Below are positions 1 to 64,000 of a stretch of 64,000 bases of DNA, one piece after another. Position 1 is the first letter of the stretch; each line of letters begins with the position of its first letter. Source of the stretch: Gammaproteobacteria bacterium BRH_c0 (GTDB lineage: Bacteria > Pseudomonadota > Gammaproteobacteria > Pseudomonadales > Porticoccaceae). The stretch covers positions 1 to 64,000 of the forward strand of contig LADM01000121.1 of NCBI GenBank assembly GCA_000961645.1, read 5' to 3'. The notes below the pieces were generated by a model that was given only the letters and a program-made list of their open reading frames with translations, did no database searches and was not told the origin of the DNA. The position numbers were made by a program, and so were the translations under genes.

Positions 1-45
1 CTGTTAATCATTGGGTCGCTGGTTCGAGTCCAGCAGGCGGAGCCA
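1..45 (+). tRNA. tRNA-Asn(GTT), 3' part only, cut by the window start
   Basis: The window opens exactly at the anticodon loop CTGTTAA (anticodon GTT at 3-5). It continues with the 3' anticodon stem, a five-base variable loop, a T arm GCTGG-TTCGAGT-CCAGC, the acceptor strand AGGCGGA, discriminator G and an encoded CCA ending at 45. The 5' half lies outside the window, so the gene is inferred to be intact upstream but this cannot be seen. It forms the left copy of the repeat that bounds the island. Confidence 0.85.
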
Positions 46-61
46 AATTAGATACGCATCA

Positions 62-89
62 AAGGGTTACCGAGAGGTAGCCCTTTTTT
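62..89 (+). terminator. terminator of the tRNA-Asn gene
   Basis: Stem AAGGGTTACC (62-71), loop GAGA, stem GGTAGCCCTT (76-85), running into a T tract. It is a standard intrinsic terminator 16 bases after the tRNA CCA. The right repeat has the same hairpin with two base changes. Confidence 0.8.
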
Positions 90-93
90 GTTG

Positions 94-349
94 CCCGGAA
101 ATCTTTGGGTCTCTATGCAAAGTCTTTGGGTCTATGTGGGGGACCCAGTGATTTTTGTCTTTGGGTCGGGCGGCATGGATGCGGCGTCTTGGCGGGCTCC
201 GGGGATGCTCCCGCGTAGGAGTCGCCCTGCCCTCGCTGCTGCCCCAGACTGCGCGTCTGGGAGCACTTTGCCCGGCGGGCATGGCTACCCCCAAGGGCTG
301 TCTGGCGGGAAGTGAAGTAGCCCGACCAATCTGCGAAAATCCGCAATAT
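94..349. other. left-end spacer between attL and CRISPR array, no gene
   Basis: No convincing coding sequence. The first 75 bases hold three direct copies of TCTTTGGGTC (102-111, 123-132, 158-167), which could be integrase arm sites. From about 170 to 320 the sequence is GC-rich with small hairpins. This is the leader-distal (trailer) side of the CRISPR array, so a conserved leader is not expected here. Confidence 0.5.
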
Positions 350-3318
350 TTTCTAAGCTGCCTGTGCGGCAGTGAACGGATCAACCATCAGCTCCAGCTT
401 TTCTTCATATTTCTAAGCTGCCTGTGCGGCAGTGAACGCAGGATGTTGCCGATTCGATTGGCGGTTATTTTTCTAAGCTGCCTGTGCGGCAGTGAACGAG
501 CCATCAGGGCCGGTGAGGGTGTAGGTTACTTTCTAAGCTGCCTGTGCGGCAGTGAACGATAACCCGGTGACCGGCAGGCTCCCGAAGAATTTCTAAGCTG
601 CCTGTGCGGCAGTGAACGAGGTTGTGCTGCATGGCCTGGTTGGTTTGCATTTCTAAGCTGCCTGTGCGGCAGTGAACATGGAAAGCAAAGTGACACACCT
701 CACCGCCAATTTCTAAGCTGCCTGTGCGGCAGTGAACCGGGTTATGTGCGCTCTTGAATCTGAACAGCATTTCTAAGCTGCCTGTGCGGCAGTGAACTAA
801 CCTACACCGTGACCGGGCCGGATGGCACGTTTCTAAGCTGCCTGTGCGGCAGTGAACTCACCGTCGATATCAAACCGCCAGCTATCGCTTTTCTAAGCTG
901 CCTGTGCGGCAGTGAACGATTTTTCCAGGTTGCACCCGCTGTACCTATATTTCTAAGCTGCCTGTGCGGCAGTGAACGTCGTTCTGTATGTGCATTTCAA
1001 GACCTTTTCTTTCTAAGCTGCCTGTGCGGCAGTGAACAAGCCCGCGAAAAACGCTACGCCAAAAGCAAATTTCTAAGCTGCCTGTGCGGCAGTGAACGGG
1101 ATATCCCACTCCCGCTCAAACAGCCAGCTTTTCTAAGCTGCCTGTGCGGCAGTGAACTCCTGCTGTGACAGTCTACAACACGTCAGACTTTTCTAAGCTG
1201 CCTGTGCGGCAGTGAACCTTTCGAGTACCCGAAGAAAGGGTTTAAGGGTTTTCTAAGCTGCCTGTGCGGCAGTGAACATTTTTTGCGCCGACTCAGCCGC
1301 AGCCCATGCTTTCTAAGCTGCCTGTGCGGCAGTGAACAGACAGCCAGCCATCATCCTCGTTAAGCATACTTTCTAAGCTGCCTGTGCGGCAGTGAACCAC
1401 AATCGGCAGCTATCTAATGCGCAATGCCGTTTCTAAGCTGCCTGTGCGGCAGTGAACTTTCGAGCCTTGCCAGCCTCAGTTCCAGTGTTTTTCTAAGCTG
1501 CCTGTGCGGCAGTGAACGTGGGGTTATCGTTGCACCACGGTAAAATGCATTTCTAAGCTGCCTGTGCGGCAGTGAACTGCTGGTGCTTAACCACCATCGC
1601 CGCCTTGCTTTTCTAAGCTGCCTGTGCGGCAGTGAACCAGTGATCTGGTAGTACAGGGTATCGTCGGCATTTCTAAGCTGCCTGTGCGGCAGTGAACGAA
1701 TTGAACACTGCGCTCGTCAAGCTGCGCAATTTCTAAGCTGCCTGTGCGGCAGTGAACATGCCGGAGTGCTGCCATCTGCCGGGGCGTCATTTCTAAGCTG
1801 CCTGTGCGGCAGTGAACTGGAGGCGCAAAAAGAATTCCGCGACTTAAAATTTCTAAGCTGCCTGTGCGGCAGTGAACAAAATCGTCGGTCTCTGAGGCGT
1901 AACCCAGCATTTCTAAGCTGCCTGTGCGGCAGTGAACGCATCCCCCACAAAAAACGCCAGGAAGTGTTTTTTCTAAGCTGCCTGTGCGGCAGTGAACACC
2001 GACTCGTCAATCGAGTTCTGGAACTCCCTTTTCTAAGCTGCCTGTGCGGCAGTGAACATCGAATTCCAACGGATTGATCAATCACAACATTTCTAAGCTG
2101 CCTGTGCGGCAGTGAACCACTATTCCTACTGAGGCGGCATTACCGTGACTTTCTAAGCTGCCTGTGCGGCAGTGAACCCACCATCGACAAGCTGATGGCC
2201 GCGCTGCAATTTCTAAGCTGCCTGTGCGGCAGTGAACGACCTGCTGGGCCATGTGTCCATCACCACCAATTTCTAAGCTGCCTGTGCGGCAGTGAACCCG
2301 TACTGGCTGAGGTTGCGCTCTACGATCACTTTCTAAGCTGCCTGTGCGGCAGTGAACGCTGACACACTTTTCGATAAGCTAACCAAAATTTTCTAAGCTG
2401 CCTGTGCGGCAGTGAACCCAAGCAAGCGCAAGCTGACGGCAGACGAAAATTTCTAAGCTGCCTGTGCGGCAGTGAACCTCAGCATCAATGTCTGGAAACT
2501 CTGTCAGAATTTCTAAGCTGCCTGTGCGGCAGTGAACTGACGAACGTGCGCCCTGCAAAAATATAGACGTTTCTAAGCTGCCTGTGCGGCAGTGAACAAG
2601 ACCATCACCCAAGGCGTTTGCCAACGCAGTTTCTAAGCTGCCTGTGCGGCAGTGAACAGGGCCATTACATCTACCTCACTGCTGGCACTTTTCTAAGCTG
2701 CCTGTGCGGCAGTGAACAGCCATAAAGAGCTGATGGGTAAATGTGGCCATTTCTAAGCTGCCTGTGCGGCAGTGAACGTGGCGCGCTGCAAAAGACCGCT
2801 GATGATATTTTTCTAAGCTGCCTGTGCGGCAGTGAACGGCTGTGGGAGAGGCAGACCGGCATATCATTATTTCTAAGCTGCCTGTGCGGCAGTGAACGAC
2901 AAGGTTTTGAATAGTCTGCCCTGCCACGATTTCTAAGCTGCCTGTGCGGCAGTGAACCGGGCAGCAGCCTGCATCTGCTCCAGCTGTTCTTTCTAAGCTG
3001 CCTGTGCGGCAGTGAACCGACTACGCTAAGACGTACTCTTCAAGAAAAGTTTCTAAGCTGCCTGTGCGGCAGTGAACCTGGGACGAGATAGACGACAGCC
3101 TGATGCTTCATTTCTAAGCTGCCTGTGCGGCAGTGAACCTGCGCTGGCGCCCCACCACCCGGGCCCATGATTTCTAAGCTGCCTGTGCGGCAGTGAACGC
3201 TCTTTATCTGACATCCAAACCCCGGTTTGATTTCTAAGCTGCCTGTGCGGCAGTGAACACCCGAGAGTGCCGGTGCGGGTGTGGGATAGCTTTCTAAGCT
3301 GCCTGTGCGGCAGTGAAC
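350..3318 (-). CRISPR. type I-F CRISPR array, 50 repeats and 49 spacers
   Basis: Perfect 28-bp repeats, TTTCTAAGCTGCC...GGCAGTGAAC on this strand, recur every 60 bases from 350 to 3050 and then at 3111, 3171, 3231 and 3291. All spacers are 32 bp except one of 33 bp (3078-3110). The complement has the canonical I-F form (GTTCACTGCC...CTTAGAAA), so the crRNA strand is minus: the leader is at the high-coordinate end and the newest spacers lie near 3290. All 50 repeats read as identical, including the leader-distal one, which is usually the degenerate one. Cas6f, encoded next door, would cut within each repeat hairpin and leave an 8-nt CUUAGAAA handle. No spacer was seen by eye to match the rest of the window. 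Confidence 0.98.
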
Positions 3319-3449
3319 TGAAGTATAACGCACAAAAAAACAGGAAAAACATTGGGTTAAGGCGATACGGCCCTAAACACCCAAGTTTTTCCTGATTATT
3401 GTAACTTACTGATTTTTATCTACATTGTTAAAGAGCAAAATAATTTGGG
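3319..3449 (-). promoter_or_regulatory. CRISPR leader with palindrome
   Basis: This AT-rich stretch lies between the cas6f stop and the first repeat, where a I-F leader belongs. Reading on the minus strand, an imperfect hairpin (arms 3342-3358 and 3377-3393, AGGAAAAAC paired with GTTTTTCCT, next to a TTGGGT pair) is followed by seven Ts, then TATACT within ten bases of the first repeat. The hairpin plus T tract could end the cas transcript, with TATACT as the -10 box of the array promoter. The -35 match is poor, so the promoter call is tentative. Confidence 0.6.
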
Positions 3450-4001
3450 TTAGAACCAGGGTATTGTGGCGATCTTCGATAGGCCAAATTGGTCGAACTC
3501 TCCCTCTACCGGCTGACCCCTCAACTGTCCAAACTCAATATAGCGACGATGTTTATGACTATTTGAACCGCTTTGCAGCTCTAGGTAGGGGATATCCAAC
3601 CCCTTAGTAAACATTTTGGCGCGATACTGCTTAGCCTCTTCTTCGGTAATAGAGCCGCGTTTTAGCAAGCGATTGAGCTTGGATTGGCTCATGGTGCTTT
3701 GCTTGCGGCTAACCGTGCGGTACTGCACCGAATCAGGCACAGGCAGCGCCTGTGACAAATTACAATAGCCGCTCATACCTCCCAGCCAGTTCTCTTGCTG
3801 CAAAGTAACCAGGTCGTCTTTACTGCCATGCAGGCGTAACACATTGCCCAAAGTAACTTTGTACGCGGGGAAACTGATGCCGATTCTGGTAGAGCCAAGA
3901 TCACAAAGAGTTTTGTGGAGTTTGGTGTAAATGGCGTTAGTCAGCCAGTTAAGCGGTATTTCTTGATCGGGCTTAAGTACTATATCTATATAAGTGTCCA
4001 T
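3450..4001 (-). CDS. cas6f: Cas6f (Csy4) crRNA endoribonuclease
   Basis: This 183-residue protein cuts the pre-crRNA inside each repeat hairpin and stays bound to the 3' stem-loop of the mature crRNA. The N-terminus, MDTYIDIVLKPDQEIP followed by KLHKTL, aligns by eye with Csy4, and His29 sits where the Csy4 catalytic histidine lies. An Arg/Lys/Ser-rich stretch around 97-130 (VSRKQS, LNRLLKRGS) corresponds to the arginine-rich helix that grips the RNA stem. Length is normal for the family. It is the last gene of the cas operon, nine bases after cas5fv, and the array begins about 130 bases beyond its stop. The repeat is the hairpin-forming I-F type it should recognise. Confidence 0.93.
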   Translation of the reverse strand: MDTYIDIVLKPDQEIPLNWLTNAIYTKLHKTLCDLGSTRIGISFPAYKVTLGNVLRLHGSKDDLVTLQQENWLGGMSGYCNLSQALPVPDSVQYRTVSRKQSTMSQSKLNRLLKRGSITEEEAKQYRAKMFTKGLDIPYLELQSGSNSHKHRRYIEFGQLRGQPVEGEFDQFGLSKIATIPWF

Positions 4002-4010
4002 AGCCTCTCC

Positions 4011-5018
4011 TTAAACCCGGATATCTTTTAGATAGGCAAGTCCTTTTTTGCCTATGTAAAAGCTCGAAACACCCGCATTCTCTATCATGGTGTGTAGCTC
4101 ATTGGCCAAAGGCCGATCTATATCAATATCTATTTGAAGTTGCCCGCTGACTTTCTTGAGATGTTTTTTGAATTTTCCCTCACCAGAAACAAATTCCTCC
4201 CTCATATAGGGATTGCCCCATATTTTTTTCTTCTCTCCAGTCGTGTAACGACTCATAAAATCCTTCTTCGTAAATCCATTGTTAGAAATTCCGCTCAAGC
4301 CCCCCGCTTTCGTGAGGGCAGAGCTAAGATCGAACCCCCTTTCTTCTAAACGATCGAGCTGAAGATATAAAGCCGAACAATACAAGCTTATGGGGAAGAG
4401 CTCACCTTTTTTATTCAAACCGTTGAACTTGGGAAAACGGTTTGATAATTTTTGGTGAGCCTTTATACACATACCACCCAGCGGCACCGCTTTTAGTTTA
4501 TTCAGTTCCTCAAGACGCTCAATAATAGTTAGCGGATGAAGTTCAATAGTCTTGTCAACGGGATTGCCTCCTTCAAGCCAATTACATAATTCATCCAATT
4601 CCATCGCTAAAATTGACCAAAGTTCTTTTGAATAGCCTGAATTAAACACAGGATCGGTAACTCTAATCATTCCGGTATACGAATTCTGGTCTGTACTTCC
4701 AGTAATGTTTCGAATATAAGTAACTTCGTTATTCTCGACGGTGGGGCTATCTTTGAAGCTAATTTTGTCTTCAATTGCCTTGAAAAAATAGCAATCATCT
4801 TGCCTAGATTGATAAAGCTTCCGCTGATCTCCTATCAATCGATTTAATAGACCCATTACCGTATCAAGGGTTATCATCCTTTCAATGTAATTTTCCGTAG
4901 CTTTCAGATTTGTCATTGACCCGAGAAACTTTCTGCCATCTTTAGGCAATGGCTCATTATTAGTTCCGTCGAGAAAAGAGTTTCGCCAAGAGGCTTCGTA
5001 CTCAATTGCGATTCTCAT
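4011..5018 (-). CDS. cas5fv: Cas5fv-type Cascade subunit of type I-F2
   Basis: By position and size (335 residues) this is the Cas5 variant of the compact type I-F2 complex, which caps the 5' handle of the crRNA and takes over duties of the missing large subunit. I chose the start MRIAIEYEAS at 5018 because AGGAGG lies five bases upstream; an in-frame ATG at 5093 would overlap cas7fv by 62 bases without a good ribosome site. Order cas7fv-cas5fv-cas6f matches the Shewanella putrefaciens I-Fv locus. Individual residues were not aligned, so the name rests on operon position, length and the absence of Csy1/Csy2-like genes. Its AT-rich composition differs from the chromosomal genes to the right. 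Confidence 0.78.
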   Translation of the reverse strand: MRIAIEYEASWRNSFLDGTNNEPLPKDGRKFLGSMTNLKATENYIERMITLDTVMGLLNRLIGDQRKLYQSRQDDCYFFKAIEDKISFKDSPTVENNEVTYIRNITGSTDQNSYTGMIRVTDPVFNSGYSKELWSILAMELDELCNWLEGGNPVDKTIELHPLTIIERLEELNKLKAVPLGGMCIKAHQKLSNRFPKFNGLNKKGELFPISLYCSALYLQLDRLEERGFDLSSALTKAGGLSGISNNGFTKKDFMSRYTTGEKKKIWGNPYMREEFVSGEGKFKKHLKKVSGQLQIDIDIDRPLANELHTMIENAGVSSFYIGKKGLAYLKDIRV

Positions 5019-5031
5019 ATCATCCTCCTGA

Positions 5032-5976
5032 CTACTTGGCATAGAAATAGACGGCAAATTCGCTATTACACTCTTCCTGAATTGTCCCCTCATCTGCTTT
5101 GATTCGCATCATTCGGTTACTATCGTTATAATCAACCAATACAGAATCAACATACATGTAGGATTTTGCCTGGCGTATCGACAGGTTCTGAATGCGTTCA
5201 AGCGTATGGTTAATCAGTGCCTTGATTGCATCACCATTCAATAGAATGCCTACTTCACCTTCTTCAAATATGGTGCCACGACGAACGTAGTTGGGGTGAA
5301 ATATTGCACGGGGGTTTAGATTGCCATCCAAAGTTTGAATGAAATCTTGAACAGCTTGCGCAACTTCATCACCTTGCCCTTCTTTGATCTCCATGGCTTC
5401 TCGATCAAACTTTTTGTCCAGCGAAATAAACTGAAGCTGCTCAATGCTGATTGAACCGTAGGATTTATATTCAGTATCGCCAAAAGTGGTTTTTGAAAAA
5501 AAAGAGGAACTATCTCTCTCTCCAGCTTGGCCAAACTGCTCAAAATTACCATTACCTAGCTGATCAACGAAGTCTTCCATCAGCAGTGGACTGGTACGCT
5601 TATTTTGCGTGGATGCTACGACATACCCTCTCACCAACCCCGTTACTGATGCCAAGACCTTGTCAAGATTTGCCCTTTTAGCGTAATGCAGATCATAGGC
5701 CTGCTCTCTGAAAAGATGATGGCGGATACAGTTTTGGCTAATGTATAAAGGGGTTTCTTTGAAATTGATATCTGTTGGCTCTTTACGATATTTATAGCCA
5801 GTATCCTTAACCTTGCCGGACAAATTGCTATATCCCCTAAGCTTGGGTAGCGTGTGGTTGTCCACAGTATTACCATTTTCCTGTGCGAGATTGGTCGGCC
5901 CATTCCAATTAACAACGCCATGACCTTTAGCAATGATTTTGAAATCGACGCTTTTGATGCCTGTTACCTTTTCCAT
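5032..5976 (-). CDS. cas7fv: Cas7fv-type Cascade backbone subunit of type I-F2
   Basis: A 314-residue protein beginning [20 protein letters not shown]. It sits between cas2-3 (three-base gap) and cas5fv (13-base gap), where I-F2 loci encode the Cas7 backbone that coats the crRNA spacer. GAAGGG precedes the ATG. Length fits the Cas7fv family, whereas canonical I-F loci would show csy1, csy2 and csy3 here, together more than twice this length. It is probably made in several copies per complex, though nothing in the sequence shows how that is achieved. The alternative, a divergent Csy3, is possible, but the two-gene layout argues for I-F2. Confidence 0.8.
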
Positions 5977-5979
5977 AAG

Positions 5980-8937
5980 TTAGCCCTTCTGTTGGGTTAA
6001 GTGCTTAAATGAAATTGAGCCTATTGGCTGTTTATTGGAAACTGCGTAATAGATTGCCTCTGTATGGGGCGTCCTTTCGCCAAGTTTTTCATCTAAGGCG
6101 TTAGGCGTATAGCTTAAAAAAATCGGATATTCAGGGTCACGGGCATATCCTTCCAAAACAGCTTTACGGGCAACCATCTTGTTTGCGGGAATACCGTTTA
6201 CCGGACTTGACTCTTCTATCCTCCCATGCTTTTGTGCGAGATAGTCGAGCAATCCATAGTTCCTGATTCGATCCAGGGACTCAGTCAGATTATCAACGTC
6301 ATCGCTTTCGTTTACCGGAATGTCATAGGCATAGATATTTTCAATCACAAACTTTTTAGGGTCAGAAACATCACAAACAGCCATTTGCACAAAGCGACTA
6401 TCTCCACGCAGTGAGTTCTTACTAATTTTTGCCCTTTGCCCTTTTGCTTTTTTCGGTTTGACTATGGTTTGTGGTTCCGATACTCGATCCATTAAAACCT
6501 GTACGCTTTTGCTTAATGCAGCCACCAAATCAGACTCGATAAAGCTCAGCGCTGACTGCTGCTTGTAGAACCGTTTGTACAGCTCATAGATAGTAGGTAA
6601 CTTCATTACCTTCTCGCCCGCATCTGTGGTTTCATGCAAAAAATCAAGCCATGCTTTGGTTGAGCCCAGCTGAAAAGTAGATGACAAAAAGCGCGAAAGA
6701 CTGCCACCACTTTTAAAGGCTAAAGGTACGGCAATCACATACTGATTAACCCTACTTTTATTGCGGCCAAAACGGTCTAAACGGCCTAAGCGTTGTAGAC
6801 AGTTTTCTGCGGGGGTTATTTCTGTAACCATATGGTCACAGGATATATTCAAGGATGCCTGCACAATTGGGCCGCTTCTTAGCAAGCTATAAATACCTGT
6901 TCCATCCTTTGAAAAAGCATTAAAGACCTCTTGAAAAAGCTTACGCTTATCACTTTTCTTGAACTTTGAATGCAGTAAAACACCATTTTCTAGCTGCTGA
7001 TTTCGAATAAAGCTTTTTTGTGCTGTGGTTGCGGCATTGCTTATGACGAAGCTATTCTCTGGCTGCAAAGCATAGAGAGGGTTGGCAATTGAAGTGTCGT
7101 TCTCGTCATATTCGACAAATTTGATTTGATACTGGCTTTGGTTAAAGGATGGCATTTCTACAACGTCATAATCCACATCCATCCCAAGCATATTCTGTAT
7201 ATAGCTGTAGTGCGGCGTTGCTGAAACCAATAATACGTTCAAGCCTGAACTCAACCCCGCCCTACTCGCTAACAGTTCAGAAAAAAGCAGGTTGAATCCT
7301 GGCATACTAATGTATTCGTGATATTCATCAAATACTACATGAGCGCTCAAGTAGTTCAGCAACCGATCTGCTTTAGTGTGACTGATCACTGTACTCAAAA
7401 GTTGGTCAATGGTCGTAATTACAATATCACCCGTGAAGAAATCCTCTTCTTTTGTCTCATTGGAGTAGCTGTTGATGCACTTGAACTCACCAGTGTGAAT
7501 TTCAACATTGGCTTCTGGCAGATATGGGGTATCGCTTGATCGCAATTCAGCAAAAAGCCCTTGGCATATTTGTACTCTGGGGCAAATCCAGAGTATTTTC
7601 TGAGCATTCTTCAACTTCGCCCATTCCAGGGCTATCTTGGTTTTACCGCAACCCGCAGAACCGGCTAACACGGATATATTACGAACATTCTCGGCTAACC
7701 GTATAGCTTTCTCGGACTGCTGACTAGATCGCTCATCATTGGGAAACGTGGCTAGGCAGGCTTCAATATGGCTACATATTGTTGACTCAGGAATCAGATC
7801 ATTTTTGTCTAGCTGCTCAGCTATGAACTCATCTAGGGTACGATTTTCTAAACAACTTTTCAGCTCTTCTGGCTGCATTGCTGAAATCCACCTATCAGCA
7901 GTAATTAAGCAACCTCGCATCTGGTTATTAACAGCATTATTGTTAGCTTGCTTTCTGAACTCCGATATCTTATCAGCGGGATCATATTCTTTATATTTTG
8001 GCAACATCATTGCTTCGACATCCCAAATTTTTTCACTGTCGATTTGGGTCAAAAGGGATTCACTTAAGCGGCTTGATTGGTTATTTGTATAATCAATCTC
8101 TAGCTTGCATACCTTTTCAACCAATTCTTTAGCTTTCCCCAGAACTAGGGACTTGGAAGAACCTTTGAGGCTTGCATCAAGTTTTTTATATATATCCCCC
8201 AGTGTTTCAAAACCACCCTTAGGACGAAATGGTTTAGCATGGTGCCAGTAAATTGCGTGTTTAATTCTTCTTTTTATTTCTCTGTTAGGTGTTTTTATAG
8301 CCGTGTCGTCAAGCAATGCATAGAGTAATAAAGATATTTCATTATGCCTTGGATGCTTTTCAAAACTGAATGCCGCGTCATCTATATGCTGACCATCTTC
8401 GGCAATGTAATCCTTGTTTTTGGCTTTGGTAACCCATGTTTGAAATTGTGGGTCAATTTTTCCAATGTCATGCAGGCAGCCTGCTACAAAAGCTGCGAAC
8501 GCAATCTGCTTTTCTTCAGGGTAAAAATGGCTGTAGAGCCTTTCAGACAAGTAACCTACTGCAAATAGATGTTGCTCCAACAATTGAAGATGCGTGTTGG
8601 CATATAGTTGCCCTTCAACAGGCTTGTTTCTGACAATATCCATTGGCACTTCCTTTAATGTTGTATTCACCGGCACCAAACCTGAAAAATTAAATTTGCT
8701 TTTACTACCCACAACCCAAACCAACTCACTCCTCGCTCTGCTCCGTATCCAGTGACAACTCACAGCGGTATTTTTAGTGGCGGTTTTACGCAGCAGTTTT
8801 TTTACCGCCAGCAAGCCCTCTTGAGTGATCACCGTCTGCCAGGTGTTGTCGCCAATGCGGTCGGCGAAGGCATCCAGTACCCGCCTTGTGCGATTGAGGG
8901 CTTTTTTCTCGCATTGGGAGACGAAGGTAACCATCAT
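5980..8937 (-). CDS. cas2-3: Cas2-3 fusion, CRISPR nuclease-helicase
   Basis: This 985-residue protein combines an N-terminal Cas2-like segment (about 1-95) with a Cas3 HD nuclease and SF2 helicase, the arrangement unique to type I-F. The HD domain shows GCLHDIGKIDP, then HPRHNE and IYWHHAKPF. The helicase shows a Walker A AGSAGCGKT near 445, DEYH (VFDEYHEY) near 547, SATPHY near 583 and the arginine motif QRLGRLDRFGR near 720. It would unwind and degrade DNA marked by the crRNA complex and join Cas1 for spacer uptake. The ATG overlaps the cas1 stop by four bases (ATGA), so the two are translationally coupled. All catalytic signatures looked for are present, which suggests a working effector. 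Confidence 0.95.
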   Translation of the reverse strand: MMVTFVSQCEKKALNRTRRVLDAFADRIGDNTWQTVITQEGLLAVKKLLRKTATKNTAVSCHWIRSRARSELVWVVGSKSKFNFSGLVPVNTTLKEVPMDIVRNKPVEGQLYANTHLQLLEQHLFAVGYLSERLYSHFYPEEKQIAFAAFVAGCLHDIGKIDPQFQTWVTKAKNKDYIAEDGQHIDDAAFSFEKHPRHNEISLLLYALLDDTAIKTPNREIKRRIKHAIYWHHAKPFRPKGGFETLGDIYKKLDASLKGSSKSLVLGKAKELVEKVCKLEIDYTNNQSSRLSESLLTQIDSEKIWDVEAMMLPKYKEYDPADKISEFRKQANNNAVNNQMRGCLITADRWISAMQPEELKSCLENRTLDEFIAEQLDKNDLIPESTICSHIEACLATFPNDERSSQQSEKAIRLAENVRNISVLAGSAGCGKTKIALEWAKLKNAQKILWICPRVQICQGLFAELRSSDTPYLPEANVEIHTGEFKCINSYSNETKEEDFFTGDIVITTIDQLLSTVISHTKADRLLNYLSAHVVFDEYHEYISMPGFNLLFSELLASRAGLSSGLNVLLVSATPHYSYIQNMLGMDVDYDVVEMPSFNQSQYQIKFVEYDENDTSIANPLYALQPENSFVISNAATTAQKSFIRNQQLENGVLLHSKFKKSDKRKLFQEVFNAFSKDGTGIYSLLRSGPIVQASLNISCDHMVTEITPAENCLQRLGRLDRFGRNKSRVNQYVIAVPLAFKSGGSLSRFLSSTFQLGSTKAWLDFLHETTDAGEKVMKLPTIYELYKRFYKQQSALSFIESDLVAALSKSVQVLMDRVSEPQTIVKPKKAKGQRAKISKNSLRGDSRFVQMAVCDVSDPKKFVIENIYAYDIPVNESDDVDNLTESLDRIRNYGLLDYLAQKHGRIEESSPVNGIPANKMVARKAVLEGYARDPEYPIFLSYTPNALDEKLGERTPHTEAIYYAVSNKQPIGSISFKHLTQQKG

Positions 8938-9908
8938 GGGGTTTCAATCCGGAAGCCGTTTTGATCCCATTCGGTTTTTAAGGCCGCCGCCTTCACCTGC
9001 TCAAACATAAAATCCAGCGCTTTGTGATTGGTAAACGCCTGCAAACACTGTTGGCGGAATTCCTGTTCGGTAGCGTTTTCCTTGGCAGAGATAAAAGCCC
9101 AGGGCAGGATGATGGCGTCTTTGATAAGGTCGGCGATGTCGAATACCAAGGCGCCGCGCCGGGTTTTGCCGTGCATCACAGCGAAGCCGTGGGGAATGCC
9201 CAGCACCCACAGTGTAGTGGCCGCCAACCCATAGGCCAGGTAATTACCGTGGTTTAGAAAGACATTTGCTAAGTCTGTGTTGTCGCGCTCGCGAGTAAAG
9301 TCGCCGAAATTGGTGCAGTTGGCGGCGTATTTGTAGAGTTTCTTGGTGAGTTCCGCTTCTCCCTGTAGCAGGTTGCTGACATTCTTTGCCGCCTGGATTT
9401 TGCTGGCGCCGTTGCTTAATGCACCCAGTATGGCTGGGCTGGCGCTGTCGAAACCCTCTGCCTTGAGATCCTGATCTTTACCCCATAGTTTTTTCAAGTA
9501 GTGGATTCGCGCCAACTGAAACAGTTTGGCAACCTGAAGGCGTTTTGTATCGTCAAACCAGAATTGCATCCAGCCCTGCAGGTATTCCGTGGGGCGGTAT
9601 TCACTTTGGGGGCTGAACCATTCAATTTCGGTGGCCATCAATAAAGGGGTGCCACCACCGCCGGAAAACCCAACCATGACCCCGGCCTGTGCCAACATAC
9701 GCATGGCCGCCTGCGTGATGGATGTGCCGGTGCCGAGTAGCAGGCAGGTGGTGTTGGCAATGGGGATGTTCCAGTATTGGTTCTCGTCCCGCGCCTCTGT
9801 CAGATAGAGTACCCGGCCATCTTTCTGCATCACCCTGCACTTTTCCAGGTAATAAATGTTGGCCCGTTTGGAATGGAGTATGGCTTTTAGATCGGTTAGC
9901 TGTTCCAT
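8934..9908 (-). CDS. cas1: Cas1 CRISPR integrase, I-F type
   Basis: A 324-residue Cas1 that inserts new spacers next to the leader. The opening (LKAILHSKRANIYYLEKCRV, then DGRVLYLTEA) is characteristic of type I-F Cas1. The C-terminal half has the expected GIPHGFAVMHG histidine and FDIADLIKD acidic motif of the active site. Length is normal. It is followed directly by cas2-3 and overlapped at its start by the small gene upstream, so all six cas-strand genes probably form one transcript. Intact cas1 and cas2-3 with a uniform array suggest the system can still acquire spacers. Confidence 0.95.
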   Translation of the reverse strand: MEQLTDLKAILHSKRANIYYLEKCRVMQKDGRVLYLTEARDENQYWNIPIANTTCLLLGTGTSITQAAMRMLAQAGVMVGFSGGGGTPLLMATEIEWFSPQSEYRPTEYLQGWMQFWFDDTKRLQVAKLFQLARIHYLKKLWGKDQDLKAEGFDSASPAILGALSNGASKIQAAKNVSNLLQGEAELTKKLYKYAANCTNFGDFTRERDNTDLANVFLNHGNYLAYGLAATTLWVLGIPHGFAVMHGKTRRGALVFDIADLIKDAIILPWAFISAKENATEQEFRQQCLQAFTNHKALDFMFEQVKAAALKTEWDQNGFRIETP

Positions 9909-10150
9909 AGCGAGGTATGCGTTATATTGCTATTTGCATTGTGTTCTATCTTCATTACATTCTCCTCACTCCAACCCGGAGGCACCGTCGCGAAGATACC
10001 CATTCCCCCAACTTCCGGTAAGTAGGTTAAACCCAGCCTCGCCAGACTTCTCTGCGCAGACTCCCCAGGAACAGACTCACAGACAATGATCTGAGGATTA
10101 GTCTCAATCCGGATATCCGGGTGCTTTAGCAGGATGATTTCGGCGGTCAT
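9896..10150 (-). CDS. unrecognised small protein heading the cas operon
   Basis: An 84-residue protein starting MTAEIILLKHPDIRIETNPQ. The start at 10150 is preceded by a strong AAGGAGGG; a longer in-frame reading from 10222 has no such signal. Its stop lies 13 bases inside cas1, indicating translational coupling and a shared promoter. I do not recognise the family. The sequence is hydrophilic, with no signal peptide or membrane segment, a central RSLARLGLTYLPEVGG stretch and an acidic middle. Being first in the cas transcript, it could be a regulator, an adaptation factor or an unrelated passenger. The function is open. Confidence 0.75.
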   Translation of the reverse strand: MTAEIILLKHPDIRIETNPQIIVCESVPGESAQRSLARLGLTYLPEVGGMGIFATVPPGWSEENVMKIEHNANSNITHTSLWNS

Positions 10151-10346
10151 GGAGTCCCTCCTTGGCTCATATATAGGTAGTAATAATGTGCGGAAAGTGA
10201 GGTATCTTATTTGAAGAAACACCTCTAAATATACCTTGATAGTACACCACTACTAAACAATCCCGCCAAGTAAATATTTCACTTTTTCCGAGTATACAAC
10301 CGCTAATGTACCCGCTTTTTCAACCTCACTTTCCTAGGATTTTCCT
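10151..10346. promoter_or_regulatory. divergent promoter region between cas operon and radC, with mirrored 11-bp sites
   Basis: AT-rich divergent intergenic region. GGAAAGTGAGG at 10192-10202 recurs as its exact complement CCTCACTTTCC at 10324-10334. One copy is about 41 bases upstream of the small cas-operon gene and the other 12 bases before the radC-like ATG. A second, shorter inverted pair, AGGTAT and ATACCT, lies near 10201 and 10234. The layout suggests one regulator binding in front of both transcription units. Confidence 0.55.
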
Positions 10347-10841
10347 ATGCCAGACACCTATACTGACACCCCACAACCGCCCTCAGCACCGACCCCACTA
10401 ACGAAGTCCCAGCAAGCCACCCTCCGCCGGGCAATTCGCCTGCTGGAATCCCAACTGACCGCCTCCGAGGTCTTCTCTAACCCGACTACCGTCAAGCAGT
10501 ACTGCCAGTTACAGATCAGCCTGGAGCGGGATGAACACTTCTGCTGCCTGTTCCTCAATACCCGCCACTCCTTGATCTCCTTCGAGCGCCTCTTCCGGGG
10601 TACCGTCGATGGAGCCAGTGTCTATCCCCGCGTGGTAGTCAGGCGCTGCCTGGAGCTGAATGCCTCTGCCGTGATTTTTACCCACAACCACCCCAGCGGT
10701 ATTGCCGAGCCCAGCAGGGACGATGCCACGATCACCCGCAGGCTGAAAGATGCACTGGCTCTCATAGATGTGCGCGTCCTGGATCACATCGTCGTGGGCA
10801 CCGGAGGCACTACCTCGATGGCAGAACAGGGATTGCTCTGA
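10347..10841 (+). CDS. radC: short RadC-type JAB/MPN domain protein
   Basis: A 164-residue RadC-family protein. The metal-binding motif HNHPSG with the following S and DD (113-126) is the JAMM signature of RadC. The helix-hairpin-helix segment of chromosomal RadC is missing, as is typical of copies on phages, plasmids and islands. The N-terminal 40 residues are proline- and threonine-rich and then helical. It is the first gene of the rightward mobile-element module and is divergent from the CRISPR operon. The role of RadC proteins is unsettled; a role in element recombination or DNA processing is inference. Confidence 0.88.
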   Translation: MPDTYTDTPQPPSAPTPLTKSQQATLRRAIRLLESQLTASEVFSNPTTVKQYCQLQISLERDEHFCCLFLNTRHSLISFERLFRGTVDGASVYPRVVVRRCLELNASAVIFTHNHPSGIAEPSRDDATITRRLKDALALIDVRVLDHIVVGTGGTTSMAEQGLL

Positions 10842-10934
10842 TCCAGCCATAGTCACCACCGCTGCACCCCTCCCCGCTTTACCTTCTAAACCACCAACCC
10901 ATTAACCGCATCCATTACCCATGGAGGTATCCCT

Positions 10935-11261
10935 ATGCGTATGCAACACAAAGTCCTGGCCAACTTGAAGGCCTTGATTGAATCCACCGGCCTGGAAGCC
11001 CTGGACCGCCCCCATTGGGCCAACACCGGGTCTCTCAGCATCCAACACCCCGAGGAGATCCAGGAATTGGCCAGTGTCGGCTATGACTTCCAGGATACCT
11101 GGGGAACCATGACCTTCAGCATCACCGTGAAGGGTCAACGGCTTCCCAGCCAACCCGGTAGGTCTGATTACTTCGACTTCCGCATCAACTACACCGACGG
11201 AGAGGGATTCCAGCAGTTCCGGAATCGACTCCAGCAAGTTCTATCAACCCTTAACCCTTAA
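10935..11261 (+). CDS. hypothetical protein
   Basis: A 108-residue soluble protein starting MRMQHKVLANLKALIESTGL, preceded by GGAGGTATCCCT. It has an N-terminal amphipathic helix, a middle with mixed beta-like segments (WGTMTFSITVKGQRLP) and a C-terminal helix (FQQFRNRLQQVLSTL). No family was recognised. It is followed 20 bases later by the next gene and probably shares its transcript. The GC-rich codon use matches the neighbouring mobile-element module rather than the AT-rich cas genes. Confidence 0.65.
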   Translation: MRMQHKVLANLKALIESTGLEALDRPHWANTGSLSIQHPEEIQELASVGYDFQDTWGTMTFSITVKGQRLPSQPGRSDYFDFRINYTDGEGFQQFRNRLQQVLSTLNP

Positions 11262-11281
11262 TATTCAAGCAGGAGGCCATC

Positions 11282-11899
11282 ATGGCTACCAAACCAGCAA
11301 TCACCAAAACTACCAACCCCTCTGGCATGAGGATCATCAAGAAAGGCACCTGTGGAATGATCGCCCCCAGTTCCAGCGGCCAGTTGACCTATGACGTCGG
11401 CTACCAGGAGAAAGACAGGACTTTCCACTTCCGGGTCACTGGCAATACCGGCGGCGGTTACTTCAGCAAGGAGTGGGTCAGCCTAGACTTGATTCTGGAG
11501 CACATAGAAGCCCAGCCTCCAGGACAGCCCTTCAAGAGTTTGGTTTTGAGGAAGGTGTATGTGTCCACCGGAGCCAATAACTATGGGTTTCTTTCTGCTG
11601 TCCTCCGCAAGGAAGGTCTGTTGCTGCCAGTTCCCAAGAAGCCCTTCAGCCACCTCGCAGGGGATGCCGCGCTGTTCATGAAGGCTATGCAGTCTGCATT
11701 GAAGGCCAAGACTGACCTGGAAGATGAAGTGGCCATTGAAGACGCAGAGAAAGCCAAAGTCCGGGAGCAACGGGCGGCGGCTATGCAAAAGGCATTAGCT
11801 GTGAAGGCAAGGGGCAAGCCTATGCAAACCGCATCAACGACGGCTCCGAAGAGGCCGGTCAAGAAAGCACCCCGGAAACCAGTGGCCAAATCCGCCTGA
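11282..11899 (+). CDS. hypothetical protein with basic Lys/Pro/Ala tail
   Basis: A 205-residue protein with AGGAGG just before its ATG. Residues 1-150 look folded, with a glycine-rich stretch (FRVTGNTGGGYFSKEWVSL). From about 150 the protein becomes an Ala/Lys/Glu helix and ends in a very basic tail (KRPVKKAPRKPVAKSA) like those of nucleic-acid-binding proteins. No family was recognised. DNA or RNA binding by the tail is inference from composition only. Confidence 0.65.
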   Translation: MATKPAITKTTNPSGMRIIKKGTCGMIAPSSSGQLTYDVGYQEKDRTFHFRVTGNTGGGYFSKEWVSLDLILEHIEAQPPGQPFKSLVLRKVYVSTGANNYGFLSAVLRKEGLLLPVPKKPFSHLAGDAALFMKAMQSALKAKTDLEDEVAIEDAEKAKVREQRAAAMQKALAVKARGKPMQTASTTAPKRPVKKAPRKPVAKSA

Positions 11900-12421
11900 T
11901 TGTCCATTGGCCTTTGGCTATGCTGGCAAGGGGATCTTTGCATCAGACAATTCGAGCGTTTAGCGTAATGCAAACCGTTCCTATGGCTTAGCTACCAGCA
12001 CTACCTCCCTTGATATGCAATCTGCATAGCCCCGGTCAACCCTCGACCCCCTTCCTTTTAATGCCATTTGCATAGGCCCCGGCAGTTCCCTTGGAAACAC
12101 CCTTTACCGTTGATGTCATTGGGCATTCAGGGCATTGGAATTCCAGGGGGCCGCAGGTGCATCGCGGGGCCGCCCCATCACCATCGCCATGCCCAGCCCC
12201 CGGTTTGCCCAGAGGTGGCCACTCTGGCGGCCTCCGGTACCCACCTGGGGCTGGGGCGGGGCCTCCCTCCGGCGCTCCCCGATTCCCCCGGAATCGCCCG
12301 GCAAAACCCACCGACAACCCGGCGCACTCGTCGCCTCGTCGCTTCCGGCGTCAAAAGCGTCAAGTCGTCGCTTGCGTCAGGTGCGCCAACACTTTTCTTT
12401 CACCCACTCATCGGAGTCTTT
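11900..12421. other. 522-bp gap without a supported gene, with repeated TGCATAG-type motifs
   Basis: The first half holds several ATGCAAA/TTTGCAT words: GCATAGCCCCGG at 12024-12035 is echoed by GCATAGGCCCCGG at 12070-12082, and related copies lie at about 11936, 11967 and 12014. From 12100 to 12400 the sequence is very GC-rich. The recombinase frame stays open through it, but the translation is low-complexity Pro/Arg/Gly/His and lacks a ribosome site, so I treat it as non-coding. Confidence 0.5.
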
Positions 12422-13132
12422 ATGAATACACCCGCCCCCCAGCGGTATGTGGCCTACTATCGCGTGAGCACTATGAAACAGGGCCAATCCGGCTTAGGTT
12501 TGGAGGCTCAGGAAAAGGCTGTCCAGGAATTTCTATCTCATTACGGCGGTGACGTTATCGCCGAATTCAAGGAAGTAGAATCCGGCAAACGAGATGACCG
12601 CCCGGAGTTCACAAAAGCGGCTGAGTATGCCGAACTGGCCAACGCGACGTTGTTAGTGGCCAAGCTGGATCGGCTCTCTCGGGATTTGCACTTCATCACC
12701 AACCTGCAAAAGAAGCGGATTCCTTTCAAGCTGGCGGATATGCCGGAGATAGATAATCTGACCATTCACATACTGGCCGCCATGGCAGAGCACGAAGCTC
12801 GCATGATCTCACAACGGACTAAGGCTGCCCTCCAGGTAGCCAAGAAAAGAGGTGTTCAACTCGGCAACCCGATATTACACCTCCAACGGAACACGGATGT
12901 TGCTCCTGCTACTGCGGTTCGCACTGAGTCTCAGCGACTATGGCGCAGCAAGGTGACCAGGATCATCGATTTCATCGTGTCTGAGGAAGGTGTCACTACC
13001 TGTAACGCCATCGCTGCCCTGCTGAACGCTCGCGGCCTGACCACCTACCGAGGCATGGCTTTTTCGATAGCAACGGTTAGCAGGCTATTGCGACAAGGGA
13101 AAACCGCTGACCCTTTAAAAATTGACCTTTAA
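12422..13132 (+). CDS. small serine recombinase (resolvase/invertase family)
   Basis: A 236-residue site-specific recombinase. The N-terminal catalytic domain opens VAYYRVSTMKQGQSGLGLEAQ, with nucleophile Ser16, and includes LVAKLDRLSRD with the conserved arginines and HEARMISQRTKAAL at the domain's end helix. The C-terminal part (about 160-230) resembles a short DNA-binding domain ending SIATVSRLLRQG. The chosen start follows GGAG; the reading frame is open for 350 bases upstream but without coding character. It lacks the large C-terminal domains of phage serine integrases, so resolution or inversion is likelier than integration. A nested palindrome 110-190 bases downstream could be its site. 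Confidence 0.88.
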   Translation: MNTPAPQRYVAYYRVSTMKQGQSGLGLEAQEKAVQEFLSHYGGDVIAEFKEVESGKRDDRPEFTKAAEYAELANATLLVAKLDRLSRDLHFITNLQKKRIPFKLADMPEIDNLTIHILAAMAEHEARMISQRTKAALQVAKKRGVQLGNPILHLQRNTDVAPATAVRTESQRLWRSKVTRIIDFIVSEEGVTTCNAIAALLNARGLTTYRGMAFSIATVSRLLRQGKTADPLKIDL

Positions 13133-13445
13133 TGGTGCAATTAAATTGAACCCGTTAGTTTAACCCCCTGGGGTGCCCTATTCTCTGTCTATTAAGAGGC
13201 CTATTAAATAGACCCTACAAGGGTTCCATTAAAGGGGTAACCCTCGGGAGGTACTTACTGATGGTATCCCATTGAGATTACCCTGGAATGGTAACTCTTT
13301 AGCGAGTGACTCCTCCCGGAACACTGACTGTGTATACCCGCTCCCGGCCCTCTGGGATGCACGTCCAAATCGCCCCTTCTCTACCAGTAGTAATTCCCGA
13401 TAAACACCATCCCCGATTAACCATTTATCAATTCATGGAGACTCT
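13133..13445. other. non-coding stretch with nested palindrome (structured RNA or recombination site candidate)
   Basis: No gene seen. CGGGAGG (13245-13251) pairs with CCTCCCG (13312-13318). Inside lie a small hairpin ATGG-TATC-CCAT (13261-13272) and an inner pair GAGATTACC / GGTAACTC (about 13274-13297). Together they could fold a 74-base branched RNA or mark binding sites for the serine recombinase encoded just upstream. Direct CTATTAA repeats occur at about 13188 and 13201. Confidence 0.4.
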
Positions 13446-13625
13446 ATGCTGAAGTCCATGCTGTCCGCTGCTACCTATTTTTCCTTCATCTACAAGCCCT
13501 ATCGACTGTTGTCGTTACCGCTGGCCCTGGCGTTGTGGCATGTCAGTCCGCTGGCATTGCTGCTCACCGTGGCCGCCATCCTTTCCACCATCGCTTTTAT
13601 TCTCATCCACGTTGGAGACTTTTGA
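13446..13625 (+). CDS. small two-helix membrane protein
   Basis: A 59-residue open frame starting MLKSMLSAATYFSFIYKPYR, then two hydrophobic stretches (LLSLPLALALWHV and LALLLTVAAILSTIAFILI). ATGGAGAC provides a GGAG ribosome site before the ATG. Its stop overlaps a likely TTG start of the next small gene, which supports both being translated. The function is unknown; it would sit in the inner membrane as a short hairpin. Confidence 0.5.
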   Translation: MLKSMLSAATYFSFIYKPYRLLSLPLALALWHVSPLALLLTVAAILSTIAFILIHVGDF

Positions 13626-13798
13626 CCACGCAAGACTACGAAGATTATCTCATCGATGCCTACCACACAGTGCTGCCCTGGGACCTGCCAGAATCGGAGT
13701 TCGCCGACGCAGTGAACGAGCAAGCCCGCCTGATGGCCGGAGAACCCTGGGAATTATATCCAGAGCTGCCCTGCCCTGAGGCTCCACTGCAATTCTGA
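13622..13798 (+). CDS. small acidic hypothetical protein
   Basis: A frame of 58 codons reading TTQDYEDYLIDAYHTVLPWD after a TTG start that overlaps the previous stop (TTTTGA), with GGAG seven bases before it. The product is very acidic and aromatic. An in-frame ATG exists upstream at 13535 but would run inside the membrane gene. No family was recognised. Coupling to the membrane protein suggests they act together, which is inference. Confidence 0.5.
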   Translation: MTTQDYEDYLIDAYHTVLPWDLPESEFADAVNEQARLMAGEPWELYPELPCPEAPLQF

Positions 13799-13866
13799 TA
13801 CATTCCCTGCAACACCCCTCCCTTCTGTTACACAAACAATCAACCCCTCGTCAAAAAGGAATACCC

Positions 13867-14103
13867 ATGATTATCCGCACCCAATTGGCGGAGGTCGGGT
13901 TGCGCCTGGAATCCGCAGTTGCAGGGTTGCCAGGTGAGCCAACCGATGCCCAGGACCTGTTTGACCGCTACGAAATGACAGCCATCCAGATACTCGATAG
14001 CGAGCACCAGGACTTTATCCCCGGAATCCTTGAAGAGTATCTGATGACCCTGCTGTACCTGAAGCAACTCGAACTGGGGTTACTGCCAGATTTCCAGGAG
14101 TAA
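13867..14103 (+). CDS. small hypothetical protein
   Basis: A 78-residue acidic, helical protein beginning MIIRTQLAEVGLRLESAVAG, with AAGGA before the ATG. It has no signal, membrane segment or cysteine pattern. It ends 22 bases before an intrinsic terminator and so closes the transcript that probably starts at the RadC-like gene or later. No family was recognised. Confidence 0.55.
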   Translation: MIIRTQLAEVGLRLESAVAGLPGEPTDAQDLFDRYEMTAIQILDSEHQDFIPGILEEYLMTLLYLKQLELGLLPDFQE

Positions 14104-14124
14104 TCCTTCAACACTACCCCCTAT

Positions 14125-14150
14125 GGCCACCCTAACCGGTGGCCTTTTTT
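14125..14150 (+). terminator. intrinsic terminator
   Basis: Stem GGCCACC (14125-14131), six-base loop, stem GGTGGCC (14138-14144) and six Ts. It separates the small-gene transcript from the antirestriction gene. Confidence 0.85.
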
Positions 14151-14181
14151 ATGCCTTTACCCACACCTCGGAGATATCCCT

Positions 14182-14601
14182 ATGATTGATCGACCACAAC
14201 CCATCGAATTCACTCTCGTAGCCGAAGATAAGCGCCTGGCTGTTGCAGCCAAGTTGTTTGCTAATTATTTTGTGACCTTTGAAAGTACTGTGTACGCTTT
14301 TGCCGACCGGCTGAGCAAGGACTACAACGGCGCGTACTGGCAGTTCTACACCCTCAGCAATGGCGGTTTTTCCATGGCCCCGTCCTGTGATCACACGTTC
14401 TATGTCAGAGCTGAGAACGGCTTTCAGGGCGAACTGATGCCCAACGCTTTTGGCATCTGCTGCTGTATGTATGCGTTCAGCCATCTGTCCTTCTCAGAGA
14501 ACCGAGAGTTGAGTGAGCGGTGTACCGAGCACTTTCACCGTCTGCGGAAGGCCTGCCTGGACCACCCCGACGGCGGAAAGATCCTGGCCGCCTGCGACTA
14601 G
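14182..14601 (+). CDS. ardB: ArdB/KlcA-type antirestriction protein
   Basis: A 139-residue protein of the ArdB/KlcA family, which lets incoming DNA escape type I restriction without mimicking DNA charge. The hallmark stretch YWQFYTLSNGGFSMAP lies near residues 53-68. It is followed by the family's alanine/glycine helix (MPNAFGICCCMYAFSHLSFS) and a C-terminal HFHRLRKACLDHPDGGKIL. Length is normal. CGGAGATATCCCT precedes the ATG. Such genes are carried by conjugative plasmids and islands, in line with the element being mobile between strains. It sits alone after a terminator and before a long repeat-bearing non-coding region. Confidence 0.85.
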   Translation: MIDRPQPIEFTLVAEDKRLAVAAKLFANYFVTFESTVYAFADRLSKDYNGAYWQFYTLSNGGFSMAPSCDHTFYVRAENGFQGELMPNAFGICCCMYAFSHLSFSENRELSERCTEHFHRLRKACLDHPDGGKILAACD

Positions 14602-15215
14602 CGCACGATTGAAGCACTGCCAAAACCGCCGAAACTGCTCGATCTGGGTTTTGGCGGATTTGGCGATATGCGCCTTTCAGAAATTTCCCGCCGCACTCTG
14701 CAAAAATATCCCATCAACCAACCGCCGAAACTGCCGAAACCTCCTACCCCAGGGGTTTTGGCGGTTTTGGCGGTTTTGGCGATACCCCGCCCTTCGAAAA
14801 TCCCGCAGATTTCACCTCCCACCGGCCCGACTCATGGCCCATTTCAAGCTATCCGACCCTCCAAATACCCCTCTCACACATCTATTTTTGACTTTATTCA
14901 TGAAACATATTTATAGATTTCTAACTCTTTAATAACTTTTGTGAATATGTTGCTTCCTAGCGAAAGGCACATAAAACAGACAAAATTTTTTCAACCTTGT
15001 GAAAGCCACTTTGACTGAGAAAATATTTTTTCCTACCAAAGCAATATAAAACACAGACTTTAGAATCTACCAACTTAAAAACCGGTTTTATACTTTTATA
15101 CAAGCGTTTCTCAACTTTTTGCCGCATTTACTTTTGGAAGTTTCCTGATATTCTCTACCGAGCTGACGACTAAAAATCGCGGCTAAATTCTTTTAAATCG
15201 AATAGGAGAATCACC
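14602..15215. repeat. iteron-like TTTTGGCGG clusters followed by AT-rich region (origin candidate)
   Basis: Two palindromic clusters built from a nine-base unit TTTTGGCGG and its complement: CCAAAACCGCCGAAAC facing GGTTTTGGCGGATTTGGCG (14619-14668), and ACCGCCGAAACTGCCGAAAC facing three tandem GGTTTTGGC units (14721-14787). They are followed by about 330 strongly AT-rich bases with repeated ATAAAACA-type words (14966-15060). Repeats, then AT-rich DNA, then primase and helicase genes downstream is the common arrangement of a replication origin. No gene was seen here. Confidence 0.5.
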
Positions 15216-15821
15216 ATGATTCCAAAAATTGATACCGGCTTCGATGATGATGAAGCCACCCCTAATAGCTCATGTGCCCATAGGGACCTGAGCGATTTCA
15301 CTGACAAGGTCAACTTTGACCTTATGACGGATGAAGATGGGGTAACCATTCGTCGAAGTCAGTCCGGTGAAGCCTTTTGCCGGACCGGCAATGAGACCAC
15401 TCTCAACTGCTTGTTACGACGTCATCACGATGAGTACAGAAACTTCCAAGGTGAAGACTTCTGTCCCGTCATTGGCGAACTGCAGGAACGGGTTAAGAAA
15501 CATTTGCGACCCGTTCGGTTCGTTGGTGGTCTTAATGAGGCTGGTGAGTATTTCATCTATCCTCAGAAGTTAAACACCAAGCGAAACTCGAACTCTTGGA
15601 ACTCTTCGCTGGCAGTTGCATTGTCGCAGGACCCTGGTGTGTTCATAAGACTGACATCGAATACCGAGCAGCAGCGCTACGATTTTTCCGTCGTCGATAG
15701 AACCTGTGAAATACCTCTCGACATTGAAGACTTCCAGTCTCAGCTGCTGAAAGCTCTCGAAAATGACTTGATCGAATCGGCTGATCACTCTGTTTATAAA
15801 AAGTTTGTTGCCGCAGCCTGA
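15216..15821 (+). CDS. hypothetical protein upstream of the primase module
   Basis: A 201-residue acidic protein starting MIPKIDTGFDDDEATPNSSC with AGGAG before the ATG. It contains a run of charged residues, a short cysteine pair (C20 and C50 region) and no membrane segment. No family was recognised. It follows the repeat-rich region directly, so it could be a replication or copy-control protein that binds those repeats; this is a guess from position only. Confidence 0.6.
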   Translation: MIPKIDTGFDDDEATPNSSCAHRDLSDFTDKVNFDLMTDEDGVTIRRSQSGEAFCRTGNETTLNCLLRRHHDEYRNFQGEDFCPVIGELQERVKKHLRPVRFVGGLNEAGEYFIYPQKLNTKRNSNSWNSSLAVALSQDPGVFIRLTSNTEQQRYDFSVVDRTCEIPLDIEDFQSQLLKALENDLIESADHSVYKKFVAAA

Positions 15822-15992
15822 TTCTACTGTTCTCGTAGGGCCTCCGCCCGACACCTGCCCCAGGGATGCAAACCTGCATCCGACGCTGATTTAAGGGCAG
15901 CGCTCCTCATCTGGAGCGTTCGCCGACACCTCTATAGCGCACTGAGCGCATCACGAACCCCTACATTCACTGTGTTCGTTGGAGGTATTCCT

Positions 15993-16922
15993 ATGACGAC
16001 AACCTTTACTGACGATGGAACGGGCGCTTCCAGCCTGGAACATCTGGCTTACGAAATCTACAAGCTCCTGGATATCCAGGTGGACCCGATTCCCGATGGC
16101 CGGTTCCACCGCTATCCGGCACCGGGCAAACCGGACACCAATGATGCCTGCTGGGTCTGGATATCGGAGGACGGCAACTACGCCAAATTCGGGAATTTCA
16201 TTACCGGCGAGACCCATACCTGGAAAGGGGGGCTATTCCAGCCGCTGTCCCCGGAAGAAGCCGCTGCCCTGCAAGCGCAGGCTAAAAAGGCGGCCATTCA
16301 GGCTTACCGGGAGAAACGACAGCGGCAGGAGCAGGCGGCAATGAAAGCCCAGGCCATGATCAAGGGCGCCAAACGCGCCACCCACGCCAACCCTTACCTA
16401 TCCCAAAAATCCATCGAGCCCCACGGCACCTTTGCGGACGGCGCTGTTCTATTGGTGCCCATGGTCAACCTGGACAGTGAGATCCGAAATATCCAGCGTA
16501 TTTACCCCAACCGGGACAAGCGGTTCCTGAAAGGCGGCCAGGTCAACGGTTTGTTCACCACGGTAGATGCCCTCTTCAGTGCCGAGACGCAGTACATCTG
16601 CGAAGGCCTTGCCACGGCAGCCACTGTGAACGAGCTCACCTACAAGCCGGTGGCCGCTGCGATGACCGCAGCCAATCTCAAAGCGGTGTGCCTTGCCTTG
16701 GCCAGGGTCGCGCCCAAGGGTGTGGAGATTGTTGTGGTCGCCGACAACGACCATCGGACGGAAGGCAATCCCGGTGTAACCCGCGCCAAAGAGGCCGCCA
16801 GGGCTATCGGTGCCAGAGTCGTCATACCGCCTTTGCCTTGTGATCGGCGAGATTGTTACTGTACGGATTTCAATGACTATTGGAACTGCAGCAACCGGCT
16901 ATTGGTGGCGGACAATGGTTAA
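15993..16922 (+). CDS. TOPRIM-domain primase-like protein
   Basis: A 309-residue protein. The N-terminal third carries a CHC2-like or DUF-type primase accessory fold (FHRYPAPGKPDTNDACWVWI). A charged helix follows at about 90-125. The C-terminal half is a TOPRIM domain, with the glutamate motif YICEGLATAATV and the acidic VVVADND. This is the plan of plasmid, phage and island primases that make RNA primers. GGAGG precedes the chosen start. The last codons overlap the ATG of the next gene by eight bases (ATGGTTAA), so the two are made together and probably act as primase and helicase. Confidence 0.8.
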   Translation: MTTTFTDDGTGASSLEHLAYEIYKLLDIQVDPIPDGRFHRYPAPGKPDTNDACWVWISEDGNYAKFGNFITGETHTWKGGLFQPLSPEEAAALQAQAKKAAIQAYREKRQRQEQAAMKAQAMIKGAKRATHANPYLSQKSIEPHGTFADGAVLLVPMVNLDSEIRNIQRIYPNRDKRFLKGGQVNGLFTTVDALFSAETQYICEGLATAATVNELTYKPVAAAMTAANLKAVCLALARVAPKGVEIVVVADNDHRTEGNPGVTRAKEAARAIGARVVIPPLPCDRRDCYCTDFNDYWNCSNRLLVADNG

Positions 16923-18423
16923 TCCGATAGATATTTTGTTAAACCCCAAGCCAACAACGCCTGAGACTATACCGCTCGAAGCCTCCGCACCCAGCGTAGA
17001 AACCTTGTCGCGGCAGATGTTACCTGCCGCCATTGCCGACTTTGTGTATGACGTATCAGATCGCAGCCAGTGCCCACCGGAGTATGTTGCCGTTGCCGCC
17101 ATCATCGCACTGGGCAGTGTCGTTGGTGGAAAGTATGCCCTGCGCCCGAAACAGTCAGACCACTGGGAAATTTTGCCAAACCTGTGGGGCGCATTGATTG
17201 GTCCACCCTCTGCCATGAAATCTCCAGCCTTGAAAGAGGCATTAAAGCCCCTGGTCAAGCTGGAGAAATCGCTGACTAGTGCCGTGGCCACTGAACAACA
17301 GGATCGCAAGCTGTTATCCCACTTAAAGGCTATCGAGTACAAGAAAAAGCAAAAGGAGGCAGAGGCCCTGTACGAACAAGGCCAGCATGAGGATGCCCTG
17401 GATCTTCTCAAAAATCATCAACTAGAAGAGCATGATATTTCACCACCTCGCCTTATCGTCAACGACACCACCGTCGAAAAGCTGGGTGAATTGCTTAACG
17501 AAAATCCCAATGGCCTGCTGCTCGCCCGCGATGAACTGCACGGCTTTCTGGCAAGACTGGCTCGGGAGGAAAACCAGTCTGAGCGGGCATTTTACCTGGA
17601 ATGCTTTGATGGTAATGGCCGCTTTAGCTATGACCGTATAGGTCGTGGAACGATTGTCATTGAGCACTGCATCCTGAGTGTGGTGGGCGGCATCCAACCC
17701 AGTAAGATTGCTAACTTGTGCCACTTGGCCCTGTCCGGCAAAGCCGATGATGGCCTGATTCAGCGGATGCAACTGTCTGTCTGGCCCGACAAACAACCGC
17801 AAAAATCGTGGCTGGATCGTTCTCCTGACTTAGGGGCGCTGGAGCGATATGAACAGGTGATCCACAGGCTACACGGGCGAGAACGTCGACCTGAAGGGCC
17901 GATAATTCTGCGCTTTGCCCCGGATGCCCAGGTCTTGTTTATGGAGTGGTGGGAGTCGCTGCAAGGGGATATCGACAACGATGAGTTTCACCCCGTCGTC
18001 CAGTCTCACTTTGGCAAATACCCGAAAACCATCGGGGCACTGGCACTGATTTTCCAGCTCTGTACCGGCATGGAAACCCAGGTGGAAATGGCTGCGATGG
18101 AGATGGCGTTGGCGTGGGCCAGCTTTCTGCGCTCCCATGCCTTGCGGCTTTACAGTGCCTTTGACAGTGCCAACCTAGAGAACGCCAAGCGCTTGCTAAA
18201 GCGGCACGACAAACTGCCGGTGCTGTTCACCGTGCGGGATGTTCGCCGTAAGGGTTGGGCCGGACTGAAAGACAACGCGGATATCAATGCAGCGCTGGAC
18301 TGCCTTGTAGATCATCATTATCTGCTCGAAATACCCCAACCTCCCGGCACCTATGGCGGGCGACCCACGATTCAATATCGATGGTCCCCGGCTCTGAGTG
18401 CCAACGGGAAAACCTCGCCGTGA
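16915..18423 (+). CDS. DUF3987-family replication protein (helicase-like)
   Basis: A 502-residue protein of the DUF3987 type found beside TOPRIM primases in prophages and islands. A conserved N-terminal block (QCPPEYVAVAAIIALGSVVG...) precedes LWGALIGPPSAMKSPALKEAL, where a P-loop-like GPPSAMKS is visible near residues 102-109. LLLARDELHGFL, an acidic Walker B-like motif, follows near 205. This suggests an ATP-dependent helicase or primase partner. It overlaps the upstream primase gene, and its C-terminal region ends in a winged-helix-like segment (LDCLVDHHYLLEIP). Together the pair could replicate the excised element. Confidence 0.75.
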   Translation: MVNPIDILLNPKPTTPETIPLEASAPSVETLSRQMLPAAIADFVYDVSDRSQCPPEYVAVAAIIALGSVVGGKYALRPKQSDHWEILPNLWGALIGPPSAMKSPALKEALKPLVKLEKSLTSAVATEQQDRKLLSHLKAIEYKKKQKEAEALYEQGQHEDALDLLKNHQLEEHDISPPRLIVNDTTVEKLGELLNENPNGLLLARDELHGFLARLAREENQSERAFYLECFDGNGRFSYDRIGRGTIVIEHCILSVVGGIQPSKIANLCHLALSGKADDGLIQRMQLSVWPDKQPQKSWLDRSPDLGALERYEQVIHRLHGRERRPEGPIILRFAPDAQVLFMEWWESLQGDIDNDEFHPVVQSHFGKYPKTIGALALIFQLCTGMETQVEMAAMEMALAWASFLRSHALRLYSAFDSANLENAKRLLKRHDKLPVLFTVRDVRRKGWAGLKDNADINAALDCLVDHHYLLEIPQPPGTYGGRPTIQYRWSPALSANGKTSP

Positions 18424-18429
18424 CATCAC

Positions 18430-18469
18430 CGTCGAAACCGCCGATACCGGGTTTTGGCGGTTTTGGCGC
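18430..18469. repeat. TTTTGGCGG repeat cluster between DUF3987 gene and integrase
   Basis: GTCGAAACCGCCGATA faces GGTTTTGGCGGTTTTGGCG in the same inverted arrangement as the clusters near 14.6 kb. It begins six bases after the DUF3987 stop and lies about 100 bases before the integrase start. It may be a protein-binding site controlling the integrase, a hairpin ending the replication transcript, or part of a dispersed iteron set. Confidence 0.55.
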
Positions 18470-18567
18470 TACTCACTGTGCCACTTTCCAATCCATTTCG
18501 GGCGAACCGGCAAGTGCTGGGCGACCCCAACCTGCATTTATTCACTTCAATCCTTCAAGGAGGCTAT

Positions 18568-19749
18568 ATGCCTGTACAACTACTGCAACAACCTGAAATA
18601 GATGCTGGAATGTCTCCAGAATCTGGCAAGAAACGCTCGGAGTACTGTGACAAGGAAACCCCCGGCCTGTACCTGGAAGCCAGGGCTGGCAGTGCCTCCA
18701 ACACTTACTATCTCCGCTACAAAAACGCTGATAAGAAAACCTGCCATCACTACCTGGGGCGCACCAGCGATATCACCCTTACCCAGGCAAGAGAGATGGC
18801 GACGGATCTGAAGGCTAAGATTGCCGGTGGATATAATCCCAAAGCGGATACCCCAGTGGCAGAGGGTGCTATCACTTACAGCAGGTACATGAAAGAGTAT
18901 TACCTGGCCCATGCGAAAAATCACAAGCGCAGCTGGGAGGCCGACAAGCGCATGTTCGAGCAACGCCTGGACAAGGAGTTCGGGTGCCTACCTCTGGATC
19001 AGCTCACACGGACAATGATCAGCCGGTTTCATACTGGTCTGAAGGAATCCGGGCTGGCGGCGGCTACAGCCAATCGCTTCCTGGCCTTGATCCGCCATTC
19101 ACTGAATCTGGCCATGGACTGGGAGATGCTGGAAAAGAACCCTGCATCCAAGGTAAAGATGTTCCGCGAGCCCGTGGAGGACAAGGTGTTGACCCCGGAG
19201 GAGCTCAAACGGCTGCTGGCTTTCCTGGTCAAAAAGAAAACCAATGTGGCGTATCTGGCTCGACTGTTACTCTCGACCGGTGCCAGGGTGCAGGAGGCTT
19301 TGAAAGCGCAGTGGTCAGACATTAACTTGGATCGACACTTATGGGTCATTCCGCAGACAAACAGCAAGTCGAAGAAGACCCGATCCGTGCCCCTCAACGA
19401 TGCTGCCATCACTATCTTGAAAGAGTTGCCGACCTTTGGCAAAGGCGGCTATCTCTTTGTAGGCGCTGATGGGAAGACCAGGCTAGCGTGGCCAGGGCAA
19501 GTGTGGTGCCGCTATCGCCGGTCAGAGGAAGTGAATTTGCCGAATTTGCGACTTCACGACCTTCGCCATGCCTACGCCAGCACCTTGGCCGCCAGCGGGG
19601 TCAGTCTCTATCAGATCCAACATCTTTTGGGCCACGCCTCTCCGGTGATGACCCAGCGCTATGCCCATCTGGTGACTGACAACCTGCTCGAAGCCAGCAA
19701 CCATGCTGCGAATGCTATTAATCAGGCCATGGCTGCCAATGGTGGTTAA
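18568..19749 (+). CDS. int: tyrosine integrase (DUF4102-type arm domain)
   Basis: A 393-residue phage/island integrase. The N-terminal arm-binding segment (ETPGLYLEARAG, YYLRYKNADKKT, LTQAREMATDLKAKIAGG) is the form typical of integrases that use tRNA 3' ends. A core-binding domain follows. The catalytic residues are all visible: R in STGARVQEAL, HDLRHAYAS, GHASPVMTQRYAH with the tyrosine nucleophile. AAGGAGG lies seven bases before the ATG. It is the best candidate for the enzyme that inserted the island at tRNA-Asn, but unusually it lies 12 kb or more from either attachment repeat. Confidence 0.93.
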   Translation: MPVQLLQQPEIDAGMSPESGKKRSEYCDKETPGLYLEARAGSASNTYYLRYKNADKKTCHHYLGRTSDITLTQAREMATDLKAKIAGGYNPKADTPVAEGAITYSRYMKEYYLAHAKNHKRSWEADKRMFEQRLDKEFGCLPLDQLTRTMISRFHTGLKESGLAAATANRFLALIRHSLNLAMDWEMLEKNPASKVKMFREPVEDKVLTPEELKRLLAFLVKKKTNVAYLARLLLSTGARVQEALKAQWSDINLDRHLWVIPQTNSKSKKTRSVPLNDAAITILKELPTFGKGGYLFVGADGKTRLAWPGQVWCRYRRSEEVNLPNLRLHDLRHAYASTLAASGVSLYQIQHLLGHASPVMTQRYAHLVTDNLLEASNHAANAINQAMAANGG

Positions 19750-20127
19750 CCCACTACCCTTCCCCGGTCATGCTTCCTATCCAGGAGGTGTGATCGGGGT
19801 TGGATCCTTTTATTTTTTTGCTTGACCCCGCATAGGTTTCGGCGGTTTTGGCGGTACGATAGTGGCCCCTCGGGCAAAAACCCAAGCAAAATGCACCTTA
19901 CCCTATCGCCGAAACTGCCAAAACCCAGCCCCCTCGATCCGGAGACTGCCTCCCAGGCACCGGCTGGACTCCAGCGCCTCCAGACTGCCCCACTCCGGCC
20001 CGGTCCCACGCTGGGCCTGGCCATCCCCATGGGCACCCGCCCCGAGGCGTAGCGGCACGCAGGAAAGTGCGATAAACAGGACTCAGCAGGATGACCGAAG
20101 AAAGTCGCTATAACAGGGGATGACAGC
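19750..20127. repeat. intergenic stretch with a further TTTTGGCGG cluster
   Basis: No gene seen between the convergent integrase and SRAP genes. GGTTTCGGCGGTTTTGGCGG (19835-19854) faces TCGCCGAAACTGCCAAAAC (19906-19924), the fourth inverted cluster of this unit in the element. The rest is GC-rich and shows no coding character. Confidence 0.5.
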
Positions 20128-20787
20128 TTACTGCCTGGATATTGAGATAACAGGGCCTACAGGGTTTTTCATACTGGCCTTATCAATTGGGGTTGCGGTC
20201 AAATCCGCACGCAATGCAGGCATCAGTAAATCATTGAATATCGCGGTATCGGTAACCGACTCCGAGAGCCAGGGGTCATAGGCATCTTCCGGCAACCATA
20301 GCGGTGTGGATTTGCGGTGAATACCCGCCAAGGCAGGATGACCGGGCAAGGTGATAATGGAGGCTGACCACAGCATGTCTCCGGTGGCTTTATCCGTCCA
20401 CTCCTTCCACAATCCCCCAAACGCAATAGCACTACCATCGGCAGGCTCCAGCAGGTGGGGATGTTTGCCATCCTGGCTCTCCACAAAGCTGGTGGCCGGG
20501 ATAATGCAGCGGGAGGTCTTGTACTCCGGTTTCTTGTCCAACTTGGCATGGTTGGTGTTGACGCTGAAATAATCCGGGTGGGGTTTCAGGCCCGAATCCG
20601 TCTGTTGCAGGTACAGCCACCAGATGGCAGGCCTGACCTGCCGATCGCCATCCCGCTCCACCACCATGCTAATTGTCGCTCCAGGGCGAAAGTCAGCACT
20701 ATAGATGAACTCCTGCTCATTCACTTTGAGCCGATGAGCCAGGGTGGTGATGCCAGGCCGCTTGATTACCGCGAAGTTTGTGCACAT
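20128..20787 (-). CDS. SRAP-family protein (YedK/HMCES type)
   Basis: A 219-residue SOS-response-associated peptidase, the family that covalently traps abasic sites in single-stranded DNA through Cys2. The start MCTNFAV at 20787 puts the catalytic cysteine at position 2 as required. Downstream signatures are visible: an asparagine in NTNHAKL, the RCIIPATSFVE block and LPGHPALAGIHRKSTPLWL with the conserved histidine. A longer in-frame reading to 20937 would bury Cys2 and is rejected. It diverges from umuD across a LexA-type box, so damage should induce both sides. Confidence 0.92.
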   Translation of the reverse strand: MCTNFAVIKRPGITTLAHRLKVNEQEFIYSADFRPGATISMVVERDGDRQVRPAIWWLYLQQTDSGLKPHPDYFSVNTNHAKLDKKPEYKTSRCIIPATSFVESQDGKHPHLLEPADGSAIAFGGLWKEWTDKATGDMLWSASIITLPGHPALAGIHRKSTPLWLPEDAYDPWLSESVTDTAIFNDLLMPALRADLTATPIDKASMKNPVGPVISISRQ

Positions 20788-20794
20788 ACTAATA

Positions 20795-20810
20795 CTGTAT
20801 ATCCATACAG
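20795..20810. promoter_or_regulatory. LexA-type SOS box
   Basis: CTGTATATCCATACAG fits the gammaproteobacterial SOS box CTG-N10-CAG. It sits eight bases from the SRAP start on one side and ten bases from the umuD ATG on the other, so one LexA dimer would repress both divergent units. Confidence 0.85.
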
Positions 20811-20819
20811 GTATAACCC

Positions 20820-21254
20820 ATGAATGCCATCCCACTCTCCCGCCATCAGGCAGGGGACTTGTTGCTTGCACCCTACTACATTGCCAAGGTAGCAGCGGGG
20901 TTTCCCAGCCCTGCCGATGACTACATGGACAGGACACTCGACCTCAATGAGCATCTTATCAAACATCCCGCTGCAACCTTCTATTGCCGGGTCTCCGGTG
21001 ATTCCATGACCGGCGTGGGTATTTTTGATGGTGACCTGCTAGTTGTAGATCGCTCCCTGAAACCGGTCCAGGGCGATGTGGTCCTGGCCAGTCTCGATGG
21101 AGAGATGACCTGCAAGATCCTCGATATACACAGGAAGCGACTGCTGGCGGCCAATGAAAAGTACCTTCCCATTGCCATCCGGGAAGGATCTGATTTCAGT
21201 ATCGAGGGGGTTGTTATCCACTGCATCAGGTTCTTCCGTGTTCGCCCTGGTTGA
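20820..21254 (+). CDS. umuD: UmuD-like self-cleaving SOS protein
   Basis: A 144-residue S24-family protein. RecA filaments trigger its self-cleavage; the expected Ala-Gly cleavage site is KVAAGFPSP near residues 23-28. The serine nucleophile is in [14 protein letters not shown], and the lysine in EMTCKILDI completes the dyad. The cleaved form would pair with UmuC to make polymerase V. It lies directly behind the SOS box and its end overlaps umuC by 17 bases. Carriage on an island makes it an extra, mobile mutagenesis cassette. Confidence 0.93.
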
Positions 21255-22491
21255 CTGCAATAGCTTCTACGCCAGCTGTGAGCAGGTGTTCCGACCGGAC
21301 CTGCGGGGTAAGCCTGTGGTGGTCCTGTCCAACAATGACGGCTTTGTGGTGGCGAGATCCAAGGAAGCCAAGGCCCTGGGTATCCCCGACCTGGAACCGT
21401 TTTTCAAGGTGGAAGCCCTGCTGCGCAAGCATGGCGTGACGATTTTCTCTTCCAACTACCCCCTGTATGGCGACCTATCCCGGCGGGTCATGACGGTGTT
21501 AAAGGATTTCAGCCCCCACATTGAAATCTACAGCATTGATGAAATGTTCCTGTCGATGCAGGGGATACAAAACGTCGGAACCGGCTTGGGGCAAGAGATG
21601 AAGACTCGCCTGTGGGACCATGTACGGATGCCTGTCGGGGTTGGCATAGCGCCCACCAAAACCCTGGCCAAGCTGGCCAACCGGGCGGCCAAGAAAATTC
21701 CCAAGTGCCAGGGGGTTTGCGTCATGAATCAGCCCCACCAGTGGGAGTGGATGCTCAGGCGTATCCCGGTCACGGATATATGGGGTATTGCCAAACGCAT
21801 GGCTCGCAGGCTGGAAGACCTCAATATCCGATCTGGATGGGATCTGGCGACCTCCAACCCCAAGATGGTGAGGCGACGGAGTAATGTCTGTGTAGAACGC
21901 ACCATTGAGGAATTGAACGGCCATGCCTGCCTGGCGCTGGAAGAACTGCCCCCTGCCAAGAAGCAAATCTACTGCACCCGCAGCTTTGGCAACAAAGCCA
22001 CGACCTTACAACCGGTTCTGGAAGCGGTCACGCTCTATGCCACACGGGCAGCGGAAAAGCTGCGAGCCCAGCGCCACCTGGTCCAGACCCTGCATATATT
22101 CATCCACACATCGCCCTTTGAGCCCCGCTATCATGCGGTGACAACAGTGGCCCAGCTACCCTACCCCACCGATGACACCCGACTCATTGTCGAAATTGCC
22201 CGGAAAGCTGCCACCCAGCTCTATACCTCAGGTCATGCTTTTCTGAAAGCCGGTGTTGGGCTTATCGACATCATCGACAAACGACACCACCAATTTGACC
22301 TGCTGCATCCAGGACAGCCCACACGATCAGACAAGCTCATGGCAGTCATGGATAACGTTAACAAAGTACACGGCAAAGGCTCACTCTTTGTGGCGGCACA
22401 AGGAGTATCAAAGCCCTGGTATATGCGCCAGCAATACACATCCCCGCAGTACACCACCCGATGGGCAGAGCTGCCTGTTGTTATAGTGTGA
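21238..22491 (+). CDS. umuC: UmuC-like translesion DNA polymerase V subunit
   Basis: A 417-residue Y-family polymerase. The start is taken as GTG at 21238, reading [20 protein letters not shown], which matches the UmuC N-terminus; upstream in-frame ATGs lie inside umuD. The first catalytic aspartate is in ALVDCNSFY, the second acidic pair in YSIDEMFL, and the family's VVLSNNDG is present. The helix-hairpin-helix region ([21 protein letters not shown]) and the C-terminal little-finger segment follow. Length is normal. Overlap with umuD implies coupled synthesis under LexA. Confidence 0.94.
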
Positions 22492-22794
22492 TGCCCCTAT
22501 ATCAGAGGAAGGAATTCTGCTGCTGGCTTGCCAGTCAACCTGATCAGGTCCACCAGTAGGTTATTTGATCTTAGACAGACACATTGAGCGCCTGGGTCAA
22601 TCGCAGCGACATTGACGCATTACTCCGTACTATATTTGGCCTTGCATCATTGGGAGAACAGTGCCTCTAGGCTAACCAGGCTCAAAAAAATGTTATCATT
22701 TACTTTAGTTGCTGATACTTTGTCAAAAACGACACGACCTGTCGGCTAACGGCGCAACAATCATCTCAACATAGCGCCGCATCAAGGAGTATCC
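22492..22794. promoter_or_regulatory. promoter region of the WYL regulator
   Basis: About 300 non-coding bases after umuC. A perfect palindrome ACCTGATCAGGT lies at 22538-22549. AT-rich DNA near 22683-22735 (TTATCATTTACTTTAG, then GATACTTTGTC) could hold the regulator's promoter. WYL regulators commonly repress their own promoter, so operator sites are expected here, but none was identified with confidence. Confidence 0.4.
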
Positions 22795-23706
22795 GTGGCA
22801 AAAGGACATCACGACACACTGGTTTACCGGCTCTCTCAGATGCTGGTGAAGCTCAATCAAGGTGAATACCTAGACCCCAAAACACTAGCTGACGAATTTG
22901 GCGTAAACCTCAGAACCGTCCAGCGAGATTTGAATGAACGGTTTGCCTACTTACCCCTTCTGAAGACCCAAGGTCGATATCACATCGACCCAAGCTTCCT
23001 TGGCAAGTTAAACCTGAAAGACATTCAACATTTTGCCAGTCTCGCTGGAATCAAGGGCTTGTTCCCTTCCTTGTCGGATTCATTTCTACGAGATATTTTC
23101 GACCAGCACATCGAATCAGCCCTATTAGTGAAAGGTCACCACTACGAAGACCTACGCGGCAAAGAGAAGGCTTTCAAAGCATTAGAGCAAGCGATAGTTA
23201 ATCGAAAGAGAATTAGCTTCAGCTACACCAAAATGGATGTAAGTGTAGCCAAGTCCTACCAGAATGTTGCGCCATACCGGCTGGTGAATCACAAAGGAAT
23301 TTGGTATCTAGCAGCAACTGATGAGGGAAAACTCAAAACATTCTCGTTCACGAAGCTGGACAAACTGTCTACCTCCGAAAGCACCTTCATTCCAGATGAA
23401 AGAATACAGGCTACTGTGCAAACCAGTGATGGGATATGGATCAGTGAAGAACCCTGGAATGTAATACTGAAGATTGCGCCGGAAGTTGCTGCGTATTTCA
23501 AACGACGAAAGCTGATAGCTAACCAGGTGATTGAAAAGGATCTCAAGGATGGTGGATTAATCCTCTCGGCAAAGATAGGTCACGAAAACCAAATCCTGCC
23601 AATTGTGAGGTATTGGTTGCCGCACATAAGGATCATCAATCCGGTCAGATTACAAAATGAGTTGGAGAGTCAACTTCATCTTTACCTTAATAATCCAGGA
23701 ACATGA
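22795..23706 (+). CDS. WYL-domain transcriptional regulator
   Basis: A 303-residue regulator with a GTG start behind AAGGAGT. The N-terminus is a winged helix-turn-helix (LADEFGVNLRTVQRDLNERF near 34-53). A WYL domain follows at about 125-200 (RISFSYTKMD, then APYRLVNHKGIWYLAATD), and a WCX-type C-terminal domain at about 210-300. This is the plan of BrxR/CapW-like regulators that often head phage-defence operons and respond to nucleotides or nucleic acid. It faces the membrane/TerB/lipoprotein operon. Base composition becomes AT-rich from here, which suggests a different origin from the SOS cassette. Confidence 0.9.
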   Translation: MAKGHHDTLVYRLSQMLVKLNQGEYLDPKTLADEFGVNLRTVQRDLNERFAYLPLLKTQGRYHIDPSFLGKLNLKDIQHFASLAGIKGLFPSLSDSFLRDIFDQHIESALLVKGHHYEDLRGKEKAFKALEQAIVNRKRISFSYTKMDVSVAKSYQNVAPYRLVNHKGIWYLAATDEGKLKTFSFTKLDKLSTSESTFIPDERIQATVQTSDGIWISEEPWNVILKIAPEVAAYFKRRKLIANQVIEKDLKDGGLILSAKIGHENQILPIVRYWLPHIRIINPVRLQNELESQLHLYLNNPGT

Positions 23707-23971
23707 CTGTCGTAGAGTCAATCTGTTATTGACTTACAACGACTTTGGATTCAACTAAATTCGGGCATTAAGTATTTCAGCATGAAAATGAAAAATGGAA
23801 TCATAAAGAGAGCAACGCAAAGACCCCTAAATAGTTTTTTGCCAAATGGCCCTTTGGATTTTCTTGACAGGAAAAATACCAAAATGACTAATAGCAGAAT
23901 CAAAAAAAGCATTGCTACTCCTAAACCATTGAGTGTGGAGTAAGGAGTGTTCCATATCCAGACGACAGGGT

Positions 23972-24472
23972 ATGTCGTTTAATTTCACCAAAATGGGTAA
24001 CGTTATGAAAGTAGAATTTGTCGATGCGAAAGGAAATACCATTAATATGGAAGCTGAACATCTAACTGCGGCGGATGTGGACATCCTTAACTCAGAAATA
24101 TATACACGAAAACACATCCGCCAGATGATCGATAACATGGATATATCTGCCGATGCGAAAAGCATACTTAACAGTATTGCACAGACTACTATCGCTGTCG
24201 GCAAAAATATTATTCAAATAGGCAAGAAGATTCTGGAGATAGTGCTTGAAATTCTCCGGAAATTCCCAAATGCCAGCTACGGGCTGATTCTTGGATTACT
24301 GCTGGGAATGTTAGTCTCAGGCATCCCTATACTGGGTCTTGCTTTTGGACCATTTATCACGCCATTAGCCGCTGCTTTTGGCCTGGCTAGCGGATGGTCA
24401 AATGACCTGAGAGATAATGCACTCACCACCAAGATTTTCGAAGCAAACGAAAGGTTTTCGGCTTTACGCTAA
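23972..24472 (+). CDS. small membrane protein of unknown function, first in WYL-linked operon
   Basis: About 166 residues from MSFNFTKMGN; starts at 23933 or 24005 (MKVEFVDAKG) are also possible because none has a strong ribosome site. The first half is soluble and contains VDAKGNTINMEAEHLTAAD. Then comes a helical stretch (IIQIGKKILEIVLEILRKF) and one long hydrophobic, glycine-rich region of one or two helices (LILGLLLGMLVSGIPILGLAFG and PFITPLAAAFGLASG). No family was recognised. A 53-codon frame of doubtful reality lies just upstream at 23782-23943. The next gene follows after 13 bases. Confidence 0.65.
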   Translation: MSFNFTKMGNVMKVEFVDAKGNTINMEAEHLTAADVDILNSEIYTRKHIRQMIDNMDISADAKSILNSIAQTTIAVGKNIIQIGKKILEIVLEILRKFPNASYGLILGLLLGMLVSGIPILGLAFGPFITPLAAAFGLASGWSNDLRDNALTTKIFEANERFSALR

Positions 24473-24485
24473 AAGAGAAAATTGA

Positions 24486-25424
24486 ATGGAACATGATATT
24501 GGGAAAAATATTCAAGTAGTTCTACATCCGACTCTATTCAAAGCAAAGCTGGGTATTGGAGAGGAAGCTTATGCCTTTCTGCGAACCACCAAAAATCTCT
24601 CTAAACTCTCCGATGTTATTGGTTTGGGAGCTGCAGGTTCCGCAGCCGCTTCCTCCTCTGTAGTCGCCAATACGTTTTTCGCCACCCATAGCATCTGGTC
24701 TGCACTAGGGTTAGGTGCGACCGCATCGACGCCAATTGGATGGGTAATCGCTGCTGGAGTCGCAAGCGGTGTTGGCTACTATGGGATATCAAAAGTATTT
24801 CAAAAACAGAAAGACGGCATGGTAACTGTCGTTCCGGAGTTCATAAACACCCCTTTGGACTTGCTTGCAATCGGCATTTCCAACATGGTTGTCCCACTGG
24901 CACTGAAAATCGCCTTGGCTGACGGAACAATTAAGGAAGTAGAGAAATCGCATATTGTTGAGTATTTCACCGATGAATGGGGGTATGCACCAGACTTCAT
25001 TTACACCCAGATCGATGACTTACTCCCCAAGCTCAATACGCTGAACATAGACACCCTCACGCAGGAATTCGCCACCTACATCAAGGAAAATCCTGACTGC
25101 CACACGAAAAAAATGGCACAGGAGCTACACAGATTTCTCAAAGACATTGCGATTTGTGATGGCGAATTGCATGAGAATGAGAGAATAGCAATTGTCCACA
25201 TTGAGAATCTTATTGCCAATACCATCAAGTTCTCGTTCGGAGAAAAATTCTCACAGACTTCTGCTGAAGTGAAACAGGCAGCCAAGATTGCTGCCACGAA
25301 TACTCATACAGCTGCCAGCAAAACAGGCACCATCATCATATTTTCTGCCGCCTCTTTTGGTAGAAAGGCAAAATCGAGTCTACAAACTCTCCTCAAGAAA
25401 AATAAGGTAGATGGCGACAGATGA
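24486..25424 (+). CDS. membrane protein with TerB-like segments
   Basis: A 312-residue protein. After a short soluble lead, residues about 45-105 are small-residue-rich and hydrophobic (GLGAAGSAAASSSVVANTFF, then ALGLGATASTPIGWVIAAGV), like a membrane hairpin. Two acidic repeats follow, ALADGTIKEVEKSHI near 140 and AICDGELHENERIAI near 237, which look like the DG...E pattern of TerB-type helical domains. The C-terminus is basic. TerB-like domains occur in stress and phage-conflict membrane systems. The stop overlaps the next lipoprotein start by four bases, so the operon is tightly coupled. Assignment to TerB is by motif only. Confidence 0.6.
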   Translation: MEHDIGKNIQVVLHPTLFKAKLGIGEEAYAFLRTTKNLSKLSDVIGLGAAGSAAASSSVVANTFFATHSIWSALGLGATASTPIGWVIAAGVASGVGYYGISKVFQKQKDGMVTVVPEFINTPLDLLAIGISNMVVPLALKIALADGTIKEVEKSHIVEYFTDEWGYAPDFIYTQIDDLLPKLNTLNIDTLTQEFATYIKENPDCHTKKMAQELHRFLKDIAICDGELHENERIAIVHIENLIANTIKFSFGEKFSQTSAEVKQAAKIAATNTHTAASKTGTIIIFSAASFGRKAKSSLQTLLKKNKVDGDR

Positions 25425-25816
25425 AAAAACGAGTAATCTTGCTCATAGGATTCTTGGTGGTTGGTTGTGCAAGCAACCCAAATCGCATCGATGCTAAGCA
25501 GGTCCCAGCATCAAAATATCGAGAGTTTAGCTGTACAGACATCGGAATGGAAATCACCTATATACGAGAGAATTCTTTGGCTCTTTCTGAAAGTCTTCAA
25601 AAAACTCAGTCCAATGACACATTACAGATGGCTGCAGGGGCTTTACTGTTAAGTCCGGTATTGTTCGGATTATCCGACTATGGAGACACTCCTGAAACAG
25701 CCGAATTTTCACGATTGAAGGGTGAGCACCAAGCCCTACAAATGAGAGCCAAAGAAATCAACTGCCAACTAAGTGACAATCTTACTATTGATCAATATCT
25801 GGAGAAAAATAAATGA
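25421..25816 (+). CDS. lipoprotein of unknown function
   Basis: A 131-residue protein with a classic lipoprotein signal, MKKRVILLIGFLVVGC, cleaved before Cys16. The mature part has a cysteine in FSCTDI, a helix, a hydrophobic middle (LQMAAGALLLSPVLFGL) and a second helix ending with a cysteine (EINCQL). This layout recalls small lipoproteins encoded in phages and islands, but I cannot name a family. The ATG overlaps the TerB-like gene's stop and its own stop overlaps the next lipoprotein's start. Confidence 0.75.
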   Translation: MKKRVILLIGFLVVGCASNPNRIDAKQVPASKYREFSCTDIGMEITYIRENSLALSESLQKTQSNDTLQMAAGALLLSPVLFGLSDYGDTPETAEFSRLKGEHQALQMRAKEINCQLSDNLTIDQYLEKNK

Positions 25817-26163
25817 TTTCCTATATAAGAACCGGGATGCTTGTGTTGCCATTACTGCTATCAGCATGCGCAACCACTAGTGAAACGTCTACATCCAAGC
25901 TGGTGGATGAATACATAACAGAGAGCGAGATGCTCGATCGGAATACCTGTGCAAAGATCGGTGATGTCTATGCGAACTATAGCATCCTATTACACATGCC
26001 CTCTGCCAGGAGGAATGCAGGTCACGTTGCATTGAAGGAAGCAGCCTACGCTAAAGGTGCCAATGCAGTAATTTTGACAACTCAGGTCGCTGTTTATGGC
26101 CAGATCGAGGATCAAGTTAAGGGTATTGCCTACAATTGCAAACCAAAGCGCCCAACCCACTGA
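25813..26163 (+). CDS. lipoprotein, DUF4156-like
   Basis: A 116-residue protein with signal and lipobox LLLSACATTS, lipid anchor on Cys19. The mature part contains TCAKIGDVYANYS and the helix ALKEAAYAKGANAVILTTQV, which together resemble the DUF4156/YbjQ-like fold of small outer-membrane-associated lipoproteins, and ends with a cysteine (YNCK). It closes the WYL-linked operon and overlaps the preceding lipoprotein gene by four bases. Two consecutive lipoproteins beside two membrane proteins suggest an envelope-spanning assembly. Confidence 0.7.
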   Translation: MISYIRTGMLVLPLLLSACATTSETSTSKLVDEYITESEMLDRNTCAKIGDVYANYSILLHMPSARRNAGHVALKEAAYAKGANAVILTTQVAVYGQIEDQVKGIAYNCKPKRPTH

Positions 26164-26206
26164 TTCTTATTCATTGGGTCTGACGTTACCAATAAATTGT
26201 CGCTTC

Positions 26207-26971
26207 TTACAGTTCTGCAAGCAGTGGGTCATTAGGTGCTTTGGGCCTTGTTAAAAGTGCGTACAAATATTCAGCAATTGGATCTCTCGAATCTGCAAGA
26301 TCCGCAATAATATCGCTCAACTTGTTTTGATACCGAGCATCAGAAATCACATAAAGTTCACCCTTAAATAGTTTCAAAATTAATGTTTTTGCAACTGATA
26401 TACTCTTATTGAAATCAACACCAGAAAAGGTAGCTTTGCTCCAATCTCTACTATTGAGCCATTCCTCGACCTGCTTCTGTTTGACAGGGGTTAACCTGGT
26501 AATCACTGACTCTACCGAATCCAAATGAGCGATATTTGTACCGTTTCGGCTTTCATCAATTTCCCTGATTAGTCGCTTCAATTCAGAGAAATAGGTATGC
26601 CGCACAAAGGCTTCAGCACCAGGTATTCGTATGAATTGGTTCCAATTAAATTTAGGCACCATTGCGCCCTTCAGTCCTCGGCCCATTCTGCCTTTATACT
26701 CAAACCATTCTTTATCCTTATACTCAGTCTTGGATTTGAAATCTTGCCACCTCTCCTTCGCGACTTGTTCGGTGATGTCATCCCAACGCTCGGCCAGATA
26801 CGCCGGGATAACACAACCACACTGTGAGCAAGTAATCGTCCTCTGTACACCGGCCCAAGGATCAGAGAAATCTGGAGCATCAGAAATTGATATGCATGAC
26901 TCAAGCAGGCAGCTGTCATCGGCACTGCCACATTCAGGACACAAAAATCTGTTCTTTTGTATTTCGTTCAT
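26207..26971 (-). CDS. zinc-ribbon protein of unknown function
   Basis: A 254-residue protein. Two CxxC pairs near the N-terminus (LCPECGS at about 10-14 and TCSQCGCVIP at about 48-52) make a zinc ribbon; WDDITEQVAKERWQDF follows. The rest is helical and charged with no known motif. It overlaps the upstream ribbon-helix-helix gene by four bases (ATGA), so the pair is one operon, transcribed toward the WYL-linked operon. Function unknown; a nucleic-acid-associated role is inferred from the ribbon and its partner. Confidence 0.65.
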   Translation of the reverse strand: MNEIQKNRFLCPECGSADDSCLLESCISISDAPDFSDPWAGVQRTITCSQCGCVIPAYLAERWDDITEQVAKERWQDFKSKTEYKDKEWFEYKGRMGRGLKGAMVPKFNWNQFIRIPGAEAFVRHTYFSELKRLIREIDESRNGTNIAHLDSVESVITRLTPVKQKQVEEWLNSRDWSKATFSGVDFNKSISVAKTLILKLFKGELYVISDARYQNKLSDIIADLADSRDPIAEYLYALLTRPKAPNDPLLAEL

Positions 26972-27618
26972 TTTTTTTCTCCAAAGTTATGGTTGCCAAT
27001 CAACGCCATCATTTCTTTGTTTAACTTTTGCTTTTTCTTAAACTGTGCTGTGCGAGGATTGTCCTCGTCACTGAGATAACAGGCCGCAAAATTTAACTGA
27101 GCAGGAAGTTCAACCCGATACAGACCTTCGCCCCAGTTGGCCTGAACATAGTGTCTGAGGTAGAAGAAGGGGTCTTGATAGACAGCCCGCATTGCGGACA
27201 TCGGCGCAGTGGGCATTCCCTCTAGTTGAAGATGTAAATACCTAACCTCAACCTCTTCGGGTATTTCCAGAATATTGCACAGAACGTCGGGGCATCGCAG
27301 AAAAAGCAGTATCCTCGATATCAGCGCATTCCTTGCAATGTTATGCTCTTCAATGACCGCGTTCAGTCGTTCGATTGTTGAAGGCTCAATCGCGATGTTG
27401 ACCGACTTAGATCCGACTCTCTTGAGTTCTCCGCCGATAACCCGTTTTGCGGTATTATTATTCCTGAGTCCCTTCAAATCAGCGGATACGTGTTCAAGCT
27501 CGTGAGAAATGACATGATCCAAAAATGGTGCGATGGATAGGCACAGCGACTTCGCCTGCTCGCTGAAACGCTCCCAAAGCACTGCCGGAATCATGAAACT
27601 TTGTCGTTGAGGACTCAT
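26968..27618 (-). CDS. protein with ribbon-helix-helix-like segments
   Basis: A 216-residue protein. SKSVNIAIEPSTIERLNAVI then NIARNALISRILLFLR (about 71-110) has the strand-helix-helix pattern of an RHH DNA-binding unit. The N-terminus (RQSFMIPAVLWERFSEQAKS, then APFLDHVISHEL) shows a similar pattern, so there may be two tandem units. The C-terminal half is of unknown fold. A palindrome AGAGGATTTCCTCT lies 43 bases upstream of its start, a plausible operator for autoregulation. It is coupled to the zinc-ribbon gene behind it. Confidence 0.65.
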   Translation of the reverse strand: MSPQRQSFMIPAVLWERFSEQAKSLCLSIAPFLDHVISHELEHVSADLKGLRNNNTAKRVIGGELKRVGSKSVNIAIEPSTIERLNAVIEEHNIARNALISRILLFLRCPDVLCNILEIPEEVEVRYLHLQLEGMPTAPMSAMRAVYQDPFFYLRHYVQANWGEGLYRVELPAQLNFAACYLSDEDNPRTAQFKKKQKLNKEMMALIGNHNFGEKK

Positions 27619-27984
27619 GTTTGCCGCTCCTTTGTGTCTGTTGATCTGAATAATAGATACAGAGGATTTCCTCTACAACAACCAAAGATAGAGGATGACG
27701 GCAGGATTTTGTTTGAAATTCAATAACCGTCTGTTTTTATGGAAGTATTTACAGAGTTGACAGCGAAAAATATTTTGACATATGTGAATATGATTAACAG
27801 ACCCACTTATTGCATATCAGTGGGTTCGGTTAAAGTTCGACACATCAGGCAGAAAAACACGTTGCCTTTCTGCTACTTAGACACATAGAGGAAACACCGG
27901 TTGAGCCATAGGGTCGGTAAATGGGTCGGTTTTTACAAGCAGCACTTGCTCGGGCCATCAATCATTATCGCTCGGCATGCGGAA
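27619..27984. other. intergenic stretch with operator region, no gene seen
   Basis: Contains the AGAGGA operator candidate (27661-27696) and an AT-rich tract to 27790 that could be the promoter of the leftward pair. The remaining bases to 27984 show no coding or structured feature that I can support. Confidence 0.4.
27661..27696. promoter_or_regulatory. palindromic operator candidate upstream of the RHH gene
   Basis: Perfect palindrome AGAGGATTTCCTCT (27661-27674) with an extra half site AGAGGAT at 27690-27696. Spacing and position 5' of a ribbon-helix-helix gene fit an autoregulatory site. Confidence 0.5.
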
Positions 27985-28221
27985 TCACGTAGGGTTAATC
28001 TCGTCCGTAGTAACGTCCTCCTCCAGATACAACTTCAAGCAATGATTCAATTTTTGAAACATCTCGTCGACAGCAAGTCCTTGACAGGAAAGTGCCACCA
28101 CCATATTCTGCTCGTCATTGGCGATCACATAGTAGCTTCCATTGTATTGCGGTGAAAACGAGACATGTCCCGCCCCCTCGATCCACCCTGCAATATACGG
28201 GTACTCTGTTTTAATGCCCAT
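27985..28221 (-). CDS. small hypothetical protein coupled to the primase-helicase
   Basis: A 78-residue acidic protein starting MGIKTEYPYIAGWIEGAGHV. Its ATG lies 11 bases inside the end of the upstream primase-helicase gene, suggesting translational coupling. It has an aromatic, beta-rich first half (VSFSPQYNGSYYVIANDEQN) and an acidic helical end. No family was recognised. A start 15 bases further upstream is possible. Confidence 0.55.
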   Translation of the reverse strand: MGIKTEYPYIAGWIEGAGHVSFSPQYNGSYYVIANDEQNMVVALSCQGLAVDEMFQKLNHCLKLYLEEDVTTDEINPT

Positions 28222-30622
28222 TTCCCGAATACTCAATAATGTTCATATTCTGATCAGCAGTTCCATACTGAATGTCGTAGCCCATAGCCTTGTAGCCCTT
28301 CTCACGCTTGTTGAACATACGATTCAGCATCGGAACAGAACTATCCACATAATCATAAATGGTGACCATGTCCTTACCCTCAGCCTCCCGATGAATCCGG
28401 CCTGCGTACTGAGCCAGGGTCCCTTTCCATGCAATGGGCAGTGCCAGAAACAAGGTATCAAGCCGGGGTAAATCAAAGCCTTCGCCAATATATTTTCCGG
28501 TTGCAACGATCACCTGGGCGTCATCAAGCAGCTCCTCAGCCGCCGCCTGTTCTTTCGCCCGCATCGCACCCCGAAGAACAACGGTGACAATCTCTTGGTC
28601 CCGAAGAGATTGCGAGAGTATCTCCGCATGTTCTCTTCGTTCGGTCAACACAAGGCAATGCGCACCGCCGTGTACTTTCTCTAAAACATCGTCGATGATC
28701 TGCCGGTTTCGCGATGCGTTCTCCACCAGGGACCGGTATACCGCAGAAATATGTAGCTTTTCCTCGACTTGATTTAATTTTTCGAGAACGGGATCATAAC
28801 GACGCCTAACAATGACCTGCTGCTCAAAGTTGCTCCCAACATCGCTTTTGACCTTTTGTCGTACGGGACCCGCAACCATAAACATGATTTTTTGATGACC
28901 GTCTTGTCGGTTGGGCGTCGCAGTAAGGCCCATGACATAACGGGCTTTGACTTCATTGAGGACCATTTCGTATCGGGGCGCAGAAATATGATGGCATTCG
29001 TCGATGATCACCTGCCCGTATTGATCAATCAGATCCGAAACCAGATTGTTCTTTTTATCAATCAAGCTCTGATAGGTGGCGATATCAATCTCCCCGCTCG
29101 GTCTTTTCTTCCCACCGCCAACAACTCCCACTTCTACGCCACTGACAAACGAGCCTAGCCTCTCCTTCCATTGGTCAAGAAGCTGCCGACTATGAGTCAA
29201 AATCAGGGTGCTGACCTTGCGGTGACTAATGACGCCAATAGCGGCAACGGTTTTACCAAAGGCTGTAGGGGCGTGAAGTATCCCTGTGTCGTACTGCCCC
29301 ATCCTCTCAACGGCTTCCTGTTGATCAGACCGCAATTCGCCGATAAAACTAAGTTTATCGAGTAGCGTGCCCCGGATGCGTTTATCGTCGAACTCAACGT
29401 CAATACCTTGTTCATCCAGCAGCGAAACCACGTCATCCAGGCAGCCCCGAGGTAACGATAGGTACCCTCCCCCAATTCGGGCACAGGTAATATAGCGAGG
29501 TGTCCCATGGGTAGAAAAGCGCATTGCCTGCTTTTTGAAGAATACAGGGTTCGAGAAGCTGGCGACCCGCCTTAATCGAGCCGTGAGTTTAGCCGGAATA
29601 TCCGACAACTTGATATATATGTGGTTGGAGAGTGCTATAGCAATTTTGCGGGGGCAATCTGGAATTTTGTCGTGATCGATACGGAGACTTTGTTCCCACG
29701 GTGCTGTTGTTTCAGCGGAGAGTGCTTCAGTGAAAGGTGACTCAGCCAACGGGACGACGAGATTCTGAGGTGCCAGGTCATCAGCAAGTCTGTCCACAGA
29801 ATCTGTCGTAATTACATTTAATCCGGCCAGGAATTCCCACTGATCATCGATCGGACGCAGATGGTCGTCAACGAAGATGGTCTTACCCTGTTGTCGTTTC
29901 TCTTGCTGCAAAGGCAAAGCTATCAGATTACCGAATCCACCCTCGGGCATCAGGTCCTGATTAGGGAACAACCTATCATATGATTCAAACGATAATCCGG
30001 CATGAATTTCCATCGCTTTATCGAGAAGGCCAAAACCCAATCTTCGTGCAAGTCCCGCCTGGATGGCCTCTGAGAAAAATATCCACAAATGCGCCCCGTT
30101 ACCCGAACGGGAAACTTCGATTGCATAGGGAACATCGAACTGCCGACAAACATGTGCAAGGGCAAGCACTGTATCCTTCCATTCGTCCTTGTCGAAATCC
30201 ACAGCCAGAAAATGACAAGTGCTATCAGGCAGCAAAGGATACAGGCCGACAACATGTTTGCCAGCCAAGTGGTCGTATATGACCTGTTCGTCCAGGGTTT
30301 TATAGTGCCGGTTAGGACAGTCGCCACATTTGACCTTTGGCTTATTACAGACTCCGGTCACCCATTCGTTATGGCAGGCAACGGCATAACCAGATCGACC
30401 CTGGGCGTTTTCCCAGCGAGTGGCAAAGACATCTGTCCGCCCCCGGAAGAGACGTCGAAAAATTTCTACCTTTTGCGCTAAAGAAAATCGAGAAGATGGG
30501 ATTAGCTGATTGGTTGCGAGTAATTGTTTTTTCCGGTCCAACAGCCGAGTTTTTTCGCTTTCGATCTCGGCTAACCTGACATCGATTTCCCGCAGCTTTT
30601 CACTGGGACTCTTGGCAGACAA
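28211..30622 (-). CDS. archaeo-eukaryotic-type primase domain fused to SF2 helicase (TOTE-like)
   Basis: An 803-residue protein. A short coiled coil (about 8-36) comes first. Then a primase-polymerase domain (about 50-290) has a cysteine cluster (C92, C99, C102), the catalytic pair in LAVDFDKDEW (141-146) and the nucleotide-binding SRSGNGAHLWIFF (171-183). The C-terminal half is an SF2 helicase: HAPTAFGKTVAA, VIIDECHHI, VMGLTATPNRQDG and a helicase C domain ending in an arginine-finger AQYAGRIHREAEGK. This domain pair matches the TOTE-type conflict-system proteins described from comparative genomics. It probably acts on nucleic acid during defence or repair; no nuclease domain is visible in the chain. 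Confidence 0.85.
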   Translation of the reverse strand: MSAKSPSEKLREIDVRLAEIESEKTRLLDRKKQLLATNQLIPSSRFSLAQKVEIFRRLFRGRTDVFATRWENAQGRSGYAVACHNEWVTGVCNKPKVKCGDCPNRHYKTLDEQVIYDHLAGKHVVGLYPLLPDSTCHFLAVDFDKDEWKDTVLALAHVCRQFDVPYAIEVSRSGNGAHLWIFFSEAIQAGLARRLGFGLLDKAMEIHAGLSFESYDRLFPNQDLMPEGGFGNLIALPLQQEKRQQGKTIFVDDHLRPIDDQWEFLAGLNVITTDSVDRLADDLAPQNLVVPLAESPFTEALSAETTAPWEQSLRIDHDKIPDCPRKIAIALSNHIYIKLSDIPAKLTARLRRVASFSNPVFFKKQAMRFSTHGTPRYITCARIGGGYLSLPRGCLDDVVSLLDEQGIDVEFDDKRIRGTLLDKLSFIGELRSDQQEAVERMGQYDTGILHAPTAFGKTVAAIGVISHRKVSTLILTHSRQLLDQWKERLGSFVSGVEVGVVGGGKKRPSGEIDIATYQSLIDKKNNLVSDLIDQYGQVIIDECHHISAPRYEMVLNEVKARYVMGLTATPNRQDGHQKIMFMVAGPVRQKVKSDVGSNFEQQVIVRRRYDPVLEKLNQVEEKLHISAVYRSLVENASRNRQIIDDVLEKVHGGAHCLVLTERREHAEILSQSLRDQEIVTVVLRGAMRAKEQAAAEELLDDAQVIVATGKYIGEGFDLPRLDTLFLALPIAWKGTLAQYAGRIHREAEGKDMVTIYDYVDSSVPMLNRMFNKREKGYKAMGYDIQYGTADQNMNIIEYSGNGH

Positions 30623-30787
30623 TTGTTAAGACCTGTACTGCCCGCATTCATGGGAAATTGCAGATGAAGCCTGGATAGGAATCTTGAAAGAGGGCGCGAG
30701 ATATTTGCATTTCGACACACTAAGCCCCCTGACTCTCCCAGGACTGTTCTTTATCAAAACTCTTCCCTCCCGCGTTTCCGCCACAAA

Positions 30788-31156
30788 TCATGCGGATGCT
30801 TCCTTTGGTTTGATCAACGATTCAGCAGGAATCCCCAATTCCTGATTCAACTTCCAGATCATCTTCACTGTCAAGTTACGCTTGTGATTCAGGATCTCAT
30901 AGACGCGATTGCTCTTGCCTATCATAGGCTCAAGGTCCTTAACGGTGAGTCCTTTCTGCTCCATTTCAAATTTGATCGCCTCCACTGGGTCTGGCAGGTC
31001 CATTGGATAGTGTTTTTCCTCATAGGCTTCCACCAATGTTACCAATACATCCAGCCGTTCACCTTCTGGCGTGTCGAGTTCAGCCATCATCAGGCCCTCA
31101 ATCTCGGCCAAAGTCTGTTTGTAATCGGCATCAGTTTTAATCGGTTTAATGTCCAT
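30788..31156 (-). CDS. higA: HigA-type antitoxin
   Basis: A 122-residue antitoxin of the COG5499 kind. The N-terminal part (TDADYKQTLAEIEGLMMAEL) is the toxin-neutralising region. The C-terminal part is an XRE helix-turn-helix (GLTVKDLEPMIGKSNRVYEIL, then LTVKMIWKLNQELGIPAE). The gene follows the toxin by 17 bases, the reversed toxin-first order typical of higBA. It would bind its own promoter and HigB. It sits just inside the right attachment repeat, where an addiction module would help keep the island. Confidence 0.92.
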   Translation of the reverse strand: MDIKPIKTDADYKQTLAEIEGLMMAELDTPEGERLDVLVTLVEAYEEKHYPMDLPDPVEAIKFEMEQKGLTVKDLEPMIGKSNRVYEILNHKRNLTVKMIWKLNQELGIPAESLIKPKEASA

Positions 31157-31173
31157 TGTCTTTACCTCGGACG

Positions 31174-31476
31174 TTAAATGGTTTGCACATCTATCTGGTC
31201 ATACTGTGTGTGAGTACCAATGAACCGGACATACACTACCCGGTGTATATAATTTATCCACACTACTAGCCGGTACTTATTCCCGGCAATGTTGAATACC
31301 ACCCGACCATCTTTGAGAATGCTCGCATTCCGCAAGTCGGCCTTAACGTCTGCTGGCGTTGCCCAGTCGGCCTTCAACACATGGCGGTGCCATGCCAACA
31401 GTGGCTGCTTCGCTTCTGCGTATGCGGGGTTGCTTTCCCAAAAGGCCTTCAGCGTTGATCGGGCGATAACTCTCAT
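31174..31476 (-). CDS. higB: HigB-type mRNA interferase toxin
   Basis: A 100-residue RelE-superfamily toxin. The start MRVIARSTLKAFWE at 31476 matches the family; a longer frame upstream has no support. Signatures include AEAKQPLLAWHRHV, VVFNIAGNKYRLVVWI and the terminal VYVRFIGTHTQYDQID. It would cut mRNA on the ribosome until neutralised by HigA. Its promoter must lie in the 200 bases up to the right attachment repeat. Confidence 0.92.
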   Translation of the reverse strand: MRVIARSTLKAFWESNPAYAEAKQPLLAWHRHVLKADWATPADVKADLRNASILKDGRVVFNIAGNKYRLVVWINYIHRVVYVRFIGTHTQYDQIDVQTI

Positions 31477-31678
31477 GGGTCTGAATAATAGTCCCATTTT
31501 GGGACACTTGCAATCAATTTTTGCTCCGTTCGGAGAATGGTCGGTAGTCCGACCTCTCCACCGAACCTGGGCCAATTTCGGTTTTTGGTTCGGAATCCTC
31601 CCGCCATCTTCCGAACCGACCCGAAAAGCTGTTACTTTTCATCGGCTTTCTCAAGAAAATCAGCGGCTTATCCGGAAC

Positions 31679-31771
31679 CTGTTAATCATTGGGTCGCTGG
31701 TTCGAGTCCAGCAGGCGGAGCCAAATTAGATACGCATCAAAGGGTTGCCGATAGGTAGCCCTTTTTTGTTG
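31679..31771 (+). repeat. right attachment repeat (attR candidate): tRNA-Asn 3' fragment and terminator
   Basis: Repeats bases 1-93 with two mismatches (31747 and 31752). It carries the tRNA anticodon loop through CCA (31679-31723) and the terminator hairpin. The preceding bases (GGAAC) do not pair with TCATT and no 5' half is present, so this is a tRNA fragment, not a second gene. It marks the boundary between the island and the chromosomal genes. Confidence 0.88.
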
Positions 31772-32191
31772 TCTGGTAGTCTGTGGGTCGCTAAAAAAGG
31801 TTTTAGCTCGGTGCTGGTGAATGCGGGTGCAGACTATCCCGTTGGGTCCAACCAGACGAAGCATGTAAGCTGATTAAGCTTTAAGTACCATTTCGCAAAA
31901 GGAAAAATTAAGCGGACCTGGATTGTAATTAAATCAAGCTACTCTTAATTTTTCTGCAGAAGTCTGAATTAAATGAGCAAAACAATTTATTTCATAGAAA
32001 AAGCTCTGAGCCAACCAACACGCACGTTGATTCCTTACCATTCTCACCCATCACTATCTTCCGTCGGTATGACCAAATTCTAATATTTCCAAGCAGATGG
32101 AGTTCAATTGCCTCGTTCGCTTCATCAGAACCCGGAAAAAATTCCCTGGCAAATATTCAGTGGAGATCAACACTCTCAGGAACACATTGTA
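31772..32191. other. non-coding chromosomal stretch after the island
   Basis: No supported gene. The sequence becomes AT-rich from 31870. No clear terminator, repeat or RNA gene was found up to the end of the secreted-protein gene. Confidence 0.4.
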
Positions 32192-33076
32192 TTAACCACC
32201 GGTAAATTTCATCTCATAGGGCCGTGACATTCGGCAGGTCATGCCTTGCTGGGTGACTTCTGAGTGCAAATCCCCGGTGATAAAAGAGTCCGACTGCACA
32301 CTCCAGGTAAAGTCTATCTCCATGGGGATGCCATCTTGCATACCGCCGATTGTACCTTTGTACTGGCTGCCGCTGCTGTCAGTGGCGCGCATGGTTAAAT
32401 CCGCGGTATCGTCAGAAAAACCACTGCCTACCACTGTCCAGCCGCAATCCTTGATGGTGAGGGTGCCCGGCTCCCGGGACGGTTTTAATGGCATATTCAT
32501 CGGCCCGCAAACCATGGTGCCCGGCAAATTCGACACCATCCAAACGCCCGCCCTGGGCACCCTATCAGGTGGTGGGCACGCGCCAGTGACAGGCGAATCT
32601 GGCTCCGGTGCAGACTCTTGTGGTTCATCAGGTTGAGAGGTTGCCGGTGTAGTGGGTGCTGCCGGGCCAGATGGCGCGTTGTCGATAGCTGTTTGCCGGT
32701 AAAGGTAAACACAATTGACTGATTCATCACCATCGATAATGAATCTGCTGGTACGGGTATTGATATGGCCCTGACTGTTATCGTCGTCACAGCTGATGCT
32801 GACCAGCTCGTAGCCTGGCGTCCCGCCGGACTCTGTCGCGGCATAGTCACCCGGGGTCAGGTTGCCGGTGCTGATACTGGCGCCAGCCATAACGCTACCG
32901 TTGATGATGCCTTCAAACATAAAGCTGGCCGGAGGGGCGGCGCCTTCTACCACCACGCTGATGGCTGCACTACCCTTATCGGCGGCGTATGCCAGCTGGG
33001 CGCAGAGGGGATATAGCAGCGCGGCAATCATCCCTGTTAGTACTGACTTTGTTGGCGTTATCGTCACAGCCTTCAT
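32192..33076 (-). CDS. secreted protein of unknown function
   Basis: A 294-residue protein with a Sec signal (MKAVTITPTKS... LLYPLCAQLAYA) cut near residue 31. Residues about 35-120 look like a beta-sandwich domain (ISVVVEGAAPPASFMFEGII, then TPGYELVSISCDDD) similar to prealbumin-like surface domains. A Pro/Thr/Glu linker spans about 125-165. A second domain has several cysteines. The chosen start follows GGAAGGAG. The function is unknown; cysteines and the linker suggest an extracellular or periplasmic protein. Confidence 0.75.
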   Translation of the reverse strand: MKAVTITPTKSVLTGMIAALLYPLCAQLAYAADKGSAAISVVVEGAAPPASFMFEGIINGSVMAGASISTGNLTPGDYAATESGGTPGYELVSISCDDDNSQGHINTRTSRFIIDGDESVNCVYLYRQTAIDNAPSGPAAPTTPATSQPDEPQESAPEPDSPVTGACPPPDRVPRAGVWMVSNLPGTMVCGPMNMPLKPSREPGTLTIKDCGWTVVGSGFSDDTADLTMRATDSSGSQYKGTIGGMQDGIPMEIDFTWSVQSDSFITGDLHSEVTQQGMTCRMSRPYEMKFTGG

Positions 33077-33274
33077 CCGGGTGCTCCTTCCTCTGACAGA
33101 ATGGGTCAAAACAGTATTGACCAGAGTCCGGGCAGGTTCAACTTTGATGCCGGAAAGCTTATCCGCGCAAAGCGCTGAGGGTGGTTGTCACGAATCACAA
33201 AAACACCAACGCTTTTGTACACACAGCAATAGTTAGGAGCCACTTTCCCTGATGGCCACGAATATATCATTCCG

Positions 33275-33985
33275 CTAGCAGGACAAGGGTTTCTCCTCCC
33301 CCAGCACCTCTACCCTGTCGGTGAGTAAAAACAGCCCCGCTTTCCGGTCGATAAATTGCGCTTCATCAGTTTCCAGCACTTTCAGTTTGTCGCCTGCCGG
33401 GGCGATGGAAAAGAACTGCTCAACGGATTGAAACCAGGCCTCTGGGCCCGCATCAAAATCGTATTGAGGATGCTCGCAGTGGTGATCCAGCAGCACATGG
33501 TTTTGAATGCTGCGCGGTGTTTTGTGCTCCATCAAATCATTGGCAAGTGGTTGATGGGTATCCTGATAATACTGCTGTGCCTGCAATCTGCTGAGGGCTG
33601 GCAAACGCTTAAAAAAGGCAAACATTTTTACCGGCAGCGCGGAGTTGTCGCGGTTCTGGATAAAAATCTCTTCCACCAGCAGGTGTGATATCTGGCTGAT
33701 GCCCGCTGCAGCGCTTTTACACAGCGCCTGATAGGCCGGATCGGCCAGCACTTTTTCAGCCGCAGCGCGGCTGGTGAAGTAGTAGCTGCCAATGCCGGCC
33801 CAGCGCTCAACATCATTGGGCCATTGAAAATCCGGCAAGACATGGTGATATATTGCACAGCGCAAATGCCTGGCGACAGAGTCAATCGCCATGAAGTTGG
33901 CAAAAAAATCCTCCTGCCATATACGGCGAAAATCACCATCCGCAACGGTGATGGGCGATTTGCACAGGGTAATCAGCTTTGCCAT
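33275..33985 (-). CDS. EthD-domain protein
   Basis: A 236-residue protein that appears to hold two ferredoxin-like EthD/Dabb units: the first at about 1-115 (ITLCKSPITVADGDFRRIWQ, then ARHLRCAIYHHVLPD), the second at about 120-225 (MFAFFKRLPALSRLQAQQYY, then QNHVLLDH). Such proteins occur near degradation pathways and may bind or process small organic molecules. The start at 33985 follows AAGGAGG; a longer frame lacks a ribosome site. The neighbours give no pathway context. Confidence 0.72.
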   Translation of the reverse strand: MAKLITLCKSPITVADGDFRRIWQEDFFANFMAIDSVARHLRCAIYHHVLPDFQWPNDVERWAGIGSYYFTSRAAAEKVLADPAYQALCKSAAAGISQISHLLVEEIFIQNRDNSALPVKMFAFFKRLPALSRLQAQQYYQDTHQPLANDLMEHKTPRSIQNHVLLDHHCEHPQYDFDAGPEAWFQSVEQFFSIAPAGDKLKVLETDEAQFIDRKAGLFLLTDRVEVLGEEKPLSC

Positions 33986-34573
33986 GGGATGAGCCTCCTT
34001 ATGATTGTTGTTACTGCCCGAGCGGCCATTAGGATAAAGGCTTTGCGATACCACCTTGAACCCGTCCGGCAACAAACCGGACCCCGCGAGCGAGTATTCG
34101 GTACAGATCGGCAGCCATGAGTATAGCGCTCAACTAATTCTGGAAGGTGAATGATGTTTTCTTCAACCTCTGCCAGGGCTTCTGCACCGGTTTATTGTTG
34201 TGGTTAAAACTGCTAACTGTGATCGTTTATCCAGCGCTTGGCAGGCTTCGGGGATCGAATAGCCTTTACCCATTACCAGGCAGACTGCTGCAAACCAGGT
34301 TCAGGCGTATGCGAACATCGTTGATTGTTCATTGAACACCTCAAAAGACGGAAAGATTGTCTCCCAGGTTTGCGGCCAGAGCTAAAAGATCACTACACAA
34401 TTTATTGGTAATTTTTTCTTATTGGTAATCTTATTCGTCACACCAATTTCTCGACCTAGGGCGAATTGTTTGTATAAACTTCGGCAGCAGGCAGCCTTGC
34501 AGATTATGTAAAATTATTGGGTTACGACCCCGAACCCGGCCCACCCCTATAAGCCGCAGAGAACCCCAAGATC
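33986..34573. other. 588-bp stretch without a supported gene
   Basis: Short frames exist (for example 34147-34335) but lack ribosome sites and recognisable sequence. The minus strand around 34190-34320 reads VCLVMGKGYSIPEACQAL-like peptide, possibly a decayed regulator or transposase remnant; I cannot support more. Confidence 0.35.
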
Positions 34574-34963
34574 ATGAGATTCCGCCTCCACACAGCCATT
34601 GTTTTTCTGTTTGCGACGACCCTGCATGCACAGGAAATCGCCTTTTCCAAAGCCGATGGCAATACCCTGCTGGCTGAATGCAGCGAGATTACCAGCCAGT
34701 TTGAGAGCGGCAACAGCCAGGATGGCAGTATCGGCGACTCCTATTGCCTTGGCATGGTCAATGGCATGATGAATCTCAATTACATATACCAGTCAAAGCT
34801 GGGCAACAGGGCGCTTTTCTGCCTGCCATCCGACCGGGTAATAACCAATGCCGAAGCAGCACAGACTGTGGTCAGCTACCTGGAAAAACATCCTGACCAG
34901 CTACATGAAGACCAGGCATCCCTGATGTTTTTTGCTTTTGAAAAAGCCTGGCCTTGCCAATAA
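34574..34963 (+). CDS. Rap1a/Tai-like periplasmic protein
   Basis: A 129-residue protein with a signal peptide (MRFRLHTAIVFLFATTLHA). The mature part shows YCLGMVNGMMNLNY, ALFCLPSDRVITNAEAAQTV, VSYLEKHPDQLHEDQ and a final AFEKAWPC, the cysteine pattern of the Rap1a/Tai immunity fold. Family members neutralise type VI effectors that act in the periplasm, but many are orphans far from such clusters, as here. A terminator follows. Confidence 0.8.
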   Translation: MRFRLHTAIVFLFATTLHAQEIAFSKADGNTLLAECSEITSQFESGNSQDGSIGDSYCLGMVNGMMNLNYIYQSKLGNRALFCLPSDRVITNAEAAQTVVSYLEKHPDQLHEDQASLMFFAFEKAWPCQ

Positions 34964-35014
34964 AAGAAATTGCATCTGGCCCTGACATCCTTCTCACAAA
35001 TTTCAGACAATAAA

Positions 35015-35040
35015 AAAGGCAAGACCTGAGTCTTGCCTTT
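35015..35040. terminator. bidirectional intrinsic terminator
   Basis: Stem AAAGGCAAGAC (35015-35025), loop CTGA, stem GTCTTGCCTTT (35030-35040), with A and T tracts on both sides. It can serve the Rap1a-like gene on the plus strand and the cold-shock gene on the minus strand. Confidence 0.8.
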
Positions 35041-35114
35041 TACTCCTCAGCCCCTGTTCGGAGCGTTGGAAAACTTGCATACAGCTTTACTGCAAGTTAC
35101 ATAACTATCTGAAG

Positions 35115-35321
35115 TTAGATAGCTACGATGTTTTCAGCCTGGGGGCCTTTCTGACCCTGAGTAACAGTGAACTGTACTCGCTGGCCTTCAGTCAGGGTTT
35201 TGAAGCCTGAACCGGAGATGGCGCTGAAGTGTGCAAACACGTCAGGACCGGATTCTTGTTGGATGAAGCCAAAGCCTTTGGATTCGTTGAACCACTTAAC
35301 GGTGCCAGTAGTAGTAGACAT
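35115..35321 (-). CDS. cspA: CspA-family cold-shock protein
   Basis: A 68-residue OB-fold RNA chaperone. RNP1 (SKGFGFI) and RNP2 (DVFAHFS) are intact, as is the opening TGTVKWFNE. The start at 35321 is preferred to one two codons upstream because of its spacing from AGGA. It would melt mRNA structure; induction by cold or growth cannot be read directly, but more than 400 non-coding bases upstream allow the long leader such genes use. Confidence 0.95.
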
Positions 35322-35804
35322 ATTCATTTCCTATTCATTCGATATAACGTGATAAGCCTGTTTGACGAGGCGATTGTGCTGGAAGTACTGCTATTACTTA
35401 TGAAGAACGAACAGGAGGAGGTACTACAGAAGGGACTTCCAAATGACGTGCATAAATATAAGGCGAACTTTCAAGCTGAGGGCAGTTTACTCCCTTTCAA
35501 ACTGTTGTCAACGGGTATCCCTGTCATCCTCCGCCATTCCCTGCCCCGTCCTTGCAACTGTGAAGACAACTCTGTCCGGATTGCTGCGCCAGGCAATTTG
35601 TAGTTTACTACGCCAGGTTAAAACGGGTGCCTTAGATGAACATATACCGCTGATTGCTACCCGGCATAGCATGCGTTCAGCACCTGTAAACATCTGCGGA
35701 CCAGGCCAACCTGCTTTGTATGGAATATTCCCCTGCGGACCCTATTACTCTAACCCGGCCACCCAGGCTGACTCTTTTAGCCCGATAATATAATGGAGAA
35801 TGCA
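35322..35804. other. intergenic region, cold-shock leader side and sulfotransferase promoter side
   Basis: Divergent region of about 480 bases. Plus-strand frames here (for example 35443-35793) have no recognisable sequence. It probably holds the long 5' leader of the cold-shock gene on the minus strand and the promoter of the sulfotransferase-like gene on the plus strand. Confidence 0.4.
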
Positions 35805-36971
35805 ATGCCCGAGAATTCAACCAGTCAGTCTTCATGGCTCCCTTCTGCCGACGAACTGCTTGCCCAATACCCCCTGAACGACTATCTCCGCGAGAATGTT
35901 CGCAAGGGTCTGGTGCCCCTGCTCAAGGCCTACAATGAAGATAAGGGCCTCAATGACAATGGCAGGGCGCGCAATCTGGGCAACATTCACGACGACCTGC
36001 GCCGCCTCAAGGCTATCGCCGATGACCGCGAGCGCTACCCGGAAATCAAGGATGTGGTCATCAAACAGCCGATGTTTATCCTCGGTCTGCCCCGCTGCGG
36101 CACCAGCCTGCTGCACGCCCTGATCGATGGCGATCCGGCGGTGCGCACGCCACTGATGTGGGAAGTGGCCAACCCTTCCCCGCCACCGGATGCGGCTACA
36201 ATTGACACCGACCCCCGCATCCACGAGTTCGACGCTTATATAGAACGGGAATTCGGCGGCAAGATCGACGAACTGCTCAAGGCCCACCCCATTGGCGCCA
36301 AAATCCCCCAGGAATGCGGTTCATTCATGACCACCTCGTTCCACAGCTCCAACCCGGTGATGATGAGCAATATCCCCGGCTTTTATCAGTGGTTCCTCGG
36401 CGCCGACCTCAGTTTCCGCTACGAAGTCCACAAAATGTGGCTGCAACACCTGAGCTGGAAAACCCCCGGCAAGCAGTGGGTACTCAAAATTCAGGAGCAC
36501 ATGTACGCCCTGCCCGAATTGCTGAAGGTTTACCCCGATGCCATCTTCGTCCAGCCCCACCGCGACCCGGTGACAGTCATCGCCTCGATTTCGCAGCTGA
36601 TCTGGGTGATTCGCAACCAGGCCTACGACCAGCAGGACAAACATGCCTTGGGGCGCGAATTCCTCCATCTGTGGCACGACGGCATTGTGCGTTCCATGGA
36701 ATACCGCGCCAAGCACCCCGAGCTGCCCTTCTTTGACATGCGCTACAAGGACCTTGTGGCCGATCCAGTCAAGGCCGTGGGCAGCATCTATGAACACTTT
36801 GGCATGGACTACACCCAGGCCGCACAGGATGGCGTGCGCAACTGGCTGGCGGAAAACCCGGCTGGCAAGCACGGCAAGCACAACTACAGCCTGGCGGATT
36901 TCGGCCTGACAGAAGACGATATCCGCAAAGTCTACGCAGACTACATCGAGACCTATCGCGCCTATATCTGA
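35805..36971 (+). CDS. sulfotransferase-family protein
   Basis: A 388-residue protein of the bacterial sulfotransferase superfamily, which transfers sulfate from PAPS. The 5'-phosphosulfate loop appears as FILGLPRCGTSLLHALI near residue 90. The 3'-phosphate motif appears as FVQPHRDPVTVIASISQL near 248. YKDLVADP and FGMDY follow as in family members acting on small alcohols, phenols or carbohydrate. The substrate cannot be told. The start at 35805 or four codons earlier is equally possible. A hairpin terminator follows the stop. Confidence 0.85.
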   Translation: MPENSTSQSSWLPSADELLAQYPLNDYLRENVRKGLVPLLKAYNEDKGLNDNGRARNLGNIHDDLRRLKAIADDRERYPEIKDVVIKQPMFILGLPRCGTSLLHALIDGDPAVRTPLMWEVANPSPPPDAATIDTDPRIHEFDAYIEREFGGKIDELLKAHPIGAKIPQECGSFMTTSFHSSNPVMMSNIPGFYQWFLGADLSFRYEVHKMWLQHLSWKTPGKQWVLKIQEHMYALPELLKVYPDAIFVQPHRDPVTVIASISQLIWVIRNQAYDQQDKHALGREFLHLWHDGIVRSMEYRAKHPELPFFDMRYKDLVADPVKAVGSIYEHFGMDYTQAAQDGVRNWLAENPAGKHGKHNYSLADFGLTEDDIRKVYADYIETYRAYI

Positions 36972-36983
36972 AGCTGCTCCATC

Positions 36984-37012
36984 GCCGGATTCCCCGCGGG
37001 AATCCGGCATTT
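36984..37012 (+). terminator. hairpin terminator
   Basis: Stem GCCGGATTCCC (36984-36994), loop CGC, stem GGGAATCCGGC (36998-37008), followed by a short ATTT. A strong stem but a weak T tract. Confidence 0.6.
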
Positions 37013-37053
37013 ACCCTTACCACCCTGCACTGAGCGACAGATATCAACCATCC

Positions 37054-37740
37054 ATGAAAACCCCGGTCCTGTCCCTCCCTGATTTTCTTTCCAGCAACTG
37101 GTATATCTACCCCTATTTAACCCCACAGCAGCAATCGGTGATCGTGACATTCACGCAAACCTTCTGTGCCAATACGCAGTTCATCATGGCAGAGAATAGT
37201 GAGGCTGCTCTCCAGTTACAGTGGCTGGTAGGCGCCAATGCTGCACTGGTGGGCGGGGCGCAAAGGACACACTGTTTTGCCAGTGTCAGGTGGGTTTACC
37301 TGCTTGCAGACGCGGCCATAGCCCCCGACATCAGCGGCGATGCCCTCGGCATCAGCACCGTGCGTATCAATGTGTCCGACCTGGTGCGCGAATCCACCCG
37401 CCGCTGCAGCGGCCAGCAAATAGCCATCCACGAATTTGCCCACATCCTCGATATGATGTTTGGCATCAGCGACAGCACACCGGGCTTGCGCGCGGGACTG
37501 GAAATGCACCTGCAAAACCGGCGCGAGCACAAAGCCGATATCGTCGATGACGATGTGTTCGAGACCATGATCCAGGACGATTCGTCTGCCGAGTTCTTCT
37601 CCTACATGTCAGAGTACTTCTTCACCGACCCCCACGCCCTGATGGATTTTTATCCGCCCCTGTATCACGACTTGGCGAGCCTTTACGGGCTGGATCTGAT
37701 CCGCCAGCTGCCGCCGTTGATCCCGCTCAATGGCGTGTAG
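37054..37740 (+). CDS. MtfA-type zinc peptidase
   Basis: A 228-residue protein of the MtfA (YeeI) M90 family. The zinc motif HEFAH lies near residue 127 and the third ligand in FSYMSEYFFTDP near 188. The family also shows the conserved VRWVYLLAD and VRINVSDLVRES stretch seen here. In E. coli MtfA responds to glucose-PTS control by binding Mlc; whether this copy does is unknown. It is shorter than E. coli MtfA at the N-terminus. Confidence 0.82.
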   Translation: MKTPVLSLPDFLSSNWYIYPYLTPQQQSVIVTFTQTFCANTQFIMAENSEAALQLQWLVGANAALVGGAQRTHCFASVRWVYLLADAAIAPDISGDALGISTVRINVSDLVRESTRRCSGQQIAIHEFAHILDMMFGISDSTPGLRAGLEMHLQNRREHKADIVDDDVFETMIQDDSSAEFFSYMSEYFFTDPHALMDFYPPLYHDLASLYGLDLIRQLPPLIPLNGV

Positions 37741-37859
37741 TCCTGTGAGGAAAACCACGAGTATTGAAATAGCGGGCTTAAAACCATGGCCCGCAGGACA
37801 GCACAGGCATTACAATCCCCGGCCTTCAATAAAGTTGCTGGCATAAGGTTACCCAATCC

Positions 37860-38777
37860 ATGTGGTTCAAAAATCTGCTGATTTACCGTTTTACCAAACC
37901 CTTTACCCAAACCCCGGAAGAGCTCGATCAAATCCTCACCGAAAAAGCCTTCAAACCCTGCGGCAGCCAGGAGATGTCGAGCCGTGGCTGGGTATCGCCC
38001 ATTGGCACTGAGGGCAGCCAGCTGGTACACGCTGCCAATGGCTACATCATGGTGTGCCTGCAAAGGCAGGATAAGGTACTGCCTGCCGCCGTGGTCAATG
38101 AAGCCATGGACGAAAAAATCGCCGACATCAAGGCGCGGGAAGATCGCAAACCCGGCAAGAAGGAGCGCACCGATCTGAAGGAAGAGATCATTTTCCAGCT
38201 GCTGCCCCGCGCCTTTACCCGCACTGGTCGTTTATATGCCTATATCGACCCCAAAGCCGGACTTCTTGTGGTCAACAGCGGTTCCCACAACCGGGCGGAA
38301 GAACTGCTCAATACCCTGCGCGACAGCCTCGGCACCCTGCCGGTGATCCCCCTCAAGGCCAAAAACGTCGCCCAGCACACCATGACCCGCTGGCTCAACG
38401 ACGGCGAGGCGCCCGCCAACTTTGCCATCGGTGGCGAATGTGAGCTGCGCGATGGCGCCGATGAAACCGCCGTAATCCGCTGCAAGAATCAGGACCTGGG
38501 CTCCGACGACATCCGCAATCACCTGCAGGCCGGGATGTTTGTCAACAAACTGGCTCTGAGCTGGGCAGGCGGCATCGACTTTATGGTTGACCCTGAGCTG
38601 ACGGTAAAACGCCTGAGCTTTGGCGACCTGATCAACGACAAGCTGGGTGAAGTGGACGCCGGCAGCGCTGCCGAGCAGTTCGATGTGGACTTCACCATCA
38701 TGACCGGTGAATTTGCCAGCTTTATACCCGCACTGCTGGAAGCCTTTGGCGGCGAAGAACGCCCGGACACAGACTGA
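37860..38777 (+). CDS. rdgC: recombination-associated protein RdgC
   Basis: A 305-residue RdgC. The N-terminus MWFKNLLIYRFTKPF is diagnostic, followed by FKPCGSQEMSSRGWVSP and RKPGKKERTDLKEEI. RdgC forms a ring dimer around duplex DNA and restrains RecA. Length is normal. In this chromosome it is a single gene between the MtfA-type peptidase and the YebC-type gene. Confidence 0.96.
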   Translation: MWFKNLLIYRFTKPFTQTPEELDQILTEKAFKPCGSQEMSSRGWVSPIGTEGSQLVHAANGYIMVCLQRQDKVLPAAVVNEAMDEKIADIKAREDRKPGKKERTDLKEEIIFQLLPRAFTRTGRLYAYIDPKAGLLVVNSGSHNRAEELLNTLRDSLGTLPVIPLKAKNVAQHTMTRWLNDGEAPANFAIGGECELRDGADETAVIRCKNQDLGSDDIRNHLQAGMFVNKLALSWAGGIDFMVDPELTVKRLSFGDLINDKLGEVDAGSAAEQFDVDFTIMTGEFASFIPALLEAFGGEERPDTD

Positions 38778-38903
38778 CAGGGCTGTTCGCAGGGCTGGCC
38801 CTTATCCGGGCCGGGCGCAGGCAGGCAGGAAGAGACAAAAATTTCCCAATACAACCACTTATGGCTAAAATTCGCGCCTTGATTACCGGGAGGACATAAC
38901 ACA

Positions 38904-39620
38904 ATGGGCAGAGCCTATCAAAACCGCAAGGAGTCGATGGCCAAGACTTCAGACATGAAGGCCAGGGTCTACAGTCGCTATGGCCGCGAAATTTATGTGT
39001 GCGCCAAGGCGGGCGGCAGTGATCCGGCTGGCAATCTGTCCCTGCGCGGCCTGATCGACCGGGCCAAAAAAGAGCAGGTACCCAGTCATGTCATCGAAAA
39101 GGCCCTGACCAAGGCCAAGGGCGGCGGCGGTGAAGATTTTGCCCCTACCCGTTACGAAGGTTTTGGCCCTGGCGGCAGCAAGGTGATTGTCGACTGCCTC
39201 ACCGACAACCCTACCCGCACTTTCAACGATGTCCGCCTGGCATTCACCAAGGCGAAATCGAAGATCGGCACCCAGGGTAATGTCATCCACATGTTCGACC
39301 ACTGCGGCATTCTGGCTTTCACCAACAGTGATGAGGAAGCCGTACTGGAAGCCCTGATGATGAACGATGTGGACGTCACCGACATTGAAAACGAAGGCGG
39401 CAAGATCACCGTTTTCTTCCCCCCCACTGAATACTTCAAGGCCAAGCAGGCCCTGACGGATGCTTTCGGCGAGATCGATTTTGAGGTGGACGAAACCCAG
39501 TTCCTGCCCAGGGAAACCACCGTCCTGGGAGAAGAAGATCTGGCCATGTTCAACAAGCTGCTCGATCTGCTCAACGACAATGATGACGTGCAAAACGTCT
39601 ATCACGATGTGGAACTCTGA
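38904..39620 (+). CDS. YebC/PmpR family protein, YeeN subgroup
   Basis: A 238-residue YebC-family protein beginning MGRAYQNRKESMAKTSDMKA, with KVYAKFG-like VYSRYGREIYVCAK, then YEGFGPGGSKVIVDCLTDN. The C-terminus (LLDLLNDNDDVQNVYHDVEL) is normal. The altered N-terminus, lacking the GHSKW of YebC1, places it with YeeN/YebC2, recently linked to helping ribosomes through difficult sequences, while other members were called transcription regulators. GGGAGGAC precedes the ATG. Confidence 0.9.
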   Translation: MGRAYQNRKESMAKTSDMKARVYSRYGREIYVCAKAGGSDPAGNLSLRGLIDRAKKEQVPSHVIEKALTKAKGGGGEDFAPTRYEGFGPGGSKVIVDCLTDNPTRTFNDVRLAFTKAKSKIGTQGNVIHMFDHCGILAFTNSDEEAVLEALMMNDVDVTDIENEGGKITVFFPPTEYFKAKQALTDAFGEIDFEVDETQFLPRETTVLGEEDLAMFNKLLDLLNDNDDVQNVYHDVEL

Positions 39621-39725
39621 CAGGCCAATCTGCATTGAACTGATTCAAACGCTGCCAATGCTGAACTGGTACCGAACTGCTCACGTTCAGGCTGCCAGTT
39701 CAGCAACGACTTAATCCTTGCTGGT

Positions 39726-40199
39726 TTAACCCTTGCTGGTCGCCTCGCGGCTCACGCGGGTGACAAAGGTGTCTCTGGGGCGCGGCTCGCCCCTCACTGC
39801 CTGCGAATCAATCACCCGGTACACATGCAAGGTATCGACAAACTCCTTCAGCTCAACAATCTCGCCACCAGCAAAGAGAAACTGAAACAGGTAGTGGTTG
39901 CGATATTGCGCACCATTCACCAGCACCGCCTCGCTTTCGGCCTCCAGCCACACCCGGTTATCCTCTGCGACCATATCGCCGAAGCGCATGGTAATAGGGC
40001 CGGCCAGTTGCAGCACACCAGTCTGGTTGGTGTAGGCCGCCTTGTCCATCCAGCCGCCATAGGGCATATCGCCGGACACAAAAAAACGGCAATCGTCGCG
40101 GTGCAGCGCCATGGACTTGTCCAGCTCGCCATTGAGCGCATGCTCAAACCACTCCCAGACGCGGTTTTTATTCTCAGTATTGCTCTGATTCACAATCAT
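39726..40199 (-). CDS. SnoaL-like protein
   Basis: A 157-residue protein of the SnoaL/NTF2 fold, seen from WEWFEHALNGELDKSMALHR, the GPITMRFGDMVAEDNRVWLE strand region and LFQFLFAGGEIVELKEFVDT. Such proteins bind small hydrophobic ligands and some are cyclases or isomerases. The ATG lies directly against AGGAG; a GTG six bases on has better spacing and may be the true start. Confidence 0.78.
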   Translation of the reverse strand: MIVNQSNTENKNRVWEWFEHALNGELDKSMALHRDDCRFFVSGDMPYGGWMDKAAYTNQTGVLQLAGPITMRFGDMVAEDNRVWLEAESEAVLVNGAQYRNHYLFQFLFAGGEIVELKEFVDTLHVYRVIDSQAVRGEPRPRDTFVTRVSREATSKG

Positions 40200-40326
40200 C
40201 TCCTGCTGAATTTGTGCTGATTTGCTGTGATGGCTAATTTGCTGTTAAACAATAGTGGCGGTTATTCTTCTGGTAGATCGCCGCTTTCCAGCGGCAAACA
40301 ATACCCCAGCCAAGGGTCTCGACGCC

Positions 40327-40989
40327 ATGCTCTTTGACATCCCGAAAGTTGCCAGCCGATTATGTCTGCCACTGCTGGCACTGATTCTTATCTTGCAGGG
40401 CTGCGACGAGGCTCCGACTTACAGCCCACTGCCAACAGGCACCACGGTGCTTGCCTTTGGCGACAGCGTTACTTTCGGTACTGGTGCAGGCAGTAGCGAG
40501 GACTACCCTGCCCTGCTGGCAACGGCCACGGGCTGGAATATTATCAATGCCGGTATTCCGGGAGATACCGCGCAAAAAGGCCAATCCCGCATCGAATCAT
40601 TGCTGAAACAGCACAACCCGCAACTGGTGATTATCGGGCTGGGGGGCAACGACTTTCTGCGCCGCCGCCCGGAGCAGGCCGTCAAGGAGGATTTGCGCAA
40701 CATCGTGGTACAGGTCCAGAACAGCGGCGCAATAGCAGCATTAATCGCCGCTCCAGAATTTTCTCTGTTCAGGGCAGGTTTAGGCGTACTGTCAGACTCC
40801 CCCATTTATGGCGAGCTTGCCGAGGAAGAGGATGCAGTACTGATCGCCGCTGTCTTTTCCAAAGTACTGTCCGATGACAGACTTAAAACGGATGCCATTC
40901 ACCCGAATGCAAAGGGCTATAGGGAAATGAGTTACGGGATTTTGCAGGCGATCAGCCAAGCCGGTTTGTATGCCACCGACAACGATTGA
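40327..40989 (+). CDS. GDSL-family lipoprotein esterase (TesA-like)
   Basis: A 220-residue SGNH hydrolase with a lipobox (LILILQGCDE, Cys24) in place of the usual signal peptide. Block I is LAFGDSVTFGTGAG with the nucleophile serine, block III is IIGLGGNDFLRR and block V is DAIHPNAKGY with the catalytic Asp and His. It resembles arylesterase/TesA enzymes and would act on the periplasmic face of a membrane. The start at 40327 gives the signal. Confidence 0.85.
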   Translation: MLFDIPKVASRLCLPLLALILILQGCDEAPTYSPLPTGTTVLAFGDSVTFGTGAGSSEDYPALLATATGWNIINAGIPGDTAQKGQSRIESLLKQHNPQLVIIGLGGNDFLRRRPEQAVKEDLRNIVVQVQNSGAIAALIAAPEFSLFRAGLGVLSDSPIYGELAEEEDAVLIAAVFSKVLSDDRLKTDAIHPNAKGYREMSYGILQAISQAGLYATDND

Positions 40990-41009
40990 TTCCCCTGCGT
41001 GGGAACCAT

Positions 41010-41726
41010 TCACTTCACCTCGTAATAGGAGGTAAACACAGCGTGGATTGGTCGGATGTCAGGTAGCACGTAAACAACACCTGCAGTGTCTTTAAAGGTT
41101 TCACCGACCACTCTTGTGAAGAACTCCTGGGGGACATTGATGCAGCCGTAGGAAATGCGCTTGTCGTGGGTGTGGGGTGAGGCCAGACGCTCCGCACGGC
41201 GCTCCTTGCTATTGCTGGTGACGACAGGGTGCAGTGAGATGGCGCTTTCATAATCCACCCATAGAATTTCCTTGCCCTTGATATTGCGCCCCAGGGAAGC
41301 CACAAAGCGCCCCGCCGGTGTGGTGCGCTCCTCCGGGCGGATACTCCACAGCGGTCGCTCGCCAATGCCCGGCACCGAGTCATCCCCCACCGCCAGGCCC
41401 AGCAGTGCCGGAGAGACTCCGCTGAGCTGGCCATTGGCGTCGAACATCAGCACCTGTGCCCGTTGCTTGTCGACAAGCATAAAGGGCATACCAAGATTAT
41501 CCCCTGAATCGACAATCCAGTTTGCAGTGGCGCGCGCCTGACTGGATACCTCCTCACTGTTGAAATTGGCCCGCTTGGTGGGTGGCGAGAGTCTCGACGC
41601 GGCAACAACAGGGGTCGCGCCCTGCTGCACAGCAGCAGACTGCGGCTGTTGGGACGCATCCGCCATCCCAAGCGCTGGGTATGCCGCCAGCAGCAGCCAT
41701 AACAGCAGGGAAGTTGCGACCCTCAC
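41010..41726 (-). CDS. L,D-transpeptidase family protein
   Basis: A 238-residue exported YkuD-domain enzyme. A signal peptide (MRVATSLLLWLLLAAYPALG) is followed by a low-complexity linker, then the catalytic domain with SLHPVV and the active-site motif ISYGCINVPQEFF. Such enzymes cross-link peptidoglycan or attach proteins to it. Here the histidine before the cysteine motif appears as HTHDKRISYGC. No partner genes lie adjacent. Confidence 0.85.
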   Translation of the reverse strand: MRVATSLLLWLLLAAYPALGMADASQQPQSAAVQQGATPVVAASRLSPPTKRANFNSEEVSSQARATANWIVDSGDNLGMPFMLVDKQRAQVLMFDANGQLSGVSPALLGLAVGDDSVPGIGERPLWSIRPEERTTPAGRFVASLGRNIKGKEILWVDYESAISLHPVVTSNSKERRAERLASPHTHDKRISYGCINVPQEFFTRVVGETFKDTAGVVYVLPDIRPIHAVFTSYYEVK

Positions 41727-41809
41727 GCTGACAGCACCCAGGTCACATGGGCCAGTACGGCAAGCGAATTATGTTGTGCAAAAAAAGTTTGCATGGATTT
41801 CACGCCCCC

Positions 41810-41844
41810 GAATAAATAAAAACACGGCAATACCCTTGCCGTGT
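41810..41844 (-). terminator. intrinsic terminator of the two-partner secretion operon
   Basis: On the minus strand, AACACGGCAA, loop GGGTA, TTGCCGTGTT, then TTTATTTATT. It lies about 90 bases past the TpsA stop. Confidence 0.8.
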
Positions 41845-41931
41845 TCACCACTTGACCTTTTTGCGACTCAAGCCCAGATAAGAGCCCCTGAAGCCAACAA
41901 TGGCCAGGGCTGGGGAGCCCTGGCGTTGGGG

Positions 41932-45270
<3,339 letters not shown>

Positions 45271-46995
45271 TCAAAAATACTTGACCAGCTGAACCCAGAA
45301 GTGACCACTTGAATCCGGCGCCGAGGTTGCCTTTTCATTGCCCAGCCTGTGGGCGTAGGAGACTTTCACTGAAAAATTGTTGTACTCGGTCCAGTTGACG
45401 CCAACACCGGCGCCGCTGAGGGTCCTGTGGTTGTCTCCGTCATCCCAGGGATTTTCATTGAGGGTCACTGAGCCGCTATCGACAAAGCCGATCAAATGTA
45501 CTTCGCCAGGCAATTGCTCGGAGACAGCGGGCAGCCACACCCTGGCTTCCAGGGTGGCCAGATAGCCCTTGTCCGCAAAGGCTTCGCCCTGGGGATAGGC
45601 GCGCACGCCGTACATGCCGCCAAGGTACATTTTCTCGGAGCTATCGAGATTTTCTCCGGCCCACTGGCCGCTGATCGAGCCGTACAGCGACACAATGTCG
45701 TTGAGTTGCTGCACCCGCATAAGATTGACACTCAGCTTGTCGAAGTGGCCATTGCTGCGCGCCGTCAGCGCATCCACAGCGCGCAATTCCGGGGTTTCTA
45801 TATCGATTTCACCGCTGTACCAGGTTAACGATGCAACTGTCAGCCCGCCGGCACCGAGATCGTCGCGGTGGTTGCCGTGCAGGCTCGCCATCACTACTTT
45901 GGCGTTTCTGTCGCTCTCGGCCGGGATGGACTCATAGCGATCTTCGAAGGTTTTGTAGTCGTAGCCCAGCTGGGCGTAGAGATTGGTCTGGCGCGAGCGG
46001 ATCAGCGGGTAGCTGCCAAATACACTGGCAATATCCGCAGTGCCCTCGGCGCCAAGGGCTTCGAATTCCTTGCGCAGATCGTATTCGAGGCGGCTGTAGG
46101 CAACCCCGGCGGTGGCCTTGCCGAGCTGCAGCTGGTAGGCGGCGCGGGCGTAATCCAGGCCGTCAAAGCTGCTCAGCACCCGCAGGGTGGCCACATCCCC
46201 GAGACCTGCCAGGTTGTTGACATGAACGGTGCCACCCAGGCGATATTCACCGGTGTAGTAGCTGCCCCCATTGTCGGCGTCGATACTGCCGGTGATGCGT
46301 CGGCCCGGGGTGACATCCACAATCAGGTCCGCCGCCCCCACTGAAGCACCAGGCACCAGGGTCGATTTAACATTGACACCGGGCAGGTCAGATAGCAGTA
46401 AAAGCCGGTTTTCCAGGGGTTTTTGCTCGATCACTTCGCCGCTGTCGAGGCCGTCGAGCAGGCCTTGGGCCAGCCCATTGGACAGGTTGGTCTGGTTGCG
46501 CAGGGTGATATCGCCGTAGCGCCCTTCAACCACCGCAATGGTCACCGCGCCATCTTCAATGGTCTGCGCGGGCAGGTAGGCCTGGGCGACAAAGTATCCT
46601 CTGGCATGGTAAAAATCGGCAATGCGCGCCGCCATCCCCTGCAACTCACCCAGGTTGAGCTGTGCGCCGGGAGTAAAGCCGGTCACGGTCAGCAGTTCAG
46701 CTTCGGAGTACAGACTCTGGCCTGTCAGTTTCAGGGAATTGACCTCAATCCGCGCCGCGCCAGATGCGGCAGGTGCGGGCACCTGCCCCTGCTGCACCTC
46801 AATGACAGGGGCGATTTTCTCGAGGGTTGGCGAGGGTGGAATCTGTTGTATCTGGCCGCCGGCGCTGGGCGGTTGTGCCGCAAACACCCCCGCGCTCAAT
46901 GTCAGTAGCGCTACGGGAACGAGAGTTTTCTGCACAATATCCGCCTTGGCATCGCTGCCTGATCGATGAGTCTGCCTGAATTGGCAGTTGCTCAT
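45271..46995 (-). CDS. TpsB outer-membrane transporter (ShlB/FhaC/HecB family)
   Basis: A 574-residue protein. The start MSNCQFRQTHRSGSD follows AAGGA; an earlier in-frame ATG is less likely. A signal region (VPVALLTLSAGVFAAQ) is followed by a Pro-rich linker. Two POTRA domains come next (LKLTGQSLYSEAELLTVTGF and RGYFVAQAYLPAQTIEDGAV), then a beta-barrel with the family motif around LYGSISGQWAGENLDSSEKM. It would export the TpsA product across the outer membrane. It lies just upstream of tpsA with 66 bases between them, the usual order. Confidence 0.92.
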   Translation of the reverse strand: MSNCQFRQTHRSGSDAKADIVQKTLVPVALLTLSAGVFAAQPPSAGGQIQQIPPSPTLEKIAPVIEVQQGQVPAPAASGAARIEVNSLKLTGQSLYSEAELLTVTGFTPGAQLNLGELQGMAARIADFYHARGYFVAQAYLPAQTIEDGAVTIAVVEGRYGDITLRNQTNLSNGLAQGLLDGLDSGEVIEQKPLENRLLLLSDLPGVNVKSTLVPGASVGAADLIVDVTPGRRITGSIDADNGGSYYTGEYRLGGTVHVNNLAGLGDVATLRVLSSFDGLDYARAAYQLQLGKATAGVAYSRLEYDLRKEFEALGAEGTADIASVFGSYPLIRSRQTNLYAQLGYDYKTFEDRYESIPAESDRNAKVVMASLHGNHRDDLGAGGLTVASLTWYSGEIDIETPELRAVDALTARSNGHFDKLSVNLMRVQQLNDIVSLYGSISGQWAGENLDSSEKMYLGGMYGVRAYPQGEAFADKGYLATLEARVWLPAVSEQLPGEVHLIGFVDSGSVTLNENPWDDGDNHRTLSGAGVGVNWTEYNNFSVKVSYAHRLGNEKATSAPDSSGHFWVQLVKYF

Positions 46996-47314
46996 TTTCC
47001 TTTTGGTTACATCAGAATTTTCTATCCGGCAGGCGCTCACCACCATTGATGCTGCCAATGATCCGCCACTGCTGGTAGAGAATTGTTCGTAGTATTAGAT
47101 GCAGGACTCGCCTGGCGGTTAGGATCAAGAGTAGACCCCACCTGATAACTCAGAGATTAGCCACCAGCGGCGCCAATGACCGTTCGCTAGCCCACACAGA
47201 GCATGTTATTTATTGATAGCCGGTAATGGTGCAACACAAACGTTGAAAGGGGCGCTGAACAACTTTGGCTTGACAGGTATTTGCACGGTGCAGGCTCCAA
47301 TGCGGGCAAGCGGA
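46996..47314. other. intergenic stretch, promoter side of the secretion operon
   Basis: No gene seen. The minus-strand promoter of the tpsB-tpsA pair should lie near 47000-47150, but I see no strong -10/-35 match. Confidence 0.35.
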
Positions 47315-47770
47315 TCATCCCGCCAAACAGCAGTTTTTATGCTTGCGGCCGCTACCGCAGAGGCAAGGATCGTTGCGCCCCGGCTTGAGCTGGCCTTCGC
47401 TGGTATTGCCCGAGAGGTAGTACCAGTGTCCTTCCTCTCGTAAAAAATCCGACTGTTCCTCCAGATAGCCCCACTCCTTGCCAGCACGATAAATGGCACG
47501 GAAATGCACCTGTCCGCTGGCGCCATTGTCACTGGAGGAGAGCACCTGAAGCGTCGTCCACTGGGGTGAATTGTTGAGATCGAGGCTGACTGGACGTGTG
47601 GAGGAGTGCCAGGTTTTCAGTAGGTAATCTGCCAACCCTTGATAAAAGGCAGTGTAGCGCGAGCGCATCAGCGCTTCGGGACTTGCTGCAGCCAAACCCT
47701 GGTGGAGCGGCTGACAGCAACCGGTATAGGAAATACCGCTACCGCATGGACAGTCAGCAGCGCTTGTCAC
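47315..47770 (-). CDS. ychJ: YchJ-family SEC-C protein
   Basis: A 151-residue YchJ-type protein with cysteine-rich zinc motifs at both ends, CPCGSGISYTGCC at the N-terminus and RNDPCLCGSGRKHKNCC at the C-terminus, flanking a central NTF2-like domain (MRSRYTAFYQGLADYLLKTW, then VHFRAIYRAGKEWGYLEEQS). The exact role is not settled. The ATG overlaps the preceding hydrolase stop by four bases. Confidence 0.9.
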   Translation of the reverse strand: MTSAADCPCGSGISYTGCCQPLHQGLAAASPEALMRSRYTAFYQGLADYLLKTWHSSTRPVSLDLNNSPQWTTLQVLSSSDNGASGQVHFRAIYRAGKEWGYLEEQSDFLREEGHWYYLSGNTSEGQLKPGRNDPCLCGSGRKHKNCCLAG

Positions 47771-48720
47771 TGGCGTCCAAAGCCTTTGCGCAGTGCGTGA
47801 CAGCGGCTGCTGAAAGCCTGGCGAGTAACGGAGGCTGTAGCAACCATATCAAAGGCGTGGGGAGCAGCGGCAAACAGGTGGAAGTCGACAGAAACGCCTG
47901 CGCGCAGCAGACGAGCTGCATAATCAAGCACTTCATCCCGCAGTGGATCCAGCTCGGCGGTTTCAATATAGGCAGAGGGCAAACCCTGTATCGCTTCAAT
48001 TCGAGCGGGTGCAGCCCAGGCTGAAATGGGCTTGCCAGTGCCAGCAGTGTTTTCACCAAGGTAGTGACGCCACATCCAGCTCACTACATCATGGTTTACG
48101 CCGTAATCCCTGTCAGTGCTGTTGATCGACCCACTGAGCATGCGGTCATCGAGGGCGGGATGCACCAGCATCTGGTACAGCGGCGCAGGGAACGGCAGAG
48201 CGGGCTGTTTATCGCGCATCATAATGGCCAGTCCCGCCGCCAGGGTGGCACCACTGCTGCTGCCCCCCAGCGCAATGCGACCCGAGTCCAGCCCCCACTG
48301 TTGACCATTATCGATCAGCCACTGCCATGCGCTGTAACCATCCTCCAGAGCCGCAGGAAAGGGGTGCTCCGGCGCCAGCCGGTAGTCCACAGAAAGCACA
48401 GCGCAGTGCGCGCCGCTGGCGTACTCCAGACAGGCGCGGTGATCCGTATCCAGCCCACCCATCACAAAGGAGCCGCCGTGGAAGTAGAGCAGTACCGGCA
48501 ATGCTGTCGCTACAGCAGGACGGTAGAGGCGCACCGGCAGCGCGGTTCCTGCCGGGCCGGGAAGGGTGAAGTCATCCAGGCGGATATTGCCGCTGAGGGC
48601 GGAATCAATGGCCGGGGCGCTGGCTGCCAGCGCCCTTTCCCACTCCCGCACGGCGGGTATATCGGCAAAATCCGGCAGGGTGAAGTGCTCGAATACCTGT
48701 AATTCCGGGTCAAGTGCCAC
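47767..48720 (-). CDS. alpha/beta hydrolase, hormone-sensitive lipase type
   Basis: A 317-residue esterase of the HSL family. The oxyanion loop is YFHGGSFVMGG near 81-91, the nucleophile elbow ALGGSSSGATLAAG near 151-164, and the catalytic Asp and His lie in ELDPLRDE and APHAFDM. Length is normal. Genes of this class cleave short-chain esters of varied substrates. It is coupled to ychJ and lies 18 bases downstream of the oxidoreductase gene, which may supply its substrate. Confidence 0.9.
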   Translation of the reverse strand: MALDPELQVFEHFTLPDFADIPAVREWERALAASAPAIDSALSGNIRLDDFTLPGPAGTALPVRLYRPAVATALPVLLYFHGGSFVMGGLDTDHRACLEYASGAHCAVLSVDYRLAPEHPFPAALEDGYSAWQWLIDNGQQWGLDSGRIALGGSSSGATLAAGLAIMMRDKQPALPFPAPLYQMLVHPALDDRMLSGSINSTDRDYGVNHDVVSWMWRHYLGENTAGTGKPISAWAAPARIEAIQGLPSAYIETAELDPLRDEVLDYAARLLRAGVSVDFHLFAAAPHAFDMVATASVTRQAFSSRCHALRKGFGRQ

Positions 48721-48738
48721 TATTCGTGCCCCAGGTCG

Positions 48739-50352
48739 TTAGCGCTGCTCTGCCAGCATCATCTTGCCCACATTGCGCCCCGCAGCCATGGCCGGGGCGT
48801 TGGTGTTACCGGCAATCAGTTCCGGGAAAATGGAGGTATCCACCACCCGCAGGCCATCGACACCCCGCACCCGAGCCTGGGTATCCACCACAGAATCAGG
48901 GTCGGAACCCATGCGGCAGGTGCCGGACACATGGTAGGCAGTGCTGCCATGGGCGTGGTAGGCGGCCAGAATCTGCTCGTCGGTCTCCATGGGCATATCG
49001 GCGTCCAGCTCCTTGACGATCCAGTCGGCAAGAAGGGGTTGTTTCAGCACCCGCTGGATGGCGCGCACCAGGCCGATGGAGGCCGCCTGATCTTCCGGAT
49101 CCTGTAGATAGTTGGCTTTGATATAGGGCTGGACGGCAGGATCGGCGGAGGTGATATACAACTCCCCCTGGGAGCGGGGATGCATATGGTAACCCCCCAC
49201 AGTGAGGCCCTGCTCGGTATCGAGCACCGGCCCCTTGGGACCGTTTTGCAAGGAGTACAGGCCAGCGCCGAGCTGGCAGTCAGGGTGCGCCAAACCATCG
49301 CGGGTCTTGATATAGCCGATGATTTCCTGGGCGGCATTGCCCATGGGACCCTTGCTGCTCAGCAGGTAGCGCAGCACATTCCACAGCAGCTTGGGGCCTT
49401 GGAATTCACCGTTGAGGCTACCCTTTTTGACCCGATAGCGCAGCGACAGGTAATAGTGCTCGCGCAGGTTCTGCCCCACCTGGGGCTGATCATGCACCAC
49501 CGGAATACCCAGATTTTGCAGACGCTCCGCAGGACCAACTCCTGACAGTTGCAACAGCTTGGGTGACTGTACAGCGCCAGCAGAGAGGATCACTTCACGA
49601 TTGCAGCGGATAATCCGTTTGCCGCTGCCAGCGCGGATTTCGACGCCCACGGCTTTTTTGCCCTCGAACACAACCCGCAACACATCAGTGCTGTGCATCA
49701 CGATGAGATTGGGACGCGACATGGCGGGATGCAGAAAAGCTTTGGCGGCGCTTTGGCGTTTGCCGCCGTGAATATTGCGGGGCTGGTAACCAATTCCGCC
49801 GTCCACAGCGCTGTTGGTGTCGTCGACCCGGGCAAAACCGCACTGCTGCGCCGCATTGAGAAAAGTTTCGCACAATTCGCGGGCATCATCCCCGGCATCG
49901 TCGATGGGATGGCCGGTAATTTTCAGCGGGCCACCTACGCCCCGCACAGGACTTGCGCCGAACTCGTGGTCCTCATGGGCCATAAAATGGGGCAGCATAT
50001 CGGCCCAGCTCCAGCCGTCGCAGCCCAGCTCTGCCCAGTGGTCGTAGTTGTAGGCAAAGCCACGGGAATAGACCATGCCATTGATGCTGCTGGAACCGCC
50101 GACAGCGCGGCCCTTGAGCCAGGTTTCCACACCGAGGTTGCCGCCCTTGTCTATCTGATAGGTCCACACATGGGGATTGCCGGGCGCCAGCAATTTGCCG
50201 ATGCCGCGCGGCATGGCGATCAGGAAGCTGCTGTCCATGGGGCCGCTTTCAATCACCAGTACATTGTTGGCAGGGTTGGAGGACAGCTCGGCTGCCAGTA
50301 CACAACCGGAGGAGCCGGCCCCCACGATAATAAAATCAGCGCTGTCGGTCAC
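48739..50352 (-). CDS. GMC-family FAD oxidoreductase
   Basis: A 537-residue flavoprotein of the glucose-methanol-choline family. The FAD loop is DFIIVGAGSSGCVLAAELS at the N-terminus. GMC signature 1 appears as GRAVGGSSSINGMVYSRG near 84-101, and signature 2 as GAVQSPKLLQLSGVG near 258-272. The C-terminal HGSTAYHVSGTCRMG carries the active-site histidine. The enzyme would oxidise an alcohol to an aldehyde. Its exact substrate, choline or an aliphatic alcohol, cannot be told. It may form an operon with the following hydrolase. Confidence 0.92.
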   Translation of the reverse strand: MTDSADFIIVGAGSSGCVLAAELSSNPANNVLVIESGPMDSSFLIAMPRGIGKLLAPGNPHVWTYQIDKGGNLGVETWLKGRAVGGSSSINGMVYSRGFAYNYDHWAELGCDGWSWADMLPHFMAHEDHEFGASPVRGVGGPLKITGHPIDDAGDDARELCETFLNAAQQCGFARVDDTNSAVDGGIGYQPRNIHGGKRQSAAKAFLHPAMSRPNLIVMHSTDVLRVVFEGKKAVGVEIRAGSGKRIIRCNREVILSAGAVQSPKLLQLSGVGPAERLQNLGIPVVHDQPQVGQNLREHYYLSLRYRVKKGSLNGEFQGPKLLWNVLRYLLSSKGPMGNAAQEIIGYIKTRDGLAHPDCQLGAGLYSLQNGPKGPVLDTEQGLTVGGYHMHPRSQGELYITSADPAVQPYIKANYLQDPEDQAASIGLVRAIQRVLKQPLLADWIVKELDADMPMETDEQILAAYHAHGSTAYHVSGTCRMGSDPDSVVDTQARVRGVDGLRVVDTSIFPELIAGNTNAPAMAAGRNVGKMMLAEQR

Positions 50353-50387
50353 ATTGAATCCTTTTGTTGATTATGTAGTTGGCAGGA

Positions 50388-51836
50388 TCAGGCTTTTTTC
50401 CAAGTGGTATCTCTTTTCCAGATAGTCCCGTCGCGACTATCCTCCAGCACGATACCCTTTTCTTTCAGCTCATCGCGGATGCCATCGGCGCGGGCAAAAT
50501 CGCGGTTGGCTTTGGCGGCGATGCGTTCGGCAATCAGCGCTTCAATGGCTTCGGCACTGATACCCTGCCCCGCTTCCGCCTGTGCCAAATCCCCTTGCAC
50601 CAATTCACCTTGCAGATAGCGATCGGGATCGGACTGGAAAACACCAAAAATAGCGCCAAACCCTTTCAGCTCCGCTGCCAGACGCTCTCCGGTCGTGTTT
50701 TCCCCGGCGCGATTTGCGGCATTGATATCGCGCACCAGATCGTACAGAACCGCAATCGCTTCGCGGGTATTAAAGTCGTCATCCATGGCGTCGACAAAAC
50801 GTGCATGGAAAGTGCTGGTTTTAAGCTCATCCGCTGGCAGTGCTGCTACTGAAGCGTAATCCCGCAGAGCGGCATAAAACTTTTCAAGGCCACTCCTGGC
50901 TTCGATCAGGTTGTCTTCGGAATAATTGATATAGCTGCGGTAGTGACTGGAAATCAGGAAAAACCGCACCACCTCGGGGTGATACTTTTCCAGCACCTCA
51001 CGGATGGTGAAAAAATTGCCGAGGGATTTCGACATTTTCTCGTTGTCCACCCGCACGGCTCCGGCGTGCATCCAGTAGTTCACATAGTGCTTGCAGGTCG
51101 CTGCCTCGCTCTGGGCGATTTCGTTTTCGTGGTGCGGGAACACCAGGTCTGGGCCGCCACCGTGGATATCAAAACTGTCACCCAGGTGACAGGTGGACAT
51201 GGCGGAACACTCGATATGCCAGCCGGGGCGACCCCAGCCCCAGGGCGATTCCCAGCCCGGCTCGTCGCGGCCTGCGGCCTTCCAGAGGGCAAAATCGCGG
51301 GGATCTTCCTTCAGGTCTTCCACCTCCACCCGCGCGCCGGACAGCAGTTCGTCCGGTTTTTTGCCACTGAGCTTGCCGTAATCGGGAAAGCGCTTGACCC
51401 GGTAGTACACATCGCCATTGCTGGCGTGGTAGGCATAGTGGTTGTCCACCAGGATCTGCACCATGGCGATAATGTCGTCGATATGCTCGGTGGCGCGTGG
51501 CTCAAAATCCGGCGGGGCTATGCCCAGGGCGCGTTCGTCCTCGTGCTGGGCGTCGATCATGCGGGCGGTCAGGCTGGCGAAGTGCTCACCGTTTTCATTG
51601 GCGCGGTTGATGATCTTGTCGTCGATGTCGGTGATATTGCGGGCGTAGGTGACATCCCAGCCGCTGTAGCGCAGGTAGCGCACGATCACATCGAAGGCCA
51701 CCATGACCCGGGCGTGGCCGATATGGGCGTAGTCGTAGACCGTGTTGCCGCATACATACATGCGGATCTTGCCCGGCTCCAGCGGTTTGAAAACCTGCTT
51801 CTGGCGTTCAAGGGTGTTATAGATCTGCAGGGACAT
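50388..51836 (-). CDS. cysS: cysteinyl-tRNA synthetase
   Basis: A 482-residue class I synthetase that charges tRNA-Cys. The zinc cysteine motif is [19 protein letters not shown], which includes [23 protein letters not shown] and [11 protein letters not shown] follow, and [14 protein letters not shown] is the second signature. Length is normal. It lies 119 bases downstream of glnS in the same direction. Confidence 0.97.
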
Positions 51837-51955
51837 TGGATTCTCCTGGACTCACCATCGACCCATGCTGGCAGTCGATTCATTTGAGAGCCTTTGAAAG
51901 CTATTCCCGGCCACTGGCCGGGGTTGGCTATGTATAAATTATAGGCTTGTCGGGT

Positions 51956-53626
51956 TTAGCCCTTGGCCCAGTTGTCCTTGAGGCCGATGGTCTCGTTGAA
52001 TACTGGCTTGTCGGCGCTACTGTAGCGGGAATCCAGGTAAAAATACCCTTCGCGCTCAAACTGGTAGTGGCGACTGTGATCAGCATTGCCAAGCCCGATC
52101 TCGCCCTTGCAGCCTGTGAGTATCGTCAGTGAGGCGGGATTGATGTCGTCGAGAAAATCCCGGCCCGCCGCACCCGGCGACGGCTCGCTGAACAGGCGGT
52201 CATAGAGCCGCACCTCGCAATCGACGCACTGACTGGCGGACACCCAGTGGATTACGCCGCGGGGGTTGATACCCTCAGGGGGATTTTCGCCAACGGTATC
52301 AGGAACAATAGAGGCGTTGAGATAGAGGATTTCACCATTGGCATCCTTCACCACTTCATCGGCGCGAATCACATAGGCGGATCGCAGGCGCACCCATTCC
52401 CCCAGCACCAGACGCTTGAACTTCTTGCGAGACAGGCTGGTATCTTCGCTGAAATCATTGCTATCGATATAGATCTCGCGGGTAAAGGGCAGCGCCCTGT
52501 CACCCAGGTCATCCCTGTTGGGGTGCGCTGGCGCGCCCAGCATTTCCACCTGTCCTTCAGCCACATTGGTCAACACCACCTTGAGGGGATGCAGCACACA
52601 CATGGCGCGGTGGGCGTTATTGTTGAGATCGTCGCGGATAAAGTGCTCGAACTGGGCCATGTCCACGGTGCCATCGGTTTTGGCCACCGCCAGGCTGTCA
52701 CAGAAATGGCGGATCGCTTCAGGCGGAACGCCGCGCCGACGCAGACCCGACAAGGTGGGCATACGCGGATCGTCCCAGCCATCCACATGCTCTTCATCCA
52801 CCAGCTGGCGCAGCTTGCGCTTGCTGGTAACGGTGTAGTTGAGGTTGAGGCGGCCAAACTCGTACTGGCGCGGCTTGGCGGGCACTGGCAGATTGTCGAG
52901 AAACCATTCGTAGAGGGGGCGATGATCCTCAAACTCCAGGGTGCAGATGGAGTGGGTCACCCCTTCAAGGGCATCCCCCTGGCCGTGGGCAAAATCGTAG
53001 GACGGGTAGATGTTCCACGCATCGCCGGTGCGGTGATGGGCCTTGCGCTTGATGCGGTACAGCACCGGATCGCGGAGGTTGATATTGGCAGCGGCCATAT
53101 CGATCTTGGCGCGCAGGGTCATCTTGCCCTCTTCGATCTCGCCGTTGCGCATCTTTTCCAGCAGTTGCAGGTTTTCTGCCAGTGGGCGCTCGCGGTAGGG
53201 GCTGTTTTTGCCCGGCTCGGTGAGGGTGCCGCGATACAGGCGGGTATCTTCTGCGCTCAGTTCACAGACATAGGCCTTGCCGGTGTTGACCAGATGCACG
53301 GCCCAGTCGTAGAGCTGTGGGAAGTAATCAGAGGCATAGTGCACATCCCCTGACCATTGAAAACCCAGCCAGTTAACATCCGCCTCAATGGCGCGGACGT
53401 ACTCATCCTCTTCCTTCTCGGGATTGGTGTCGTCAAAACGCAGATTGCAGCGCCCGCCAAACTGGCTGGCCAGGCCGAAATTGAGACAGATGGACTTGGC
53501 ATGACCGATATGCAGGTAACCGTTGGGCTCGGGGGGAAAGCGGGTTACCACGGACTTGACCACACCCTGATCGAGGTCTTTGGCAATGATTTGCTGGATA
53601 AAATTCTGTGGCTTGGCGTCTTCCAT
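51956..53626 (-). CDS. glnS: glutaminyl-tRNA synthetase
   Basis: A 556-residue class I synthetase. The start [14 protein letters not shown] at 53626 matches the bacterial GlnS N-terminus; the frame stays open upstream but overlaps the divergent intergenic region. [18 protein letters not shown] holds the HIGH motif and [13 protein letters not shown] the KMSKS-like one. [16 protein letters not shown] is typical. Divergent from ppiB with about 195 bases between them. Confidence 0.97.
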
Positions 53627-53821
53627 TAATATCCCGTGGGCTGCAAGAGAATGTCTGCTGGCGTGAAAACCGGCAATTATAGCGATCAGTGCATCTTTAT
53701 AAAGGGCCAGTACCAGTGCGCACACCTGACGCGGGCGCCGATATGGCACGAATACCATTTTTTCGTTCTCATTCCACACTAAACTCCTTATCATTGCCCT
53801 CTGAATTAAAGGGAGTAATCA

Positions 53822-54331
53822 ATGATCACATTGCACACAAACTACGGCGATATCAGCATTGAGCTGGATTTCGACAAGGCACCCGTCACTGCGGCCAACT
53901 TTCTGCAATACTGCCGGGATGGCTTTTACGACGGTGTTATCTTCCATCGGGTGATCAAGAATTTCATGATCCAGGGCGGCGGCATGAACCCCGACATGAG
54001 CCAGAAGAAGACTCGCGCACCGATCCAGAACGAAGCGGATAACGGCCTTTCCAACGACACCGGCACCCTGGCCATGGCCCGTACCGGCGACCCGCACTCC
54101 GCCTCTGCACAGTTTTTTATCAACGTCGCGGACAACCACTTCCTCAACCACAGCGGCAAAAACGCCCAGGGCTGGGGTTACGCGGTGTTTGGAAAAGTCA
54201 CCCAGGGCCTTGATACGGTTGACAAAATCAAGTCTGTCCCGACCGGCAGTCACGGTGGCCACCAGGACGTTCCCAAGGAATCCGTGGTGATCGAGAGCGT
54301 GACCGTTTCCGACGCCTACGCGGACAAGTAA
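53822..54331 (+). CDS. ppiB: peptidyl-prolyl isomerase B (cyclophilin)
   Basis: A 169-residue cytoplasmic cyclophilin that speeds proline isomerisation during folding. It contains [19 protein letters not shown] with the catalytic arginine, [20 protein letters not shown] and [14 protein letters not shown]. No signal peptide. Twelve bases separate its stop from the lpxH start, so they are probably one operon. Confidence 0.96.
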
Positions 54332-54342
54332 CCGCGCCGACA

Positions 54343-55398
54343 ATGGTTTCGCTTTTCATATCCGACCTGCACCTGTCGAAGGAACGCCCGGCTATCACCC
54401 GGGCGTTTTTTCGCTTCCTTGACGAGCACGCTGCCGAGGCGGATAACCTCTATATCCTCGGCGACCTGTTTGAAGCCTGGATCGGCGACGACGATCCCGA
54501 AGAGCTGGCAGCAGAAGTAAAGGCCGCGCTCAGCAAGCTGACAGCCAGCGGTGTGGCCGTGTATTTCCTGCACGGCAACCGCGATTTTCTGGTCGGCAAG
54601 CGCTTTGCCCGGCAAACCGGCTGCACGCTGCTGGGCGATTACCATGTGATCAGCGCTGGCGGGCAGAATATTCTCCTCTGCCACGGTGACACCCTCTGCA
54701 CCGGCGATGCCTCCTATCAGAAATTCCGCCGCAAGGTGCGCAACCCGATTTACCTGTGGCTGCTCGGCCACCTGCCCCTGAAGAAACGCCTGCGCCTGGC
54801 CGCCGAATGGCGCGCCAAAAGCATGGCCGCCAACAGCAACAAACCCGACAACATCATGGATGTGACCCCGGCAGAGGTAGAGAAACAGCTGGCGGCACAC
54901 AATGCCTCGGTACTTATCCATGGCCACACCCATCGCCCTGGCGTGCATCAGCACGACAATGGCGAGCGGGTTGTATTGGGGGATTGGGGAAAGCTCGGGT
55001 GGTATGTACGGATAGACGGGGAACATCTTGATCTGGTTGATTTTTTGATTGATAACCCAGGGCCTGAATCCACCCACTCTGGCTCCACCGATGACGAGAC
55101 TGATCAAACTGCAAAGTCAGAAGCCCAGCCCGTTACGCACAACCCAACGCTACAAAATCAAGCAGAAAGCCCGGCTTCAACCACAACCAAGCCCGCCACC
55201 GAAGAAACACCGCCTGCCGAAAAGTCATTGCCAGACCCTGCGTCTGCTCCGGCAGAGCGACAGGCCCTGCGACTGGTTTCAGTCAACCCTGAAGCCGCCC
55301 CTCAAAAGCCTGTCAAAGCGCCCACTGAAAAGCCCGGCGGCACTGCCAGGGAAAAGCGCAACCCGCCTGCAAACGGACAACTTTCATTCGACCTGTAA
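54343..55398 (+). CDS. lpxH: UDP-2,3-diacylglucosamine diphosphatase LpxH with long C-terminal tail
   Basis: A 351-residue enzyme of lipid A synthesis. The metallophosphatase blocks are clear: FISDLHLSKERP, LGDLFEAWIGDDD, LHGNRDFLVG and VLIHGHTHRPGVH. The catalytic part fills about residues 1-235, the normal LpxH size. The last 115 residues are a low-complexity Pro/Thr/Ala/Glu/Lys tail with no known fold. The frame is open and unbroken, so this looks like a true extension, not a frameshift. Confidence 0.93.
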   Translation: MVSLFISDLHLSKERPAITRAFFRFLDEHAAEADNLYILGDLFEAWIGDDDPEELAAEVKAALSKLTASGVAVYFLHGNRDFLVGKRFARQTGCTLLGDYHVISAGGQNILLCHGDTLCTGDASYQKFRRKVRNPIYLWLLGHLPLKKRLRLAAEWRAKSMAANSNKPDNIMDVTPAEVEKQLAAHNASVLIHGHTHRPGVHQHDNGERVVLGDWGKLGWYVRIDGEHLDLVDFLIDNPGPESTHSGSTDDETDQTAKSEAQPVTHNPTLQNQAESPASTTTKPATEETPPAEKSLPDPASAPAERQALRLVSVNPEAAPQKPVKAPTEKPGGTAREKRNPPANGQLSFDL

Positions 55399-55520
55399 AG
55401 CAATAAAAACAAAAGCTTGCGATGCTTTCATTACAGAAAACAGCAGATGCTCCCCCGCCAGACCAGAAGCATCGCAACAAAATAGATAGCCTTTATTTTT
55501 CAGAAAATTACGCCAACAAC

Positions 55521-56150
55521 CTAACCAGAATCCGGCGACAGAACTGGCACCCCTGAATGAAAGCGAAACTCGCTATCCGGTGCCTGGATCAACGCCCTCT
55601 CGCATTCCCCCATTTCGGCAATACGGTCACTGATATCCGTACCGGCTGCGGCTTTGGCGAGATTGAGATAATCCCGGTAGTGACGCCCTTCCGACTTCAG
55701 CAGTGAGGTATAGAACTTGCCCAGCTCCTCATCGAGCAGCGGTGCCAGCCGGGCAAAACGCTCACAGGAACGCGCTTCGATAAAGGCACCGGCAATCAGG
55801 GTATCGACCAGCTTGGCCGGCTCCTGCGGGCGCACCTGGTCGCGCAACCCGGCGGCATAGCGCGATGCCGTGATACGGGCATAGGTGATGCCCCGCGCCG
55901 TCATGATATCCAGCACCTGCTCGAAATGGCGCAGCTCCTCTCGCGCCAAACGCGACATCAGGTGCAATAACTCCACATCATCGGTATAGCGGTACATCAA
56001 TGACAGCGCCGTGCTCGCCGCTTTCTTTTCACAGTTGGCGTGGTCAATCAGCAGCAACTCCTGCTGACTGAGCGCCGCCTCAATCCAGCTGTCGGGCGTT
56101 TCGCAATGCAGGAATGCCTTGATTTCGTCGAGGGAAGTTTGGGAGGGCAT
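55521..56150 (-). CDS. miaE: tRNA-(ms2io6A) hydroxylase MiaE
   Basis: A 209-residue non-haem diiron enzyme that hydroxylates the modified adenosine at tRNA position 37. Two iron-ligand sets show: DHANCEKKAAS with the first Glu, LAREELRHFEQVL with E and H, GAFIEARSCERFARL, and LLKSEGRHYRDYL. This ferritin-like pattern is diagnostic. Length is normal for the family. Confidence 0.9.
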   Translation of the reverse strand: MPSQTSLDEIKAFLHCETPDSWIEAALSQQELLLIDHANCEKKAASTALSLMYRYTDDVELLHLMSRLAREELRHFEQVLDIMTARGITYARITASRYAAGLRDQVRPQEPAKLVDTLIAGAFIEARSCERFARLAPLLDEELGKFYTSLLKSEGRHYRDYLNLAKAAAGTDISDRIAEMGECERALIQAPDSEFRFHSGVPVLSPDSG

Positions 56151-56546
56151 CTAGTGTCCGCGGGCCGGGATTGTTGGGGCGACTATTGTAGTGTCTAAGA
56201 GTTTCACGTTCCACGAGACAGGTTGCACGCAGAGAAAATGGGTGGCCCTCTTTTATTGATGCGGTACGTTTGATCCGAGAGCACGTTCGTGCTGAGCTTG
56301 TCGAAGCACTGTCGCGAAGGCCTTCGACAGGATCAGGCCGAACGGCATTCACGTTTAATTCTGCCGGATCAATAGTCCTTTACGTCAAACGTGTAACGTG
56401 AAACTCAAAGTCGCCTTAGCCAGAAAGCTGATAATCAAGTAAAATGCGCCACGGGCTTGCCGGCCCGCCCATCGATGTGTGTCATCGATAGCCCCGACTT
56501 CGGCTACCACCGCAGCGGGTAAATTCATTTATACGAGGAAACATCC
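56151..56546. other. intergenic stretch with REP-like palindrome, acnB promoter side
   Basis: No gene seen. It contains a REP-like element (56284-56344) and, near 56440-56546, the region that should hold the acnB promoter and leader. GAGGAAA lies just before the acnB GTG start. Confidence 0.5.
56284..56344. repeat. REP-like imperfect palindrome
   Basis: CGTTCGTGCTGAGCTTGTCG and its partner CGACAGGATCAGGCCGAACG form long imperfect arms around a short centre. The TTCGACAGG-CTCAG-type core is a widespread extragenic repeat. Confidence 0.65.
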
Positions 56547-59180
56547 GTGCTTGAAGCCTACCGCCAACACGTAGAAGAACGCGCCGCCGAAGGTGTACCC
56601 CCCAAACCCCTGAGTCCAGAGTGGACTGCTGAGCTGGTGGAACTGCTCAAGGCACCGCCTGCGGGCGAGGGAGAGTTTCTCCTTGACCTGATCACCAATC
56701 GCGTTCCCCCCGGTGTCGATGACGCAGCCTATGTGAAAGCGGCCTTCCTGTCCGCCATTGTCAAAGGTGAGGCGACCTCCCCCGTTATCGATCGCGTCAA
56801 GGCGGTCGAACTGCTGGGCATGATGCTGGGCGGCTACAACATCGCCACCCTGGTCGATCTGCTGGATGATGCCGAACTGGCGCCCCTGGCTGCCGAGCAG
56901 CTCAAGCACACTTTGCTGATGTTTGACGCCTTCCACGATGTGGATGAGAAAGCCAAAGCTGGCAACGCCAGCGCCAAGGCCGTGATGGAATCCTGGGCCA
57001 ATGCCGAATGGTATCTGTCACGCCCGGCCGTACCCGAAAAAATCACCACCGCCGTGTTCAAGGTAACCGGCGAGACCAACACCGACGACCTCTCCCCCGC
57101 CCCCGACGCCTGGTCGCGCCCCGATATTCCCGTTCACGCCCGCGCCATGTACAAGATGGCCCGCGACGGTATCATCCCGGACGAACCCGGCGTGGTCGGC
57201 CCCATGAAGCAGATCGCCGAACTCAACGCCCGCGGCTACAAGGTTGCCTTTGTCGGCGATGTAGTGGGCACCGGCTCTTCGCGCAAATCCGCCACCAACT
57301 CGGTGCTGTGGTTCTTCGGCGAAGACGTACCCGGCGTACCCAACAAGCGCGCTGGCGGCATCTGCATCGGCGGCAAGGTGGCGCCGATTTTCTACAACAC
57401 CATGGAAGATTCCGGCGCACTCGTCTTTGAAGCGCCCGTCGACGACATTGGCCAAGGCCAAATCATCGATATCTATCCCTATGAAGGCAAAATCACCGAT
57501 CACGAAACCGGCAAGGTGATCTCCGAGTTCGCCCTCAAGTCCGACGTACTACTCGACGAAGTGCGCGCCGGTGGCCGTATCAACCTGATTATCGGTCGCG
57601 GCCTCACCCAGAAAGCCCGCGCCGCACTGGGCCTGGATCGCATTGACACCTTCCGCACGCCCGACAGCCCCGCCGAATCCAGCAAGGGTTACACCCTCGC
57701 CCAGAAAATGGTCGGCAAGGCTTGCGGCCTGCCCACGGCAAATGGAAACCAAGTCGGCGTGCGCCCCGGCACCTACTGCGAACCCCATATGACCACGGTG
57801 GGTTCCCAGGACACCACCGGCCCCATGACCCGCGACGAGCTGAAAGACCTGGCCTGCCTGGGTTTTTCTGCCGACCTGGTGATGCAGTCGTTCTGCCACA
57901 CCGCCGCTTACCCCAAGCCGGTTGATGTGGACACCCAGCACACCCTGCCGGACTTTATCCGCAACCGTGGCGGCGTATCCCTGCGCCCCGGCGACGGCAT
58001 TATCCACAGCTGGCTGAACCGCATGCTGCTGCCCGACACCGTCGGCACCGGCGGGGATTCCCACACCCGCTTCCCGATGGGAATTTCCTTCCCTGCCGGT
58101 TCTGGTCTGGTGGCCTTTGCGGCGGCAACCGGTGTAATGCCACTGGATATGCCGGAATCAGTACTGGTGCGTTTCAAGGGCACCATGCAGCCCGGCATCA
58201 CCCTGCGCGATCTGGTGCACGCCATTCCCTACTACGCCATTCAGGAAGGTCTGCTGACGGTTGACAAAAAGGGCAAAAAGAACATCTTCTCCGGTCGCAT
58301 CCTGGAGATCGAAGGCCTCGACAACCTCACCGTTGAGCAGGCGTTCGAGCTCTCCGATGCCTCCGCCGAGCGTTCTGCCGCCGGTTGCACCATCAAACTG
58401 TCGGAAGAGTCCGTCGCCGAATACCTGCGCTCCAATATCACCCTGCTGCGCTGGATGATTGCCGAAGGCTACGGCGACCCGCGCACCATCGAGCGCCGGG
58501 TGCGCAAGATGGAAGAGTGGCTGGCCAATCCGTCCCTGATGGCCGCCGATGCCGATGCCGAGTACACAGCCGTGATCGAGATCGACCTGGCCGACGTGAA
58601 AGAACCCATCGTCTGTGCACCGAACGATCCCGATGATGCCCGCCTGCTGTCCTCCGTGGCTGGCGACAAGGTAGACGAAGTGTTTATCGGTTCGTGCATG
58701 ACCAACATCGGTCACTTCCGCGCAGCGGGCAAACTGCTGGCAAAATCAACCAGCCTCAACACCCGCTTCTGGATCTGCCCGCCCACCCGTATGGATGCCC
58801 ACACCCTGATGGAAGAAGGCTATTACGCCATCTACGGCAAAGCCGGTGCCCGCACCGAAATGCCCGGCTGCTCCCTGTGCATGGGCAACCAGGCGCGGGT
58901 TGAATCCAAATCAACCGTGCTATCCACCTCCACCCGCAACTTCCCCAACCGTTTGGGCGATGGTGCCAACGTGTACCTGACCTCGGCAGAACTGGCCTCT
59001 GTCGGCGGCATCCTCGGTCGCCTGCCAACACCGGCGGAATACATGGAATACGCCAGCCAGCTCGACTCCATGGCAGCGGAAATCTACCGTTACATGAATT
59101 TCGACCAGATCGAGTCGTTCCAGAAATCTGCCCAGGATGGCAAGCGTATCGCTGCGGATATGATTGTTGATGTTGCCTGA
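56547..59180 (+). CDS. acnB: aconitate hydratase B
   Basis: An 877-residue TCA-cycle enzyme that interconverts citrate and isocitrate on a 4Fe-4S cluster. It starts with GTG (VLEAYRQHVEERAAEGVPP) after GAGGAAA. The swivel domain lies early, as expected for AcnB (GDVVGTGSSRKSATNSVLWF). Three cluster cysteines are visible in FIGSCMTN and PGCSLCMGNQ. Length is normal. A strong terminator follows. Confidence 0.97.
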   Translation: MLEAYRQHVEERAAEGVPPKPLSPEWTAELVELLKAPPAGEGEFLLDLITNRVPPGVDDAAYVKAAFLSAIVKGEATSPVIDRVKAVELLGMMLGGYNIATLVDLLDDAELAPLAAEQLKHTLLMFDAFHDVDEKAKAGNASAKAVMESWANAEWYLSRPAVPEKITTAVFKVTGETNTDDLSPAPDAWSRPDIPVHARAMYKMARDGIIPDEPGVVGPMKQIAELNARGYKVAFVGDVVGTGSSRKSATNSVLWFFGEDVPGVPNKRAGGICIGGKVAPIFYNTMEDSGALVFEAPVDDIGQGQIIDIYPYEGKITDHETGKVISEFALKSDVLLDEVRAGGRINLIIGRGLTQKARAALGLDRIDTFRTPDSPAESSKGYTLAQKMVGKACGLPTANGNQVGVRPGTYCEPHMTTVGSQDTTGPMTRDELKDLACLGFSADLVMQSFCHTAAYPKPVDVDTQHTLPDFIRNRGGVSLRPGDGIIHSWLNRMLLPDTVGTGGDSHTRFPMGISFPAGSGLVAFAAATGVMPLDMPESVLVRFKGTMQPGITLRDLVHAIPYYAIQEGLLTVDKKGKKNIFSGRILEIEGLDNLTVEQAFELSDASAERSAAGCTIKLSEESVAEYLRSNITLLRWMIAEGYGDPRTIERRVRKMEEWLANPSLMAADADAEYTAVIEIDLADVKEPIVCAPNDPDDARLLSSVAGDKVDEVFIGSCMTNIGHFRAAGKLLAKSTSLNTRFWICPPTRMDAHTLMEEGYYAIYGKAGARTEMPGCSLCMGNQARVESKSTVLSTSTRNFPNRLGDGANVYLTSAELASVGGILGRLPTPAEYMEYASQLDSMAAEIYRYMNFDQIESFQKSAQDGKRIAADMIVDVA

Positions 59181-59200
59181 TACTGGCTACTGAAACACAA

Positions 59201-59224
59201 AACCCCGCTTCGGCGGGGTTTTTT
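59201..59224 (+). terminator. intrinsic terminator of acnB
   Basis: Stem AACCCCGC, loop TTCG, stem GCGGGGTT, then TTTT. Confidence 0.9.
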
Positions 59225-59272
59225 ATGGCCTAAAATAACGCTTCTCGGCGGCTTTAAAAAGCTTATTAAAGA

Positions 59273-59541
59273 CTTATACTCAAATCCGCGAACACCATCA
59301 ACTGGAAGCCAAATGCATTGAAACAGATGCGGAAGATTCCCTCCACGGAGGGCGCGATCATCCGCCAGCGAGTCAATGTCGAGTTGATTGATCTGTCGGA
59401 AGCCCGAAACGTCAAGGCGCAGACCAATACGCTTATCGCTTGCGCGTTGGTCGCTACCGGGTATTTTTTGATGTCCATGACGGCGATATCACCATCGTCA
59501 TTTTCGAAGAGGTGAAAAAACGCGATGACCGCACATACTGA
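59273..59541 (+). pseudogene. frameshifted RelE-type toxin gene
   Basis: Two frames together read like one RelE/ParE-family toxin. The first gives NTINWKPNALKQMRKIPS and then VELIDLSEARNVKA. The second continues as YAYRLRVGRYRVFFDVHDGD and ITIVIFEEVKKRDDRTY. The switch lies near 59417-59421, and no clear start codon with a ribosome site is found. The 3' end overlaps the antitoxin gene as in an intact pair. A sequencing error could also explain the shift, but the missing start supports true decay. Confidence 0.7.
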
Positions 59542-59857
59542 CTATCAGGTAATCCGCGACGAATCCGGCAAACCCGCTTTTGTGGTGATTCCCTATGCTC
59601 GTTTCCAGGCACTGACTGGCGGGTTCACTCCGGGGACAGTTCCCAACGCCGTAGTGGGCATGGTGTTCGATGACGGCCTGTCACCCATCAAGGCATGGCG
59701 TGAATATCTTCGCCTGACCCAGGCGGAAGTGGCCGAACGGCTGGGCATATCCCAGGCAGCCTATGCCCAGATGGAGAGCGCCAAGAAACCCCGCAAGGTT
59801 ACACGTAACAAGATAGCCAAAGCGCTGGGCATTGAGTTGGAACAACTGGATTTTTGA
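59525..59857 (+). CDS. XRE-family antitoxin
   Basis: A 110-residue protein. The N-terminal part (VIRDESGKPAFVVIPYARFQ) is the Phd/RelB-like toxin-binding region. The C-terminal part is an XRE helix-turn-helix (LRLTQAEVAERLGISQAAYAQME). It is the intact half of a toxin-antitoxin pair whose toxin is broken upstream, so it may now act only as a repressor or protect against related toxins. Confidence 0.85.
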   Translation: MTAHTDYQVIRDESGKPAFVVIPYARFQALTGGFTPGTVPNAVVGMVFDDGLSPIKAWREYLRLTQAEVAERLGISQAAYAQMESAKKPRKVTRNKIAKALGIELEQLDF

Positions 59858-59870
59858 TCAGCAGTAAGTA

Positions 59871-59900
59871 GCCCCCGGCAAAGCCGGGGGCTTTAATTTT
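59871..59900 (+). terminator. intrinsic terminator
   Basis: Stem GCCCCCGGC (59871-59879), loop AAA, stem GCCGGGGGC (59883-59891), then TTTAATTTT. Confidence 0.85.
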
Positions 59901-59956
59901 GGCCTGGTCAGAAAAATTATTCGGCAATCAGACTCCAAGACTGATTTCATACGGGG

Positions 59957-60007
59957 TTGAGGCACGAAACGCATCATATGTCAGAGCTGGTGCGTTTCGT
60001 GCCTCAA
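59957..60007. repeat. palindromic element with 17-base perfect arms
   Basis: TTGAGGCACGAAACGCA and its exact complement TGCGTTTCGTGCCTCAA flank 17 bases. The flanking GCACCCTAT is typical of small palindromic elements (GTAGGGTGCGTT type) common in gammaproteobacteria. Confidence 0.7.
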
Positions 60008-60190
60008 CGCACCCTATATCATGTCATTGGAATCAAGGTTATTGATTTGCTACATTCAAGTTGGTAGTTCTTTCGACTGTTCGAACTGAATAATCCCAGT
60101 GTGGCGCTTTTCAAAGTCAGGAAAAATTACAATAACATTGAACAAGACTGTGATAAAAGCGATCCAGCAGACTTTAGAGGAGCCTTGAAC

Positions 60191-61402
60191 ATGATCAGGC
60201 AATGGCTTTCGGTTTCAGTTCTTGGCGTGGGCTTGCTGACAGCCGCGCCAATATGGGCGCAACCAAGCGGCAACGCCGAATTGCCGGATGGCCCTGGCAA
60301 GCATCTGGTTGAGATCGCCTGCGCCTCATGCCACAGCTTGAATCTGATCAGCCAGTCGGCGGGCTATGCATCGGCCGCTGACTGGCAGCGGGTATTTTCC
60401 ACCATGGTCGACCTGCCCACTGCACAGGCCGACACCATTGCCACCTATCTGGCAAGCCATTTTCCTGAAGACCCCAGCCGCCGTCCTGAACTGGTCGCCG
60501 GCGAGGTAGATATTGACATCATCGAATGGCAGGTGCCGACGCTGGGGCAGCGCTCGCGCGATCCTGCCGAAGCCCCGGATGGGTCAATCTGGTGGGCTGG
60601 CATGTGGGCCAGTCTTGCCGGCCGCCTCGACCCTGAGACCGGCACAATGGAAGAATTCCATTTGCCGCCATCGGCGCGGCCACATACTGTTGTGCCCGAT
60701 AACGACGGCAACATCTGGTACACGGGTAACAGCAATGGCACCATCGGCAAGCTGGATCCGCGCACGGGCATGATCACCGAGTTTGCCACCCAAGGGCGTG
60801 ATCCCCATTCCGCTACGTTCCACCCTAACGGCAATCTGTATTTCACCTCCCAGGGCGCTGCGATGCTTGGCCGACTGAATCCCAAAACCGGGGAGCTGCG
60901 GGAAATATCCACTGAGCCACGCCCTTACGGCATTACAGTGGCGGACGACGGCGCTGTGTGGATCGCCTATAACGGCACCAACAAGCTTGGCCGTATGGAT
61001 CCGGATTCCCTCGACGTGCAATATTATGAAGTGCCCGATAAGCGCACCCGAATCCGCCGCCTCGATCTGGACAGGGAGGGCATGGTCTGGTTTGTAAACT
61101 CAAGCCTCGGCAAAATCGGCAGGCTTGACCCTGACAGCGGCGAAGTCCGTCAATGGGATTCACCCAGCGGAGCGGATTCCCATCCCTATGCCCTGGCCGT
61201 TATTGATGATGTTATCTGGTACAACGAATCGGGCATGCGGCCGGATGCCCTGGTGCGCTTTGATCCGGCAGCAGAGAGCTTCCAAAGCTGGGCCATTCCA
61301 TCAGGGGTGGGCATTATCAGGCATGTCTGGGTGACCAAGGACAACAATCTGCTGATCCACCAAAGCAGCAGCAACCAGATTGGTGTGGTGAAGATCAAAT
61401 AG
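60191..61402 (+). CDS. exported beta-propeller, streptogramin-lyase-like, with haem motif
   Basis: A 403-residue exported protein. The signal is MIRQWLSVSVLGVGLLTAAP. Residues about 35-100 form a small cytochrome-like segment with one CASCH haem motif. From about 120 on, repeats of the form DGSIWWAG, DGNIWYTGNSNGTIGKLDP and NGNLYFTSQGAAMLGRLNP make a seven-bladed Vgb-like propeller. A redox periplasmic role is likelier than antibiotic inactivation. The start at 60191 is chosen to give the signal. Confidence 0.82.
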   Translation: MIRQWLSVSVLGVGLLTAAPIWAQPSGNAELPDGPGKHLVEIACASCHSLNLISQSAGYASAADWQRVFSTMVDLPTAQADTIATYLASHFPEDPSRRPELVAGEVDIDIIEWQVPTLGQRSRDPAEAPDGSIWWAGMWASLAGRLDPETGTMEEFHLPPSARPHTVVPDNDGNIWYTGNSNGTIGKLDPRTGMITEFATQGRDPHSATFHPNGNLYFTSQGAAMLGRLNPKTGELREISTEPRPYGITVADDGAVWIAYNGTNKLGRMDPDSLDVQYYEVPDKRTRIRRLDLDREGMVWFVNSSLGKIGRLDPDSGEVRQWDSPSGADSHPYALAVIDDVIWYNESGMRPDALVRFDPAAESFQSWAIPSGVGIIRHVWVTKDNNLLIHQSSSNQIGVVKIK

Positions 61403-61476
61403 AAGATAAAGTAAAACCCCCAGCCCAGAAGAAATCTCTCAACAACCGACATTTTTCAGCACCCGCCTGAAAGCTC

Positions 61477-61559
61477 GTAGGTTGGGTTGAGGAACGAAGC
61501 CCAACGTTTAACTGTGAGGTTAATGTTGGGCTTCACGAAAATCGTTCTGCCCAACCTAC
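61477..61559. repeat. palindromic element, MITE-like
   Basis: Outer arms GTAGGTTGGG (61477-61486) and CCCAACCTAC (61550-61559) enclose inner arms GAAGCCCAAC (61496-61505) and GTTGGGCTTC (61525-61534). An 83-base structure related in plan to the element near 59.96 kb. Confidence 0.75.
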
Positions 61560-61672
61560 ATATAATGCCCTCCTGGCTGCTTTGTTAGCCACTAAATCAT
61601 TCAGCTGGTATCGGATTCATTTTCTCCACAGCTGAGATAATGCAACCACCAGCACTTACTAACAGGGAGCCC

Positions 61673-62362
61673 ATGACACTCAACAAGCTTATCCAGATCG
61701 CTGGCATCATTGACCAGAAGGAAGCTGAGCTACTGCTTGCATCCGGGGTGCAGTGGCTGGGCTTTCCTCTGCGGCTTCCGGTTAACCTGCCGGATCTGAC
61801 TGAAGAGGCGGCAGCCGCCATTATTCGTGGTTTGAAACCACCGGCATGCGGGGTGGTGATTACCTACCTAAATCAGGCTGAGGAAATCATCGCCTTTTGC
61901 CGAGAGCTCGGCGCTTCAGTTGTTCAGCTCCACGGCGATATCGATCTCGCCGAATTGGGGTACATCAAGAAGCATTACCCGGATCTGATGATTTTCAAAA
62001 GCCTGGTGGTGGGACTGCATACGCAGCAGGAATTGCTGGAGCTGGTTCGCTGCACGGCCCCTTATGTAGATGCCTATATCACCGACACCTACGACCCTCT
62101 CTCAGGTGCTACTGGCGCTACTGGCAAAACCCATGACTGGGCTGTGAGCCGTGAACTGGTTTTGTGCTCGCCCAGGCCTGTCATTCTGGCCGGTGGTTTG
62201 ACAGCGGATAATGTGTACCCTGCTATCCTCGCCGTGCGTCCGGCCGGGGTGGACAGCCATACCGGGGTGGAGGACGAGTCCGGGCGCAAGAGCAGGGAAA
62301 AAGTGGAACGGTTTGTAAGTGAAGCGCAGAGAGCTTTTCGCTTTATCGACAATAACCCCTGA
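61673..62362 (+). CDS. phosphoribosylanthranilate-isomerase-like protein
   Basis: A 229-residue TIM-barrel of the TrpF family. VVQLHGDIDLAEL, VDAYITDTYD and the C-terminal VILAGGLTADNV and PAGVDSHTGVED with SREKVERFV are family signatures. The N-terminal motif that normally reads KICG, with the catalytic cysteine, here reads IQIAGI, so the general base is missing. The start follows GGAG. It is probably a paralogue with another activity. No trp genes lie nearby. Confidence 0.8.
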   Translation: MTLNKLIQIAGIIDQKEAELLLASGVQWLGFPLRLPVNLPDLTEEAAAAIIRGLKPPACGVVITYLNQAEEIIAFCRELGASVVQLHGDIDLAELGYIKKHYPDLMIFKSLVVGLHTQQELLELVRCTAPYVDAYITDTYDPLSGATGATGKTHDWAVSRELVLCSPRPVILAGGLTADNVYPAILAVRPAGVDSHTGVEDESGRKSREKVERFVSEAQRAFRFIDNNP

Positions 62363-62479
62363 AAGACAATTTTCTCAACCCCTGGGTCAAACCCGGCCTT
62401 TTCCCTGAAATACAATCTGCAAACATTCACAACCAGATTGAACCGATACGGCTCCATCACCGGTTGTCGCTAATAAAAA

Positions 62480-62503
62480 CCCCGCTTCTGCGGGGCTTTT
62501 TTT
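62480..62503. terminator. bidirectional intrinsic terminator
   Basis: CCCCGC, loop TTCT, GCGGGG, then a seven-T tract, with AAAA on the other side. It separates the convergent TrpF-like and antiporter genes. Confidence 0.85.
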
Positions 62504-62521
62504 ATCAAACAGGTTTTGACA

Positions 62522-64000
62522 TCAGGCAGGGCTCTCCACATCCCTGGGCGGATCGTCTGCCTTGCGCCCTTCCTCCAGCAATTGCTGTTGATCCTTGGCT
62601 TTGGACAAAAACAGCAGGGTCCAACCGACTTTGGGCTGCGGTTGGCTTTCGTTGCTATAAACCCAAAGCTTGCCGCGCGGATCAATGGCAAAAAGCCTCA
62701 GGACCTTGCCGTGATGATTTTCGAACTGCTCCGGGCCGAACTCTGCGGTCAGTTTGGTGGCCTTGATTTCGTGATTCTGGCTCAACAGGCTGGCGAGTTT
62801 TCCGATGTTCACGTCATCGTCAAACATGCGGGGCACCCGCAGGCTGTGTACCAGCTGGCCCTTTTCTGTGGAGTCCTTTTCCTCGGCGTTGCGCAGGGTC
62901 ATTACCATGCGTTTGCCGAATTCGGACTGGTAGCGCATGGCCGCCAGTGAGTTGAGCGCCGGGCGGTAGGACATGGCGAATAAACGCCCCAATCCGACAA
63001 GATCGAGATGCCGGTCAGCGTGGGCAGATACCGGATTACCGAAATAGGTGTCGATGCCGGCCATGCGGGCAGTCTGGGCTTCGCTCCAGCTGCTGGTGGC
63101 CATGCGAATGCGGAGATTCTGCTTTTGCAGGGCTTTTGCCACCGCCAGCGCCACCGGATTGCCTCCCACGATCAATATGCCATTGTCATCCTGTGACAAG
63201 CCCAGCAAGCGGGCCAGGGGTGCTGCGGTAAAGCTTTGCAGCAGCACGGTGGCAATAATCACCAGGAATGTCAGCGCTGGCAGCAGGCTCGCATTCTCAT
63301 AGCCCAGGCTTTCCAGTTTAAAGGCGAATAACGCAGAAACCGCTGCAGCGACGATGCCCCGCGGCGCAATCCAGCCGAGCAGGGCTTTTTCCTGCCATTT
63401 CAGCTTCGATCTCAGGGTGCAGGCAAAAATGACCACAAATCGCGCCGCAATAATAACTGCCATTACTCCGACTGCGGCCCAGCCGAGATTGCCAATCAGG
63501 TCCAGATCCACCCTGGCGGCCAGTACGATAAACAGCACGGAAATGATCAGGATCGTCAGGCTCTCCTTGAACGAGAGAATATCCTCCATATTCAGATCGC
63601 GGGTATTGGCCAACCATATCCCCATCACGGTGACCGCCAGCAATCCCGATTCCTCTGCAAAATAGTTGGCTGTGGTGAAAACGGTCAGCACCAGCGCCAG
63701 GGTAAAGACATTGTGGAGATACTCCGGCAGCCAGTGGCGTTTCAGCAGCTGGGCCAACAGCAGGGCACCAAGAGCGCCGGTAACGACCCCGCTCACCAGT
63801 TCATGAATAAGGAACACCCAGAAATTGCCACTGCCGCCGGCAATGATCACTTCATAGACCAGCACCGCCAGTAACGCTCCGATGGGATCGATCAGAATAC
63901 CTTCCCAGCGCAGGATATTGCTGATATTGGCGTTGGGCTTGACGGTGCGCAGCAGCGGCATAATCACCGTTGGACCAGTCACTACCACCAGCGCACCAAA
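62522..64000 (-). CDS. CPA1/NhaP-type cation-proton antiporter, 5' end beyond the window
   Basis: At least 488 residues and open at the window edge. The sequence begins inside the membrane domain (VVTGPTVIMPLLRTVKPNAN), the conserved region of NhaP-type antiporters, and continues with many hydrophobic helices and GWIAPRGIVAAAVSALFAFK. After about residue 275 it shifts to a soluble TrkA-N-like nucleotide-binding part (GILIVGGNPVALAVAKAL), then a C-terminal regulatory region. It would exchange Na+ or K+ for protons. The N-terminal helices are missing only because the window ends. Confidence 0.88.
   Translation of the reverse strand, partial: FGALVVVTGPTVIMPLLRTVKPNANISNILRWEGILIDPIGALLAVLVYEVIIAGGSGNFWVFLIHELVSGVVTGALGALLLAQLLKRHWLPEYLHNVFTLALVLTVFTTANYFAEESGLLAVTVMGIWLANTRDLNMEDILSFKESLTILIISVLFIVLAARVDLDLIGNLGWAAVGVMAVIIAARFVVIFACTLRSKLKWQEKALLGWIAPRGIVAAAVSALFAFKLESLGYENASLLPALTFLVIIATVLLQSFTAAPLARLLGLSQDDNGILIVGGNPVALAVAKALQKQNLRIRMATSSWSEAQTARMAGIDTYFGNPVSAHADRHLDLVGLGRLFAMSYRPALNSLAAMRYQSEFGKRMVMTLRNAEEKDSTEKGQLVHSLRVPRMFDDDVNIGKLASLLSQNHEIKATKLTAEFGPEQFENHHGKVLRLFAIDPRGKLWVYSNESQPQPKVGWTLLFLSKAKDQQQLLEEGRKADDPPRDVESPA

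Follow-up and report, generated by a model that had tools for sequence, protein, structure and literature searches.

Five consecutive genes in a stretch of the genome of Gammaproteobacteria bacterium BRH_c0 (contig LADM01000121.1, positions 1 to 64,000; here, the window) encode a WYL-domain regulator, a small membrane protein (MEM), a TerB-like protein, and two lipoproteins (LP4 and LP5). The original prediction, made from this DNA alone, took them to be one WYL-headed system, possibly for phage defense, with no described counterpart. Here, we asked whether the five genes belong together, which of them form a conserved unit, and what such a unit might do.

A five-gene cassette headed by a WYL regulator

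Based on ORF calls, all five genes lie on the plus strand at about the positions predicted (Table 1). The one correction concerns MEM, the ORF of which extends to a GTG at 23933 (23933-24472), but its relatives align to the ATG at 24005; we therefore regard the ATG as the start and the GTG as an over-extension. The last three genes overlap as described previously, with an ATGA overlap of 4 bases at both the TerB/LP4 and the LP4/LP5 junction, and a gap of ~300 bases separates the WYL gene from MEM. Pfam matches above the cut-off were obtained for gene 1 (WYL and WCX) and gene 3 (TerB) and none for genes 2 and 4, while NCBIfam, PADLOC, and PHROGs gave additional matches within the cassette for the WYL gene only.

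Table 1. Positions of cassette, island, and neighboring features in the window
Feature	Position	Strand	Basis
WYL regulator (wHTH, WYL, and WCX), BrxR/CapW-like	22795-23706	+	Pfam, family profile
MEM, predicted inner-membrane protein, 155 aa	24005-24472	+	Family of 53 aligned sequences
TerB protein, N-terminal Gly/Ala-rich segment and C-terminal TerB domain	24486-25424	+	PF05099, fold
LP4 lipoprotein, 131 aa, lipobox VVGC, Ala at +2	25421-25816	+	ORF, lipobox
LP5 lipoprotein, 116 aa, lipobox LSAC, Ala at +2	25813-26163	+	ORF, weak DUF4156 similarity
Island backbone (RadC-like, unknown gene, resolvase, ArdB-like antirestriction, primase genes, tyrosine integrase)	10347-19749	+	ORFs
Unknown island gene	11282-11899	+	ORF
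ArdB-like antirestriction	14182-14601	+	PHROG anti-restriction protein
Tyrosine integrase	18454-19749	+	ORF, name read by eye
TOTE-conflict-type archaeo-eukaryotic primase fused to helicase	28211-30622	-	Pfam AEP-TOTE, 331 bits

The product of the first gene matches Pfam WYL (44.4 bits) and WCX (38.3 bits) past both cut-offs, with HTH_11 and HTH_DeoR just under theirs. Its family profile matches the BrxR structure 7QFZ over the wHTH and WYL domains (E 3.3e-5), and relatives of the gene head dynamin-like (L142 and L145), patatin-like (L141), FRG (L154), and other cargo genes; the dynamin and patatin labels are N-terminal motifs read by eye, and FRG is a Pfam match. These results support the proposed BrxR/CapW-like identity of the regulator. 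The published criterion for a BrxR operator is an inverted repeat with long arms and a gap of <8, and many homologues lack one (PMC9122601). The only inverted repeat found upstream of the WYL gene (22593-22619) has 9-nt arms, 89% identity, and a 9-nt gap, and is not kept at L024, the only other locus with an orthologous WYL gene beside MEM and TerB. We found no conserved operator upstream of the WYL gene or MEM, and no operator words shared between these two upstream regions or with L024. On the IMG/VR phage contig L154 (5983-12416), a WYL gene 51% identical to that in the window lies behind phage tail-like genes. It is followed by a gene for an FRG-domain protein and by one for a small secreted repeat protein that resembles the product of the gene between the WYL gene and MEM at L024.

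The TerB assignment was borne out by PF05099 (33.7 bits versus a cut-off of 24.4) and by a match to the TerB fold of 2h5n (Z 9.9). In an alignment of 84 relatives, L22, I24, G25, P83, P117, I120, P123, D125, W165, G166, and D204 are invariant, and the acidic residues D146, D204, D225, and E232 are conserved in 81 to 100% of 85 sequences. The protein thus belongs to the TerB domain family, with a helical domain and conserved acidic residues. AlphaFold modeled the TerB domain well and the N-terminal segment poorly. The cassette had also been described as encoding two membrane proteins; this fits MEM (hydropathy peak 2.4) and sits less well with the TerB protein, the Gly/Ala-rich segment of which (residues ~40-105) is weakly hydrophobic.

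MEM comprises a short N-terminal beta/helical part, a long helix, and a hydrophobic hairpin, and A49, K52, G73, and G111 are invariant among the 53 aligned sequences. Its AlphaFold model was of low confidence (pLDDT 61) and was kept out of fold searching.

Both lipoproteins have a lipobox, as anticipated. By the +2 rule, lipoproteins with Ala at +2 are sorted to the outer membrane, which is the sorting predicted for LP4 and LP5. LP5 matches DUF4156 at 19.1 bits, under the cut-off of 28.9, and comparison with solved structures gave no match to RcsF or any other meaningful match.

MEM-TerB is the evolutionary unit of the cassette

The claim that the five genes form one system did not hold, because an orthologous WYL gene accompanies MEM-TerB only once more, relatives of LP4 lie elsewhere, and no relative of LP5 was found. 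At L024, the WYL protein is 59% identical to that in the window, a gene for a different small secreted protein lies between the WYL gene and MEM, and the surrounding island is of the same type, its integrase, antirestriction, and 11282-type genes being related to those in the window. The two TerB proteins (46% identical) are sisters in the TerB tree (SH-aLRT 95). Relatives of LP4 occur in 13 of 294 genomes of the order in unrelated chromosomal places, and none of LP5 was found in these genomes or in the plasmid collection; at the other loci examined, neither lipoprotein gene is ever beside the WYL gene, MEM, or TerB. On plasmids, we found no DNA-level relatives.

What does recur is the pair formed by MEM and TerB. 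A profile search of the genome collection detected TerB at 110 loci, 80 of which were retrieved; a scan of genome contigs with a single protein gave no match. After removal of duplicates, MEM is directly upstream of TerB in 52 of 84 TerB relatives. These pairs come from Alpha-, Gamma-, and some other Pseudomonadota, and in many of them the two genes overlap by exactly 4 bases; larger apparent overlaps stem from over-long ORF starts. In the reverse direction, a MEM profile was searched against a separate set of 398 genomes from the phylum and had five strong matches. One of them is the window, and each of the five has TerB directly downstream; a further, distant MEM variant lies beside an integrase-like gene. 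The pairing in both directions identifies MEM-TerB as the evolutionary unit, a closely coupled two-gene core. Pairwise identities of MEM correlate with those of TerB (r 0.63, a value not corrected for shared phylogeny). Neighbor clustering revealed no third conserved partner recurring beyond integrases and island genes. In phage records, a TerB protein search gave no match; one IMG/VR contig, L102, has MEM-TerB.

Pfam, NCBIfam, PADLOC, and PHROGs contain no family for MEM, and PADLOC has a model for neither MEM nor TerB. The literature on TerB with WYL, GTPase, or defense did not yield a description of the pair. Thus, the expectation of no described match stands for MEM-TerB in all libraries searched, and the locus is a WYL-headed island cassette built around an undescribed conserved gene pair.

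Paired MEM-TerB is mobile and linked to defense genes and GTPases

The cassette lies downstream of an island backbone at 10 to 20 kb, in which the RadC, resolvase, primase, and integrase names were read by eye from ORFs; the window also has an SRAP and UmuDC-like set. Among the 294 genomes of the order, the island gene at 11282-11899 occurs in 14 and TerB in 11 (window included), and 4 have both versus 0.5 expected (hypergeometric P 9e-4), in each case on one contig and ~2 to 14 kb apart. Because 10 of the 14 genomes with the island gene lack TerB, we consider MEM-TerB variable island cargo.

Among 98 proteins neighboring paired loci, with the 25 commonest families considered, were 6 phage integrases, 3 further WYL proteins, 2 GmrSD proteins, 2 DUF2779 proteins, and an McrBC component. 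In two sphingomonads (L053 and L071), MEM-TerB is downstream of an unrelated WYL gene, and L071 also has DUF2779, type III restriction-like, and McrBC-like genes. In contrast, ~38% of the TerB relatives lack MEM and occupy stable chromosomal contexts; in Marinobacter, for example, synteny is conserved. For part of the family, this speaks for a housekeeping role. The 25 commonest neighbor families of the MEM-less loci are mostly housekeeping genes, with a few PADLOC matches there as well, so that the contrast between the two sets is qualitative. Hence, of the proposal that the cassette genes co-occur near defense loci, the part concerning all five genes is not supported, while MEM-TerB does recur beside restriction systems and integrases: the paired form is mobile and defense associated, and the MEM-less form chromosomal.

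In two Rhodobacteraceae (L083:1222-4663 and L091:7899-11382), TerB and an Era-like GTPase with a hydrophobic tail form one fusion protein, and a gene for a Dynamin_N-type (dynamin-like) GTPase follows that for the fusion. Because these TerB sequences form one starred clade in the TerB tree, the fusion was probably a single event. These loci link MEM-TerB with membrane-acting GTPases by a line of evidence separate from that of the WYL gene.

Relation to known systems

The cassette resembles the Ter system (TerZABCDEF and TelA) in its TerB domain, its membrane component, and a proposed anti-phage action at the membrane; it differs in that its TerB protein is paired with a dedicated MEM protein and itself contains a Gly/Ala-rich segment. 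None of TerC, TerD, TerF, and TelA is encoded among the five cassette genes and three adjoining genes. TerB has been proposed to sense a ligand for a Ter system that acts at the membrane and keeps phages out (PMC7824862), and one report implicates the ter operon in the inhibition of phages and in resistance to colicins (PMC8123226). This anti-phage and colicin role was proposed without a defined minimal unit, and MEM-TerB is a compact two-gene unit with >50 examples; its mobile and MEM-less forms and GTPase fusions make a role of TerB at the membrane testable with one small construct.

Like the BrxR and CapW repressors (PMC9122601 and PMC9122588), the regulator has a wHTH-WYL-WCX architecture, heads a mobile cassette, and has a family profile that matches the BrxR structure 7QFZ; unlike them, it is not followed by BREX or CBASS genes. 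No strong inverted repeat by the published criterion was seen upstream. CBASS combines a CD-NTase with a Cap effector; PADLOC detected only the WYL gene in the cassette, and no CD-NTase was found in the adjoining genes scanned. For PglX, PglZ, and BrxC of BREX, the eight genes at 22795-30622 gave no match, with generic helicase cross-matches to the TOTE protein only. The dynamin-like GTPase operons at L142 and L145 share a related upstream WYL gene with the cassette, which itself lacks a GTPase.

Proposed function and alternatives

We favor, with a probability of roughly 45%, the explanation that the cassette is mobile-island cargo encoding an inducible inner-membrane module for phage defense or envelope protection. 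It builds on the gene content and domains, the conservation and coupling of MEM-TerB, the island and defense context, and the GTPase-linked variants, and would extend these to regulation, membrane topology, and an anti-phage or envelope outcome. The cargo headed by WYL relatives and the phage-blocking role proposed for the Ter system speak for it as well. The BrxR/CapW-type repressor would silence the locus and release it upon binding an infection- or damage-related ligand. The MEM hairpin would insert in the inner membrane and anchor the TerB protein there. The TerB domain, as a helical bundle that may bind a ligand or metal through its conserved acidic residues, could then drive a membrane change, with blocked phage entry, protection of a damaged envelope, or cell arrest as the outcome. 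LP4 and LP5, which may act at the outer membrane, would be locally acquired additions to MEM-TerB. Counting against it are the occurrence of the WYL-MEM-TerB set in two loci only, the lack of a conserved operator, the MEM-less chromosomal TerB genes, the low confidence of the MEM model, and the lack of PADLOC models for MEM and TerB.

The weight could instead lie on the lipoproteins, as effectors of superinfection or plasmid exclusion that mask phage or conjugation receptors with support from MEM-TerB. Their genes are attached to the operon through overlaps of 4 bases, Ala occupies +2 in both, and mobile elements commonly have genes for lipoproteins that act in exclusion; however, they are the least conserved part of the cassette, LP5 having no relative found and those of LP4 being scattered chromosomal genes, which makes this reading improbable. 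Similarly improbable is a chance assembly, in which only adjacency on the island would connect the WYL gene with an otherwise independent MEM-TerB. The 300-base gap without a shared motif, the different small secreted protein gene in the gap at L024, and the fact that the WYL gene and MEM-TerB are mostly found apart fit such an assembly. Yet the sister TerB proteins of the window and L024 have both kept a WYL gene, arguing that the WYL-MEM-TerB order persisted through strong divergence.

The main rival, close behind the favored explanation, holds that MEM-TerB is a general module for envelope stress or membrane maintenance, comparable in role to phage-shock or Ter stress proteins, that islands happen to carry, with the WYL protein sensing DNA damage or stress and phages not being a target. 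The MEM-less TerB genes beside housekeeping genes and their synteny in Marinobacter argue for it. Maintenance of the membrane is also suggested by the variants with a GTPase fusion, and ter operons have been connected with phenotypes in tellurite and oxidative stress. Against it, the MEM-paired copies lie near integrases and restriction systems, and BrxR-type WYL genes co-localize with defense systems (PMC9122601). On balance, we regard it as rather unlikely. We are equally doubtful about the more specific possibility that MEM-TerB, with or without a WYL gene and including GTPase/dynamin forms, is an undescribed and widespread two-gene membrane immunity module of Pseudomonadota that blocks phages at the inner membrane.

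Other features of the window

Two minus-strand genes at 26207-27618 converge on the cassette; they encode proteins of 254 and 216 aa, overlap by 4 bases, and have no family match. A HigBA-like toxin-antitoxin pair, read by eye, is at 30788-31575 on the same strand. A CRISPR locus at 350-9908, also on the minus strand, has a long array of type I-F style repeats; by eye, it encodes a Cas6f-like protein, two backbone proteins (314 and 360 aa), a Cas2-3-like protein of 985 aa, and Cas1. That just two genes separate Cas3 from Cas6 points to the minimal I-F2 (I-Fv) variant.
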